A stretch of DNA of 64,000 nucleotides from contig CACRXP010000397.1 in the NCBI GenBank assembly GCA_902702965.1, forward strand, positions 320,699-384,698, written 5' to 3'. The notes below the pieces were generated by a model. That model was not told where the DNA came from and did not search any database. It saw nothing but the letters and a program-made list of their open reading frames with translations. The translations under genes were made by a program, and so were the position numbers. Numbering within the stretch: position 1 is the stretch's first letter; each line of letters opens with the position of its first letter. This document shows, piece by piece, positions 1 through 64,000 of the stretch. This stretch comes from Spirometra erinaceieuropaei (Eukaryota > Platyhelminthes > Cestoda > Diphyllobothriidea > Diphyllobothriidae).

Positions 1-3000
1 GCGAGTCTAGGGGTTTTATATCCCATCCTGTTTGTACTGCCGTGCGTGAAATGTGTTTGACTTGGACTATTTAGACGTGTTCGCGTCTGTTTTGTATCAA
101 GCCAAGGGACTCGTTGAACTGCAAAGTCAACACGTCTGGGCATATACATCAGGAAGGTAGGTGAACCTGTGACCGTAGGATAAGCAAGGGTGTGTGACGC
201 ATGAATGGTTAGCAACACCCTTGTCATTTTTGAAAGTATGTTTACTTTTCGTTGAGCAGCATACATTGTCAAGCTGGGTAACTGATCCATCCGCCTTTAT
301 GTCTTCCTGGTCATCTTTTGCGCAAATTGAAAAGTCGAGCACCACACATACTTTGCTGGCACACTAGGAGGAATACTTTCTTCGTGATCGTTAATATGCA
401 GAACACCGAGGGTACTGAAAAATCAACTATCTTGTTTATGCCTTCATCGGCCAACCAGTACCTGATATTAAAAATTATTTCTCGACCGCTTCACGCGATG
501 GGTTCTCCCATGGCCTAAGGCAATGACGAAATACGTGTGTTCTGAACTATAATGATGCTCACTTATGCCGCATCTTTCCGGTTTCAAGGCGCGTCAGATT
601 TATTATTAGAGAGAATAATGAGTTGAGAGTGCTGCGGAAGTAGATTCTGTGGTGTCGGCCTCACCTCAGCTGACTGCACGAGCCTGTCACTCATGCGATG
701 CAGTCTGGCAGAATATTCAGAGGCTGCATGGACGTATTAGACCCTTTGCGCATACAATAAAGTCTTCAGCAAAACAGCGCAGTCTGGACCCCAGTACAAC
801 GCCTTGTCCTTCTCGTGCACGCAGAATCTATTGGGCTAAATGTCATCCTACGCGATCACGCGCAAATGCACGACAGGTATTAACAACAAATTAGAAAACG
901 CTTGTGTAGAACGCATGCGATTTCATTTCCTAGCATAGATGTGGTAAATGAAACGTCGCATTGGGAAGGCAACAGTTAGCCCTACGTTCCAAACATGTGA
1001 CGATAGACGTTAGGTTTGGAAATGCATAGTGTAGGACGTTAGTAGGCTGGCGGCATAGCTTTATCAGCCATTGCACTTGGTTTCTTTTCTGCCCGACTTG
1101 ATTAGGACCAGCCAGTGGTGTGTGGGAGAGGAGAGGGTGGGTAACGTCGATACTGGGGGACTCATTCTCACGACAAATCAATGAATTCATCACTAATTAA
1201 TCTACCACCCTTCAGTGTACTACGACGCGTCACCCGTCGTGGCATGGAGGATTTTCAGCTTGCATGGTAAATCGGTCCTACCCAAACTCAGAGATAGGAT
1301 CAATGACTCCTCCAAGTGGTCTTCATGACATTCCCAATTAAAACGGATCCGAGAACCCCTGATAGAAGCCTGGGACATACGGATTTAGGGATCATGTCTT
1401 GCGTGACTCTCGTTGACGGGCTTTTCAGCCTTGTCAATCGCTACGCTCACGCGCACTGGTTTGTTAACTATGCCTACCGTCGGACACAGTGGTTTGGAGG
1501 AACGGAGTGAGGAAGATGCACTTAAGGTCGCTAGTGCTGCGTCAATTTCGTGGAGCTGTACTGGGCGTTACCTTTTGTGACTTTCTAACTACCATGTATG
1601 CGTGCGGAGCACATGCGGTATCCAATGACAGCTGCTCAAAATGTTTCCTTGCGCATGGTGGGTAACTGCTCTCTGTCCCTGCCTGACAGCTGGTTTCCAC
1701 CGGTGGCCTCTCAAATCTGTGGTCTACGCCGCGGCCGCACCCCCGGTAGCCACTTTAACTCGTTGGTTGACGCAGATGGTTGGACAGAAGGAGTCTACGC
1801 AAATCTAATTACAGTTCAAAATATCCACGTCCGGTTGTATTTTGGAGATCCAGTAGACAGTCGCTTGGCAACCAGTAATAATGCAAAATCGGTTAATGCT
1901 TACAAGAACGAGGGCCATCAAAATGTTCATTTGTTATCCATCATCAGTCAGTCATACCTCAGTCCCGAGCTTGGATAGCACTATGTCCGAATAAGGTAGG
2001 TGTTTAATCAAGCAAAGCCCTGTATGGAGTTCGGTTCGTGCACTGGGATGAACTACTTGTGTTTGCGGCACAATCATCTCTTGGCTTAAACTGCCGCCAC
2101 TATGCAAGGGGTAAGAGTGAATGGCGCGGTGACAGCACTTATTCCGCCGCATAATGCATTGCATGCGCTTCTAAAGTTTATTAGCGCCCTGAGCGTCACG
2201 ACTTTGGAGGCCGCCATCTTATGTGATGAGTCAGCCCGGTTGTGGTCTGAAAGTAAGGCAGAAACGTCTTCTTATGGCAACTTTCACCCGGGTGACACAA
2301 GAGCACGTGTTTAATGCCGAAGTCTTTTTTACTGGTTCACTAACGGCCTCATTAGCATAGAGCAGAGTGTCTTGGAGACGGCGACAGAAATTCCGGAAGA
2401 CGGCCCAGGCTATAGGGGGATTGTATTTTGGTAAATGAGGGAGTGGCCTGGAATGTCCGAGTAGCACCCCCCCCCCGGGCGAGATGGATCCAGAATATGT
2501 TCCCTAGAGTTCACGGGTCGTGGTGCCCGCATAGCCGACGGTGGACATTAGCTTTCATAGGCGTGAGAGGAAAAACCCTTCCTGCCGGCTAGACTTTAGC
2601 CATCCCTGTAGCCTAGCATGTTCGCGAGTTCGGGCAACCCGGTATGGATAGATCAGAGAGGATGTAACGACTAAGCAGGCAAAATGTGGGCTTAGAACGC
2701 GTCAGTCATCATACAAATCCTGATTTGTAAGGAGAAGACGGAAGTCACCAGATTGAGTGGTTGATTGTATACAGAAATCCAAGTCGCCCTCTCGGGCCGC
2801 AGTGGACGCTGGCGAAGCCAGGGCTGGTGTTGGTTCTGTTTAGGCTTGCCTGAGAGTCAGTGAGACAGCTTTAACAGCCGCTTTTGTAGGTTTCTGGGGC
2901 AATCTGAGGCTGTATCCCATTTTTGTTTTGGATTCGCCGGGGTGGTGGTGTTTAAGTGGCTTATATTGTGGTTGCGGGAGGGAGGTGCGTTCAAGTGTCC

Positions 3001-3020
3001 TCATCGACAGCTGCGACTGT
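1..3020. other. No gene recognised; left flank
   Basis: I see no exon with convincing splice borders, no domain and no RNA gene here. Short open frames exist on both strands, the longest 126 codons at 1598-1978 (+), but none carries a recognisable motif. The only structured hint is a weak minus-strand match near 1905-1975 to the tRNA-like/hammerhead repeat described at 42.1-42.7 kb, listed separately. Confidence 0.5.
1905..1975 (-). repeat. Possible remnant of hammerhead-bearing SINE-like repeat
   Basis: Read on the minus strand, this stretch has GGTATGACTGACTGATGA followed by a short AT-rich block and GAACA. It lines up with the same part of the repeat at 42121-42700 (GGTATGACTGGCTGATGA, then GAAC). 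The hammerhead core word CTGATGA is kept, but stem II and the tRNA-like head are not recognisable. It could be chance similarity of about 35 bases. Confidence 0.3.
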
Positions 3021-3029
3021 ATGGAGAGA

Positions 3030-4320
3030 GGTGGCGGGCCGAAGTCAGTTGAGCGCGAATGCGCGGACCAGCTATTTACACTGAGGCGCATTCTCGAATT
3101 TTGCCATGGCTACCTACAACCGACGGCCGTCTACTTCATTGAATTTGCCGCCGTGTTCGATTCTGTTCATTGTGAGTTCCTGTGGCGGATAATGGCGCTA
3201 GATGGTGTACCGGCAAAAAAATCGCCATGGCCAAGACCTATTATCGCTCCACTACTGCGAGGGTCCTGGCTCTTAACAATCTTTCCCAACCGTCCGGTAT
3301 TCGGTCTGGCGTTCGACAGGGTTGTATCCTGTCACCCATTCCGTTCAACTATGCTATTGACAGGATCCTCGGAAGGCCCTACACGAAGGCGATGGTGTCG
3401 AGTTTGCACCCGGACACTGACTGACTGATCTCGACTATGCCGATGATATCACCTTACTTGCTCCAAGTTTTGGTGATCTTCAGTCAATGGTGTCACGAGT
3501 GAACGAGGTCTCTAAATCGGTCGGTTTATCCATAAACGCTGGGAAGACCAAGGTGTTTTCAAGCTGCATTCTTGACCAGGAGAAGTCACCCCTCGGGATT
3601 GATGGCTGTCAACTTGAAGTAGGAGACATTTTTAAACACCTCGGGGCGAGGCTGCTGCCTAATGGACAGATTAAGGACGGCATTGTTTCCCGAATCGATG
3701 CTACGCACTGGGTCTTCTTAAACCCTTGGAAATGCATATGGATCCGACGTAACCTCTCTATCGTCAATAAGATTCGCGTGTACCGTGCATCTGACCGGTC
3801 TGCACTTCTCTACGGTTGTGAATGTTGGGCGTTGCGCCTGGAGGACGAGCGAAAACTGGAGGTATTTGACCACCACTGCTTGAGGACCATCCTTCGAGTG
3901 AAGTTCACCGACTTCGTCTCAAATGAGACAGTCCGCGCTAGCTGCGACAACATCGCAGGGATAACTCAGACCATCCAAGAAAGACGACTGAGATGGTTCG
4001 GGCCTGTTCTTCGTCGTTCACATCAGGAGCTCAGTGTTACTGCACTCGATCAGGCACCATTACCCCCTTAAAGGCGTCGGACAGGGGGTTAGTTCAAAAC
4101 CTGACTCGACACAGTTCGTCAGGACATAGAGGTGAGTCTTGGACCTTCGGCAGTCGGTCTCCGTCGTTGGCGAGGAAAACGGGTTGAGCTGTCCAGATCT
4201 GCTGCCGCGGATCGTCACGCGTGGAGAGGTACGGTTCGGGACATCATGGAGGCCGGCTGGATCAGGCATGATCGCAGCCGTATCAAGTAGAAGTACAAGC
4301 AAGTGGCTACAAGTCAACGC
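3030..4320 (+). mobile_element. RTE-type LINE fragment, reverse transcriptase and C-terminal region
   Basis: A broken reverse transcriptase of the RTE/BovB-like kind. Recognisable stretches include CADQLFTLRRILEF (finger), SGVRQGCILSP, then LDYADDITLL with the catalytic YADD at 3436-3447. It ends with the family's C-terminal block LLYGCECWALR, KLEVFDHHCLR and RRLRWFG. The frame shifts at the A-run near 3211-3219 and again near 3418, where an in-frame TGA also occurs, and the tail after 4071 reads on in other frames to about 4320 (RRWRGKRVELSR). No endonuclease is seen upstream, so this is a 5'-truncated dead copy. The RTE assignment rests on remembered family motifs. Confidence 0.85.
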
Positions 4321-4349
4321 GTTTAAAGTGGCTCGGTGCAGGAGGTGAA

Positions 4350-5350
4350 TGACCTTGAGTCAGCGAGGTCTCAGACAAGGACACCAAACAGACACGTGAT
4401 AATTGTCGAAAACAAGGGCGACAGTGTTGGTTGCTTGTGTATCCGCCAGGTAAGATCAGAACGCTGCCGACCAGTTTTCCAAACAGTGACTGTTAGAGTG
4501 GAAGGGCGCGGAATGCAGACGATAATATGAGGGGCTAGGATCATTTTCGCCAGTACAAGTGATATCATTAGGAAGCTTCATTTTCCAGCACGCAGAATCC
4601 ACGGCCATATCCGGACAACGAGGCTCCCGCTTCAAATAGGGAAGTCCGGCATGAGCTTTATCGCATACGCCTCTCAGGGACAAACAACAATGGTGTGAAG
4701 GACAAAGTTCATAAGGGTGTGCGCACCTTCCCGTGTTTCGTTAACGGGAGGTAAATTCATTTTTGGTAGCTTCAAGCCACAATTTCATGTAGATCTTGTT
4801 ACTTATGAAGTAGGAACTTTCCGTCACAGAACGGACAACTTCAGCAGCAATGCATGCTTACCAAAAGCCTACTTAGAGGTAAATCTTACCTCGCGTCAAC
4901 GGCAACCGATGTACTATGTGCTTGACAAAAGCGACCAATGAGATGTGTAGTTGACAAAGGTGGTGTGCGGTGCTCTCTAAAGATATAATGAGGACGGCGC
5001 AACAGATGTCCGGGAAAATGCACCGCGCATCAAATCGGCTCCAGAACAAGACCACAAGCATGCTGTTAGCTGGCTTTTGTATAGGCTAAGCAGGTTGTTG
5101 AGGTGATCCGGCGACATCGTCAGATTCCAAGTTACTTTAAGTAAGTCGGCGTCCTCCTATTCAAACAAAAAAATCAGCCGCGGACGATAGCCGCCGGGAC
5201 GTTTTCCTTGCCTGCTTTAATGCCAAAATCTGCCTGCGCTTTCCTTAAGCGCCTGATGTGCTGCTTCGGCGACAGGACTTTGCCGAAATTATTGGCGAGG
5301 AAAGTGTCAGGAAATGAGGACTAACCTCTAAATTACCATTGCTGACCCAG
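4350..5350. other. No feature recognised
   Basis: Apart from small unremarkable open frames on both strands I find no exon, RNA gene or repeat that I can name. The right end leads into the LINE scrap at 5.4 kb and may contain its eroded upstream part. Confidence 0.45.
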
Positions 5351-5379
5351 CAGAGGCCTCTAAAACCATGAAACCACAT

Positions 5380-5600
5380 TGGCCAGATAAAGATTATACA
5401 ATTTGGGACGCGAACGGTCTATGTCGGTGGTCAGACAGGTGTGATGAAACACTTCACATACAAGGGACCAGTATTCGAAACCTTCTCGGGAACAAGCGGA
5501 ATGAAGCAGGGCAAGATATTCGCACTAGTTATCTCCAGTACCCTGGTCTCCGAAGTGCTGATAAACGCCTATCAAGAAGACTGAGTGTCGTTTGAATCGA
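5380..5600 (+). mobile_element. Degenerate LINE reverse-transcriptase scrap
   Basis: In one frame this reads VFETFSGTSGMKQGKIFAL followed by LVSEVLINAYQED and a stop. That resembles the LINE RT segment around the GMKQGCVLAP motif and the following LFS..L helix. The cysteine-valine core is already mutated, and flanking frames are closed. A further weak match (FMYLGTP near 6600) may belong to the same dead element. Clade cannot be assigned. Confidence 0.5.
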
Positions 5601-5699
5601 TCGAAAACTATCCGCATCTCATCTACGTAGGACATCACAGAACATATGGCCTGTCCTTCCAGAAAACACACGGGGAAAGCTGGGGGACCCACTGACGAG

Positions 5700-8600
5700 C
5701 CGAACCCCTCGCAGCTGCGTCAGGCAGCGGCACAAGATCGGCGAAACACGCGTGTCTGGGCTTTTAGCTAATACCTGTGTTGTTAGTACGGTAAATTATT
5801 GCACAATGTCCTTCGTTCATGATGGCGTAATGGACATCAGAGCGCAGTACAGACTTCATTGCCCACGGGTACACCAACTACGGACTCAATATAAAAACAC
5901 GGAAAACGGTTGCAATTTGACATCTGAAGCTAACGGTTGAAGACGCTGACGCCGACTGTTCCTCCACTGAAGGCAATGAGCACCGCCACATTTCCGGGGA
6001 GGGGGTCGCAGTGTTGATGTCAGCTAGAATGTGTCTGTAGTGAAACGGGCCTGCGTTTCGTCTACCACATTCCCTTCTTCTCACGCCCACGGGGATGCGA
6101 TGTGAAAGCAAGGTTAAAATGTGAGGAGGTGGGCGTGGACACAGAGACTTACAGAGTTACACAACACCACATTCGACTGTCACACAGGATTTGGCCCTCC
6201 TCTTTCGCACATCTCAGATTCCGATGGGGACGCCTCGAATCTTTCGAAGGCAGAGTGTCATAATGACCAGATTGCGAAGGAGCCACCACGGTCTTACCTT
6301 CTTTGCAATGTAAGACCGAGTAGTCCCGTCAGTTGACAACCCTCTAAGCCACGACTGTTAGCGCGTCATGATAATTTAAAAGAGCATAATTGGCTGCTTA
6401 TAGTAAGAAGCGGGTCCCAGATCCGAGGCGGTTGGACCTCACACTCATTTCCCTCTCCAGTGTATCAGTTGCTTGTCCGAGGCAAGCTAAGTGAGGATAG
6501 CATTAGGCGCAGTGCCTGAAGTGGCCTAAGACCGCCATCTGTTGCACATCCCAAGATGGGTACACGTCAAATGCCGGTGACAGTCGGTACGAAGCTGTTT
6601 GCCAATTCATGTACTTGGGCACGCCATATTAACGAATGCCAAAACGGAGATAAGATTAGAGATTGAGTTTCCGAAGCCGATGGGTTGCAATGCTTTGTCC
6701 GTCCCAACGTGGAACGGAGTATTACTGTGACATCGTCTTGGCGACGCTTACATAGGAGCCAAAAATGGACAGCTTAACAAGACCATACGCAAAAGCTGAA
6801 CCACTTTTATTTAAGCAACCTTCAGAGGGTATGGAAAATGAAAGGGCAGGAAAGAATCCTGCACACCCAGGTTCAGAAAATATCTGATGTGATCAATATT
6901 TATACCATGTTACAACTGAATTAACTTTGACGGAATTATTTACTAGTCGGGATGGGTGGTGAAAAACGGTCTAATTGTCTCTTTTATGGGGACTTGGTTA
7001 GGGATCATGGACGACTGCTTGCATATCTCGTCGGCATTTATAAAACAAACGTGAGAAGATGAACTCCAAACGTGACTAACGAGGGGATACAACAAGAGTA
7101 AATAGGATAATAGGCGATGGGGCCCTAACATCTTCTCCAGGTGAGGTTACACGTCAAGCCTTCTGGCACACTCAGCCCTCTGTGGGGCTTATTATCTCAC
7201 GAGTTAGGTTTTCATACAGCTGGTTATCGATCTTTGTACCTAGCCATCTGATGAAGAAGCTACAGGTGGCCTTGCGTTGACTTCCTAGAGGTCTCTAATC
7301 CCGTGCCCCAACCTTTACCCTAACCCCCTGGAACTTGGCGCGGGGCCACCCGTGTCTTCCTGAGCTCTCATTTGTTCTCCTGTTCCCATGTAGCGATCAA
7401 GGTAGACGGGCCAAAGTCACTCCCCAGTGATCTGAAATATCCCGAATCACCGCTGGGAGGAAGCAGGTCCGTACCTCACGTGATGAGGCCTTAGCCTTTA
7501 AAACTGCGGTATTATCGCTCAGTCCGATCCTAGGATTTAGGATATCTATTGCACCAGTAGAAACTAGACAGCAAGCCCACACAGCGGCGCTGCACTTCAT
7601 TACGTGTGCTCAACCTCATTTTATTAGCAGATTCGTCTCCCTGGCGTCTTGTGTGAAGAAGAAAAACAAAAATGTCTCTTACAGTTGCTTGTTTCTGCAA
7701 TGACGCAGCGACGTGCTTGGAGTTTATCCTGATCACTTTTAGCACACAGAAAATGTGCTCAACTGCCGCTTTACTGTCTCCTGCACAACGCTCTTGCCAT
7801 CCTTTGTTTTGTTTGTCGGGCCCTCCTCCAACAAGCAGCTGCCTCCACCCCTCTGGTGTGCGTTTTGAGGTTTAACTCGCATGCCTCATCTTGTGTCCTG
7901 TCCAAATGGAAGAGTCTTCCACCTTCAGTCCTCTATCGGGGGTGTCTCAGCACAAAATGCAATTTTATTTTCTGTTGCTCCGGAGACTCTGTGTGTGCAT
8001 ATGTGTTATCTAACCTCGAAAGTGTGAAACTTTCACCCTAGCTCTAACCGAGGAACTCTGCGTTGTGTCTTATTCAAGGATGGACCCTGCCAAATGAAGC
8101 AAACCTACTATAATGCCGAGGATTGTTTGGACGGACAGGAGGCAAGGTTTGAAATCAGAAGCAGGAAGTACCTCAGTGCAAATCACACTAAGACGCTCCC
8201 AGGGGATCGCTCTGCCTTCCGCACTCTGGGTAGAAGCGATAGGTTATTTTTGGGTACGAGAGTGTACTCTTATTTTGGGCTCTCGCAGCTGTGGTCCAAG
8301 TGGTGCCTCATTCGCTACCAAGCTGAGGCAGCAAGTCTTTTTCACCATGTGAATCGTTGTCTCCGCACATTTAAAAATTTTCCATCAGTGACGTCAACAT
8401 CACCTAACATAACAGTCAGGTGAACAGGGGTGGATCAAAGAACACATCTGATTGTAGGAGACTTCTAGAACGACAACACCTGCCGCTTAATAACTTCTGT
8501 TTTGCAGGACTTTGATGACAGAGAAGACAGCATATGCTGCAAAATGATCTTAGACAGCCGATAGGCAGAGAATCATGTGGTAGGACCGCGCGCCTGACGA

Positions 8601-9560
8601 CAGAATTAGCAGATGCAACAACTGGTCTCTGATAAACTATTTTTAGGTGAGATTGATTGCAGCGCATATTACTGTCCTCGAATCAAGACTGCCGGTTTGC
8701 TCGAGGAAGCCAGCTGCGGGATATAAAGCCACATCTGAGCCGGGATAAAGCAGTCATTGCTTGGTGGCTCTCGGTAACCGGATCTACCCGCAGCAGTCGA
8801 TTGGCTGAAAGGCCCTTTATGTGACTAGCCCCGTAGATGCGGAGAGGAAAAAGATCGTTCTTATGTAGACCACCTCTAAATTTTAACCGGAACTACCCAC
8901 TTACCACTCTGCCGGAAAAAACTGAAGTCCGTGATAAACTCTAGATGGGTACGAGTGACCCGAGTAGGCTCGGCTGATAGATAGACAAACCTGGCCGTCG
9001 TTTTCATATGCATTTCATCCTGGTAGATGAAAAGGGGGTAGAAGGCGGATGAGGAAATCTGACAAGCGAAATTCGACGCAGGATATGACGAATGTGTCCT
9101 GGGTTGGATGAATTAATATCGATGCTGTACTGATCAAAATTTGGTCCTTGTTGTTCGTCATGGAAATTTCAGCCGGAAAAGCTCCTGACTGCCAAATAGT
9201 ACGCCCTAGAGTTAGCATCAACAGTGACACCTCCCAACTGACCAGCAAAAGAAGAGAGCATATGACTGACAGATTCAATTGTCCATATAATCCCTTTTCG
9301 CTAGTCAGTGAAGTAACTATTTATGACGGCAGGTAGAAAGCATCCGTAGGCAAGAAAATGTAAGACGAAGAATATGTACATCAACAAAAGGACACATTAT
9401 GAACTGAGCAGCTAACCTAACAGACGGATGCAGTCAAGTGGTTTTGTCACGACAGCCTAAGTCGCCAGCAGACCGCGGCCATTACGAACTTTAGGCTCGC
9501 TCCCGAATAGTCAGACGAGAAGCTGGATGCCAATACAGAAAACATCGCATTCTGCATGAA
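5700..9560. other. Long stretch without recognisable genes
   Basis: Only short frames occur on both strands, none with a domain I recognise. The 7311-7345 stretch holds a telomere-like CCCTAA remnant and a motif shared with 48 kb, listed separately. Parts of 6400-6830 may be eroded LINE sequence. Confidence 0.4.
7305..7350. repeat. Degenerate CCCTAA-type repeat with shared GC-rich block
   Basis: A TTTACCCTAACCCCCTGG stretch leads into GGAACTTGGCGCGGGGCCAC. The same order, CCCTAA-like words followed by CCCCTGGAATTTAGCGC and GGCCACCCG, recurs at 48000-48105 on the same strand. About 24 of 28 bases agree in the second block. This looks like one interspersed repeat family with a telomere-like lead-in. 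Confidence 0.55.
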
Positions 9561-9659
9561 ATAAATGAAGGGTTAATTGGAGCAAGTTGGAGCCGACCGA
9601 CGACACATGTCCTGTGCCGCCAGAACAGGCATCCGAATGCGACCGGCGGAGGCTTCAGA

Positions 9660-9800
9660 GCACCTTGGGCGAGGGCATGTTTGTGGCAGTCTTGAAGTTG
9701 GTTGGCCGGTTAGGATAGATGTGGTTGGTCGAAACCCCGGCTGCCACCGGTACGCGTGGGAGGCGCAGTGTTGCAGCAGACGCCTGGAGCGGGGCCATTA
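9660..9800 (+). repeat. GC-rich interspersed repeat, module C copy 1
   Basis: The core GGAGGCGCAGTGTTGCAGCA with flanking GGTTGGTCG matches 35690-35790, which reads GGAGACGCAGCGTTGCAGCA in the same orientation. The similarity covers about 130 bases with small gaps. No coding capacity is recognisable; it may be part of a larger retroelement untranslated region. Confidence 0.5.
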
Positions 9801-10636
9801 CCGTTTACAAGCAGTATTGAAAGAGGATTCGCGGAGAATACAGTGAGTGAGATTATCAAAGATAATGTCATAATATTGGTAGGAAGGGCGACAACGGACA
9901 CAGTGTGATAAGACCCACAAGACAACTGCCCCGAACCCGAATTAAGTGGATCATTTGGCCTGACTGCCACCTTAGAGGACAACTGAACCGGAGGTCGGAC
10001 TCCGGTCGTTTCTGGTCTGCGTGGAAATAACATGGACGGAAGACAGGATAAGGTCCTTGTGCTTGTAAGATCAGTTAAAAAGATGGACATATTCATTCCA
10101 ACTGCACAGAGTTGTATGTATGAATAGCTACCAAAACAAGCGGCACACTGAGAGTAGAACGTGACGAAGGGTCACCAGGCGCGACTTTCGGATTAAAAAT
10201 AAGTTGCCGCCCGTTGTGATATTGTGGGGCTTAACCCCACCCTCCACGATGCGAAGAAACTATCCACTGGTTTGCGTAATGCGCAAAGAAGTGCGGACAT
10301 TTTTCCGTAATCCAACTCAGGGTAAAGGAGCTGACTTTGTTGACCTGATCGTTTATGATTTCGGCAGCAGTTCGTGCTCAAGAGAACAGTCTCCTCCGTG
10401 GGATCTTGCAACGGACTCATTTGACAGGAATGTCTCATGCCGCAAACAGGGAACTCACGAAACCCCATCATGTAATTTAAGTCCTGACGGTCAGTTCGCC
10501 TCGCCCGAAGGAGAGGGGACGGCGTGAATTTGTGCAACATGGCAGTCCGACCTTCGATTCACCGTATAGACCACTGCAGTGTGGGAGCCGGTACGACAAC
10601 TTGCCCGTGAATTAGTTTAAAATGACAGTAGACTTG

Positions 10637-10800
10637 CGGCGCATCCACAGCACCCCTTCTCCCTCATCTACCTGGCCTCCGTCCCAAGACGGAGTCGAGA
10701 AAATCGGGGCAGTGGCCGATAAACCAGTTCGTCTGCTCATGTCACACACGCCTGGCCTGCGCCCAATGAACCAGGTCCACACACAGCAAGATAGGGGAAC
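10637..10800 (+). repeat. GC-rich interspersed repeat, module A copy 1
   Basis: GCATCCACAGCACCCCTTCT is followed by CCTCATCTACCTGG, then GGGGCAGTGGCCGATAAACC and an imperfect CACACACGCCTGG block. The same string of blocks recurs near 49430-49510 (left half) and at 60230-60430 and 60640-60800. The copies share order and spacing but carry many substitutions. A 138-codon open frame crosses this region but has no domain and looks incidental. Confidence 0.55.
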
Positions 10801-10904
10801 CGCCCCGATCCCAGCTGAGTGGGAGCGTCACGAAGAACACACTGAGGAACCACTGCGGCCTGACTCTGTCCTGAAGAGAGGACCGAGTTGTCAGCAATCC
10901 AAGT

Positions 10905-11040
10905 CACAGTCCTTAGCGTATCGCGGTAGATCCGAGTACGTCAGATTGTTTAGTGGGAAATATGGCCTGAGAGTCGACCGCACTCTCTTCTCCCTTAGAC
11001 ACCAGTCCACCGTCCGAGCCGGTCTACCAACTGATTGAGA
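10905..11040 (+). repeat. GC-rich interspersed repeat, module B copy 1
   Basis: The core TACGTCAGATTGTTTAGTGG, then CCTGAGAGTCGACCGCACTC, recurs at 35300-35420 (CGTCAGATTGTTTGTAG and GACCGTCGACCTCACTCTC) and at 36010-36130 (CCAGATTGTTTTCAATG and CTGAGAGTCGACTTCACTC). All three are on the plus strand. Here it follows module A directly, so A and B may be parts of one longer element. Confidence 0.55.
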
Positions 11041-11049
11041 TCGAGAGCA

Positions 11050-12290
11050 GCGCTTGACAGAGCTAAGCAGCACCTCTACGATTGCCACTCACAAACTGCT
11101 TCCCAACACCACATAACAGGTTCTCACACAAAGGGAGTGAGCTGCCGGGCCTCACATGCGCTAGTGCCGTAGAGGTCACATGGAGGAGCCAAAGAATACC
11201 CCCTGTACGTGGGGTCATTTGCGTGCGTTTTGAGTGACGTGAGCTGTGTGATGTGGTCCGACCGGTGGTGTTACCCCAGGTAGACAAGAGCCCTAAACTC
11301 GACTTCGACGCAACACCTAAATCCCATTATTCGAAAGCCCGATGGTGGAACCGGGACACCAAGCCAAATAGGAACAGAACGCATTGGACATCCGATACGC
11401 TGAGGGTGAATTCGGGACAACTAAAGTCCAGACCGCCAGACACCCATGGTGAATGACTTGGCCTTCAATTCGGGCTGTTGCGTGAATTATTGGGACGCAA
11501 ACTGTTGACAAACCCTACCAGCGGAAACGCGGGTCCCCGCCTCCAAAAGTATCTTAAGGACCCGCACGGCTGGAGCAACACCGACGAGCAAACGACAAGG
11601 TCAGGAGGGAATGCCGCACACAACGCAAAGCATGACGCGTTATCCGCCGGGCAAACCACTCGCACGGCTACCCGGACATATAACTCAGCCACAGGCGTAA
11701 AAAGCAGGACAGGACCCGGCCCAGAGGCGCCCCAGTGTTGACGTATACGGACACGCGGCGCGCCGAGGGACCTGATGCCTCTTGAAAGGAATTTAGCCAC
11801 GTGACCTCTGCCTGACAGAACATTTGTGCTGCTTGAAGTTATGACGCCGTAAAGACAAAAGACAGCACCACCCGAGATCTGCCATGGCGAAACAGGGGCG
11901 AACGCCACCTGCTGGTCTGTAAGCTCCACATTCGTGACGTCAACCGACCCACAAGTACGCAGACTCACCATTAGGTCCACGGTCATGCCACTTAGCTCAC
12001 TCCTGATCCCCTCACCGGGACGGGCCAGGTACGTGCTGCAACTTTTGAACCGTCCCCGTGACTTGAGCGCATACCTACTTAAGTTACATGGTCCCACTTC
12101 CAGATCGTGTTGATTATTAGTGCTGAGTTGTAACAGACTGCCACCTGCAGTTCATAAACTTAACTGAAGCTTCCTGATACAAGCAAGAACGTTGGTCAGA
12201 CAGTCTATTAAGCACCTTTACACGAATTAAAATGAATAACATCAGCCAAGCAAATAACTATACACAAAGGGCAGATGAGGTGACGAAAAT
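11050..12290. other. SF1 downstream flank; no gene recognised
   Basis: This GC-rich stretch lies past the SF1 stop codon. A 210-codon minus-strand frame (11465-12097) and an 87-codon plus-strand frame overlap here, but neither has a known domain, and GC-rich repeat DNA can leave such frames open by chance. I see no clear AATAAA on the minus strand within about 200 bases of the SF1 stop. Confidence 0.4.
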
Positions 12291-12294
12291 CTCA

Positions 12295-12401
12295 TCACAA
12301 GCCTGGGGGAGGTGGGGGTGGAGGATGCAGATAGCCGTTGGGTGCAGCAGTCGTACCCCAGTAATCGTTGGTTCCACCGTACGGGGGACCTGGAGGACCG
12401 T
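12295..12401 (-). CDS. SF1: SF1 exon 8 (C-terminus)
   Basis: Acceptor cactacag|ACGGTC after a good pyrimidine tract. Encodes GPPGPPYGGTNDYWGTTAAP and ends in a run of seven prolines, then PGL and TGA at 12297-12295. Confidence 0.88.
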
Positions 12402-15400
12402 CTGTAGTGAGAGAATAAGGAGAAAGCGTTATTTTCAGCACGCCTAAGTGTGCAAACTCAGAATGAGTGCCTTTTACGTTACATGTGCAAATATGCATTA
12501 AATTGTAAATTTTAGGGTGAAAACCGCATGTTGTGGACGTGATGATCAATAGACGGTTCCGTATGGTGCCTTTGACTAATTATGCGAAAAATTCCATATT
12601 TAGCGGCCAAATGGCGGACGCTAAGAGCAGTCACACGTCACAAAGAATACCGACTAGCGCTTCGGCGGAGGCCGGAGACCAGCTCCAGCCCATTTCTGGA
12701 AACATGAATGGACTCGGCCCGGTCAGGCACGATGGTCCATCTATAGAAGTGTATGAATTTACCCGTCACCCAGATCGTGTCATAACTGGCTTTCTGGGGG
12801 ATTTTTACACGGCAATTATTAACTCTTTGGTTCTCAGACAGCCTTCGTTGAGGATGCTTGAGGGTGTGGCCAATAATCAAGTTCGTAATCATTTCCAGCA
12901 AAGGGGATTAATAAAGATGATGAGGACATACGTTGTACAGTTGGTGGCCAAGCGGCGGCCGGAGGTGCAAACCAACCGCCGGGTGACGGGGCGGCAGCCG
13001 GCCAAGGCGCACTGCCTGGGAATGGAGGAGCACCTGGAAAGGCGCCTGGTGGGCCAACGGGCGGAACGGCTGGCGGGTATGCGCTGGCCGGTGGGACGTA
13101 GCCCATAGACCATGGTACGGGTGGCACCGGCGGTGGCGGCAATGGTACAGTAAATGCATCACCTTGCTTAACTGATGCTGTAGTTGTTGATAGTGTTAAA
13201 GGCGCCGACGAAGTCGCTGTTTCCTCTTCCTCTTCTTCTGGGGGAGGGACGCCTGGGGGCGGGGGCTGCTTTGCAGGTTGTGCCTTTCCAATCGGTCCCA
13301 ACTGAACCTTCCCGCCTTGGTTCACAACTTCACAAGATAAAAATGCATAGTTGTGATGACTGAAAATTTTTAGACTCGAGTCTAGACCGACACAAGTTTT
13401 TGCCGATACGACTTACCCATGTTGGCGGCTGCGGTCGAATTTGAACCACCTCCGAGGCCGACTCCCAACTCTGCCATTAGTGCGGAGTACTCACTGTCCA
13501 TCTTTGCTCGTTCCATAGGATTGATGCCGAGAGATTCCAAAGTAACTGATGGATCCCTAAGTTTGCAATCAGAGGCGAGGTGGCCGAAGCCTAGAAAAGC
13601 AGCAAATATGTATAAGAACGCATACCAATTTCAAGAGAAGGGGCAAAGACAGCGAGACTTACCTCCACAGAGCGTGCATTGAATCTTATTCGTTGCTATG
13701 TTTTGGGCCTCAGCGAGCGCACGCAACTTAGCCAGCCCCTCGTGTTCACGTAGGGTTCCGTTCAATAAGGCAAGCTCTCGTAACTGTGCCTTACGAAGGT
13801 CGTTTTGGGCTTCCGGAACCTCAATCCCTTGGCGTATAATTTCAGTAATCTTTTTAACGGCTTTTTGGCAAGCCTCAACATTTGCCGCAGAGATAAAGGC
13901 ATGAAGAGGTTCGTCCTCACCGGGCATGGGAAGGCCATCGCGACGGCCTAATTTGCCGTCTTTGACGGAGCCCTTACCACGAATTATAATTTTTGCCCCA
14001 GTCTAAAACAGAAACGGTTAATGTTAAAAAAATTGCTGACGGGGAGTTTCGGAATTATTAACAATACAAGAGATGTCGAGTCCGACGTATAACTTACACA
14101 ATTCTGTATTACGGAGTCGAAAACTTACAGTACTTAATGGAGGCAAGTGCAGAGTCAACGGGATAAAGTACAAAATTTTGTAGGATAGTGGCTTTGAAAA
14201 AATTGTTTTATCTGATGATGGAATAGGATTTCGACAATACACCTACACGTTAACTTTCGGAAAGGAGGGTTGCATTCTCTTGAAGATCTGGTACAAATCA
14301 TGCGTCTTTTTCGATAGGTACACCACAGATTATGGCGGCAGCCTGGACGAATTCTGTTGGTTGAGGGACATCATAACAAACTCAACCGGTTTCCTGCTGA
14401 ATACTCATGGCATTTTCGGTTTGTTGCGGACCCCAGACACCCAAGCGAAGCAGTTCACTAACGAGCCAGTCGCGTGAGCCGCAGGACCTGAAATAAACTC
14501 TTAGTAGGCCTATCTTCCTCTTCACTGGACAAACCGACGCCCATGCCAACCGTCCATGCGATGGTTCCATCCTTAGGAATGGCCTAGTTTGTCTGGCGTA
14601 TCGGTTATTGCGCAAATATCACAAGACAGTATTTAGACACCAAAGGTATCCCATCACCTACGAAGGCCAAGCTACACCGATTTCTGGGACCCGGTCACAC
14701 CAGGCGCAGAGCGGCAATAACGAACGCGACGCCTGACACCGCATTGTGCTCGAAAGATGAGTTAGACCAGTGTGCCATCGACTCGAGTTATCAATGGTTG
14801 CGCCGTCACTAGGGCAGGTCCCCAACCTGTCATAAGCACCCGTAGCTTGGGCGTACACCGCAGCAGCATTAGCATGGCTAGAGGCGTAGTGAGTGCGTCC
14901 CCGCTGCTGCCGACCATCGGCGCATAAGTGAAATTCTGGCCCGATCACTCAGCGACTGGGACAATGGAACGAGAACTTCTAGGGCGGAAAGGGGAACACC
15001 TTTGGCGCTGGGTATGAACACAATCAGGACGGATTAACCGCAGCGTTGTAATTTTCCGACATGAGTTGCTAAGTTACGAGGTGCGTCGAACTGAGGGCGG
15101 GGTCCTTTGCGATGTTATCTTGTCCTAGTCTCTTGCCGATGGTGATGTGACCGACGGACGATGCAAAAGCACACTGTCAACAAGACGCCTAACAAGGCCA
15201 TGAAACCGAAGTATATGGTCTACACAGACAGGGTGCCAACTTCCTCGTTTTCGTCAGGGGGTCAGCTGCTAATCGACTGCGATGGAAGACGACCATTCGT
15301 AGTGTAGGCGGTGTATAACAAGTCGAAGGGCTTAAAATGAGCATAGCCAAGTACAAGTGGGAATTTCAACGAAACCCATTCGAAGCTTGGGGCGAGAAGC

Positions 15401-16712
15401 GCACATCTGCGAATAACTCGGCAAACAAAGTGGAGTAGCGACATCTGTACATAGGAGCGTGAGCTGCGGTCGCAGATAAGCGGCGACAATCGGACGGGTC
15501 GCCACTGTTCACGCTTTTTGAATGGCTAAATCAGAGCTTTGGTAAGCCTACAGAGCGCTTGCAGTCACTGAACGTGCGCGACAAATTGATGTAGACAGGT
15601 CAGTTGATCAATAGTAATTGTATGGGTGGCACACAAACCCCTGTCATTTCGGTGCGACGATGGGCAATCTCAAATAATTATGGCTATAGATAAACAAATC
15701 CACAGTCCTTGGTTTGGTACGGTAACCCACCGGCTGTACCTACGTTGGGCACTTGAAATCTCTAATACAACGGCGAGTTGGTCCAAGACCAGACTGACGT
15801 GCTTTATACACAGAACAATATGCATGACAAAAAAGACGCAGTACTAACCTCTCTCTCCAAGGCTTTAAGCGTGTTCCCTCTGGGTCCGATAAGAAGGCCA
15901 ACGAAATTAATGTGGGGATGATCTTCCTGGGGTATGAAAATCTTGTCCGTTATTTTGTTTGCGAGAGGTCTGTGTAGGGTAAGCATAATCAACTCAAATT
16001 TTACTTGTAGTCTGTCGGGGGCTTATAATCTGGATTCAGCTCCATCATCATTTGAATGTAACTGTGGCGGTCTTCTTCCAGCTGCTTGCGAACGCGATAT
16101 TCACGAGTGTTTAAGCGCTTCCCGTCACCGCTGTATATGGGCTCTGGCGAAGGGGACCTTAAGGAAATGAAACAATGCAAATAACTGCTCTTAGAACAAA
16201 TGGCGTGCAACTTTTGGGCGTTCCGTACCTTAGCCTCCTCATGGGAGCAATCTACCAGCCCATCGTCTTTAACTGTTCAATGTACTAAAATAGGATTAAG
16301 TGAGGTTTTAAGAACATAATGGCTGACGAACCGTCTTAATTTCCCGACTACTTTTACAACCTAAATTCGAAACCTAGTAAGCATTAAGGGCAAAGAGTAA
16401 GCACTAATAATCATTTAAACGCAAAAGGGAGAAGCATACCGATCGTCTGGGTTTTGAGGGATGCCTAAATCACCGGACTTCAGTCGGCGGGATATATCCT
16501 CGATCTGAAGCTGAACTACACCGACACATAAAAAATAATAATGTATTACGTATATACATCTTCTCCTGTTGGGGAGTCAGATTAGGTGGCAATTGAGTAG
16601 GCATTCCGGGAACATATGTCTTGTCGGTTTCCAATGTCGACCAGCGACTTCGTCGTTTTCGTGGCTTCACAATAGCCCAGTCATTAGAATTGCTAGAACC
16701 TTTGTCTATCAT
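12295..16712 (-). CDS. SF1: Splicing factor 1 (branch point-binding protein), eight exons
   Basis: SF1 binds the intron branch point in the nucleus and works with U2AF in early spliceosome assembly. Eight minus-strand exons join without a break: 16712-16550, 16515-16440, 16157-16005, 15969-15849, 14002-13663, 13590-13417, 13327-12932 and 12401-12295. Their summed length, 1530 nt, is divisible by three (509 aa plus TGA). In order the protein has RKRRSRW (U2AF-binding ULM), SPSPEPIY, a KH domain with GLLIGPRGNTL, a QUA2 helix (NDLRKAQLRELALLNGTLRE), one CCHC zinc knuckle and a proline-rich tail. The ATG at 16712 has an in-frame TAA nine bases upstream. An upstream exon spliced into 16710-16690 cannot be excluded. 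Family assignment is firm; the exact 5' end is inferred. Confidence 0.93.
12932..13327 (-). CDS. SF1: SF1 exon 7 (proline-rich domain)
   Basis: Acceptor ttgtgaag|TTGTG, donor GTACAAC|GTATGT. Encodes a long run of P, G and A (PLPPPPVPPVPW, SAPWPAAAPSPGGW) with an acidic patch of six glutamates. Low-complexity tails like this are normal for SF1. The acceptor lacks a strong pyrimidine tract but is the only one that keeps the frame. Confidence 0.85.
13417..13590 (-). CDS. SF1: SF1 exon 6 (zinc knuckle completed)
   Basis: Acceptor tttctag|GCTTCG, donor CATGG|GTAAGT. Supplies GFGHLASDC, so the joined knuckle is C-x2-C-x4-H-x4-C. Then come MERAKMDSEYSALMAELG, the conserved SF1 helix after the knuckle, and a glycine/alanine linker. 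Confidence 0.93.
13663..14002 (-). CDS. SF1: SF1 exon 5 (KH end, QUA2, first zinc-knuckle cysteines)
   Basis: Acceptor ttttag|ACTGGG, donor GGAG|GTAAGT. Starts TGAKIIIRGKGSVKDGK, continues GEDEPLHAFISAA and the QUA2 block, and stops inside the zinc knuckle after CTLCG. Exon phase matches its neighbours exactly. Confidence 0.95.
14003..15848 (-). other. SF1 intron 4 (1846 bp)
   Basis: The only long intron of the gene, inside the KH domain. Donor GTTAGT and acceptor ttttag. The intron carries several short open frames but no retroelement domain that I can name. Confidence 0.75.
15849..15969 (-). CDS. SF1: SF1 exon 4 (KH domain, GxxG loop)
   Basis: Acceptor acacag|ACCTCT, donor GAGAG|GTTAGT. 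Encodes KIFIPQEDHPHINFVGLLIG and PRGNTLKALERE. GPRG is the RNA-contacting GxxG loop of the KH fold. Confidence 0.95.
16005..16157 (-). CDS. SF1: SF1 exon 3 (SPSP motif)
   Basis: Acceptor cttaag|GTCCCC, donor CTACAA|GTAAAA. Encodes SPSPEPIYSGDGKRLNTRE and the helix ending NPDYKPPTDYK. The tandem SPSP serines are the known phosphorylation site of SF1 in animals. Confidence 0.92.
16440..16515 (-). CDS. SF1: SF1 exon 2
   Basis: Acceptor gtgtag|TTCAGC and donor GATCG|GTATGC. Encodes QLQIEDISRRLKSGDLGIP, a near match to the conserved QIEDLTRKLRTGDLGIP segment of SF1 before the SPSP motif. Confidence 0.9.
16550..16712 (-). CDS. SF1: SF1 exon 1 (ULM)
   Basis: Encodes KPRKRRSRW, the basic-plus-tryptophan motif bound by the U2AF large subunit, then YVPGMPTQLPPNLTPQQEK, matching the conserved helix-hairpin region. 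The donor is c|GTAATA, phase 1. The start ATG is a choice; the true upstream border may be a splice acceptor. Confidence 0.8.
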
Positions 16713-16849
16713 ACATTTTTAGGAAAGAAAGGGTATACGTACCACTCTCAGGTCCGCATAAATAAGCCCTCTTGCTCATCTCGGCTCAGACAGCAACCTG
16801 CTACGACGCCAAAACTGAAACTGCTGCTGGCTAAAACAACATAAGTAGG

Positions 16850-18530
16850 TAGTTTAACCGTCAGATTTTCAACGTTGCTCAAGAGTCTCAAGATACATTA
16901 GTCACGAAGTTTGCCTCATTGACACAATAAAGAGAAGAGCTTCTTTAAGAAAATTCTTTGTGTCTGAAAACACAGTAAAACGTCGCGTCCAGGGACAACA
17001 ACGATATGAAAACTGCAATTATGCGGAAGACGAAGGAAGCGGAAAAAATCACAATAAAACAAGTACTAAGATAAAAAGAAATATGAGACGCTTGCAAAGA
17101 GTTTTAAAAGAGCCGTAAGCCCGAAGTGACCGGTGAACGTAAACAGTCGGTCTCTGATCTCAGTTTTGCCCAATGTTATATTTTTCTAAACGAAATTACC
17201 AAGAAATGTACAGACTACAACTACAGCCTCAAGTGGCCTATTTACCCTTTGGCCAGTCATTTAATAGGTGACTTCGACCTTGCTATTGCTGTCAGTGGAG
17301 GTTTTGAAATCTTTAAAGTTGACGGTTGAGCCGGACTTAAAAAGCAAAGTCAGGCCGACATTTCTACTCTCCTTATTCTGTTGTACTTTTCAGTCACTCA
17401 ACGCCAAAATATGTCTGTTAAGAGTAGTTAGATCGAATCTTGGCACTGGTAGACATTCAGCAGGCTGGTGAGCCATGCTGACTAGCGCTAAGTTCCTTGA
17501 ACCTCACTGTCACGCCATTCTTCTTATTGGCCTTGGGTTCTGTTTTCCTGAGTCTGATAAAACTTCATTCTCTCACTTTCTATCTCATTTTCTTCGGATG
17601 CAGGGAAAACAGATTAAGGTAGTTTTTCAGATGTTGACGTAGACGCTGCCAAGATTCTGGCGACAAGTTCGCACATTTGCAAACGCAGGTATTGGACTTT
17701 GTATAGTGCCATTGCCACCTGCCTGAGAGTGCAATCACGTTCTTCTTCAACTAACCGCCAGCCAAAACTCCGTGCTTCAAACTCTTTGATGCCAGTTTAT
17801 CATGTATTTATTTGTGTGGGCATCGTAGCTGTCCACTTTCAACTATTTTTTATTGAAGTGTACTCTCGCGAATGTTCTCTGACACGGTTCTGACACAAAT
17901 ATATATGAACAGAGCAGGATATGTGAGTCCGAACTTCCAGCTCTCAATGATGAATGTATCCTTCTTTATCTTTTATCTGATTTTTCTAGCTCGTCAACAC
18001 AAGAATGGAAAGGGCAGGGGAAAACATACAGCTTTCTTACTCCCAGTTGCACATCGACCAAGTATACGTTTGAATATATGCAGGGGTGTACCATCCGGTA
18101 GCTCAGGGCAGTTGGCATCCTCGTCGAGCTGCGTCTACAAACAAAAACGAAGGCCATATTCCATAATCACGAATATGCATTCAGAAGCCGACAGTTTCTT
18201 TGCAATAGGTAAAAGAGTTTCATCGAGATTTCATAAGTTGTTAAAAACAGATTCCTGGATATTTAGTTCGCCAGAAATGATCGGAAGGGAGAGTAGCTGT
18301 TCTTTGGAAATGCTTTGCCACGCACATGCTAAATGACGGAATCACCATCACACAAACCAAACACATGTCAATACTTTTGTCAGACTCCCTGCCTGATCAT
18401 GACTAGCCAGTGTGGACTGAAGGTGCCCAAATGGGTGATAGCGGAGAGAACGATTGGCTGCCGATACGGCCTCAGATTGCTGGACCACATCGGTCACGCT
18501 TTTGAAGGACAATAAAAGTACATTCGCTAG
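16850..18530. other. SF1 upstream flank; nothing recognised
   Basis: AT-rich DNA upstream of the first SF1 coding exon. It should hold the SF1 promoter and 5' untranslated exon if the model is complete, but I see no diagnostic core element. A 154-codon plus-strand frame (17872-18336) has no recognisable domain. Confidence 0.4.
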
Positions 18531-18540
18531 CTTTTAATTA

Positions 18541-18775
18541 TCGTCGAATGAAGAAAGAAAAGTGGGTTGTCCGACCACGGAACTCGCCACCAAGTGAGAT
18601 CCTGACGGCCGACAAAATTTCCATGTTTAAAAGAAAACTTCCTCGTTTGATTTTAGACAGAAACCGGCTTTTCCAACATGACTACTCACAGCCAGCTCTG
18701 TAAAATGCTTTGTCACACACAATCTTTCCGTATTGACTAATGGTGAACAGATGCGCATTACGATTGCACTGTGAT
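18541..18775 (+). mobile_element. CR1-type LINE 3' tail fragment
   Basis: This matches the 3' end of the CR1 copy at 22920-23170 almost base for base in long runs, for example CATGTTTAAAAGAAAACTTC and GTAAAATGCTTTGTCACACA against the partner. It encodes the same C-terminal block (ADKISMFKRKL). It is a detached 3' end of the same subfamily, not part of the minus-strand CR1 beside it. Confidence 0.8.
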
Positions 18776-18898
18776 TCGATCATGTTGCGAATGTCTGTTA
18801 CAACGCCGTTTGACCGCATGGAGTACCTCACGGTGTTTTTAGCAGCCTTGGTGCACTGCTGTTTTCATGCTGCTGTGTATCCAAACTCCGAGATCCTT

Positions 18899-19195
18899 TT
18901 ACAACGATTCTGCGGGAAGAACAACATCTTTCAGGTGATATGCCCTCGTGCTATCATTTAACTGACAGTTAATTGGACGCACATGAATGGCGGCACACTT
19001 CTGCACATTAAAAACTAGATGCCATTTCTCGGACCACGTTCTCAGTCGGTGCAGATTATTTTGAATGAGCTTTCTGGTCGTTCGGACTCTCACATTATTT
19101 TTCGCATCTTCAGGAGTTTGCCGGATTTTTCGCACGTCGTTTGGACTCTGCAACTCCTTCCAGATATCCCAGAGGTCTGCAGACGGGCTGCTTCG
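18899..19195 (-). mobile_element. CR1-type LINE RT fragment
   Basis: Reads on the minus strand NNLHRLRTWSEKWHLVFNVQ then KCAAIHVRP, the segment after the FADD motif in CR1/Jockey-type reverse transcriptases. Its high-coordinate end abuts the Ty3/gypsy fragment at about 19200, so it was either interrupted by or joined to that element. Confidence 0.75.
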
Positions 19196-19199
19196 CGAC

Positions 19200-21280
19200 A
19201 TATAATTTGTATACGCCTATACTGACGACTTGTTGGTAGTTACCTCCATTGCCTAAGAACACATGGAGCATCTTACGAAGATGTTTGACCGCCTACAACA
19301 ATTTATCCTTGTTCTCGACCCGTCCAAATGCGTCCCCGGTGGGCCCTCCATCTAATTTCTCGGACCTCTGGCTGACTCTAACTGCATTCATCCTCTTTCA
19401 TCAAAGGTTGCTGTCCTATGTGACTTTGCACCCCCTCTTTCATGCACCAGCTGCAGCGATTTATGGGCATGGTGAATTTCCACCACCCTATCCCTCCGCA
19501 TGGTGTCGATACCTTCCTGCTGCTCACGAGCCTCCCCTCAGATTCATAAGGTTTGTTCGAGCTGTCTGCAGAGGCCCTCACTGCTTTTGTTAAGGCGAAG
19601 GCTGCCTGGCTGAGGCGACCCTCCTGACGAAGTTTCCTCCCGATGCTCCCATCCCCCATATGGGTGACACCCTCAATGTTACAGTAGGCGCGGTTCTTCA
19701 ACAGCACCCTGCAGGTCACACCCAGCACTTAACTTTCTTCTTCAGAACGTTGTCACCTCCCGAGACGCGCTATAGCACATTTGGACGGGAGCTCCTTGCT
19801 GTCTTCGTCGTCATAAAACACTTCCGTCACTTCCTTGTGGACAGGGACTTTATGGTGTTCAAGGATCAGAGACCCTTTCCTCCGCTCTCGAGTTCACTTC
19901 TGAGAAACTAAAATGCCGGGAAATCAGACAACTGGACTATATCTCACAGTTTACCTAAGATATCCGCCACATAAACGGGTCAGGCAATGATGTGGCTGAC
20001 GCACTGTCCAGGTTCTCTATCGCAGAACAACACCGCGCTTGTTCCCCATGTGAAGAGGACGTCTTCGGACTCCAACTCTAGGAGCTGCAACTGACTACTG
20101 GCAAGAGCATCATTCTCTCCACCGCCTCCACCGTCTCCTTGTGCAACCATCCCTCCACCGCAAGGTTTCCTCCTCTTTTGCACAACCTTTCTCAGCCTGG
20201 GAGCTGGGCAACCGACAAGCTGGTTTCCGACCATTTCTTCTGGCCTGGAATGTACCAAGACCTAGAAACATGGACATGGGAATGTCCCAGCTGACGGAGA
20301 AGTAAGGTTCACCGGCACAAGGCTCCCATCGCATCTTCCCCACGGTCCAGTCACATACACCTGGACATTGCGGGCCCTCTGGCCCCGCCCACTGACTGTT
20401 CTTGTCTCCTCACCTTGAGTGGATCGATTCACCTGGTGACCGAAAGTCATCCCTCTGCCCGATGTTACTGCTCCAACAGTCACCAAGTCTTTCATAGGTC
20501 GTTGGATTGCCATTTTCAGTTCTTCCTTCACAAATGCGACTTATCGCATTGCCAGTTTGGATTTATCCTATTCAATGTCTTTCCCTCCTTTTTGGGCTGT
20601 ACACACATCCGCAATACACTCTATCATACCGCAGCCAATGGGATGGCCATACGGTTTCATCGCCCTTTGAAGACCTCCTTAAGCGTCGCAGACGATGCGG
20701 AGAACTGGATGGACAATCTCTCGCGGGTATTGTTAGACATCCGCTCCTCTCTCAAGTCGGACCTTGACTGCTCCGCCGCTGAGCACGCGTTTGGTGCCAT
20801 CGTCCGACTTCCTGGTAAAATGATTTCGCCAACCCCGCGAAGTGCGATCGAGGATCCCAACAGCCTCCTGCACCGTCTCCGGCAATTCGTGCGGACGCGC
20901 TCCCCCGATCCGTTTTGGCCATCCGTCTCCGAGTTTTACCTCGAGAAAGACTTGACAACATTCTCTCACATTCTTCGATGCGATCGAGTCTTCCGGCCAG
21001 TGGAACCACCCTACGGCGGTCTCTTTCAGGTTGCCTCTCGTGGAGCGAACACCTTCCGCATCAAACGCGGAATCCGCGAGGAGGTCGTGAGCTTCGACGG
21101 TCTCAAAGCCGTTGTCCCGGGCACTCCTCCAAATGCGTCCTGTGCTTTCCTGCCGTTTAATCCGCCTTCCCGACCATTTATCCTTCCGTTCCATATACTT
21201 GCTCTTCCCTCGTGTCCGCTACTCCCAACTGTGACTACTCCCTCACCAACCCCCAACGCTTGATCCGCATGGCATGCACA
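19200..21280 (+). mobile_element. Ty3/gypsy retrotransposon pol fragment (RT, RNase H, integrase), decayed
   Basis: The order of domains is clear across several frames. RT has YTDD at 19218-19229, then KMFDRLQQF and LDPSKCV. The RNase H/connection region has PPETRYSTFGRELLAVFVVI and KHFRHFL, then IRQLDYISQFT. The integrase zinc-binding and core remnants follow (KLVSDHFFWPGMYQDLETW, HIHLDIAGPL). The C-terminal integrase part reads on open from 20415 to 21263 (SSLKSDLDCSAAEHAFGA, PPYGGLFQV). Many frameshifts and stops make it inactive. I see neither LTR, and the 5' half of pol and all of gag are absent. Confidence 0.88.
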
Positions 21281-21779
21281 CTCATCCCTTGTACCACCTG
21301 TATATATCGGCCTAGTGAGCGCCATGTTCATTCTTCTAACCGTTTGGTTACTCATGTATTTAGACATGAAAATTTCTTTCGGTGTCGCCACTCACCGCCT
21401 TCACTCTAGCAGAAAATACTGTGGCGGTCTGCGTCTCCTAATTCTCTACTGCATTCTCTCCTTTTGTCCGTCTCACGCTCCCCGTCGACTCGCTGCTGGG
21501 ACTGTGCGAGGTTTGTCATTAGCTTCGGGAGAGCTCAAAGTAAATCAACGCTACCCCTTCTTTGATCGGTTGGCGAGTCGAAACTAAGACAGAGCAAAGG
21601 CGCACACACGTGCTGTGGTCTAAAAAACTTCAACAGCGGATACAGACAACACAGTCGCCTTAAGAAGAAGCTTGCGATAACTGTTTACAGAGTCTATTGT
21701 ACGCTGTTACACGTTAGTAGATGTTGTCGAGCCCGATCCCTTATCCCTGACTTCTTATATGGGAGTGTTTGTGTTGTTA

Positions 21780-23170
21780 ACCATGTTACTATCAACAGGT
21801 TTTTTATCAACATGCATAAGGGGCTGAAGGTGCAAAGATATTAAATTTGCCTTTTCCTGAAAAAGACGAAATATTGTGTGATGCCTAACATGGCTTTCGC
21901 TCAGAACGATCCTGCTTAACGAGTGTTATATACCCGCACGAGAAATGGACAAGGGCTACCAATAAGGGTTATCCAGTAGATGTCTTGTTTTTGACTTAAA
22001 AAAGCCTTTGATAGTGTCGCACACAGGCTTCTTTTACGGAGGATATCCGATGTAGGAATTCAAGGAGAATGTTTAAATAGATCAAGAGTTTTCTGTCCTC
22101 CATAGTACAAAGTCGTCGGTGGTAACTCTACCTCGGAATAGGCAAAGGTTGAAAGTGGTGTCCCACGGAGTTCTGTCTTAGGCCCAGTACTCTGCCAGAT
22201 TTATGTTAATGACTGAATCAGTAAACTAGATTGTGAGACGCTCATGTTCACGGACGACATGAAATTTTAGAATGAAGTCAAATGCAATGATGACGCAGAG
22301 AAGTTGCAGTCGAACATCGACAAAATGTGTGCTTGGTCAAACAAATGGCTTTTGAAGCCTAATGTGCCAGAATGCGTGGTCTTGCACCGAAACACCGGCC
22401 AAAGTGCCTCTATCAGACACCAGTACCATATTAACCGGATGGCGTTAGAAAGTGTAGAAAGATACAGGGGTTTGGGTGTATGGACGGCCACAAATCTATT
22501 GCCATTGCAGGAAGCTGTCCAGAAGGCAAGAAGGACTTTACACTGGATCGGACTTGTATTTAATATATTCCCTCCCGAACTCTTCGAAAGACTTTTTGTC
22601 GTTTTCGTAAAACCCCATGTGGAGTTGGAATGCCATCAGTTTCACCATGAATGACGAACGATACTGACTTACTTGAACAGGTTCAACGCAGAGCGACGAG
22701 GATGGTCGCTGGTTTTAGGATTTATCTTGCCAGGGCAGGCTGAATGTGTTTGGTCTATTCCCTCTCTCTTGCAGGCAGCTAAACTGCAGTCTACCCTGGG
22801 CATTCCGGATTGTCCGTGGTCAAGTTTGCTCGCTAAGAACAGAAAACTTTTTTGAGTTTGTCAGTGCAGACCAAGTACGCGGTCATCCTTGCAAAATAAA
22901 GAGTGAACGCACGCGGCTAGACCGTAGAAAGTTTTCCTTCAGCCAGCGGGTTTTCCGACCATGGAGCTCGTTTCTAAGTGAGATTGAGACGGCCGACAAA
23001 ATTGTCATGTTTAAAAGAAAACTTAATCGCTTTCATTTTCGACAGAAACCGGCTTTTACAACAGGACTACTCACAGTCAGCTCTGTAAAACACTTTGTCA
23101 CACACAATCTTTCCGTAATAACTGATGGTGAACAGATGCGCCTCCTTCGCACTACGATCGCACTGTGATC
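21780..23170 (+). mobile_element. CR1-type LINE, 3' two thirds of RT, decayed
   Basis: Starting near KKAFDSVAHRLLLRRI (about 21998) the RT can be followed through VESGVPRSSVLGPVL, FTDDMKF (catalytic FADD now FTDD) and NIDKMCAWSNKWLLKPN. It continues past a frameshift near 22655 to the C-terminal FSQRVFRPWSSF and FKRKLNRF before a stop at 23166. The tail is shared with the fragment at 18541-18775. Several stops and shifts make it dead. Confidence 0.85.
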
Positions 23171-23299
23171 CTCCACATTGCCGATGTCTGCAACTTTTTG
23201 AGTTTAAATCTGCGAAAGCATTGTGCATAAAATAGTTCATCAAGGGCTCTGCCCCAACACTTTAAACACGCACATACACGGCATTTCAACCGTCATTTC

Positions 23300-24760
23300 C
23301 GACGATAATAATAATTATTTTTTTATTAAAGACCCGTCGGGGTCGCATAAAAGCAAGTAAAAATAAATTTACATGCGAATTTTAGACGAGGTAGGCAAAA
23401 TCTGTACAAAATGCAATACATAGTTTTTGAATTAGAAGTCCGTTAAGAAAAATGATAAGCGAGGGGTGAAAAAAACTCCATATCAAAATTTAAAAATGAT
23501 TGGATCAATTTTACAGGAGAAACAAACCCTCGATAAAAAAAGCAATAACAGAAAAATGCGGGCAGGACTGGCCTGCGTGTGGCGGTATGTAATGGATTAT
23601 AATCGGACATCGACAGGGCAGAAATAAATTTCAGCTGTTAAGGCATTGTATAACGGATCTCATGAAGAGTTAAGTAGGCGGGTAGGTCAGGACTGGCCTG
23701 TATGTGGCCTTGAATAAGGCAAACAGTGGCGAAATTGAAAACCAGTCCCGAGGCGATAGGAACCCAGATGCGGTCGGTTACATTCATCCGAGTCCATCGG
23801 AGGATGGGGCGAGGGTGATGCGACCAGACTACTAGTATATGGTGAATACAGAAGGTTTCGCCAAGAGCGTCGATGGAGCGCATTCTGTGAGGGCACGATG
23901 CTTGGACTGAAAAATTGGAAAAATTAACATTTCTGGTGAGGGATCTTAGGAAGCGAGACTACTCATAAAGGAAGGAAATGTAAACAGTTGCGGAAATTTA
24001 ATGGCGACATACTAAATTCCCAATGGCCCTTTCTCAGTGCCATAGAAAATGTTGTCTGGGAAGGATGAGGAAAAACACAGTTTAATCGAGTCAATATTCA
24101 GATAAAGGCGTAGCCTTCTCTTAGAGGTGTGTAGATTTTCTGAAGATCTTATATTTATTAGAAGGTTATTCCAGAGGAAAGTATATCTGGAAGCGAAAAA
24201 AGGGAGCGCTTAGAGGTGGAGGACGCTGGAGGAGGTATAATCAAGGACGAGTTGCGAAGATTGTATGGGCGACTACTAGAGGTGAGTGCTGAAATCCAAG
24301 AAAAATTTGAACTATGATTAATGGGAAAGAGGAGACAGAAGCCCACTTCTAGTCTTCGAACCCGCAAAAATTTCAGCTTAAGAAGCTGGCATCTATCTGA
24401 GTAGGAGATATTGGGATGTTCCTTATCTAAAAGTTTTTTTTAGAAAAACGTCCTTGGACATTTTCAATTTTTAAACGACTAGCTGCATTCATCAAACCAA
24501 AGAATGGGCAGCAATACTCGAGAATTGGAAGTACAAACATACGATAGAGCCTTTATTTAATTTCAGGAATATGGAGAGTGTAAGAAATAAAGCCACAAAT
24601 CTGGGCAGCTTTGGCTGTAATTCTTTCAGCGTGTGGCGAGAGAGATGTCCACCCTGTGCTCCACTTCGAGGTGAGAGTAGAGACGGTTACTCGTGAGTGA
24701 CTTAGTTTATAGTTAATGTGGACTTGTGCAGCATCTACCGCACTCCCTCCTACACCCACC
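23300..24760 (-). mobile_element. Minus-strand LINE: RT C-terminus plus intact 3' end with TAA-rich tail
   Basis: On the minus strand the conserved C-terminal LINE block is readable in pieces: LSPHAERITAKAAQICGFIS, then LEYCCPFFGLMNAASRLKIE, SSRPYNLRNSSLIIPPP and a final arginine-rich helix. The 3' untranslated region runs to 23306-23345, where GCGACCCCGACGGGTCTTTA is followed by AATAAAAAAATAATTATT, a typical non-LTR tail. Frameshifts make it inactive. It resembles Jockey/CR1-group elements, but I cannot fix the clade. Confidence 0.75.
23563..23711 (-). repeat. Two-copy 22-bp direct repeat within LINE 3' UTR
   Basis: CAGGACTGGCCTGCGTGTGG at about 23566 is repeated as CAGGACTGGCCTGTATGTGG at about 23690, in the same orientation, inside the 3' untranslated region of the minus-strand LINE. 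It is probably an internal duplication of the element. Confidence 0.5.
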
Positions 24761-24769
24761 TATACGCGG

Positions 24770-26820
24770 TGTCAAGACAGAGTTAAGAAGACCGGATACC
24801 GGGGAGGGCGCAGATGGATGGCACGGCCGGGCCCGCACACTCGCGTTCCGCTCCACGGGTCCTGGCCCGCACGGCAAATAAGCAGGCTTTTGACCAACAA
24901 AAACAAGGAAAAGGCGACTCGGGTCCCGTTATGCGCAATGTCTGCCGGCAGCCGGGTCTGCCACCGTGCCCCGAAGTGTTGGCATTTGTTATGGTGCTCA
25001 AATCCGATAACGCCTGTCAGAATCCAATTAGGCCCCCATGTTGGTCCATCGCATCTACCACGTGGCCCGTTTGAGGGGCAAATACATGCACAAATGCAGT
25101 ACTGCAGTATTGTCGTGCGCTCTAGAGATAACTTTCCAGAGAACAGGAGTTATGTATGTTTTGACGCCGATTAAGTTGCACTGCCTAATAAAATTAAGCG
25201 CAAGCAACGGCTTCTTCGGAGACTTCTTTTATTGATCTATGGTTGTCGCACACGCGCACTACACACCAAAATAATGGCCGTTTGAATGTCCATACAGTCC
25301 TGTCTGCAACTTGGTACAAATATCACAGGAATGAAAAACTTCTGCAAAATTATTTTTTGTTTAAGGGGGCGATTATTCGTTTTTGCATTCGGTAAATATC
25401 CCACATATTTTGGGTGTCGATTCTATCGATTTAGTCTACCGCAGTGATGGAGTTTGTGGTCTCTAATCTCGTGGCCCCTCTCACCACAGCCAATTTCTTC
25501 AGCCGCCAGTGAACGCAGTTTTTTAATACTTCAGTTTGGTCTAGTACCAATGTAATCTATAGGAATTGAGGCTGAAAGTATCCGAGACAGTGCTACCTAT
25601 CCCTGTCCCTTTTTCTAATACATCATCCAACCTACAAAAACGCCATCCTGAGTATTTAATAATGAGGTGTTTTTTACTGTTAGCCCGATGTATGCTTTAC
25701 TTTTCTCTGACAGTGCCTGCAAACTGGCATTAAATTCAATTGCTATTACTGTTATTATAGAAACTTGTTTTACGGGGAACGAGACCCGTGATTCAATATA
25801 ATTCAGTATAATAAAAAGGAGGAAGGCAGACTTCGAAAGCCACCTTTGCAGTTATATGATTGAGAAAATACGCATACTTGCATAATTAATCGTGGCACCG
25901 AACGATTTGTTGTTTCGTGAGCTAGCCAATGTTTCTCTTAGACAATTCAAGTGCGTGAAGCAGAAAAATTGCTCCATGGACGAGCATCAACCAGAAAATG
26001 ACTCTGAATAATATGTTGCAAAGACTGATATGGGGTCTGGGTAGAGGTGACCATAAAGATCTACAGCGAGAATATCTTCATTGTACATATGGAAGACTAA
26101 ATACACTACTGTCGTGCTGAGGCAGTCTTGCGTGCAGTGATTATCGTAACTGATGTGTGGGTTACTGCCACCGAGGGCTCACTTCGTGGTCTATGTCCTC
26201 AAAAAACTAGGCACCACCTTCCATAGTGAAGACGATGGTGCTGACAAATACATCCATCTCCTAGCGTCAGCCGAAGTACCGGCACCTTGCTGTCGTCAAA
26301 ATCTGAGCTTAGTATTTGACGACACATAGAACGTAATACTCAGCAGGTCAGTACTCAATACGCGAAAGCTTTTTACTTCCGATGATCTTGTCGCAATAAG
26401 CCTGGCATCGATTTGAGAATTCATTCGAATGCACTGATAGGGTAAATTTGCCCCTTATCACTTGACAGGGGCAAATCATACTGTCCTCCTAGGGAGAATG
26501 TTGCGCTCTAAGGAAATTTGCCGTACAACCCAAGGTGGAATCGCAGTAGGAATTACTTTCTTACTAGTGAATCCAACAACAAAACACATCTACAGAAATG
26601 TTGGACGCACGAAAAAATACGAATAAGATTATTGGCTTCTCTTAAAGAGGAAAGGAGGTTCGGACGATTTTGCTATTACAGAGCTGAATGAAAGAGGGGT
26701 TTCAAAAAGAAACACCTGTCCAAAATCCTAATAACATAAGTCCCGTTCTAAGAACTAGGCGAAAGTGAGATGGAAAGGGGCATAATCCAATTCAAGAGAT
26801 CATTCTTTTTTCATTTTTAA
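24770..26820. other. No gene recognised
   Basis: No exon or retroelement domain could be identified. The stretch contains a perfect 10-bp hairpin at 26446-26476. The right edge grades into the Penelope-like element starting around 26850. Confidence 0.4.
26446..26476. other. Perfect 10-bp inverted repeat (hairpin)
   Basis: ATTTGCCCCT and AGGGGCAAAT flank an 11-base spacer. No T-run follows, so this is not a terminator-like signal, and its role is unknown. Confidence 0.5.
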
Positions 26821-26849
26821 CACACCTGATTGTCGCACGCATAAATAGA

Positions 26850-28480
26850 AGCAATGAAGAGATTGAAAATGGACAAGGATATAATAGTGCTGCCGGATAA
26901 CAAAGGAAGAGCAGCACTGTGATGAACCGCGTTGAGTACCATGAGAAGGCACAAGCTCTTCAGGACGCCAAACAGTCCTACAAGTCCACGTCCTCTTCGC
27001 AGGCTAAATCGATGATTAACCAGCTGACTGGACTCTTAAGCCGACTCTGGCGCAACAATGTAATCTCGGTTGACGAATGGCACCAGACAGAGCCAACCGA
27101 CACAGCATTAGCCACATTATATGAGCTGCCAAAATCCACAAACCCAATGTTTCCCTGCGGCCAATCATTGCCCTGGATGACAGCCCCACATGCAATCTAA
27201 CCAAATGGATGTCCCGAAAACCAAATTTTCTCCGAGAGGGCTCTGTTACGTCAGCCAATTTGGCCTCCCATTTCCTTGCCTACATTTAAGAAAAAACTTT
27301 CGACCCGACCAAATTATGGCATCCTTCGACGTTGCCTCGCTTTTCACATCCATCCCACCACACTTGGTACGCGATGTGCTACGCAAACGGCTAGAGGAAA
27401 AGTATGAAGAAACGCCAGGGCTCCTAAAAATCCAACACTTAATGCAGTTCTGTGCATTCTGCCAACGAACCTTTTTCACCTTCGATGGTAGAACATATGA
27501 ACAAATTAAAGGAACACCCATGCGTTCCCCAATATTCAGCCTAAATGCGGAATTGATCCTACAAAAGCTGGAAAAGGTTGCTTTCGGTCACTACAAACCC
27601 GCGTTTTTGCGCTGGTACGTGGACGATACATTCATCGTTATTGAGAACGACAAGCTATCGGGTTTTCAAGACCTGCTCATCAGCATCTTCCCCGACATTT
27701 AGATTATCAAAGAAGACGAGGAGGCCGAGAAATTACCTTCCTTGACGTGCTTGTCACGTGCACATCTGATGGTAAACTCAGCACGACAGTGTACAGACGG
27801 ACGACCAATAGAAGCCAGGTCCTCAATTATCACCGCGACCACCCAATGTTGCATAAACGGGGCCGTGTGAGGGCGCTTTTCAATCGGGTAAAAACGCATT
27901 GTAGCGAGCCCGAAGGAAGGATGCAAGAAATTCGGTATCTCAGGGACCAATTAACAAGGAACGGTTACCCAAACAGTTTCATCAGACGAGGGACAAACGG
28001 AAGAGAGACACCAACGATTTGCACTCCCTACCTTACATAAAGAATGTGTCCTAGGCCACAGAGCGCATTGTGTTAGAGTAGGGCGTGAGCATCGTTAATC
28101 ATCCGGCGGCAACCATGCGTAGTAGAATCATGAAACTGAAGGATCGGCTGGACGCATGTGAGCAGTCGGGCGTAGTCTATCCAGTCCCGTGCCATACCTC
28201 TCCATGTCATTACACAGGTCAAACAGGGCTACGTCTTAGCTCACGAATACTTGAGCACAAACGGGCAATTTGGAGAGGCAACTCATTATCTCAAGTCGCC
28301 ACTCACGCTCTGGAGGAAGGCCATGAGTTCGACTATGCCAACACGCGGATACTGACGCAGGCCGGCAACAAGACGGAGCGAGAAGTATTGGAGGCGTGGG
28401 TGTCGGACACCAACTCTATCAATAAACATATTGATTTATCTGCGTGTTATTACGCACTCTGTCCACGCAACCGGGTGGCG
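26850..28480 (+). mobile_element. Penelope-like element: RT plus GIY-YIG endonuclease
   Basis: The RT begins with RLKMDKDIIVLP near 26860, shifts frame at the GTGATGAACC near 26918, then runs through YHEKAQALQDAKQSY, FDVASLFTSIP, KGTPMRSPI (usually KGTPMGSPI) and an intact YVDD at 27616-27627. After a stop at 27700 the thumb continues to 28040 in another frame (QVLNYHRDHPMLHKRGRVR). The C-terminal GIY-YIG domain (28085-28480) keeps HYTGQTG, RILEHKRAI and GNKTEREVLEAWV. The order RT then GIY-YIG is diagnostic for Penelope-like elements. At least three lesions make this copy inactive. No hammerhead core was found at its 3' side. Confidence 0.92.
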
Positions 28481-28499
28481 CAGTTTACATCGCCGCGAA

Positions 28500-29280
28500 G
28501 TACAAGCACCGTCACCACCGTGGGCCAGGCAGCAAAAACCAGACCTAGCCAGAGGCGTAATGCCCTCCCGGTACAGTGGCATAAATGTTATGGAAATCCG
28601 CAAAACAGCATTACTATGGTTGATGTATTAGACCATCAACTGATCGGAATATCTTCACTCTTTTCCCGCAAGCGCAGCTGTCATCATGGCCGGTGCACAG
28701 TTCGTCCTACGTCAACTGCATAATGCTGGATACGTGCATGCCTTCTATAATGCGATAATTCAAGTCCCCGTCTTCACAACAAGAATCTGGGATTCGCATA
28801 TTCGCCTCCATCCGTGAATTCAAGTTCTGCTGTTCTCGGAGACTAGATTGGGACTGTTAACCCTAAAAAAAACTACTGAAGCTGACTAGACTACAACCTC
28901 CAACTAGAAATCATGTGCTTCCCAGGCAGTTTAAGGAACTGTGGCATCAAGTGACGGTCCAATCTTCGGGAAAACCGACTCCCCAGTCGCTTACCAGCTT
29001 TTACAACCTTTCCTTAAATGGACAAGGAGGTAATGGCTACAGTTGGCTGAGAGAAACGGCCGTGAGGTCGAATTAAAACAGCAGGAGGACTATTCCACCT
29101 GAAAAGAGGTCTGAACATTCAACCCATGGAGTTAAGCCACACTTTCAGACTGGAAAAATCGGCCACAAAGAAAATTCAACAGTACAGTTGCTATGCCAAT
29201 CAGGCTGCGACAAAGAATAAAGAAAATTGAAACCAAAGACGATCGGTCAGAATAGAGCCGAATGAGTATCCATAAACGCA
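28500..29280. other. Spacer between Penelope copy and CR1; nothing certain
   Basis: No domain could be recognised. The stretch may include 3' sequence of the Penelope element and eroded upstream CR1 sequence. Confidence 0.4.
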
Positions 29281-31088
29281 TACAAAATACAGAGGAACTT
29301 AATCAAGCGACTGACCCTCAGGACACGGCAAAATTTTGAAAAAGACCTATTGAATCGTGCTATGGAAAATCCAAAATTATTCTACAGCTACATAAGAAGC
29401 AGCACACGAAAGAGAGATCCAATCCCCCTCCTGAAGACAAGCGGAGACGTAGAGATTAGTGAGGATGGAGAAAAAGCTGAGCACTTTTCACAATTTTTCA
29501 AATCCATCTTTACTAGTGAAAGTTCATTTACTCCTCTCGACTACGACTTCGATGAGGGTCCAAAAATTGAGTCTGTATCTTTTGATGAAGCGACGGTTCG
29601 CAAAGAGCTAATGACGCTAAATGAGTCGAAATCACCAGGTCCAGACGACATACCGCCTAAGTTACTTAAGGAGCTCGCTGCCGAACTAGCCAAACCATTG
29701 TCCATACTTTTCCAAGCCTCGTTCGAAGCCAACTGCTTGCCCGCCGACTGGAAATCTGGGCGGATCACACCACTGTATAAAGGAGGCAGCAAGGCCTCTG
29801 CAAACAATTATAGGCCAATTAGCCTCACCTCCATCTGCTGCAAACTCATGGAGAAAATAATCAAGCGAGAGCTGATGCGCTTCCTAGAGCAGCATAATTT
29901 ATTATCTGATGCGCAGCATGGGTTTCGTAGTGGCAGGTCTTGCGTGACTAACTTGCTCAACGGTTTGGAACGTTGGACTCGGTCAGTTGATGAAGGCAAT
30001 GCGCTGCATGTAGTCTATATCGACTTTAAAAAGGCATTTGATAGTGTCCCACATCAGCGACTCCTGCACAAACTGAGCCGAACAGGCGTTAGGGGTAACC
30101 TCTTAAAATGGATTCAAAGCTTCCTATTAGACCGTTTTCAAACTGTCCATGTCGGTGGCCAGAAGTCGACGGAAGTTGCCGTTGAAAGCGGTGTTCCCCA
30201 AGGCTCAGTTCTTGGTCATACTTTGTTCATCATTAACGTCAACGATTGCGTGAGTGGACTGGATTGTGGTGTCGCCATGTTTGCGGATGACATTAAGCTC
30301 TGGAGCGTCATTCGAACTGCAGATGACGAAGAGCATCTGCAAGCGAACCTAAACCGACTCCAACAGTGGTCAAAGGTCTGGCTTATGCCGTTCAACGAGA
30401 AAAAGTGCAATATCCTACGAGTCGGCAGAGCTTGCTCTCCGAACCATATGGCCTACTGCCTAAACGGTATACCACTGCAAGAAGTGGACTCGCAGAAAGA
30501 CTTGGGAGTATGGATTACGACCTCGCTCAAACCCTCGCTGCACTGCACGAAGATAGCCAAGTCTGCAATGTCAGTCCTCTACCTTGTCAAGCGGGCTTTC
30601 TCTGCCTTTGATGAAGACTGCTTCGCTAAAGTCTTTCGAACTTTTTGCGTCCGCAACTAGAATTTGCTATCCAAGCTTGGAGACCCTGGACCGCGAAGGA
30701 CCTCAGCATCCTTGAAAGGGTTCAAAGGCGTGCAACGAAACTTGTGGCAGGACAGGGTTCACTACCATATGCAACGCGGTTAGCTAACCTTGATCTCTTT
30801 GCCTTGAGTTACAGGCAGTAACGGGGTGACCTGATACAAGCCTTCCGTATCATACGCGGTCAGGACTGCAGCCTCGTACCGGGGGACTTCTTCGAGTTAG
30901 CAACCACCACAAATCTACGAGGCCATCCATTCAAACTTCGTGTGACAGGGGCCAGACTGGACACACGAAAGTTCTTCTTCTCCAACAGAGTGCTAGAAGC
31001 CTGGAATGCCCTGCCTGTGGATGTCGTTATGTCTGCTTCCGTCGAGGTCTTTAAGAGGAAGCTGGATTTGTGTAGCAGTGTCCACTAA
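29281..31088 (+). mobile_element. CR1-type LINE with near-intact reverse transcriptase
   Basis: The best preserved element in the window. An open frame of 436 codons from 29350 holds the RT core: KSPGPDDIPPKLLKE, NNYRPISLTSICCKLMEKII, AQHGFRSGRSCV, IDFKKAFDSVPHQRLL, SGVPQGSVLG and the catalytic FADD at 30280-30291. A frameshift near 30650 moves the C-terminal part (RPQLEFAIQAW, RVQRRATKLVAGQG, FKRKLDLC) into another frame, with one stop near 30820, ending TAA at 31086-31088. The endonuclease is missing, so it is 5'-truncated. Few lesions suggest a fairly recent insertion. Confidence 0.92.
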
Positions 31089-31249
31089 ATTACCACCCTG
31101 ACCTCGACAAATTACGTTATTATAATACTACTTGCTATATTTCAGTAACATTTTAAATTCAATTTATTATTGTGCCAGCCCATCGCCTACGCTTACTGAC
31201 ATGCACATATGCAAATTTTGTCACCGGATATATTATTTATTTCGCTGCG

Positions 31250-31540
31250 NNNNNNNNNNNNNNNNNNNNNNNNNNNNNNNNNNNNNNNNNNNNNNNNNNN
31301 NNNNNNNNNNNNNNNNNNNNNNNNNNNNNNNNNNNNNNNNNNNNNNNNNNNNNNNNNNNNNNNNNNNNNNNNNNNNNNNNNNNNNNNNNNNNNNNNNNNN
31401 NNNNNNNNNNNNNNNNNNNNNNNNNNNNNNNNNNNNNNNNNNNNNNNNNNNNNNNNNNNNNNNNNNNNNNNNNNNNNNNNNNNNNNNNNNNNNNNNNNNN
31501 NNNNNNNNNNNNNNNNNNNNNNNNNNNNNNNNNNNNNNNN
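31250..31540. other. Assembly gap (291 N)
   Basis: A run of N, 160 bases past the CR1 stop codon. Repeat-rich flanks are a likely cause. Nothing can be said about its content, and the stated length may be an estimate. Confidence 0.99.
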
Positions 31541-32946
31541 ATGAGTGAAATGACTGTCAGGCTTTAGCTGAAGTAGGTAAGAACGGCAGGATTTATTGAT
31601 ACCAAAAACTTTCGCGACTGTTCTTTAGCTGCCAACTTCAGCTTCGTACCGGGGACAAAATGCTTCAACTTTTTAAAACAATGTCAGCCTTTAGTCAACA
31701 AAGTAAACAGACAAAACGGCTGATTTTACAGTCCGCGCTCTGAGTGACAGTAAGCTGTCAAGCAGTCCGATTGGCACTTCTGGACTTTCCTTTGGCAGCC
31801 TTCCTAGATCGCATCCGTACAGATAGCTCAGTATAAAAGTAGGTTTACTGGATGCACTGGGAAACACTTGAGTCGCTAGGTACTAAGACCTGAAAGTGAC
31901 CCAAAGGAATCTGGCCATCAAATCTAATATGAACAAAACGATCTGCGTAGAGTATAAAACGTTGTGGCGTGGAACGTAACTCTCTAGTAAGAATGGTCTT
32001 AGGGGATCCTCATTGTTGCTCAAAATGACCTATACGGGATAATAATTAAAATACTGCTCGAATGGTCGTAAAAAATGTAGGAAACCGCCTTTTCGTGGAT
32101 TAGAAAATGAAGGGCTTCTGTTTTGAAGCTAGAAGACTAACTGGAAAGAGTTTAAAGATAATAAAACGCAATGAAGATGGGGTGCATGGGAGCAGCCGAA
32201 GTAAGAGGAACATATTAGCAGGACTCCTGATGTTCAGACGTGCCGAAGAAGGGGCAACAAAAGGGTCGCCTTGTTAACTGCACGCTGCCTTCCACGAGGA
32301 GGAGTGGGCTTGAGACGCGATAAAAATATTGACCGGTCAATGCCTTGTCCATACAAAGGAAGGCCGAAGAGGCACTTCCGTTAGTGTGCTCTTTTCGACG
32401 TTTTCTTTAAAGTGTTGTCATCCACGTAACGAGAAATTTAGGTTATATGGGAAGATGAGGTTGGAACATACACATGCTTGCGGGATAGTAAGAGGACAAT
32501 TAGAGTCGAAAATAAATATTTTCAGATAATCGAACAGTCAGGTTGCGCACAAACCAATTGGAACACCCACTGGAAGTTCGCTATGATAAAAACATGCTCT
32601 GCTTGCATTTGGTGGTTTTGAGGAATATCTTGTCGGTCTTATAGCTCATAGGACTGATCTGTTGATTTTGGCCAGCGTAATTACGACTCCGAATTCAGCA
32701 ATAAACCTTTGCGCATGCCTGCTGAAGAATAGACAATGTATGCTTACTAAGCAAGGCGGACTGCAACACCAGATATGAGCATCCTGTTTTGCCGGGGGGC
32801 TGTGGCCGAAAGCCCTCAGATATTTTTCTAGCAGCGATTAGTTAATAAACGAAAGTGTTAACTACAAAGACAGGGGAGGTTGAAACAGACAATCCCCCCT
32901 CTTATCGTCTGACAGCAGTCAGCCATACTAGGACTTCAGGGTTAAA

Positions 32947-33120
32947 AGGCCTGAAGTTCTTCGTCAAGGCTTTTTAAGTCAAAGATTCTGCTGGTTGAGC
33001 CATGGAGCAACGTCCGGTCAGCTTTGATTGGCACATATAAAGTCAGGCAGGAGTGGTTTTCACCGGTTTGTCGTGGTTTAACGAGGAATAACACAGAACT
33101 AGTCATTACAGTTTTACCTG
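32947..33120 (-). CDS. Doubtful exon of the PLAT-domain gene
   Basis: The minus strand reads KTVMTSSVLFLVKPRQTGEN, then LLHGSTSRIFDLKSLDEELQ. The second half resembles the F-x-R/H-G-S-x-D-x-F-x-L-x-x-V-D-L-G-x-L stretch of PLAT domains. It lies downstream of the last supported PLAT exon (36574), in the right strand and order. The borders are weak: no good donor follows, and a TAA closes the frame soon after. It could equally be chance or a decayed repeat. Confidence 0.25.
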
Positions 33121-34379
33121 CTCTTGACAGTAACACCTCTCGAGGTAGTAATTAACTGGACGACTGGACTTTATCAAGAATAGTAAACGCAGCGCAGGCC
33201 CTAAGAACGTGGAGTGGTTGTTAGCGGAATTTTCTCACACTTTGTGTTCCCTTCTTGATTTGTAGTCCGCCTATGGCAAATCCTTATTTTCCCTAAAGAT
33301 CCTGTTAGTTTCATCGCATATCCGACGCTTCGTCATGCGGCGTGTGCTTTCCGTTATGAGAGGATAACAGGTGGTCTCCAAGTCGACTTGATTTCTTATA
33401 AGGCAACTAGCCAGCTGTGAAAATAATTCGCTCGGACCTTTATGCTTGCGTTCCGACGACGAGTGGGGAAGACAGTTTTTTTTCGAGCACGCTTTACAGA
33501 GGCATGTACGTTCACTTGACTTACGCCAGAGATTAAAGTTTTCCACGTTTGAACAGGCGTTTTCCTCTATCCTCTGGACAATTTTTTGCACTAAAATAGC
33601 AAAGAATAGATTTTTATGCAGATACATTGACAAGTTCTGGCTCACTAGCCAAAAAAGATCTAATATCTGGAGCACCTAGGCAAACGAAAATGCCCATCAA
33701 TGAACGTTACTCACATGTGACTTGACGATATAAAGTTTTCAGCAGACAAACGGTCAGAGTTCACAGCCAATATAAAACTGGTGGAAAAGAGGAGGTAGTA
33801 CTTGTGCAAAAGTTAAAGTCTCCACTTCAATGTTAGCAACTGACTGTATTGAACTACCAAAGCGTAGAGCTTGATATCATAACGTATCATTTCTAGATAA
33901 CTCCTTGCAATCCCGATAATTTAGTTTAGGTCTTTCAAAATGTAGATGGTTTAAGAGACTAGCATGTGAAGGATAACTGTGATATTTCCCAAACTAGATA
34001 ATGTGTAAAATCTCACCGGATTCACGAAGTCTCTCTTCGGCATCACTTGTGTCGGCGGTGCTTTCAGGAATGTCGAAACCACGATCTACAAGTGCGAGAC
34101 AGTTATTACTCCCTTGAATGAAACACTGCTAAAGTGTGGAGGACATCGGACGCCAGTCAGCGTGCTGTAAGATCTGAAAGGCAACATATTTTCCTACATT
34201 GACGACAAACAGATCTCATCGTGCAAAAAGTCCGTTTGCGACTTTATTTGTCCTGAAAAAACTACAACTGCATTGAATATGCATTGGCATGGAGGACATT
34301 AATCGGGCTTTGCGGCATACTGTGGCTGGAATTGGAAATGTAAACCCCTGTACTACTGATAGCCTTTCTCTGAATTCCA

Positions 34380-34440
34380 CAGAGGGTTCCTACATCCGGG
34401 TCCTAACTTGAACCCCAACCCTAACCACTGTGACAGGCAT
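34380..34440. repeat. Interstitial telomere-like degenerate repeat
   Basis: TTGAACCCCAACCCTAACCA lies in unique-looking DNA. Similar CCTAACC/TTAGGG-like words recur near 36325-36355, 46640-46690 and 48000-48060. They are too diverged to be a telomere and look like scattered remnants. Confidence 0.4.
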
Positions 34441-34627
34441 GTCAGTGTCCACGACCAGACCCCAATGGCCGACACATTGGCCGGCGTGCCTTGTCACCCT
34501 TGACTTTTCGTCTCTCTTGAAGACGCACCCCAGACTTAAGCCATTTAACAATCGGCAGTCCGACCGTCGTTTCCGATGATAACTTCCGGGTGGAAGCAGA
34601 AGCGGTGACCTGCGCGTAATCGGAGGC

Positions 34628-34957
34628 TTGCAGGCGGGATTTATTGCGACCGACCAACTCAATGAAGTCCTCTATTTTAGATTGCGCAAGACGGTCGAGG
34701 TTTTTGAGAGTGGAACGTTATATCGTACGACGCAACATCTAGTATTAAAATCTTGTATTAAGATCCCGCGTTCCTCCATTACGAAACACCTGCTTGATGG
34801 TGGTCACTCCGTCGACCCCAAAACTTCCTACCGAGCACTTGTTTGGGCACAAACAACTCGGACATCGCGTTATCTAGAGGAGGCCTATATACGGCGGTTG
34901 AAACCAGATATTTGTAAACAGTTGGAACACGTGGTTAACCTAACATTTCCATGGTAG
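34628..34957 (+). mobile_element. Penelope-like element, GIY-YIG C-terminal fragment
   Basis: Reads SSITKHLLDGGHSVDPKTSY and then RYLEEAYIRRLKPDICKQ before a stop. The H-L-L-D-x-G-H and R-x-L-E-A-x-x-I-R-R-x-K-P blocks belong to the second half of Penelope GIY-YIG domains. The catalytic GIY/YIG half is not visible. It represents a different family from the copies at 27, 43 and 54 kb. Confidence 0.7.
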
Positions 34958-35269
34958 CCTCTAGCTCCGTGATTTTCTCTTTTCCACTTACGTTTTGCTT
35001 GTTAACGCTCCCCCTTTTTCACTTCTTTCACTACGGTGTTTGAGTTACTAACTTTATCGATTAACCAGCTTTACTCAAAACCACGATTTGCTGTTTCTGC
35101 TTTGATTTTCTGCACGAATTCAAATCTTTAGTATTTTTCCCACTCGTTATCCATGTTATGACGCGACAGGACGCTAATGACGAGCCGTCGTGAAATTTTT
35201 TGGTACCATCAAATCCTACCCTGCTCGCCTACTTCAGCGAGGACCGAGTTATCCCCTCAGCTGGCAGAC

Positions 35270-35425
35270 TTTCAAGCCACTGCTTTAGTGCACCGTGATA
35301 GATAGATAGTGCACCGCGTCAGATTGTTTGTAGTCTGAAATATGCGTGAGACCGTCGACCTCACTCTCTACCCATTCCCAGGACAAGTCCGCAGTCCGAG
35401 ATGGTCACTTGTCTGATGTGGGAAG
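35270..35425 (+). repeat. GC-rich interspersed repeat, module B copy 2
   Basis: It shares GTGCACCGTGATAGATA-like lead-in, CGTCAGATTGTTTGTAG and GACCGTCGACCTCACTCTC with the copies at 10905-11040 and 36001-36140. Orientation is the same. No coding potential. Confidence 0.55.
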
Positions 35426-35654
35426 TGAGCGTGTCGCGACGGCCTGAGCCACTGGGAGATTCTAGTCACTACGACCTTCAGAAGCGGTCCAGAATAGAAA
35501 GACAAGTTGGACGTCAGTTGAGAGATCACTGTATTCTATCCAGACAGATTGGAGAACCGATCCGAATAAGTTAGCAGACGGACGAAACAACGCGTCCGGC
35601 GCCTCGACAGCTGCGCCCCGAGCGACAGTGGGATTGTCACGGGGCCTTAAGCGA

Positions 35655-35800
35655 GAGCACACCTGAGTCGGCCATGAAAATAACTAACCGGATTCGACTG
35701 CTATGATTGGTCGGCAACCAGACGGCCATTAGTAGTGGGCAGGTGCAAGTACTCGCGGGAGACGCAGCGTTGCAGCAGGCGCCCCCTGAAGTGATACCAC
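35655..35800 (+). repeat. GC-rich interspersed repeat, module C copy 2
   Basis: GATTGGTCGGCAACCAGACG and GGAGACGCAGCGTTGCAGCA match 9715-9785. Modules B and C lie within 600 bases of each other here and within 1.3 kb of each other at 9.7-11.0 kb, which hints that they come from one element. Confidence 0.5.
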
Positions 35801-36000
35801 AGGCGCAGTAGCTGAAAGGACTGCAGAACCCGTCTGCGCGCGCCACCTACAGGACCTGCCCCCCCCCCAAACTCACACACGTGTGTGAGTACCATTAAGA
35901 AGAAGTCATCGCAGACTGGCTCACAGCCTATCTGTCGGCCACTGAACACAAAAACACACGTTGGGCTGGATATGATTTGAGTAGAATAGCCCATTGGCAA

Positions 36001-36140
36001 CCTTACAAGTCACGGTTTTTAGCACACCGTGATAACCTCAAGCGTACCAGATTGTTTTCAATGAAAAAATTAGGCCCTGAGAGTCGACTTCACTCGTTCT
36101 ACCCTTTCCCCTGCATCAATGGGCTGTCCAAACCGGTCAA
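36001..36140 (+). repeat. GC-rich interspersed repeat, module B copy 3
   Basis: Contains AGCACACCGTGATAACCTC, CCAGATTGTTTTCAATG and CTGAGAGTCGACTTCACTC, in the same order as the other two module B copies. It lies 430 bases from the last supported exon of the PLAT gene, on the other strand. Confidence 0.55.
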
Positions 36141-36573
36141 CCAACGGATGATGAGATTGGGAGAGTTGGGTGTAACAAAGAGTCCGTACTCGGCTAACCA
36201 ATTGCTCGTGCTGGTGAGTACACGTCACACCTGCGTGAACGACGCTTCACGCATCAGATGGGTCAAAATTATTATCTGTAGTTTACGTTGACCTAACATA
36301 CTTTGACTCCCATAACACAATCCTAGTCCTAACCTCTCATGGACTTTAGGGTTAGGCCATCCGTAGTACGATGGGGGCTCGGGATTCTCATGTCCAACAC
36401 ATAATTCACATAAATAATTTTGCATACCTGAGGGTAGAAGGGATACTTCCTTGAAATTGCTAACTGTACGATGCGAAAGCCACCTAAAAATGCCACATAT
36501 TAAAAAAAGGAATTAATCGGCTCCACGGATAGAGGAAAGCACAGGAGATTCAAGGAAAAACTCAAGAACATAC

Positions 36574-36737
36574 GCCTGCGCGGGTAGTCTGTATTCTTCT
36601 CCTGTGAGGGGGTCAGTTACGATAACTCCCGTACAAAGGTAATGGCTGTCTTTCGTCTCGTCCTCCTCCTCAACCGGTCCAAGAATGCAATTCTTTAGAG
36701 TGCCGATGTACACAGCTTCAATGAGGGATTCATAGAC
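36574..36737 (-). CDS. PLAT gene, PLAT unit 2, second half
   Basis: Acceptor gtttttag|GTCTAT. Encodes VYIGTLKNCILGPVEEEDET and VIVTDPLTGEEYRLPAQA, the closing V-x-V-x-D-x-x-T-G-x-x-Y-x-x-P strands. Donor CAGGC|GTATGT is good, but no next exon is certain. If the donor is ignored the frame stays open to a TAA at 36511, giving a possible C-terminus. Confidence 0.82.
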
Positions 36738-39700
36738 CTAAAAACATAAATAGAATGCTGTTGGACGAATTAATAACGGGGATGGCTTTTAGTCCATCAA
36801 TCACGGTTTTTGCTTTAGCATACAGTCATTTGTGACTGTATGCAATTTACGTAGACTAAGGCGGGAAGGGCCTTATGAATGAATTTTCCTGACAGACTAA
36901 GACCAATGTTCAATATCCGTCAACAGGTGGGCGAATGGCTGTCTCGGATTTTTTGAGAACAGACGTCAACTTAAGGGCTGGCTTTCATTCACACAGATCG
37001 GAATGATTTGCAAAAATTTTACTGACTATCAAGACTAAGAAGTAGTATCTGACAGTAGTGTGGGCAGGAGCCCACCTGATTACATTGAAAATGCATCGGA
37101 GAGAGAACTGCTATCGAGCGTACTCACTGTCTTGCCCGCATAGAGCACATTAAACATAAAGGGGGAACAAAAAACAGTGAGACGACTTTCAGGCGTAGCG
37201 TGTACCTGCAACGGTCTATCTGTGCTGTCCTGCATGTGACCGTTTTTCTGAATGACTAACGCTACAGGTCTGCGCCCAGTGTCTCCGAACTCGCCGAAGA
37301 GGGCCAAATGAGGCACTGGAGCTGAGTCGGTTAGATCCGAAGCGGCCTCTGGGGTGGAAAGGACACAGAGTTGTACTCGGTACAGCACAAGACCCACACT
37401 CGGATCGCGTCCATCCTCCCGCAACAACTGTGGCGGTAGCGCACAGCCCGGAGCGTCTTCGTAGGATTTTGTGCTTAGCAGTTGTTCCCGAGCCAACTGA
37501 CAATGTCCGTACGTACTCACAAAGGCTCTCCCAACGAAATCAAATCGCAGGTGCTTTTGATTCAGCTCGTTTTTGAAGATAACCTGAGTGGAAGTGGGAA
37601 AAAGAACTTCGAGGTAAAATAACAAACAGCGCATCCATAGACGCAGAAACAGAGTTGCGATTTAATTGGTCCTTTCTAGGGATAATTACCAAAGATTATT
37701 TTTCCTAACATGTACCCAGTTGTTCTACTCGAGACTATTTACTGGTACTACTGATCCTTTTACAAGGCAGTTCAGCCATAAAACCACAGAGAAATACTGC
37801 ACAATTACAGTGACTTATTCAATAACTTTCCTAGGTTCTCCAGTTAGCATGCAGATGGCGAGTTTCATAAATTCTGGTTTTTCGCAACGGTATGTTTTAT
37901 TTGAATCATAAGTAAGATTCATTTGAGGATGGTGAATCGATCACCGGGGACAATAATTTATTTCTATGGTCTTTTGGGTCGGTGATCGATTCACTTCAAC
38001 TTTGACAGATAAAGCTCCTGAGATGCTCGTTTTTCCAGCGATTCCTAACAGTTAAATTCCCCACATTTCTGTGTTGTAAATTTGGATAACTGTCTCGTTC
38101 GTCCACCAGTGTCCTTCTACCCATGTTGGGTTACGCAATTTTTCCAGTCTTTAAATAAGTGGGCCTTTTATTGTTTTTCGAAGACGGACAAGGACCCAGT
38201 TGGTTTTGCGCTTGCATTCCACAAACGCGAGATTCCGTGTACGAATGTTTTCCTCATTGTCTCCCATATGGGATTTGGTCCTATTCCACGTTTAACTACG
38301 GAGTTTCTGATTTCACTTAAAGTTTCACCTATCTAATGCCATAACAGTGCGTAATAATTTGGTTCTGTAATGTTTAGGGTTGCCCGATTTATCTTTTAAA
38401 TTTATTTACAATCTAAAGACTCACTACTAGGCACTTATACGCGGTAAAACGCCCTTTTTCTCTTAGACGAATTCTGTGGGAAGTTATAATCATCTTTCTG
38501 TGGGCAGATCTCTGGCAATTAAGTCTCCAATGATTTCGACCCTACCAACGCGAAGGTAGCTGCCCTGTCCGTTATCGAGACGACGATGACATCCAGTGGA
38601 GCCTGTAACCATACCCAGGGCTACCAAACCCTGCACATTTAGCTCCAGTCCGCATTTGTGCGCTTACAAACACCTTACCGGATTGGTGACACCGATCTCT
38701 GATTGTCGCCTTCCCTGGCGTTGAGGATAGATGCCTCAAGACAAACAAGACTGTACCGACAGTCATAACCTCATCAAGGATGTTTATCTCATATATCCCT
38801 AATTTTGCGATCAAATTTGCATTCGGGGATTTGAGTTGTCATAGCAAGATCAAGAGTTCGGGCTGCATGTTAAATGTGCAAAATTTTCCTGATAGATCGA
38901 ACACTTTTCACATAAAATGCCTCCATTTCTACTTCCGTAGCGAGATTCCACTGCATAAGTTTGTGATCCCCCTTCGCTAAGCCTTTGGTTAAAGGCAATG
39001 TGGAAAGCAACATCTCCTACGGAGTAGGAATAAACAGCAATAGTGTAGGCGATTAAGCACATACGCAAAAACCGCATTTAAGCTGTCCAAAGGTTGTAAG
39101 CGACCGTTGAGAACGCACAAAGAGGAACCAGTCTAATCGGGGAGCGCATAGGAAACTGCTTAAAACAAAGCACACACTTACGAACAATCATGCGAACCGA
39201 CTACTCATCGCGGAGGAAAATGTTCCCGAAAGCTATATGCACGCTTGAGCCAACCAGTAAATGGACCTTGCGCGCATGCGAACATTACGTGCAAAACTGC
39301 GCGTAGGCTCCCTGCCCTGTGTTGAACTAAGGGCCGACCGGTTAAGACGGTGAAAATGATCGAGTTGAGACTGACATGGTCCGAAGAAATGGGCACATTC
39401 CCCCCATCTTTGGTTGTCTACTATAAGCTATACAAATCGTAGTATTTTTTGCTGATTCGCTAACAACAGCAGCGCCTTGTGCCCCCATACGGAGTAGTAA
39501 CTTGGTATTTTTAGTCGTCTACATGATATTTTGGTTGATCTATTACCAACCCTCCCAGTTCTGTTAACTACTTTGGTGACAGAGAAAATTCTTCGCAGGA
39601 AATTCCTAAAGTAGTGCATTGTTCCTGATACCGTAAAAATTTTTGCTTAAACTAAAGCAAATGTAAGTAAACAGTTGTGAATCACTGACAACAGTTTACC

Positions 39701-42700
39701 TGCTGGAGACCCCAGTAGGGCAGCTCGGAATCGTCAACGGGATTGACTTCAAGGCGAATCTTGAATATCGGCCCGATGCCTCGTAGATTAACCTGCAATG
39801 GGAGAAGTAGGAGGAGGTTACTCAATAACCCTGTAAAAATTTTGTTGGCGGAATAAATTGCACAGAGGACACTGCGGCTGTCTGGTTGACCATGGTGGCT
39901 ACCTTGAACTCGTCCACATTGCCAGCACGAAACAGTCCCTTCTCGCTTCCGCTTGCACCAAGAATGATTGGGCCGGAGCAACCGTTCACTCCATAAACGA
40001 CCAACACGACCAGCGAATTGTAAGCCGACTCAGAGGTGAAGAGTTGAATCTTCCAGTCGGACTCTACGGTGAGGTGACATGAGTAAGTCGTTAGAAATTG
40101 GCCAACTTTTACTGATTACAGAAATAGTAAAAACCGAAATATCAGAGCTATCCTTTACGCAAAAACAATAAAAACAACAGCCGTGAGCGATACGCCAGTA
40201 AATGTACTAAATAATGCGCAGTCCATTAGGTTTCATGCGTTGTCGTTGGCTATTCATTCCTGAAACATAACTAAGGACCAAATAAAATCCTTCATTTTGA
40301 CCCAACTGTGAAAAGCTCTGTGGCTAGATGGGATTCGAGGCCACGGCAGCAAGGGGAAGGCTTTAGTACAGCCGGCGGAGATAGGTCAGCAGTTAGTGTG
40401 TCTATGGTTGCAGTGCAGAGCTGAAGGCGGGTATAGAAATGAGAATACTGACTACCGTAAACGCACTCGCTACAGATTTTTTCGCTTTATAAATCCTCGT
40501 AGTTGCTGTCCAACTCCTCTCCAAACTCGAGACTATTGTAAACTAGTATCCATTTATGATGCTAACCCGATAGATGCATGCTTTCAGTTGCACATAGAGG
40601 ATGGAATACTAATGTCACTACAAAATTCAAACTGATCTTAACATGGCCACCGTCCTTTAAAAAATCCAGCAAGCGGACACTGTAATTCACTAGGCCTGAA
40701 TTATTTTTGTCAAGCAATTTTGCTAATTACGCCTTTACTTTAAAAGGGACGTTTTTGGAACGGATAAGACATTTAACACGAAAAGAAACAAATTAATTCC
40801 ATAAGCAGCCTGCCACTCCGCATGCCTCTCGGGACTTTAGCGAGGAATCTAATTTTATAGAAATTCAGTCCAGCAGTAATCTTTCGCTAGAATTTAAGGC
40901 CTCCGATTTTGTAAGCATGACTCTGCAGTTGCTACCTTCCACATACAGTCAGGGCTTGTCAAATGCAGACCCCACTAACTCCCTTAAGTAACATCGTTGG
41001 ATACGGCTACAGGATTTTATTCCTTCTATGATCCATAGGTTCACAATTTCCCAACCTTTTAGTCAATCTATAGTTGATCCACCACGAGCTCATATTTCCT
41101 CTAAAGAGCTGTTTATTTTATTTCTACAGCTGGTGTATGCTCAAACGAGACCGTGCATTCTTATGTTACTCACTCGCGGAACTTATATTTGATGCAAGGA
41201 AACATGTAGGTGAACACCTCGAGATCGCGTTTATACGGCTTGCTTGTCTGTCTTTCTGCTCAGTCCGAAAAAAATTGACCAGTCAGACAATTAAGACGTG
41301 CTCACGCCATGTTGAAAATCATACTAAGTTTTTCTGTTCATGCAAACATTTAAAGATGTCTGGACTAGTCACTTATTCTAGTAGCTATCCTTTGCAGCCA
41401 TCTTTTGAAAAGAAATTTTAGGTTTCACCTTTGTCGGACTTCTTTTCAATAGTTCCACTTCTGCAAAAGTGTGGGGTCCCGGCAACCACTGCCGAGGGTG
41501 GGATTCCGGAGGAGATCGACATTTGGCTCAGGCTGTTTTCTGCTGCCTCCGTGAACGACTGTTCGGGTTCTGTCCTCGTCATAATGGAAACATTGTCAAT
41601 TGAACTGGAACGGGACGGATGACAACTTCCTGAATGAGGTGATTTACTCTGGCCATCTAGATTGTCGATTTAAAAAGGCAATATCTAAGGCCCGTACAAC
41701 GAGATAAAGTTTAATCCATTTTCTGCTCCTTAGGTCAAAATTTGTTTTTTATATGTTTCAAAAAAATGAAAAATGAATCGTTCCCTGTAAACTGAATGCT
41801 GCCGCGCCCACCTGCACCGGCGTTAACTCAGACTGAGCACCCCACGTGTGAGCAGAGAGAAAGAAGTTGCTAACTATCCTAAGGTTACGCGAGCATTTTG
41901 GGAGACGTCTAAGCTGTACACCGTGGTTTATTCTTGCAAAATGCAGTACAAACTGCAGACTCGGCTTTTCCCTGAGTCTACGGTCATCGCCGAGTCCTTT
42001 AAACATTTGTCTGTGCTGTTTGAATATTTTAATTTACGAACGAAAGCCAAACACATCCCCTATCGGTACTGACCTCTGTTTTTAAATAAATAAATGTGTA
42101 TATATATATATCTAAATAGATAAGGTGATACCGACAAAGACAAGGGAGACCGGAATAGTCAGTTCTGGCTTATTAGCCGTCATCAGCCAGTCATACCCAA
42201 CCCCAAGTGTGGATCACTTGAGCTTCGAACTCGGGATCTTTGGTCATGGAGTTTGAGGCTCTACCATTGAGCCACGGGTCCGTTGTCCTGTCGGTTGTGA
42301 TCGGGAATATCAATTATGACAGATGGACGCTTACCGATCAGGTTACAGAACATGCTCGTTCTGTTTTGTCTTGGGGCCCGTGATCTTTGGTCATGGAGTT
42401 TGACGCACGGGCCCGTGGCTCAATGGTAGAGCGTCAAACTCCATGACAAAAGATCCCGGGTTCGAATCTCAATTGATCCACACTTGGGGTTGGGTAGGAC
42501 TGGTTGATGACAGCTAATAAGCCAGAAATGGCCATTCCGGTCTCCCTTGTCTTTTTCGGTATCACCTTATCTACATATATCACTAGTCGCTGTGCGAATG
42601 CCTGCGAGAGTTTAAGTATGAGCCCCAAGGCACAACCGAACGAGCATGTTCTGTAACCTGATCGGTGAGCGTTCATCTGCCATAACATATATATATATAT

Positions 42701-43496
42701 AAATTGAAAAACAGGCATCCCAAGAAGTAATATTAGAAAGGTGAAGTTCTTTGGGAAACAGCAAAATTTTATTGTGAATTTTCGAGACTGGTTCCCCAGC
42801 TCGTCTTCAGACAACGGGTGTGCAAAAACAATTAACTTTTAGACTGAGTCTGGCAAAAGGAATCCATGATTGGTTAATGCTGTCATCTCGGGATTGGCTG
42901 ACTCAGTTTGAATCTGTCCTTAACGATTTTGTATGTGGCATCTAAATCGATATGCCGGTTGATGCATGTCTCATCTGAGTGCATTGCCTCCAGGAATTCG
43001 CGGCTTTTTCTTATTTGGCAGGCGCCAACACTGCGAGTGTTCTCCCATGCGAATTTATGCCCAGTGTCTAGTGTGTGCATGGCCAGCAGGGATAGATGGT
43101 CGCGTCTCTTCACCGCTAACTGATGCTCATGTATACGGGTTGAGACAGATTTCCCAGTTTGGCCACAATAAACGGCATCACAACTAGAACACGGGATTTT
43201 GTAGACGACACTTTTTCTTTCGAGGTAGCCGACCCTGTCCTTAGGGTGCACAAGCACTCAGATGAGGCATGCATCAACCGGCATATCGATTTAGATGCCA
43301 CATACTTAATCGTTTAGGACAGATTCAAACTGAGTCAGCCAATCCCGAGATGACAACATTAACCAATCATGGATTCCTTTTGCCAGACTCAGTCTAAAAG
43401 TTAATTGTTTTTGCACACCCGTTGTCTGAAGACGAGCTGGAAAACCAGTCTCGAAAATTCACAATAAAATTTTGCTGTTTCCCAAAGAACTTCACC

Positions 43497-43533
<37 letters not shown>

Positions 43534-46500
43534 GAGAAGGTCGCTAACCGATTAGGTCACTGAATATGACCGCCCGTGGTGGTGTGAAGCCAAATGGAGA
43601 GCCCTTTTTCATTTTGCTAGGGTCGATTTACTGACGAATCGACGCCCGAGGTCCAAAGTACATATTTTAACTAAACCTCATACCACCAGACTTCATTAGT
43701 CGTCCGCCGATGTATGTGCCGGTAGGAAATATTGGTGTCAGGGAACAGCTTGAAGGGTTTGGGAGATAGTTTGGCAGTCGGAGCGAAAACTACTTTCATG
43801 TTGCCTGGCAGCCACGCTGTCAGTCCCTTTCCACCTATACCAAGAAGATCCCTACTAGCAGCCTGCACACGCGTCAAACTGGGCAGCTGCGCTTAATTTG
43901 CTGCTGTAACCACCACTGCGCCCAATGGGATGTTTAATTCACCCAAACCGCCGGTTGTCGTTTTCTCAACTGTCGACTTATGCAGGTACCATTAACCTGT
44001 TGCCCGCTTAATTCAGCCCGTGCCAGTTTGGTACGAGAGCATGGACCCCCCGCATTGCAGGTGGGCACAGAATTAGGGCTGGAGTAGGGAAAAAGACATC
44101 CTCCTGAAGTTAGCGTAAGATCACATGTAGTAGTCCTGGGGCGGGGGCCAACTTCCCGTGTCCGACCACGGTTCTCATTCCTAGCCGACACGTACCCTCC
44201 TTTTCCCAAAGACTACGAGCAAAATGTGAGTCGCTAGCTGTTTGTTGAAGACGACTGCTTGTTAAGGGGTCTCCCCACTTCGGAAGATGGTTAAGAGTCC
44301 TCACAGCCACGCTGTCCGGTGGCGATACGTTAAATGCACTTACATTTAACAACCTCCGGGTACAGACAAACTCCGTCATCGTTGTTCCCGTCCCCATCGT
44401 TGCTGGTTGTGACGAAACCGTTGGGTAAGATGGACAAAAAGAGATTTGGGTTTGCGAATGATTCGAGGACGACAAATCCCTTGGCCTTGTTGCGATTAAC
44501 TCGAAAGTAGCAGGACACACCACCCTCGCCCTAGCAAAGAAAATGAAGCATGAGAAGCATAAACACACGAAAAAAGATTGCTTTAATTATTACGCAGTTG
44601 TAGGCCTCGCTCCCGAGGATGGACAGCCAGACAGGAAGCAGCTTCAGTACATGAATACCATGTTCTCGCCGCTAGACTGACTGAACAATAACATTCGGAG
44701 AATATGCAGTTATTGATAACGGTTATGGCTGTGGCGTGTTGAGGGAGTAGATGTGCTACCTCTTAAAATGCTAACCAGAATTCTGAAATATGTTTTAGGT
44801 TCGGGATGGTTACTTAGGGAGTGTTCGAATACTAATTAACGTGGAACAAAATCTCATGATATTTCAGTTACGGCGGAATACCGGCTTTTGAGCGAGCTCC
44901 TTTTTGGGCGTCTGTAAAAGATACACTCTTGAAAAATGACTTGTTCAGTAGTATGAGTGTTTTCCATCGATTTTCGGTGTTCCCAAAAATCCAAACGTAT
45001 TTTATAAAAAACATGTGCAAAAATATTCTTCCTTGTACCCATCTGGTAACTTCTTCAAGTTTCCTACTTGAAAAGGTAACGTCTGTTGGCCTTAAAAATG
45101 TTTTTCATTTCACGAATTATTTTGAACCTGACCTACCATCACACAAGCATTTGGCGTTTCTAAGATACAAGCTATGTGTTCTCCATGTTAGAAAAATCAT
45201 ACGTTGTTCCACATTATCAAGGATACGATGTTTAGACATTTGTTAGGAAATATACAGTCTAGTATCCGGAATATAAAGCACACGGGTCCCTCCAATTGTA
45301 TTCAGACTTTAAACGAATAGATAAAAAGTGCCTTTTTGTGCCGGAAAGGTGTTATTGAGGTTTTGTAAGTTAGGAAGTTACACGAATGGATGCGAATATG
45401 CAAATCTCAGGTTCTTATTACAAAGAAGGTGAATGCTTGGCATTGAAACGACGCTGTCCCAGTGATCGCGCGTTTTTCTTTGCGGTAGGAATTAACTTCT
45501 AGAAATGTGGACGACCGAACTTTTTAAACGCAAAAATTTATACTTTTTTCAAACACTATGCAAGTGGGAGTAACTGCCCTTAAATAAAGGCAGGAGCTAA
45601 CATTGCGTTAGTTGTTTCTGTCAAAATTAAGCAACATCAGACGGCTAATAACCGCAGAGAACTCAAATAATCACAAAAGTATATTTATTTCATTTTGAGT
45701 GGGATCATCAGAGTTTGGTGGAGAGGCTGTTGACGAAGAGTTGCAATCCCATGGTTCAGGCCTTACTCACAGATTAGGTTTTTTGCATATCCTTATGTAA
45801 GCCTCGTTTAAGCAATCTTTTACCTTCGCCAGCAAGGTCGAGGTTTTAACTTCCTGTTTGGTGAATGTTGACCTCCCCCCTCCACCGCAGTTTGTCAAAC
45901 AGAAGAATGAGAAATCACTATAGCCTGTCTGCTGAAAAGTCACTTTCTGTAAAACAAACTGTCCGAATGACGTAGAGCTCTTTGCGAGCACCGACTGTTT
46001 TCTTTGGCTCATGCGCGAAGTAGCGGTCGAATCCAACCGCATGAGGCATTTGGGCGTGATGCTCCGACCCAGGGCAGAATGCAGAGAGCGGAGGGTGTGC
46101 GCAAAGTCGTCGAGTTTACCTCAAACCGACACCCGCCCAGTGTTGGGCATAAGAGGCTTGACCGTACACGCCCAGCCGCTAGGGCAAAAATAAATGCATT
46201 AAGGGGCAGGTCTGTATAGGTTTTCGAGTTACTTTTTTTCCAGTCAGGTTTTCCCGTCTTCCTTTGTCGAATTTTTGATCCTACCTTGAGAGCATCGTCG
46301 AGGGGCATGTTTGTAACCTGAACCTCCCGTCGTTACTTTCGCCTTTATTCCTTCCATGTGTACGACTGTACTACGCTGAATACCTTGATTTTCCCGTTCT
46401 ACAAAAGCCTCATCATCCATCATTAAGATGCAGTCTTAGCGGATTAGGATTGGCATTCGGCAAAGTTTCGTTTTCTACGCTGCTGATTTGTCACATGTGG

Positions 46501-47791
46501 GATGGGCGTGAAATTCCAGAAGCAGATGAGGTCGGACATGAGAATATGGACCTCGTAAGATCACAAATGACTTCACACAAAATTCCGTTAGGTCCATACT
46601 TCCATGTCCCGAGTTTGGACCGCACACTTGCCCTCTCAACTACAACCCTAGCCGTAATTGTCCTAACCTTAACAGAAACACTAACCCGAGGCCCAACTCC
46701 TCCTAGAAGTAAGGAAAAGACCAAATACACTACGGGGTCTATGCTTCCGTGCAAAGCAGAAAGGGAAAACACGGCAAGTAATTTTTGTTAGTCTGCCTAC
46801 TCACAAAACCTTGGCGGAGAATGACGCCCTCGGCTGCTTTGAAAGTAGGAACGAAATGTGCTAACCAAGACAACTTGTTTAGGCATATACTCCGGGAAAA
46901 GTGATCGCCTATCTGGACGCAGAAAATCCTGGGGATTACTCATTTTCTAACAATTTACAGGAAACAGAATGCCGACGTGAACTAGGATTGGAGGCAGTAC
47001 ACCATTTCTCATCGTGTACCACAAAGTGTGGTCGTTCCGCGACTCCCTGAAAATCATCTTACCCGTCTAGGAAGTTACAAAGTTCTTGCACAGGTTCAGT
47101 CTTCTACTTTCGACGTGACAGTTGGACGAACAGGATGTGAATTTTTACTGTCGGAGCTTTGAGTTAAAGTCACAGCGTCTGTTATTTGGCCAACACTGCA
47201 TTCACACTCAAGTAAACAAGACCGTAAATTTTATTTTTGTATTTGAAACATCTAATACTGGATTGCGAGCACACAAAGCAAGACCTCGTAGTCATCTGCC
47301 TTGTTTGATGACACCGGCTCGGACTGTCTATTGCCAAGTGACAAACAGCTTATATGCACCGCACTTGAATCGCTTTTCTACAGGAGGGATTCAGATCTTC
47401 TCGTCAGGCAGTTTGAATGCTAGCACGCGGATGATATAAAATCCAGATAACCTTCCGAAGCCTGTGTAAAAATAAGAGAAATTAAAACAGTACGAGCACT
47501 TGCCATGATGTCGCATTCTCCGGCGCTAACAATGCGAAGAAAGCGGCCCGGATAAACAACAGACTCGAACATCCGTAGACCTTTCGTTTGCGCGCCCTTT
47601 GTTCTGGGCACGTGGCGTACCCGCCACAACGCATTGCTGTCGCGGGCCCCAGTTGCCCAGGCAAATATCTGTGGAGGTGACACGAGGTCCTCCTTCAGAC
47701 CGGTCGTGAGGGGCTCGCTAATGCTTCCAGGACAGATGGTCTGTTCGTGGTTGGTGCAGAGCATGATGATGCCTTCATTTCGCATGCTGCC
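36574..47791 (-). CDS. PLAT/LH2-domain protein, LOXHD1-like, with beta-trefoil-like N-part; partial
   Basis: PLAT domains are beta-sandwiches that bind membranes or proteins; LOXHD1-type proteins are built of tandem PLAT units. Supported minus-strand exons: 47791-47504, 44530-44344, 41629-41429, 40063-39903, 39792-39700, 37583-37206 and 36737-36574. The first two encode repeats of the type F-R-V...F-E-S...P-G-x-F-L-x-I...G, a beta-trefoil-like pattern. The next is a serine-rich linker, and the last four encode one PLAT unit plus most of a second. Phases agree from 41629 onward. The join from 44344 (phase 1, T) to 41629 (GA) would make a TGA, so an exon between them is missing from my model. 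No start exon or final stop is assured. The gene name is by domain content only. Confidence 0.72.
37206..37583 (-). CDS. PLAT gene, end of PLAT unit 1 and start of unit 2
   Basis: Acceptor ccactcag|GTTATC, donor TTGCAG|GTACAC, 126 codons in phase 0. It starts VIFKNELNQKHLRFDFVGRA (last strands of unit 1), continues through an arginine/leucine-rich linker and starts the next unit with GLVLYRVQLCVLS and HLALFGEFGDTGRRPVAL. LFGEFGDTG is a textbook PLAT signature. Confidence 0.88.
37584..39699 (-). other. Intron of the PLAT gene (2116 bp)
   Basis: Bounded by GTAAAC and ccactcag. No mobile element domain was recognised inside. A 14-bp inverted pair (GGTGAATCGATCACCG near 37930 and CGGTGATCGATTCAC near 37979) lies within it. 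Confidence 0.6.
39700..39792 (-). CDS. PLAT gene, PLAT unit 1, middle
   Basis: Acceptor ccattgcag|GTTAAT, donor CAGCAG|GTAAAC, 31 codons in phase 0. Encodes NLRGIGPIFKIRLEVNP and PYWGLQQ, the L-G-x-x-x-K-I-R-I ... W-x-L stretch of the PLAT fold. Confidence 0.85.
39903..40063 (-). CDS. PLAT gene, PLAT unit 1, first half
   Basis: Acceptor caccgtag|AGTCCG, donor TTCAAG|GTAGCC. Encodes SDWKIQLFTSES, VVLVVYGVNGCSG and GLFRAGNVDEFK. These correspond to the PLAT strands usually written V-F-x-x-L-Y-G-x-x-G-x-T-G and F-x-x-G-x-x-D-x-F. Confidence 0.85.
41429..41629 (-). CDS. PLAT gene, serine-rich linker exon
   Basis: Acceptor cattcag|GAAGTT, donor CAAAG|GTGAAA, phase 1 at both ends. Encodes SRSSSIDNVSIMTRTEPEQS and IEKKSDK. 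Joining to the next exon gives GAG (E) followed by SDWKIQLF, a good PLAT start. Low complexity means it is supported by borders and phase, not by homology. Confidence 0.55.
42121..42407 (-). repeat. tRNA-like SINE unit with hammerhead core, minus copy
   Basis: In its own orientation the unit reads GGGGCCC, AACGAGCATGTTCTGTAACC, then a tRNA-like head with A-box-like GTGGCTCAATGGTAGAGC and B-box-like GAGTTCGAAGC, then GGTATGACTGG, a hammerhead core and GTCTTTGTCGGTATCACC. A further 27-base inverted scrap (42381-42407) adjoins it. Box positions suggest RNA polymerase III transcription. Schistosome Sm-alpha repeats are a known precedent for a hammerhead in a Pol III-type repeat; membership in that family is my inference. 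Confidence 0.75.
42158..42186 (-). ncRNA. Hammerhead ribozyme core in SINE-like repeat (minus copy)
   Basis: CTGATGA, stem II (GGCT-AATA-AGCC) and GAAC. Stem I is formed by GACTGG upstream of the core and CCGGTC downstream of the cleavage position. The last core base is C instead of A (GAAC for GAAA), and stem III is decayed compared with the plus copy, so this copy is probably inactive. Confidence 0.6.
42408..42690 (+). repeat. tRNA-like SINE unit with hammerhead core, plus copy
   Basis: It starts at the tRNA-like head (GGGCCCGTGGCTCAATGG, B box GGGTTCGAATCTC at 42468-42480) and runs through the hammerhead to GGTATCACCTTATCT. It then continues into GAGCCCCAAGG and ACGAGCATGTTCTGTAACC, the block that precedes the head in the minus copy. 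The two copies are therefore circular permutations of one unit, as expected from a tandem array. It ends in a TA run that abuts the Penelope inverted repeat. Confidence 0.78.
42504..42538 (+). ncRNA. Hammerhead ribozyme core in SINE-like repeat (plus copy)
   Basis: TTGATGA (first core base T instead of C), stem II AGCT-AATA-AGCC, GAAA, then the palindrome ATGGCCAT as stem III and TTCC across the expected cleavage position. Stem I pairs GACTGG with CCGGTC. The palindromic stem III needs a second molecule or a very small loop. The single core change probably reduces activity. Confidence 0.65.
42688..42703. repeat. TA dinucleotide run, left of Penelope inverted repeat
   Basis: A run of about eight TA units between the SINE-like copy and the Penelope inverted repeat. 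A longer TA run closes the other side (43502-43532). Such runs are frequent Penelope insertion sites. Confidence 0.8.
42776..42810 (-). ncRNA. Hammerhead-like motif, Penelope left arm
   Basis: CTGAAGA (fits CUGANGA), stem II GAGCTGG-GGAA-CCAGTCTC with one bulge, GAAA, then ATTC. The four bases AATT formed by GAAA and TT give a palindromic loopless stem III, and C is the expected cleavage base. Stem I can form between TTGT before the core and ACAA after it. Confidence 0.65.
43426..43460 (+). ncRNA. Hammerhead-like motif, Penelope right arm
   Basis: The inverted partner of the motif at 42776-42810: CTGAAGA, stem II GAGCTGG-AAAA-CCAGTCTC, GAAAATTC. It differs in the stem II loop only (AAAA against GGAA). 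The core is intact in both, so the motif is under the same constraint or the copies are young. Confidence 0.65.
43502..43532. repeat. TA dinucleotide microsatellite
   Basis: About fifteen TA units directly after the right Penelope arm. Confidence 0.9.
44344..44530 (-). CDS. PLAT gene, beta-trefoil-like exon b
   Basis: Acceptor tttgctag|GGCGAG, donor TTAAAT|GTAAGT. Encodes GEGGVSCYFRVNRNKAKGFV, then VLESFANPNLFLSILPNGFV and a GDGNNDDG loop. The F-R-V ... L-E-S ... P-x-x-F-L-x-I ... G pattern repeats that of exon a, supporting one beta-trefoil-type domain split over exons. Confidence 0.75.
44545..46284 (-). other. Intronic stretch of the PLAT gene
   Basis: It contains repeat D and otherwise nothing recognised. 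A 91-codon minus-strand frame at 45767-46042 has no domain. Confidence 0.4.
44765..45110 (+). repeat. Interspersed AT-rich repeat D, copy 1
   Basis: AATGCTAACCAGAATTC, then an imperfect ATATGTTTT-GGTT block, ..., CATCGATTTTCGGTGTTCCC and AAAACATGTGCAAAAATATT. The same blocks in order recur at 63218-63570. Identity is roughly 60-70 percent by eye with several gaps. A third weaker match may exist at 33580-33650. Confidence 0.55.
46285..46317 (-). CDS. Candidate 33-bp microexon of the PLAT gene
   Basis: On the minus strand, gttcag|GTTACA...CTCAAG|GTAGGA encloses exactly 11 codons (VTNMPLDDALK) that would fit phase 0 between the exons at 47504 and 44530. The acceptor has no pyrimidine tract, so this may be a chance arrangement. 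Microexons are known in flatworms. Confidence 0.28.
47504..47791 (-). CDS. PLAT gene, beta-trefoil-like exon a
   Basis: Acceptor cttcacacag|GGCAGC after a strong pyrimidine tract. 96 codons in phase 0, including FAWATGARDSNALWRVRHVP and MFESVVYPGRFLRIVSAGEC. The only border that keeps phase with the next exon is ATCATG|GCAAGT, a GC donor with otherwise perfect consensus. The start of the gene lies upstream and was not found. Confidence 0.72.
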
Positions 47792-47999
47792 CTGTGTGAA
47801 GAGGGAGAGGGGGTAAAATAAAGGCTTGGGATTTCCCGTCAAAGCAAAAGTGTTCAGAGATGCTGACTGAAACAGTGGGCTTGAATATTCACTCCAGTGT
47901 TTGGTAAGACATGCGAATAGTACCCCCGTTCCATTAATACAAGTGACCTTGCGCAAAATTCCAGTAATGATACCCAGTACCGTATCCTTGTTCCAACTT

Positions 48000-48110
48000 T
48001 AGCCTAATCCTAACCTCAACCTTGGACCTAGTACTAAACTTAATCCCAACCCTGACTTTGACTTTAAGCCTAGTCCCCTGGAATTTAGCGCAAGGCCACC
48101 CGCCTTACGG
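48000..48110. repeat. CCCTAA-like tract with shared GC-rich block, second copy
   Basis: Several CCTAA/CCCAACCC words are followed by CCCCTGGAATTTAGCGCAAG and GGCCACCCG. The partner is at 7305-7350 on the same strand, so the order of telomere-like words then GC block is conserved. Confidence 0.55.
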
Positions 48111-49420
48111 GGGAGTTCCCATTTTCGTGTACTAACCAGTTTCTTTGTAGGTAATACGTTAATTTATGTATTAATCATGCCTAGGGACGGGTGTCATGAT
48201 TCCTAGTGCGAGGGCGCGTTCTACCTGCTGGGACTGGAGACAAAATGCGTTCAGAGAGGGCGCTGCACCGCGTCTCAGGTACTTTCGTACGAGACGGGAT
48301 AACGGCTCTCCAACCACTCGCACACTTTTTTAAAGTCATTTTCACTGAACTCATAAACGGAGCTTTTCTATAGCTTTTGTGCGCGGAAATGCCTTTTTGT
48401 ACAGTTTAAATGCCAGCTTTCAAGAAAGAAGATAGTTTAGTTGTCAAAGTCGTCCAAATACTTGAGTTAGTGCTTTTTAATTCCTTCAGGAAGTAATTGC
48501 AAGCTTGGCGTAAGTTAGCATGCACTAAGGTCTATAGATGCAGACTGAAAGTTTCTGTATAAATATTTAAGCTGAAACTGAATGACCACATAACTGCCGA
48601 TAGGCCGGTAGTAGTATATTTTAGCGTTAGAGGATACCATAGTTGACTGCACAGGTACTAGCTAAAAGCCCAGACACGCGTGTTGCGCTGTTATTCTGTC
48701 GCTGCATGGCACAGCCGCAAGGGGCTCGAGTACCTGTGCTGCTAATATGGTTTTTTGTAACCCTAAAAAATACTTGAGTTTTCTAGGCAGTATCTGAATC
48801 TTTCATCTTATGAACTTTTTCTGAGCTACATTGTATCTGTTTTAACTAGAAAATGTCCAGCTACTTTCCTATTTGTAGACAAATTTTCCCTATATCCACG
48901 AATCATTACAATAGTGATACATCACGTTGCATGAAAACAAATAATTCATTACTTTAGATTCATAATTTTGGAGGACGCACTTCCACATAAATTAAATATA
49001 TAAAGGGATTTCCTGTGGACTCCTTCTAATAGGCATTGTTAAGCTCAAGCAGACACTGAAGATCGGCGCCCAAATGAATGTTGCAAAAGAATAAATTTTC
49101 TTCTGAGTGTTATTTTCATTTAAAGCTGCATTCCCCGTGCTGCAGCGCAATAAGAAAGCTATTCTTTTTTTTCAAACTGATTGGTTTTTTAATTACCTCC
49201 GAAAATTTTTTAGTTATGACAGACTGTCACAATCATTAGCTGTGCATACTCCTATTTGCAGGTCACATTTGATGTTTGCTGCACTGACTGTCGTAACTGT
49301 ACCTCTAAGTTGCGCAACATAACTGACAAATTACCAGAAATTACAGTTCGACCGTCACAACCGGTGATGTCTTCCGTTCGCCCCACGGGGTGGGCGCAGT
49401 GTCGCTGGCTCACACGTGAA
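48110..49420. other. Upstream flank of the PLAT exons; nothing recognised
   Basis: If the PLAT gene is complete its 5' exons should be here or further right, but I see no minus-strand exon with domain support. Confidence 0.35.
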
Positions 49421-49424
49421 TTAG

Positions 49425-49512
49425 TTCACAGTGACGCAGACTCACACTGCATCCACCACACTGTCTCCTCCCTCACTAACCCATCAGCTCTGACAGGAAT
49501 ATGTCAATACGC
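49425..49512 (+). repeat. GC-rich interspersed repeat, module A copy 2 (left part)
   Basis: GTGACGCAGACTCACACTGC, CATCCACCACACTGTCTCC and CTCCCTCACTAACCC match the beginning of module A at 10637 and 60230. It stops before the GGCAGTGGCCG block. Confidence 0.45.
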
Positions 49513-50270
49513 CCGAAGGTAATCTTGGACGATAATCTGGGAGTGGATGTGTCCTCATCGCAAAAACATACCTCAGGATAAAATTAAATTTTTTGCGAGC
49601 AGTGCGTTGAAGTGGAATCACTACCAAACTTCGCGAAAAAGAGCAAAGACCTTTTAATTGCCCTTAACTAAGACACCGCATGTTCACTGGCTGAAATACA
49701 GTAACAGAACGCAGACCCACAGTCATCGTTGCATATGCGTTCAGTCAACAGATACCTAATATCTTGCGTATTTATTTGCGACTTATCAGTATGTACTTTG
49801 GACCAGCCATTTTATTATCGAAGAGATTAAAGAGATTTGCCATCCAGTTGTTTTTAGACGAGTGCAATCTCGATTATTATTATTAAAATTTCTGAGTAAG
49901 TCCGCTTTACAATTTATGACCCATATGGCCTTTAACACACTCACAAAACACACCATTAAAAATCCCAGCAACGGTTATTCAACGGTTAACTTCTTGGGTG
50001 GTAGCAAGACGAAATATTCGTTTGTATATACTGCATATTATTGCTTGATTTTGTAGCTGCAAACGCTACTCTTTGATTCGGCGAAGTTGATGGTGTAGCC
50101 GGCCGGATGAGCGCGCTTCCAACGATCTAATTCTGGGTTCGTTCAGTAATGAAGATTGAAACCTTAAATACCAGAGTACTGCATTTAACATTGTCAGAAA
50201 AATAAGTCTTCATATATATACATATGTATGAAGATCAGAGGTGGTATGCATTCAGAGCCGATATAATGAG

Positions 50271-50390
50271 AAAAGGAAGAGGTTCTTCGGAAAAATCTGG
50301 CTGGTGACACCAATCCTACGTCAAATAAAATGAAAATGACGACAGGTTGGTGTCACTAGCTCGATTTTTCCGAAGAACCTCTTCCTTTTT
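50271..50390. repeat. Long imperfect hairpin, arms about 46 bp
   Basis: Left arm 50271-50316 (AAAAGGAAGAGGTTCTTCGG ... GGTGACACCAATC) pairs with right arm 50344-50390 (AGGTTGGTGTCACTAGC ... CCGAAGAACCTCTTCC). Only a few bases mismatch, and the spacer is about 27 bases. TA-rich runs flank both sides. It could be the fold-back end of a transposable element next to the Penelope copy that follows. Confidence 0.75.
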
Positions 50391-50439
50391 CATATATATA
50401 TTAATTAGAAAGGGATAAATCCGTTGGGAAACTCAACAA

Positions 50440-50960
50440 TTTTTATTCTGCAAATTCGTGACATTCGTTCTCCAGGTCGTCTTCAGACATGTGGAGAATA
50501 TACCAAAAAGTTAGCATTTTTAAAAGGAGGCATAAAATCGATACCGTCCTTTAAATCCTACCAATAAGTTATGGCCTTGGCTGACATCTCGTGTTGATTG
50601 GTTGCGGTCTCTTCCACCTTCCCCTGGGATTATTGTAAACGGTGTCTAGAACATTATGCCGGTTAATGCATTTTGAGTAGAGTATATGGCCTCCAAAAAT
50701 TCACGGCCTTTTTAGATGGACAAATACCAACAATGCGAGTTTTGTCCCAAGCAAATTTATGGCCAGTTTCCAATGTGTTCATGGTCTCGCCCCCTCACTG
50801 CCAGTTGGTGTTCGTGTATGCGTGTAGGGGCCGATTTTCTAGTTCGACCACAGTAAACTGCACTGCAGGTGTCAAGCGGAATATTATAGACGACCTCTTT
50901 CTTATCTGAATATCTCAACCTATCTCAAGGGTGTACGAGATGGTTGCGTAGTGTGATCAT
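50440..50960 (-). mobile_element. Penelope-like element, GIY-YIG end (AAUU family), decayed
   Basis: On the minus strand: KKEVVYNIPLDTCSAVYCGR, RIHEHQLAVRGRDHE, and a C-terminal KFAWDKTRIV-like block with frameshifts. It is related to the copy at 42.7-43.5 kb (same Y-x-I-P-x-x-x-C-D/S-A-V-Y-C-G motif) but more diverged. A degenerate hammerhead core lies at its 3' end. Confidence 0.75.
50450..50486 (-). ncRNA. Degenerate hammerhead motif, Penelope AAUU family
   Basis: CTGAAGACGACCTGGAGAAC is followed by a GAATTTG in place of GAAAATTC. The position and first half match the motifs at 42776 and 43426; stem II and the GAAA box are eroded, so no activity is expected. Confidence 0.45.
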
Positions 50961-51189
50961 CGGTCTGTGCGTCACCTGTGTTTTATGTTTCCTCAGATGT
51001 CTTTCGACGAGTTCAGACATGTATTTACTGTACCGAAGTATTCCCTAGGCTGTCTGTTTGGGCCCTTGATCAGAACAAACTAGTTCCTTGTCTTTTCCTC
51101 TTAATTCCTGTTGTCTCATGCATAGCGTACCAAATCTCTGGCGTGCCCGTTTTGGGAAACGAGTCTGAACAAGTAGTTAAGTTCTATTA

Positions 51190-51650
51190 GGTAATTATTG
51201 TTGTCTGATCAAGCGAAGCCAGTAGGGGGTGTCTATGATTTCAGCAAGAAAACCGGAGATAGGTGGTCCTGTGGGATGTTGACGTGCATCGCGTGGCGAT
51301 GTGTGATCGCAGTCTGGACAATGAACACTGGTTTGACTTTGACGGTGTCCAAGTGCTCAGTAGAGCTGGAAGCAGACTGGCGAGAGAAATAATTGAGGCC
51401 TGACAAACAAACATCAACTCCACCAACCGCAGCGTTGACCTTTCGGCCGCATATGAGGCCTCCAGACAACACTTAGGCGCGAGGGGAGGCCCAATGAAGA
51501 TATAGAATGATGACCGTCTCAGGAGTGAGTGAGAAGGACCTATTTGAGCCGTGTATCCCTCATATTCCCTATATCTGATGATGCGCTCGAGTACGAGTGT
51601 GAAACGTTAGATGAATAAATCATTCTCTCCAGAGCTCGCCTTACCATCTT
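51190..51650 (+). mobile_element. Penelope-like element, GIY-YIG C-terminus with hammerhead end
   Basis: One frame reads HWFDFDGVQVLSRAGSRLA, REIIEA, stop, QTNINSTNRSVDLSAAYEAS. These are the family's H-x-F-D-F...V-L-x-R-A-x-x-R-x-x-R-E-x-x-E-A-W...N-S-x-N-R-x-x-D-L block. The 3' end carries a hammerhead core and ends ATGAATAAATCATTC. The RT and first half of the endonuclease are not recognisable. Confidence 0.75.
51575..51610 (+). ncRNA. Hammerhead ribozyme core at Penelope 3' end
   Basis: CTGATGA (51575-51581), stem II GCGCTCG-AGTA-CGAGTGT (fully paired with two G-T wobbles), GAAAC (51601-51605) and GTT. The palindrome ACGT forms a loopless stem III, with T at the cleavage position where C is commoner. 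All invariant core bases are present. Confidence 0.72.
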
Positions 51651-51659
51651 TAAACCTAA

Positions 51660-53260
51660 CACCTGGGATCAACATTATATATGTAGGTTTTACAAACTAC
51701 ATGAAATTCCCGTCTAAAACTATGAAAAGAATTCCAAAACGTGGTCACTTATTGTAATTTTGAACGTTGGTATAGTGCCAGCCGGCATCGAGAACGAGCT
51801 ACCACCGCAATATCCGGGAGCATGCCCACGGATGCCACCCATCCATAATTGACGGTTTGGGTTCAGTGGACTCCACTTAATTGACCTACTTCGTAAGCCA
51901 AAGATGTCAAGCTTGATTCAGCGTCTGCCCTGTATAAATTAATTAACGGCGGAGAGCCACTAGATAAAAGTTTCCTCAACGTTTGGCCTCATACATTCCC
52001 GTTCCGACGCTCACGATATTCCAATAGTCGTTAAGCAATACTTATTCGTCTTGTCTCTTGATTTTTCGTCGCCCATACCGTCGAAGACATCGGCACGCCT
52101 GTTTCCCCTGCTGTCTGATACTCGCCACTAAAGGGACGGTTGGCTCCTTATCTGGTCCAGTGGGACAACGTTTTCAGGTATCATCAGCGCCGTCCTTGGC
52201 ATCTTGCTCGCACGACAGCGATTGGTATGAATATGCGTCGTCAACCTGGTCCCAAATCGGATGCTCTCGTCGCGTCATTCTCAAGAGGCCGTCGACACAC
52301 AGTATCTTCGTTTTAGTCACCCTCAGTCCACGGACGGTCAACCTGCATTACGCGTTACGACCACCATCGGTCCTTGGCTGACTTTCTCGTTGTCAAGTTA
52401 CCTACAAGTTTGTGTAGGTTACCTGTCATAACTGTCAATCACTGGACTATCTCACTGTATGTCCCAAGTGAAGGATATCCTCTTAACCTTGTAACTGTGA
52501 ATTCTGAGGGTAAAATCTCACAGGCTCAACGGAGCTAGATAAGGGGAAAAGAAAGCAAAGAATAATTTATGGCAATGCATGCAACATTTTTCTGGTCTCC
52601 AACACTTGCCTCGAAAAAGCGATCTGCAGAATCAACCAGTGGCCCGACTAACTGGATTACACCTTACCATGAATAGGAGATTACGCATGGCAGTGGGAAC
52701 AAACAGAAACAGTAGTAAACAAATGCTCAACCATCACTGAGCTCTACGGCCTAATTTTGCAGGTCAGTGTATGCCTTTACAAACTTCTAGACAGAGATAA
52801 AACCAGTTGTGATCGATTTTGTTCTTTCTCTATCAGAATTAACTCCCTAATCTTTCAAATTTGGCTTGCGCTACTGTCAAACCAGGAAAACAAGAGGATT
52901 ATTGGAATCTCAAGAAGACAAAGCCTGTCTGCTAGGTAAACTGCAACTGCCTGGTGCTTTTGCAGGTGGCGAAGATTTCAGTAAGGGATGGCTGCTAAAT
53001 GAGCAAGCCCTCGAGTCTGATAAATGCGCTGCCGTGAACTATGCGGCAGCAATGCCTTAGGGCAGGACTAGACTTCGATCGTATCACGAGTCCCAATGGT
53101 CTTCTAGCATGACGAATATTGCCCATAAGTCAACGGACCTTGCGCGACTGCTGCGCAGCAGTAATGAAATGTTAAACTGGTATGCCGCGGCGGCAGCAGC
53201 GACACGAACTTTAGGCAATCTTTCATTCACGGTAGAAGCAAACAGGCGAGTTCCAGGAAG
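51660..53260. other. No gene recognised
   Basis: Contains a 107-codon plus-strand frame (52058-52381) and other short frames without domains. No splice-bounded exon was found. Confidence 0.4.
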
Positions 53261-53263
53261 CAG

Positions 53264-53425
53264 TTCAGAAGACGAAGATGTGATCAATGGAACAAGAAAT
53301 TTATTGGCCCGACGTTTCGGATTCTCACTCGAACACATCGTCAGAGACAGTCGCAGATAAGGGTGATGGTGGCACACGGAGTGCAGTAATTATAGCACAT
53401 GGTTGCCGTGGGACCATATGCGTGC
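53264..53425 (-). repeat. Inverted 5' arm of the Penelope copy
   Basis: The reverse complement matches 54796-54957: GCATATGGTCCCACG, TACTGCACTCC-GTGTGCCACCA-like block, hammerhead core and CTTCGTCTTCTGAA. Identity is about 75 percent by eye. Arms with the 3' end inverted at the 5' side are known for Penelope-like elements. Confidence 0.82.
53311..53344 (-). ncRNA. Hammerhead ribozyme core, Penelope 5' inverted arm
   Basis: On the minus strand CTGACGA, stem II GTGTTC-GAGTGA-GAATCC (one mismatch), GAAAC and GTC. The palindrome ACGT again forms stem III, and C is at the cleavage position. A short stem I can form between GTCT and GGGC across the core using G-T pairs. Confidence 0.68.
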
Positions 53426-53753
53426 TTGTATAAATCATCCAACTCCTGAGGTTCTGTCTCTAAACCTACTTTACGTTCGACGTAACAATCTGCAGGAGGT
53501 AAAGGACACGCCAATGGGTTCGCCGATTCCAGGAATTATAGCCGAGGCGATCCTACAACAGTTGGAGTCGCTGGTTTTCCGACCCCAAAGACCAAAAATT
53601 CTGGGCTCGGTATGCGGATGGAACCTTCATCGGCATCGAGCAGGATCAGGTCCTCCCAGACACTCAATTTACGATAGAGATAGAAAACAACCAGCTGGTC
53701 TTTCTTTATGCCCTCATCTGCCGCAAAAATTGTGGTTGCTTAAAAACCAAATC

Positions 53754-53925
53754 TTTCAGGAAAGCTTGATCCAAATGTGATTAAACTCGCGTCGTCCGGC
53801 GGGGCCTCGTAGCTCAGGTGGTTAGATCGTTGGCTGTACTGAAGCCTTCCCCTTACTGCGTGGGTTCGAATCCCACCGAGGCGCCGAGTTTTTCACAGTT
53901 GAGTCAATATGAATTTCAGGAAAGC
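53754..53925 (+). mobile_element. tRNA-derived SINE with 12-bp target-site duplication
   Basis: A 148-bp insert (53766-53913) sits between two exact copies of TTTCAGGAAAGC (53754-53765 and 53914-53925). It carries a tRNA-like body with A box TAGCTCAGGTGG (53810-53821) and B box GGTTCGAATCC (53863-53873). GCCTCG near the start pairs with CGAGGC after the T arm (GTGGG/CCCAC). In the host frame the duplicated bases encode FRKA, the Penelope thumb motif, which is thus present on both sides. It is a SINE insertion, not a functional tRNA gene: the anticodon arm (GGCT-GTACTGA-AGCC) and variable region are abnormal. Confidence 0.88.
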
Positions 53926-54876
53926 GACAAATAAGATGCAAATACTGAACTTCAACAGCAACCATCGGATCAGTCACAAACGTGGTTGCGTAAGGGCGCT
54001 GTACCTGCGTGTTGAGATGCATTGCGGTGAAATGGAAGAGAGAGTTGCTAAATTACAATAACTTCGACGGGTACTGAGAGCCAATGGCTGCCCACGCAAC
54101 TCTGTCAACCAGTGCAAACGAAAACGACACCAGAGACAAAATCCATCCAGTCCCAAATCTTGGAGGGCTCTTCCGGAAGCCGTCAGTCATCTTCTCACTC
54201 CACTTGGAGTTGGGGTTGCACACACGCCGGAAGCAACCATCAGGCCCCAAGTCATGTGGCTGAAAGACCCATTGCCACGGCAGGAAACTTCAGGAGTCGT
54301 TTACCGGATTTGATGCAGTTTTGGTCAAAGCAACAACGTCGAAGAAACTGGGCGATTACTCCATTCGCTAATTGCCGAGCACGCAGCATCAGTGAGGCGG
54401 AAGAACGCTAGCTCTCAGTCGGCGACTCAGTCGACGGGATCCGGCCATATTTTCAAGGTTCAAGAGGCCGAAATCCTTTCAAGGGGTGACAAGCGCGTGA
54501 GCCGCGAGCTGCCCGGGTCATGGTTCTCAGGTCCGCAATTCATCAACAAGTCCATAATGACCTCCCGTTACCGTATCTGTGTTGAGATTTTTCCTGGGCA
54601 GGGGAATCAGTCGCATGAGGAGGGCGTGGGCGAGCAATAATCCCGGTGACAGTGAGCCAATTTGCCGAGCACTCATCAAACCAGCATCCAACATGGACGA
54701 GGAAATCGCGGCCATTAACAACTCGGACGCGGGCTGAAAACCATCATCGCATCAATTACGATTCCCGGTTGTGATTGCGAGAGTTCTTAATTACAGTACG
54801 CATATGGTCCCACGACGGCCACGCGCTATATATACTGCACTCCTTGTGCCACCAGCCCCTTTATCTGTGACTGCCT

Positions 54877-54910
54877 CTGATGATGGGTTCCAATGAGAAT
54901 CCGAAACGTC
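54877..54910 (+). ncRNA. Hammerhead ribozyme core, Penelope 3' arm
   Basis: CTGATGA, stem II GGGTTC-CAATGA-GAATCC (six pairs, one G-T), GAAAC and GTC. Stem III is the palindrome ACGT without a loop. Stem I can form between GACTGCCT before the core and AGACAG after it with one mismatch. This is the best core in the window: all invariant positions fit. Confidence 0.78.
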
Positions 54911-54959
54911 AGACAGATAGATTTTTTGTTCCAGTAACCGCATCTCCGTCTTCTGAATC

Positions 54960-56340
54960 ATTCATTCAATGAGCCCTTCCTTACCTCCGCTTTTCGTTAA
55001 TTTATGACTCAGCGGAGTTTCTGGACGATCGGATGCTCCTGGTTCGGACGCTCCGGCGTACCTGTCGCGATGCACAGGCACAAAACTTGCCCCAGTAAGT
55101 ATAAGGTCGTAGAATGCACGTAAATGATTATAGTACGTTGCTACAAATCTAGGGGCTCCGACTTTCACCATACTACCAATCTCTCCTTGGCCGTCCCAGT
55201 GCTCCCATTATAGCACGAAGGTCTTTTGCAGTGCTTTTAATGGGTTCTCAAGTATGTCCGTGACAGAATCCTCCCCACGACTGATGGGATTGTCGAGAGG
55301 TTTACTAAGCAAAACAACCGTCTGATTTCACGAAAGTTGCATCTTACTGGATTCCGAATATCCTCAATAAGAATAAAATCTACATCTCACTACAACTGAA
55401 GCAGAGACAAAACTCTAACTTATACCTTAACCATGAGACAAAATTTGCATGATGTGGCGGGGCATTTTCATCTCAGCGCATCTGTAGTCGGGAAGAGTCC
55501 TCTTCCTTCCGCTGTCCGCAGATACTGCCAGGTGAAAACGCGTTAAAAATATACAGACCGCCTTCTTCATTGGTCCATATTTCCTCTCTGGCGTAGACTG
55601 AGCTACCGTCACCTTGAATTGCTAAATGACCTTCCTAATGTCTCTTCGACCGGTGACCATCCTCGCAAACAACCTGTCCTCACGCTCAAAAAATTATAAA
55701 GTTGCCGGACTCGCCTAGAATATTCACCCCCATTTCAGATTTCACTGCATGCACCGCCGTACAATCTAAGTCAACCTCACTTTTCTGGCGGTTAGGACGG
55801 GGCAGTAACATGTGAGGCCTGGAGGGGCTAACATTAATCAAGCTGTCTTTACTCCTCTTCAGAACTAAGAGGCGCGGTTTACGTCTGGTTGCTAAGCTAC
55901 GATTGCGAAAGGTCGTTTAGAACATTTGGCGCTTTGACGACTTACAGAATAGCAGTCAACTGAACTTTTGGTCAAAACATACACCCACTCGTGCTAATAG
56001 ATTGTTAAAGGTATAGCATGGATTATAACACTTTAATTATAAGAAAATTCATTATTTGAGTTTTGCCGTTCTGTACGGCCAACGAGATCGAACTACGGGA
56101 GCACGAATTTGAACGTGTAGGGCAGGTTGCAAATAAACTTGGCCTATCAAATAGGTGGAGTATGGGTTAGGAATGTAGGCAGACATGCCATCCGACCTGT
56201 GCTCAGTCACCTGACGGAGGCAGAATCGTTGCGAAGTATAGATAACGGGAAAAATGAGGTCGTATTAGGCGGGAGCTAACAATGCAACCCTTGTTTTAGA
56301 GAGGGAAAGCAATAATAAAACTGGTCAGGCACCAGAAAAT
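54960..56340. other. No gene recognised
   Basis: Short frames only. No domain, repeat partner or splice-bounded exon was found. Confidence 0.4.
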
Positions 56341-56345
56341 TCTGT

Positions 56346-57120
56346 TTATTGTTCTGAGCTCTCGAACTCGCACAGGGGTCCATCGTCAGAGATGGTAACA
56401 GCAACAGAATAAGCGACAGTTGTAGGGCTTGTTAACCAATTATCGATCGATTGCGCAGGATTGAGGGTGACTGCGCAGGGCTCTGTATGCCGGCGCCAGA
56501 TCGATAAATCGGTTGAATGAGTTCCTATCTGAGGTCCAGGCTTCAATCCGTCCTCGGTCTGTTTTGTTTCCAGCTTGGGCGAATAACTTAGTGGCTGCGA
56601 GGTTGAACCCAAACCCACTTTGTAGAAGTGGGCAGCCACCAGTGATAATTCTTCGCTCGTCGTACAACCAGTTTATGTTCCTGTATGCGTGGTCCGAGCA
56701 TGCATCCAGTTTGACCTATGTAGTTACAAGGACAGTGTTGGCACGAGATGCGTTACACTACCCAATATGGCCCTTCAGGACTTCATCGGTCCTTAATTTT
56801 CATGACCTTGCTGTGCATAATGGCTTTGGACCGGTATGAAATTCCAGCACCTAGCTCCGCAGTAATGCGCTTCGTTGCTTTTGAAACGTCCTTAATATAT
56901 GACAGAAAATGTCATATCCTTGGTGGCGTTGTTTAGGGCCTCTGGGGGCGACCGCGTAGCGACAACTTATAAATGCCTTCAAATAGCCATTCTGCATAAT
57001 TTGTTCGGGAAGATAACGGGCCTCACGCCTGCGTACATCTTGCTCAGCAACATGAAGTTGCAAACAAAGACGACCGATAAGCTGACCATTGGAGATTGAA
57101 CAGCGGTTGGTGCCGTGATA
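56346..57120 (-). mobile_element. Penelope-like element, thumb and GIY-YIG (AGCU hammerhead family)
   Basis: On the minus strand the thumb tail reads RRREARYLPEQIMQNGYLKA, followed by a linker and the GIY-YIG domain in broken frames: ISCQHCPCNYIGQTGCM, RIQEHKLVVR and then AQAGNKTDRGRIEAWTSDRN with FIDLAPAYRALRSH. The 3' end carries a decayed hammerhead. The C-terminal block is close to the family at 27-28 kb (AGNKTEREVLEAWVSD). Confidence 0.85.
56356..56389 (-). ncRNA. Decayed hammerhead core, Penelope AGCU family
   Basis: CTGACGA, an imperfect stem II (GGACCC-CTGTGC-GAGTTC) and GAGAGCTC. A GAAA core would give GAAAGCTC with stem III palindrome AGCT. Here the third base is G (GAGA), so this copy is probably inactive. 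Confidence 0.5.
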
Positions 57121-57129
57121 TCTGCACAT

Positions 57130-59640
57130 GAAGAATGAGGGTTTCTGTTTTTCTTCTAGTGGTTCATCTGTGCTGGTCTTTTCCACGACGGCGACTTGAA
57201 ATGCCATGTGATCGTGTCCAGACTTAATATATAATGCCCCACCTTATACTACTTACGGCCTTGTTCTTAGAAGTGTAGCGTCAACGGGATTTTAACTAGT
57301 CATGCGACAACTGGATGGCGACAAAAAGTTTGCTGGCACGAGCGTTCATGAGTACTTGTTAGTCTTGAGTGCTCAGAGGGTCATTCTGCGGTCGACGGCG
57401 TGGATGTAAAAGATGAGATAACTAGTTGCAGAAAATAGTTGACAGTAAAAAGCTTCGGAAGCCGAATAATGTCTGATGTTTCATTTGCAATCTTAAACTT
57501 CATTACAAGAAACAGCAACCGAGAAATGTGTCGAATGTACGGAGTTTGCGAGAACTGCAGAAAGCAGCTGCCATCTGGACACATTTACTGAAGTCAACAT
57601 CCCGCAGTCTTGTGACAGAGGTTCACGCCTCCTGCGACGATCGCTTCGTCGCTCACATTCAGATATTTTATGGTTGTGACTACATTAGCAATGCCGGTGA
57701 TGAATCCGACCATTACTCAGGCAGTCGGACTGCCGATACTATAATCGGAAGCAGTGTTCACCAGCGCACTGGCCGCAGAATTATGTAATTGTTGCAGCAC
57801 GTTCTCAACCCGGAATAGGGACGGGAAGACTACTGAGATTGTCGACGAACTGAAGGCCGACGGAGCACCACGCAAACAGTTTGCAGGTCATGCGGTTGTC
57901 GTCTGTCTAGGGAATTTCGACGTTGTCTAACTTGAATTTGCGGTTGTGTCCCGTCGAATGAGCCGCGAATTGGGGAACATGTTCAGTCATTCGCATTCGG
58001 CATAATCCTGTTTCTCTCTAGAAGTTGTCTTACCCGCAAATGCGTCAGCATTAGTAAACATCTCCGGAAGTAACTCACCTGGACAGGGGTTACTTCAGTC
58101 TCAAAATTTGCCGTTTACCGATCGCCTCCGGCCTGTATGCATCTCCGATTCCAGATGATGCGAGAGGGCGGTTAGGCGGCTTCCGATATGTCCCTGACTT
58201 GTGAGATAGCTCGCTAAATTTTGATGATTGTGCGGTGCATATTCTACGCTTCGCTTACATATGCGCCGGCTGGGGAAGGTGCGCGGATAGCCATTCCGCC
58301 CCGAGTACCCGCCGGAGTTATTGTGGTCCAGCAGCCTTGTCCTCCAATTCATTGCAGCGCGTCTCCACAGGACAGCAAAGTACCCTTTCGCAGCTTCGTT
58401 TGTGGCTGATTTGACGGTTTCTGTAGAAGTCCAGCACCTGCGTCCTGTTTGATGCTTTTTTAAAACTGTGGTTTTCGGACCCCTACAACCTTTGCGACTG
58501 ACAAGGGCATTCCGGAGTCCAGCTGGCCGATTTACTCCACCTTAATCTTAGAGCATATGTTCGGGAAAGCATCGTTAAGATGTTCTTCTAATACCAATAC
58601 TCGACTCCGGCCAAAACGAGGCAGGTGGATGATCAGTGTGCTCCTAGAGGATTGTCGTTTTCGTCTGCGCAAATACCATAATGTCCTGAGCTAGGTAGAT
58701 TCGCAGTTTTCAGGGCTCATTGATGAAAACGACATAGCGCTGCCACACTAAGAACTCAAAAAATGAGTCAGAGAGGTAGCGCCTAGACGAGAAGTGGAAC
58801 TGACGGATAAATTCCGAAGAGCAAGTGCTATTGCACTGAGCGATAAAGAGGTAGCCCTTACTATCTTTTGTCTAAAAAGCTACGGTGGGATGACTTCAGC
58901 TGTTGATGCATGTACCCTGTTTTGCTGTCTCGGATGCGATGAGATTGGCCTGTGGCCACCACTGATTCGGTTCTTACACACACCCAGGCGACTGCCGACA
59001 ACAGATCACGTTATTGGTGATGACGCGCAAACTGTGCGTCGTCATTTCGAGAGCAGAGCAGGATTCTTTCCTGACACTGAAACCTAGAAGGCGCATTGCA
59101 GAACTGTCAATAGACAAAGAGTGCTTCACGGCTGTGCATGAAAAGATTGGCTACCACCAGAAAACCAACATCCCACCCGAGGACCACCATGCGTACGTAA
59201 CTCAGGTGCAACGAAAACCCGATAGGGGAGATGGAAGTGCAAGTCAACAAAACACTTACCGGGTAACGAAAGAACGATGTGATGACAAGGATAGGATGAT
59301 CGATCGTCAGAATAACGGACACAGCAAAAGCGAGATTCTATGGACCGCCCAACATACGCAAGGTTGCTACTCCCCTTTAACTCATCGCAAATTTGTGCGG
59401 AACAATCACGTTCAAAATGGCTAAATGTCTTCCTCGACACTCAAATATCTCCACGGCAGGCTGCGATACGGCGGCTTTCTCAGACTCAGGGGTTACAAAT
59501 GAACACAGACAGGTGGATGGTACCATTTTACAAAACCTCGTTCCTCACCTCGACTGCACAGAGCTTAGCTATTACAAATGTCACCGACCTACTTGACAGC
59601 CAATATAACGCGATGAGCAAGGTCTAAGTGAAGATGCTCC
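57130..59640. other. Long stretch without recognisable genes
   Basis: Several short frames on both strands (up to 136 codons at 59014-59424), none with a domain I know. It may hold old retroelement sequence beyond recognition. Confidence 0.35.
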
Positions 59641-59689
59641 ATCCAGTCGCGCAGAGTCTACCTCAAATGATACTTCACGCCTAAACGGA

Positions 59690-59940
59690 CAGGACATGGG
59701 GGAAATGAAGGAATCCCGGTTGGGACTTCACTGTCTAGTCTCTTCAATGAGGACAAAAATCTAGGGCAAGTACTGTTCGCAACATACGTACCGCCATTTT
59801 GGGCACGTTATATGGGCGATGACTTCGTCATCGTCGAACGACAGCGGAAGTCATGATTCGACGATTCCCAGAAGTTCATTTTCCTTGGACTTCACTTCAC
59901 AAGAGAAATAGAAAGAAAGAATCGACCAGCCTTCATGTGC
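59690..59940 (+). mobile_element. Penelope-like element RT scrap
   Basis: One frame reads GIPVGTSLSSLF, then VPPFWARYMGDDFVIVERQ, matching the K-G-T-P-M-G-S-P...F-W-A-R-Y-V-D-D-T-F-V-x-I-E-R-D segment of Penelope RT. A stop follows. The catalytic box reads YMGDD with an extra residue. Confidence 0.65.
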
Positions 59941-59954
59941 TTTACTAAAAGGGC

Positions 59955-60230
59955 CAGTGGAAGCCCGAACCGTGCGCCCTACTTGCTCAGACTGTCTAGA
60001 GGCATTTACCCACTGCATGGGCCTATGTGGTCACTTGTGCATTCGCAGGGAGCCAACGCAAAGCGACGCAGCCCAGGTCTTCTTGCGAAAACTCTCTCAA
60101 CCCGCGCGCAGGCTACGGCTACATATGGGTCTATTGGGTCATCCGTGTACGACAGTTCGACCGTTGCAAACGTCCACATCCACCGCGTGTCCCAGACGCA
60201 ATGCCCATGACTTGGACGTGAATTACTGAA
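59955..60230 (+). mobile_element. Zinc-finger-like retroelement ORF remnant
   Basis: Contains CSDCLEAFTHCMGLCGH and, after a shift, a second LHMGLLGHPC-like unit. This resembles the repeated C-x2-C...F...G-L-x-G-H-L-R fingers encoded upstream of RTE-type LINEs in diphyllobothriid tapeworms. The second histidines and several cysteines are lost. The link to LINEs is from memory of that family and not proven here. Confidence 0.45.
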
Positions 60231-60430
60231 GCAGACTTACACAGCACCAACTCACTATCCCCTCCCCCACCACCCTGGTTTGGAGGCAAGAAAATGTCAA
60301 AACGAAGGAAGGCGGACACGGACGCAGTGATTGCCAAAGTTAAACAGCCCATTTACGGGCACCTCACACAACCTGGTCCTCACTACGTGCACCGAACTTA
60401 TACGGGTACGATTCGCATCCCAACTTAGCG
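60230..60430 (+). repeat. GC-rich interspersed repeat, module A copy 3
   Basis: CCCCTCCCCCACCACCCTGG, GCAGTGATTGCCAAAGTTAAAC and CACCTCACACAACCTGGTCC match the corresponding blocks at 10637-10800 and 60640-60800. Confidence 0.55.
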
Positions 60431-60629
60431 GGAGTACCATAAACGCTTCATTGAAAATGTAAAATTACAGTCCGACTCTGAGTTCTGCGAAAACGGATCT
60501 ACTCGCCAGCTGACATCCCACAAAGCCATGACTTTTAGCTCATTGTGATAGGCCCGAGTATGTTACATTTATTATTTGTAAGCAATTCGTGAATATAATC
60601 ATGGGATGAATTCCGCAGTATCAGCCCCC

Positions 60630-60800
60630 ATCTTTGTCACCTCTCCCATGCATCACTCGATTCGCCGATCGTCTCAATTAGCTGGTGATGGAGTTGGGAG
60701 CAGTGGCGGACAAAACTAAACGGCCAGTGTACGTGTATCACCCACGACCCGGTCACCACTTCATGTACCCGGATACACCAGGTATATGTGCATATTATTA
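60630..60800 (+). repeat. GC-rich interspersed repeat, module A copy 4
   Basis: CACCTCTCCCATGCATC, GCAGTGGCGGACAAAACTAAAC and TATCACCCACGACCCGGTCA repeat the previous copy 370 bases away in direct orientation. The pair may be a local tandem duplication. Confidence 0.55.
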
Positions 60801-60809
60801 CCAGTCGGC

Positions 60810-61600
60810 ACAATATAATACAGGACACGTATAACTGTCACGCGTTGCAGTTTGCCAGAGTCGTTACGATGGACAAAACGCGGCATGCGAGAAAATTTCC
60901 AGAGAGGTACGTAAATTGATGAAGGTTGCTCCTATAAAGTAGACAACCGGCACATGTGCGACACTCCGAGCCATGCCGGTCTTCGCGTCCAATCTCATCA
61001 TCAGTTAGTTGACAGGTTTGGACGGTCGACTTGTGTCTGAGGGAGTGAAATCGGTGCTGGAAAGTAATACCTTCTCATGCCAAATCAGCAAATTTCCCAT
61101 ACTACTAACTCTGATGCTTCTCAGTCGATTGTGATGCCCTATCCGTCGTGGGGAGAAAACTATATGTTACTCGCGACTGAGGCATAGGTCCCAATGACTC
61201 CCTCTTAATGTCGCATTTATAACGCTAAGAAGATACGAGTTCAGAAGCCCTCTAAATTCTGCATAGTGCATGTGGGTGAGGTTTTATTGTCACGCGTAAA
61301 CAGACTATTTAACTTTGTCGGATACTGCGACTGCGCTCATCCGCTGTAGTCTTGACTCTGCCTTGCCATTTGAATACGGCCGATGATGTGACAAGAGACA
61401 GAGTGATTGATGTAGATGTGGCGCAAGTCAGTTCCACCATCAAAAAATTACGTGCAAGTGACTACTGGGTTCACTACATGGATGCCCCCTTTCCTGCTGC
61501 CGGCTAAATACTCATTGTGGTCAGCAGAGACAAGCTGCCGGTCGTATGGCCCTGGATGAGTTCGCAGTGACGGCAGGTGACCTTGTATCAGTTGGACAGG
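60810..61600. other. No gene recognised; left flank of Merlin insertion
   Basis: No domain or repeat partner was found. Ends at the AACAAAGG target duplication. Confidence 0.4.
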
Positions 61601-61609
61601 CAACAAAGG

Positions 61610-61644
61610 GGTAACAGTCGGGAGATGGCACCCAAAAAAATCCG
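61610..61644 (+). repeat. Merlin left terminal inverted repeat
   Basis: Starts GGTAACAGTCGGGAGATGG and ends CCCAAAAAAATCCG. One mismatch (position 8) against the right repeat. Confidence 0.93.
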
Positions 61645-61763
61645 CCTAACCAAAGCAGCCTGTCTTACGGGACAGGTGGTAATAGGGGTCTTATGGGTGG
61701 TGGCTGGTCGGGATGTACGATACTAGCCGACGGAAAGCCTTATTTGAACAGGTGAATGATTGA

Positions 61764-62063
61764 AGTTGGCTCGCTCTCCGCTCCGTTATTACAAAATGGG
61801 TCGCCAAAGGCAGTATAGTGGTAACGGACGAGTGGAAGGCGTATAATCCTCTTTCCTCAGAAGGTCATCTACATTTCTCTGTTAACCACTCAAACAACTT
61901 CAAGGACCCTACCACCGGACGGCACACCAATGCCATTGAGGCATATTGGAGCAGACTGAAAAGGAAACTCTACGAGGGAGGCCCAGTATGTGGTTGAGCT
62001 GTGTGGGCTCACATAGACGAAGCACAGTATCGTCTTTGGTTTGGCCTCAATGCCATGGTTTGA
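61764..62063 (+). pseudogene. Merlin (ISXO2-like) transposase fragment
   Basis: The frame starting at 61764 reads RSVITKWVAKGSIVVTDEWK, AYNPLSSEG, then VNHSNNFKDPTTGRHTNAIE and AYWSRLKRKLYEGG. An in-frame TGA at 61995-61997 is followed by AVWAHIDEAQYRLWFGLN. The aspartate in DEW (61827) and glutamate in AIEAYW (61938) are two catalytic residues of the DDE set; the first aspartate and the zinc-binding N-terminus are missing. Upstream remnants (WWLVGMYDTSRRKALFEQV) continue in another frame. Confidence 0.9.
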
Positions 62064-62364
62064 CAGATGCCTGGGAACTGTTCCTGTCCCATGTTGTGCA
62101 GACTTATCCTATTTAAAAGTGATTTTGTTTTGTAATAAACTGCCATAATGCTAATGTATGCCGTATATTCTGGTGTACGTGTGTAACGATGGCGAAGATT
62201 GGGTAACAGCGACCATCGTCCATGTAACCTCCTGCGATGTTCGTTCGGCCAGCACGTGTTAGGCCGTCGGGGAAAGTCCAAGTAGTGCGTGAAAGTAGGT
62301 CTGCAACCGCTGATATAGCCTGAAGGCCTTTGAGTGCACTGTTAAAGGTATTATTTATAGGTAA

Positions 62365-62399
62365 CGGATTTTTTTGGGTGCCATCTCCCGATTGTTACC
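62365..62399 (-). repeat. Merlin right terminal inverted repeat
   Basis: The reverse complement starts GGTAACAATCGGGAGATGG. Followed immediately by the second AACAAAGG. Confidence 0.93.
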
Positions 62400-62409
62400 A
62401 ACAAAGGAA

Positions 62410-63215
62410 GATGCCTTTGCACCGTGTCGACTGTCCACTGCGAACGGCCAGACCTCCCAGTGCGCTTAAATGTAGGCAGGCGTGAAAGCCGATATGAGGG
62501 ATGGCCGGCCAGATAGAAATGGAGATGCCGACGGTAGTATAGCAATTGCTGACCACACATAAGTACGGACGGGTGCAAATGAGCGGCATGGACGAGATGC
62601 GTGAGACTGAGGCAGAAAGTACGGATGATGCAGACGATAGGAATAGTTGTTGACATACAGATTCTGCCCCCCAACAGAGCGAGGAGAAGAAATACTTTGC
62701 GTCGCGCAAACAGACGCATACTCGCGTTGCAACCCCTACAGCAGCTTTAGATTACTGGTGAAATCGGCAACACCATCACTCACTAAACACTGTGAGAAGC
62801 ATTATGAAACTTGCCTCCGCTGGTGTGAGCTTATTTGCTGGTGAACTCAATGATCACCTCTCAGACCCATTTATGCTGGGGATGTGCGTTTTGGAGTCGC
62901 TTAGCTGCATATATGTATATATGTACGCTGAAGTGGGAGAGTCACTTACTGACCAGGCTAGTGAGCATTCTTGTCACGTTGCGCCATGGACAGCAATCGC
63001 CAGCTTCACCTGCCCTTGCACAATCTTGAGCAGTTATGTAAAGGGAATACCGACAAAGATATAGGAGACTGTCCCTACTAAGTTTCCTTCGGAGTTAACG
63101 CCTGAACTTGAGGACACTTATTTGAAACGAAGCTTTTCAGTCTCGGTCCATCGGCTTCTACCGAATTACCGTGAAATATTTGCAAGATGCCCACAGTCAA
63201 TCGGTCACTGATCTC
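62410..63215. other. No gene recognised; right flank of Merlin insertion
   Basis: Overlapping minus-strand frames of 88-122 codons (62351-62732) lack known domains and cross the transposon boundary, so they are not genes. A weak fragment of the hammerhead SINE-like repeat is listed at 63038-63080. Confidence 0.4.
63038..63080 (-). repeat. Possible fragment of hammerhead SINE-like repeat
   Basis: On the minus strand AGTCTCCTATATCTTTGTCG and GTATTCCCTTTA match GGTCTCCCTTGTCTTTGTCG and GTATCACCTTA of the repeat at 42.1-42.7 kb. Only about 35 bases are alignable. Confidence 0.35.
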
Positions 63216-63217
63216 AA

Positions 63218-63570
63218 GAAATGCTAACCAGAATTCGGATATATGTTTTCGGTTAGGAAGGGTCGCTTAAGTGGGATTGTAATATTGACTATCTCGCGAC
63301 GTCATCCCGTAATACTTCAGACACGCAAGGCCGCTGGCTTTTGAATGCATTTCTTTTCGTTTGTATGCGCAAACAGAACTTGGTAGAAAATTACTACTTT
63401 ATTTGCGTGCATTTTCTCTGCCGATTTTCGATGTCCGAAAATATTTTGCAGAAAACATGTATAAGAATATTTTTCTTTGCATTTACCTGATAACAACTCA
63501 CATCCCTAAACTCAATATTCGAAGGAAAAGTATCTGTCGGTTTAAAATTTTTCTAAGCATGAGATCGACG
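63218..63570 (+). repeat. Interspersed AT-rich repeat D, copy 2
   Basis: AATGCTAACCAGAATTCGG, CCGATTTTCGATGTCCG and AAACATGTATAAGAATATTT follow the same order as at 44765-45110. The flanks do not match, so the repeat ends can be estimated from the two copies. No coding frame is shared. Confidence 0.55.
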
Positions 63571-64000
63571 AGGTTTAGTTCTGCAACCCCACCTCATTGA
63601 TACCGTATGGTTAGCTTACTAAAGCAATATTTGATAACATATCTAACTTAGGATCGCAAGCAGAGATCGAAGCACGCGCATGGAAGTGCGTGTGGACTGA
63701 TATCTGAAGTAACTGGGGATGGCGTATAAGCACTCCTCACCCCGTGCACAGTCACTCGCTGAATCGAAATGGCAAGAAAGATGCAAATGCATGATATTGT
63801 GAAGCCGAGGAATTCGTATATAACAAAATGTTTTAAAAAGCTAAACATATGGTATCAATCAAGTGGGGCCGCAGAACCAAACTTCTCCATGCGATTTGTT
63901 AGAACTGAACAGAGTCCACTCAAACAATATCGTATCTGTCTGTTCTACAATACTCACCGTTAGGTGTACGACATATTTCACAGACTATGACAGTTCACGG
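63571..64000. other. No feature recognised; right edge
   Basis: Short frames only, no domain or repeat partner. Confidence 0.4.

What the first reader, a model, noticed from the sequence alone, without database searches (positions are those of the whole stretch)
42776..56389. Seven hammerhead cores on Penelope-like ends, each family with its own palindromic stem III
Cores at 42776-42810 (-), 43426-43460 (+), 50450-50486 (-), 51575-51610 (+), 53311-53344 (-), 54877-54910 (+) and 56356-56389 (-) follow CUGANGA, stem II, GAAA. The bases after GAA are self-complementary and loopless: ACGU at 51.6, 53.3 and 54.9 kb, AAUU at 42.8 and 43.4 kb, AGCU (inferred) at 56.4 kb. A loopless palindrome fits folding of two molecules together. 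Hammerheads in Penelope-like elements are established; family-specific palindromes side by side in one locus would be worth describing.
Basis: partly seen in the sequence, partly recalled or inferred. Interest (0 to 1): 0.82.

Follow-up and report, generated by a model that had tools for sequence, protein, structure and literature searches.

The report
Minimal hammerhead ribozymes on tapeworm Penelope elements
Old jumping genes in what is probably a tapeworm genome carry tiny self-cutting RNA motifs of an already described kind, and in several of them the motif overlaps the likely start of the element's own gene, which may explain an odd extra base.

Summary
The motifs are real but of a known kind. 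Four of seven sites pass a strict descriptor (core, stem II, GAA, self-complementary 4-mer); shuffled windows give 0.05. 53.3 kb has a full core but a weak stem II; 56.4 kb reads GAG for GAA; 50.4 kb has lost stem II and palindrome. The seven sites are five insertions: 42.8/43.4 and 53.3/54.9 are inverted pseudo-LTR pairs. ACGU occurs in two families, so "each family its own palindrome" is overstated. No Rfam hammerhead model matches. Minimal hammerheads of Penelope-like elements, thought to act as dimers, are published. In the four T copies it makes A9-U10-G10.1 an ATG; the frame so opened at 53.3 kb matches a Spirometra gene model at 30/35 residues. This agrees with the lizard element PAc, whose ORF begins at stem II. 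The expected cut lies 25 nt past that ATG and before the element's tail, so the RNAs copied into DNA were uncut there. The host is probably a diphyllobothriidean tapeworm. The genome-wide covariation test could not be run. Cleavage is untested.

The parts
42776..42810 (-). Minimal hammerhead motif C3 to H17, 3' pseudo-LTR of element A; extra base C10; stem II 7 bp with one bulge; AAUU; stem I five pairs in a row, one of them a wobble
43426..43460 (+). Same motif in the inverted 5' pseudo-LTR of element A
42702..42729 (-). 28-nt tail after the 3' pseudo-LTR of element A, absent from the inverted copy; ends in a (TA)n run
42883..43257 (-). C-terminal Penelope-type GIY-YIG endonuclease fragment of element A; its stop is 72 nt before the motif
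   Evidence: no Pfam match
50450..50486 (-). Decayed motif (CTGAAGA and the following C kept, stem II and palindrome lost), 82 nt after the frameshifted endonuclease stop
   Evidence: not found by model R1
51575..51608 (+). Hammerhead motif with U10 (ATG), ACGU, H17 = U, stem II 7 bp, stem I weak (4 of 6); 69 nt after the endonuclease stop at 51503 (an earlier in-frame stop lies inside the fragment at 51401)
53311..53344 (-). Hammerhead motif with U10 (ATG), ACGU, one broken stem II pair; inverted 5' pseudo-LTR of element B
53084..53338 (-). Open frame from the ATG (A9-U10-G10.1), 84 codons; first 35 residues match Spirometra P0019 at 30/35; includes the tail at about 53263-53234
54877..54910 (+). 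Hammerhead motif with U10 (ATG), ACGU, stem II 6 bp, stem I 5 of 6; 3' pseudo-LTR of element B, no tail
53493..54592 (+). Broken RT, linker and endonuclease fragments of element B, with a tRNA-like sequence at 53803-53884 between RT and linker
56356..56389 (-). Motif with U10 (ATG), core GAG instead of GAA, AGCU; 50 nt after the endonuclease stop; stem II 5 of 6 pairs in the layout, though the lone stem II stretch does not fold into it
56473..57063 (-). Linker and endonuclease fragments of the element that ends in the 56.4 kb motif

Best explanation
These are minimal type I hammerhead motifs in the pseudo-LTRs of several decayed, 5'-truncated Penelope-like retroelements, probably of a diphyllobothriidean tapeworm. 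Stems I and II and the catalytic core form within one copy; stem III is only a 4-nt self-complementary sequence, so an active fold would need a second copy. One extra base (U10, or C10 in one family group) sits between CUGANGA and stem II. In the U copies A9-U10-G10.1 is an ATG that probably starts the element's ORF, as in the Anolis element PAc. Shown here: motif, position, stems, palindromes, extra base, inverted pseudo-LTRs and tails. Inferred: that the RNA cleaves, that it does so as a dimer, that the ATG is used. If it cleaves after H17 it cuts 25 nt past the ATG and upstream of the inferred reverse-transcription start, so cut RNA loses its start codon; the genomic copies whose ends can be set carry sequence beyond the cleavage site, so their templates were uncut there.
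For: 4 full motifs against 0.05 expected in shuffles. Model R1 from the T copies finds 43.4/42.8 at E 0.0009/0.002. Endonuclease stop to C3 is 72, 69, 82 and 50 nt at 42.8, 51.6, 50.4 and 56.4 kb. Pairs on four copies: 79.2% of 48 cells paired against 15.9-45.8% when the helices are slid; 13 of 500 shuffles reach it. Inverted pseudo-LTRs and an optional tail of 28 nt or about 31 nt as in PMC3846280. Tail similarity between families: 13 of 2000 shuffles as good. ATG frame at 53.3 kb: 30/35 residues shared with P0019. [quoted passage not shown] 14 of 18 protein homologues bear an organism name, all of them Spirometra, Sparganum, Schistocephalus or Dibothriocephalus.
Against: No Rfam hammerhead match. 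No Pfam match for the five PLE protein pieces given. Two of seven copies have a broken core or stem II, a third a weakened stem II; the lone stem II stretches of 53.3 and 56.4 kb fold only at -1.6 and -0.5 kcal/mol, the latter not into the hammerhead stem. The count of pairs with changes on both sides is not above shuffles (3 against 2.3, 200 of 500). The 53.3/54.9 differences fall 10/6/5 on codon positions 1/2/3, no third-position excess, so these two copies show no coding constraint. The C10 group has ACG, not ATG, and the 51.6 kb frame stops after 9 codons. No cleavage data.
Confidence: 0.85

Rival explanations
1. The conserved block is kept mainly as coding sequence and/or as the binding and start site of the PLE reverse transcriptase; the hammerhead core is an inactive relic in these families.
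For: ATG frame shared with P0019; in PAc the first 172 nt of the ORF are needed in the template and HHR mutants insert normally; C10 is reported as detrimental in a viroid hammerhead (PMC3705267).
Against: Stem I and stem II pair in families with different letters; core letters and GAA are kept upstream of and within the frame; the pair 42.8/43.4 has a stem I of five pairs in a row.
Confidence: 0.25
2. Chance matches to CTGANGA ... GAA in repeat-rich DNA.
For: CTGATGA with a following GAA also occurs in a SINE-like repeat at 42186, and the core pattern once in a viral contig (L001).
Against: 4 against 0.05 expected; similar position after the endonuclease; cross-family model hit.
Confidence: 0.03
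3. The ribozymes work in trans as two separate molecules joined by the 4-nt palindrome.
For: Palindromes are loopless; no close same-strand tandem pair in the window.
Against: Computed free-duplex energy is +2.2 (AAUU), -1.7 (ACGU), -2.5 (AGCU) kcal/mol, very weak without linkage, coaxial stacking or protein; PLEs are described as tandem or partly tandem, which puts two motifs in one RNA (PMC11167929).
Confidence: 0.15

Closest known systems
Minimal type I hammerheads of Penelope-like elements (Cervera and de la Pena 2014; Lunse, Weinberg and Breaker 2017; neither held here, known through passages of PMC7761336, PMC6155905, PMC6466107)
   Same: Pseudo-LTR location, core, stems I and II, lack of an internal stem III, short palindrome suited to a dimer.
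   Different: Probable tapeworm families; extra base at position 10. Whether that base is in the published consensus could not be read.
PAc hammerhead, Poseidon element of Anolis carolinensis (PMC11167929, main text read)
   Same: Stems I and II described, no stem III named; ORF begins at stem II; cut site 26 bp after the start codon (25 nt here); tail 3' of the motif; AT-rich target.
   Different: PAc is biochemically tested; the copies here are decayed and untested. The PAc sequence itself was not seen.
CChMVd (+) viroid hammerhead with an extra A10 (De la Pena and Flores 2001, seen as cited in PMC3705267)
   Same: One extra base between A9 and G10.1; U there raised the trans-cleaving rate 3-4 fold, C was detrimental.
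   Different: Viroid RNA, not a retroelement; no start codon there as far as seen.

Membership tests
Hammerhead ribozyme (canonical, three stems) | CUGANGA and GAA core | tested here: met
   5 of 7 copies; 56.4 kb has GAG, 50.4 kb no clear register
Hammerhead ribozyme (canonical, three stems) | Stems I and II | tested here: met
   42.8, 43.4 and 54.9 kb: stem II 6-7 bp, stem I 5 of 6; 51.6 kb stem II 7 bp, stem I 4 of 6; 53.3 and 56.4 kb weaker; 50.4 kb not
Hammerhead ribozyme (canonical, three stems) | Stem III within one molecule; Rfam model match | tested here: not met
   Only a 4-nt palindrome, no loop; no Rfam match. So not filed as a canonical hammerhead
Minimal PLE-type hammerhead (Cervera/Lunse) | Core plus stems I and II, no internal stem III, in pseudo-LTR of a PLE | tested here: met
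Minimal PLE-type hammerhead (Cervera/Lunse) | Cleaves RNA as a dimer | not testable with these tools
   Needs bench work; self-complementary 4-mer present in 6 of 7 copies
Minimal PLE-type hammerhead (Cervera/Lunse) | Tandem copies on one strand | tested here: inconclusive
   No tandem pair seen: same-strand neighbours are 2.9-8.1 kb apart and paired copies are inverted. The elements here look 5'-truncated, so this does not speak for intact ones
Penelope-like element | GIY-YIG endonuclease fragment upstream of the motif | tested here: met
   tblastn among window pieces, and homologue P0017 named GIY-YIG domain-containing protein; Pfam scan negative
Penelope-like element | Inverted 5' pseudo-LTR and optional ~31-bp tail | tested here: met
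   Two of five insertions; definition in PMC3846280
Penelope-like element | Telomerase-like RT | tested here: inconclusive
   RT fragments at 27.2-27.7 and 53.5 kb match each other, Pfam negative; assignment partly recalled

The most novel reading that the evidence does not exclude
The extra base at position 10 exists because the ribozyme core doubles as the initiation codon (A9-U10-G10.1) of the retroelement. Cleavage 25 nt later removes the start codon and parts the pseudo-LTR from the reverse-transcription start, so the motif works as a switch between translatable mRNA and cut RNA, triggered by the element's own protein or by pairing of two copies. The arrangement is shared by lizard and tapeworm Penelope elements.
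Probability: 0.2. Interest if true: 0.65.

Novelty: new member of a known kind. Interest (0 to 1): 0.33.

Why it matters
The role of hammerheads in Penelope-like elements is called unknown in a review of which passages were seen (PMC7761336). If the ribozyme core and the start codon are one and the same in distant animals, that gives a concrete, testable idea of what the ribozyme does (decide between translation and other fates of the RNA), and explains a deviation from the consensus core. The palindromes alone add little beyond what is published.

Tried and rejected
Rfam scans of the whole window (two) and of two short stretches: no hammerhead. Pfam on seven pieces: matches for 2 of 7, the KH piece and the LINE-type RT; none for the five PLE pieces. 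PDB sequence searches with two PLE pieces: none, and one match at E 0.42. Viral contigs by protein: none; by pattern: one hit, in what reads like a phage lysis-type gene region (that label is recalled, no tool named it), with no stem II seen by eye, rejected as chance. The 27-28.7 kb element shows no motif downstream of its endonuclease. The SINE-like copy of CTGATGA at 42186 is followed by a hairpin and GAA, but the next four bases (CTGA) are not self-complementary; rejected. Covariation of the palindrome could not be tested: the inner pair is A-U, C-G or G-C, but there are only three to four independent cases, one of them with a broken core. The papers Cervera 2014, Lunse 2017 and Arkhipova 2017 are not held; what is said of them is from citing papers or their titles.
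Full report
WHAT WAS CHECKED. All seven sites begin with CTGANGA on the stated strand. Laid out by hand in one script: 42.8 and 43.4 kb read CUGAAGA-C-stem II (7 bp, one bulge)-GAA-AAUU-C with a stem I of five pairs in a row, the last a wobble. 51.6 kb reads CUGAUGA-U-stem II (7 bp)-GAA-ACGU-U with stem I 4 of 6. 54.9 kb reads CUGAUGA-U-stem II (6 bp)-GAA-ACGU-C with stem I 5 of 6. 53.3 kb is the same type with one broken pair in stem II and a stem I of two wobbles and two Watson-Crick pairs. 56.4 kb has GAG in place of GAA, then AGCU and C, stem I 3 of 6; its stem II has 5 of 6 pairs in the common layout, but that stretch folded alone does not adopt it (-0.5 kcal/mol). 50.4 kb has lost stem II and the palindrome; the script used one register only, and by eye another register does not restore a palindrome either.

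CHANCE. A descriptor scan finds four motifs in 64 kb on both strands. One hundred dinucleotide-preserving shuffles give 1.5 sites per window for core plus stem II, and 0.05 with the palindrome; none had H17 and 4 of 6 stem I pairs as well. All four hits use the option of one extra base after CTGANGA. A covariance model from the four T-type copies (A2; R1), two of which are weaker than the descriptor asks, finds its own four members and, independently, 43.4 and 42.8 kb at E 0.0009 and 0.002. It does not find 50.4 kb and lists no further match up to E 10. On A2, 79.2% of the 48 cells pair, against 15.9-45.8% in slid structures; 13 of 500 shuffles reach that. The number of pairs with changes on both sides (3) is not unusual (200 of 500 shuffles). 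Rfam gives no hammerhead in any of four scans. That is what I would expect of motifs without stem III (inference), and it means they are filed here as the minimal PLE type, not as canonical hammerheads.

WHAT CARRIES THEM. tblastn among pieces of the window places Penelope-type endonuclease fragments upstream of the motifs at 42.8, 50.4, 51.6, 54.9 and 56.4 kb on the same strand. The endonuclease stop lies 72, 82, 69 and 50 nt before C3 at 42.8, 50.4, 51.6 and 56.4 kb (stops; the last three differences taken from its coordinates; at 51.6 kb there is also an earlier in-frame stop inside the fragment, and 50.4 and 56.4 kb are frameshifted). At 54.9 kb no clear stop could be set. Of 18 homologous proteins found with two endonuclease queries, 14 bear an organism name: Spirometra, Sparganum, Schistocephalus or Dibothriocephalus (12 of 12, 2 of 6). 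So the window is probably from a diphyllobothriidean tapeworm; the species is not known. Pfam found nothing in the five PLE pieces given.

ANATOMY. The 42.8/43.4 and 53.3/54.9 motifs are inverted duplicates (338 bp at 87% including the (TA)n ends; 163 bp at 82%). 43.4 ends in CTTTCTAAT followed by (TA)n, whereas 42.8 has 28 more bases before its (TA)n; 54.9 ends at TCTTCTGAA, whereas 53.3 goes on. The two extra stretches resemble each other (CTTCYTGGRA...GCCTGTTT; 13 of 2000 shuffles score as high). This fits the inverted pseudo-LTR and optional 31-bp tail described for rotifer Penelope elements (PMC3846280, 12 of 25 passages). In the lizard element PAc the tail corresponds to the sequence between two internal reverse-transcription start sites, with initiation most often 111-118 bp into the ORF (PMC11167929, main text read). 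Counted from A9 the tail-less ends here fall at +72 and +75 and the tailed end of 42.8 at +103 (offset 109 less 6).

THE EXTRA BASE. Six copies have one base more than the consensus between A9 and stem II: C in 42.8 and 43.4 kb; U in 51.6, 53.3, 54.9 and 56.4 kb. At 50.4 kb stem II is too decayed to say, but the base at that place is C. A chrysanthemum viroid hammerhead has an extra A there; U in its place raised the rate 3-4 fold and C was harmful (PMC3705267, passages). In the four U copies A9-U10-G10.1 is ATG. The frames read MRSSTSVKR*MNKSFSP, MCSSENPKRRANKFLVPLITSSSSE, MGSNENPKRQTDRFFVPVTASPSSES and MDPCASSRAQNNKQNFLVP (51.6, 53.3, 54.9, 56.4). Residues 1-35 of the 53.3 kb frame match P0019, a Spirometra gene model that also holds an RT domain and so looks like a piece of PLE joined to a LINE, at 30 of 35. 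It was the only protein at E up to 10 among 12 candidates. [quoted passage not shown] Here the distance from the ATG to the expected cut is 25 nt in the copies with an 18-nt stem II stretch. Against it: the C group reads ACG; the 51.6 kb frame stops after 9 codons; and the 53.3/54.9 differences fall 10, 6 and 5 on codon positions 1, 2 and 3 of 28 each, so these dead copies show no coding constraint.

HOW IT PROBABLY WORKS. Inferred steps: the pseudo-LTR is transcribed in tandem elements; two motifs in one RNA share a 4-bp stem III; cleavage after H17 cuts 25 nt past the ATG. A free 4-bp duplex is computed at +2.2 kcal/mol for AAUU, -1.7 for ACGU, -2.5 for AGCU, so two unlinked molecules are an unlikely active form for the AAUU family. 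In PAc the ribozyme cut only when the protein was added, and ribozyme mutants inserted normally. The anatomy here agrees: in the two pairs where ends can be set, sequence continues about 43 to 77 nt past the cleavage site, so those templates had not been cut at that site.

WHAT IS KNOWN. Minimal type I hammerheads in pseudo-LTRs of PLEs, lacking helix III and thought to act as dimers, are described in PMC7761336 and PMC6155905 and mentioned in PMC7229834 (passages), citing Cervera 2014 and, in PMC7761336, Lunse 2017 (not held). A palindromic sequence for such dimers is discussed in PMC6466107 (passages) and in the legend of supplementary Figure S8 of PMC3088659 (passages). The title of Lunse 2017 itself says these variants cleave RNA as dimers. 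In Spirometra and Sparganum Penelope elements make up about 10% of the genome, near 198,000 elements (PMC8166898, passages), so several families within 14 kb is no surprise. Two searches aimed at an extra base or a start codon in this setting list 10 and 5 papers; those of which passages or text were seen (PMC3088659, PMC3705267, PMC6155905, PMC10085705, PMC8490949, PMC11167929) did not state the A9-U10-G10.1 reading there, though PMC11167929 comes close to it. The others were seen as listings only, and most subscription papers are not in the library, so no claim of absence from print is made.

VERDICT. The overlap with the start codon is the more interesting part.

Noticed in passing
window 42117-42573: Two inverted copies (92% over 167 bp) of a SINE-like repeat with a tRNA-like stretch; its body holds CTGATGACGGCTAATAAGCCAG, a hairpin that looks like a hammerhead start but has no palindrome in register.
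   Followed up: partly
window 42645-43568: Both outer flanks of element A carry (TA)n and then similar sequence in inverted orientation, as if it had gone into or between two copies of the same TA-flanked repeat.
   Followed up: no
window 50261-50399: A 139-bp inverted repeat (hairpin, 81% by blastn to itself) directly beside the 50.4 kb element end.
   Followed up: no
window 53803-53884: tRNA-like sequence (Rfam tRNA 28.4 bits, cut-off 29) inside a Penelope element; the stretch 53832-53913 matches 40291-40373 inverted (84%): perhaps another SINE.
   Followed up: no
window 27181-28720: Long Penelope-type RT, linker and endonuclease stretch, frames broken, with no hammerhead motif found downstream.
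   Followed up: partly
window 13631-14002: Reading frame on the minus strand with a KH domain of the KHDC4/BBP type, probably an exon of a splicing factor 1 gene (that name is recalled).
   Followed up: no
window 29266-30660: 464-codon open frame with an RVT_1 domain, the longest in the list; by reading a LINE-type reverse transcriptase.
   Followed up: no
L001 5228-5261: The core pattern with GAAACGTCAGAC also occurs in a viral contig, by reading in a phage lysis-type gene region without a stem II: a reminder that the pattern alone is not evidence.
   Followed up: partly
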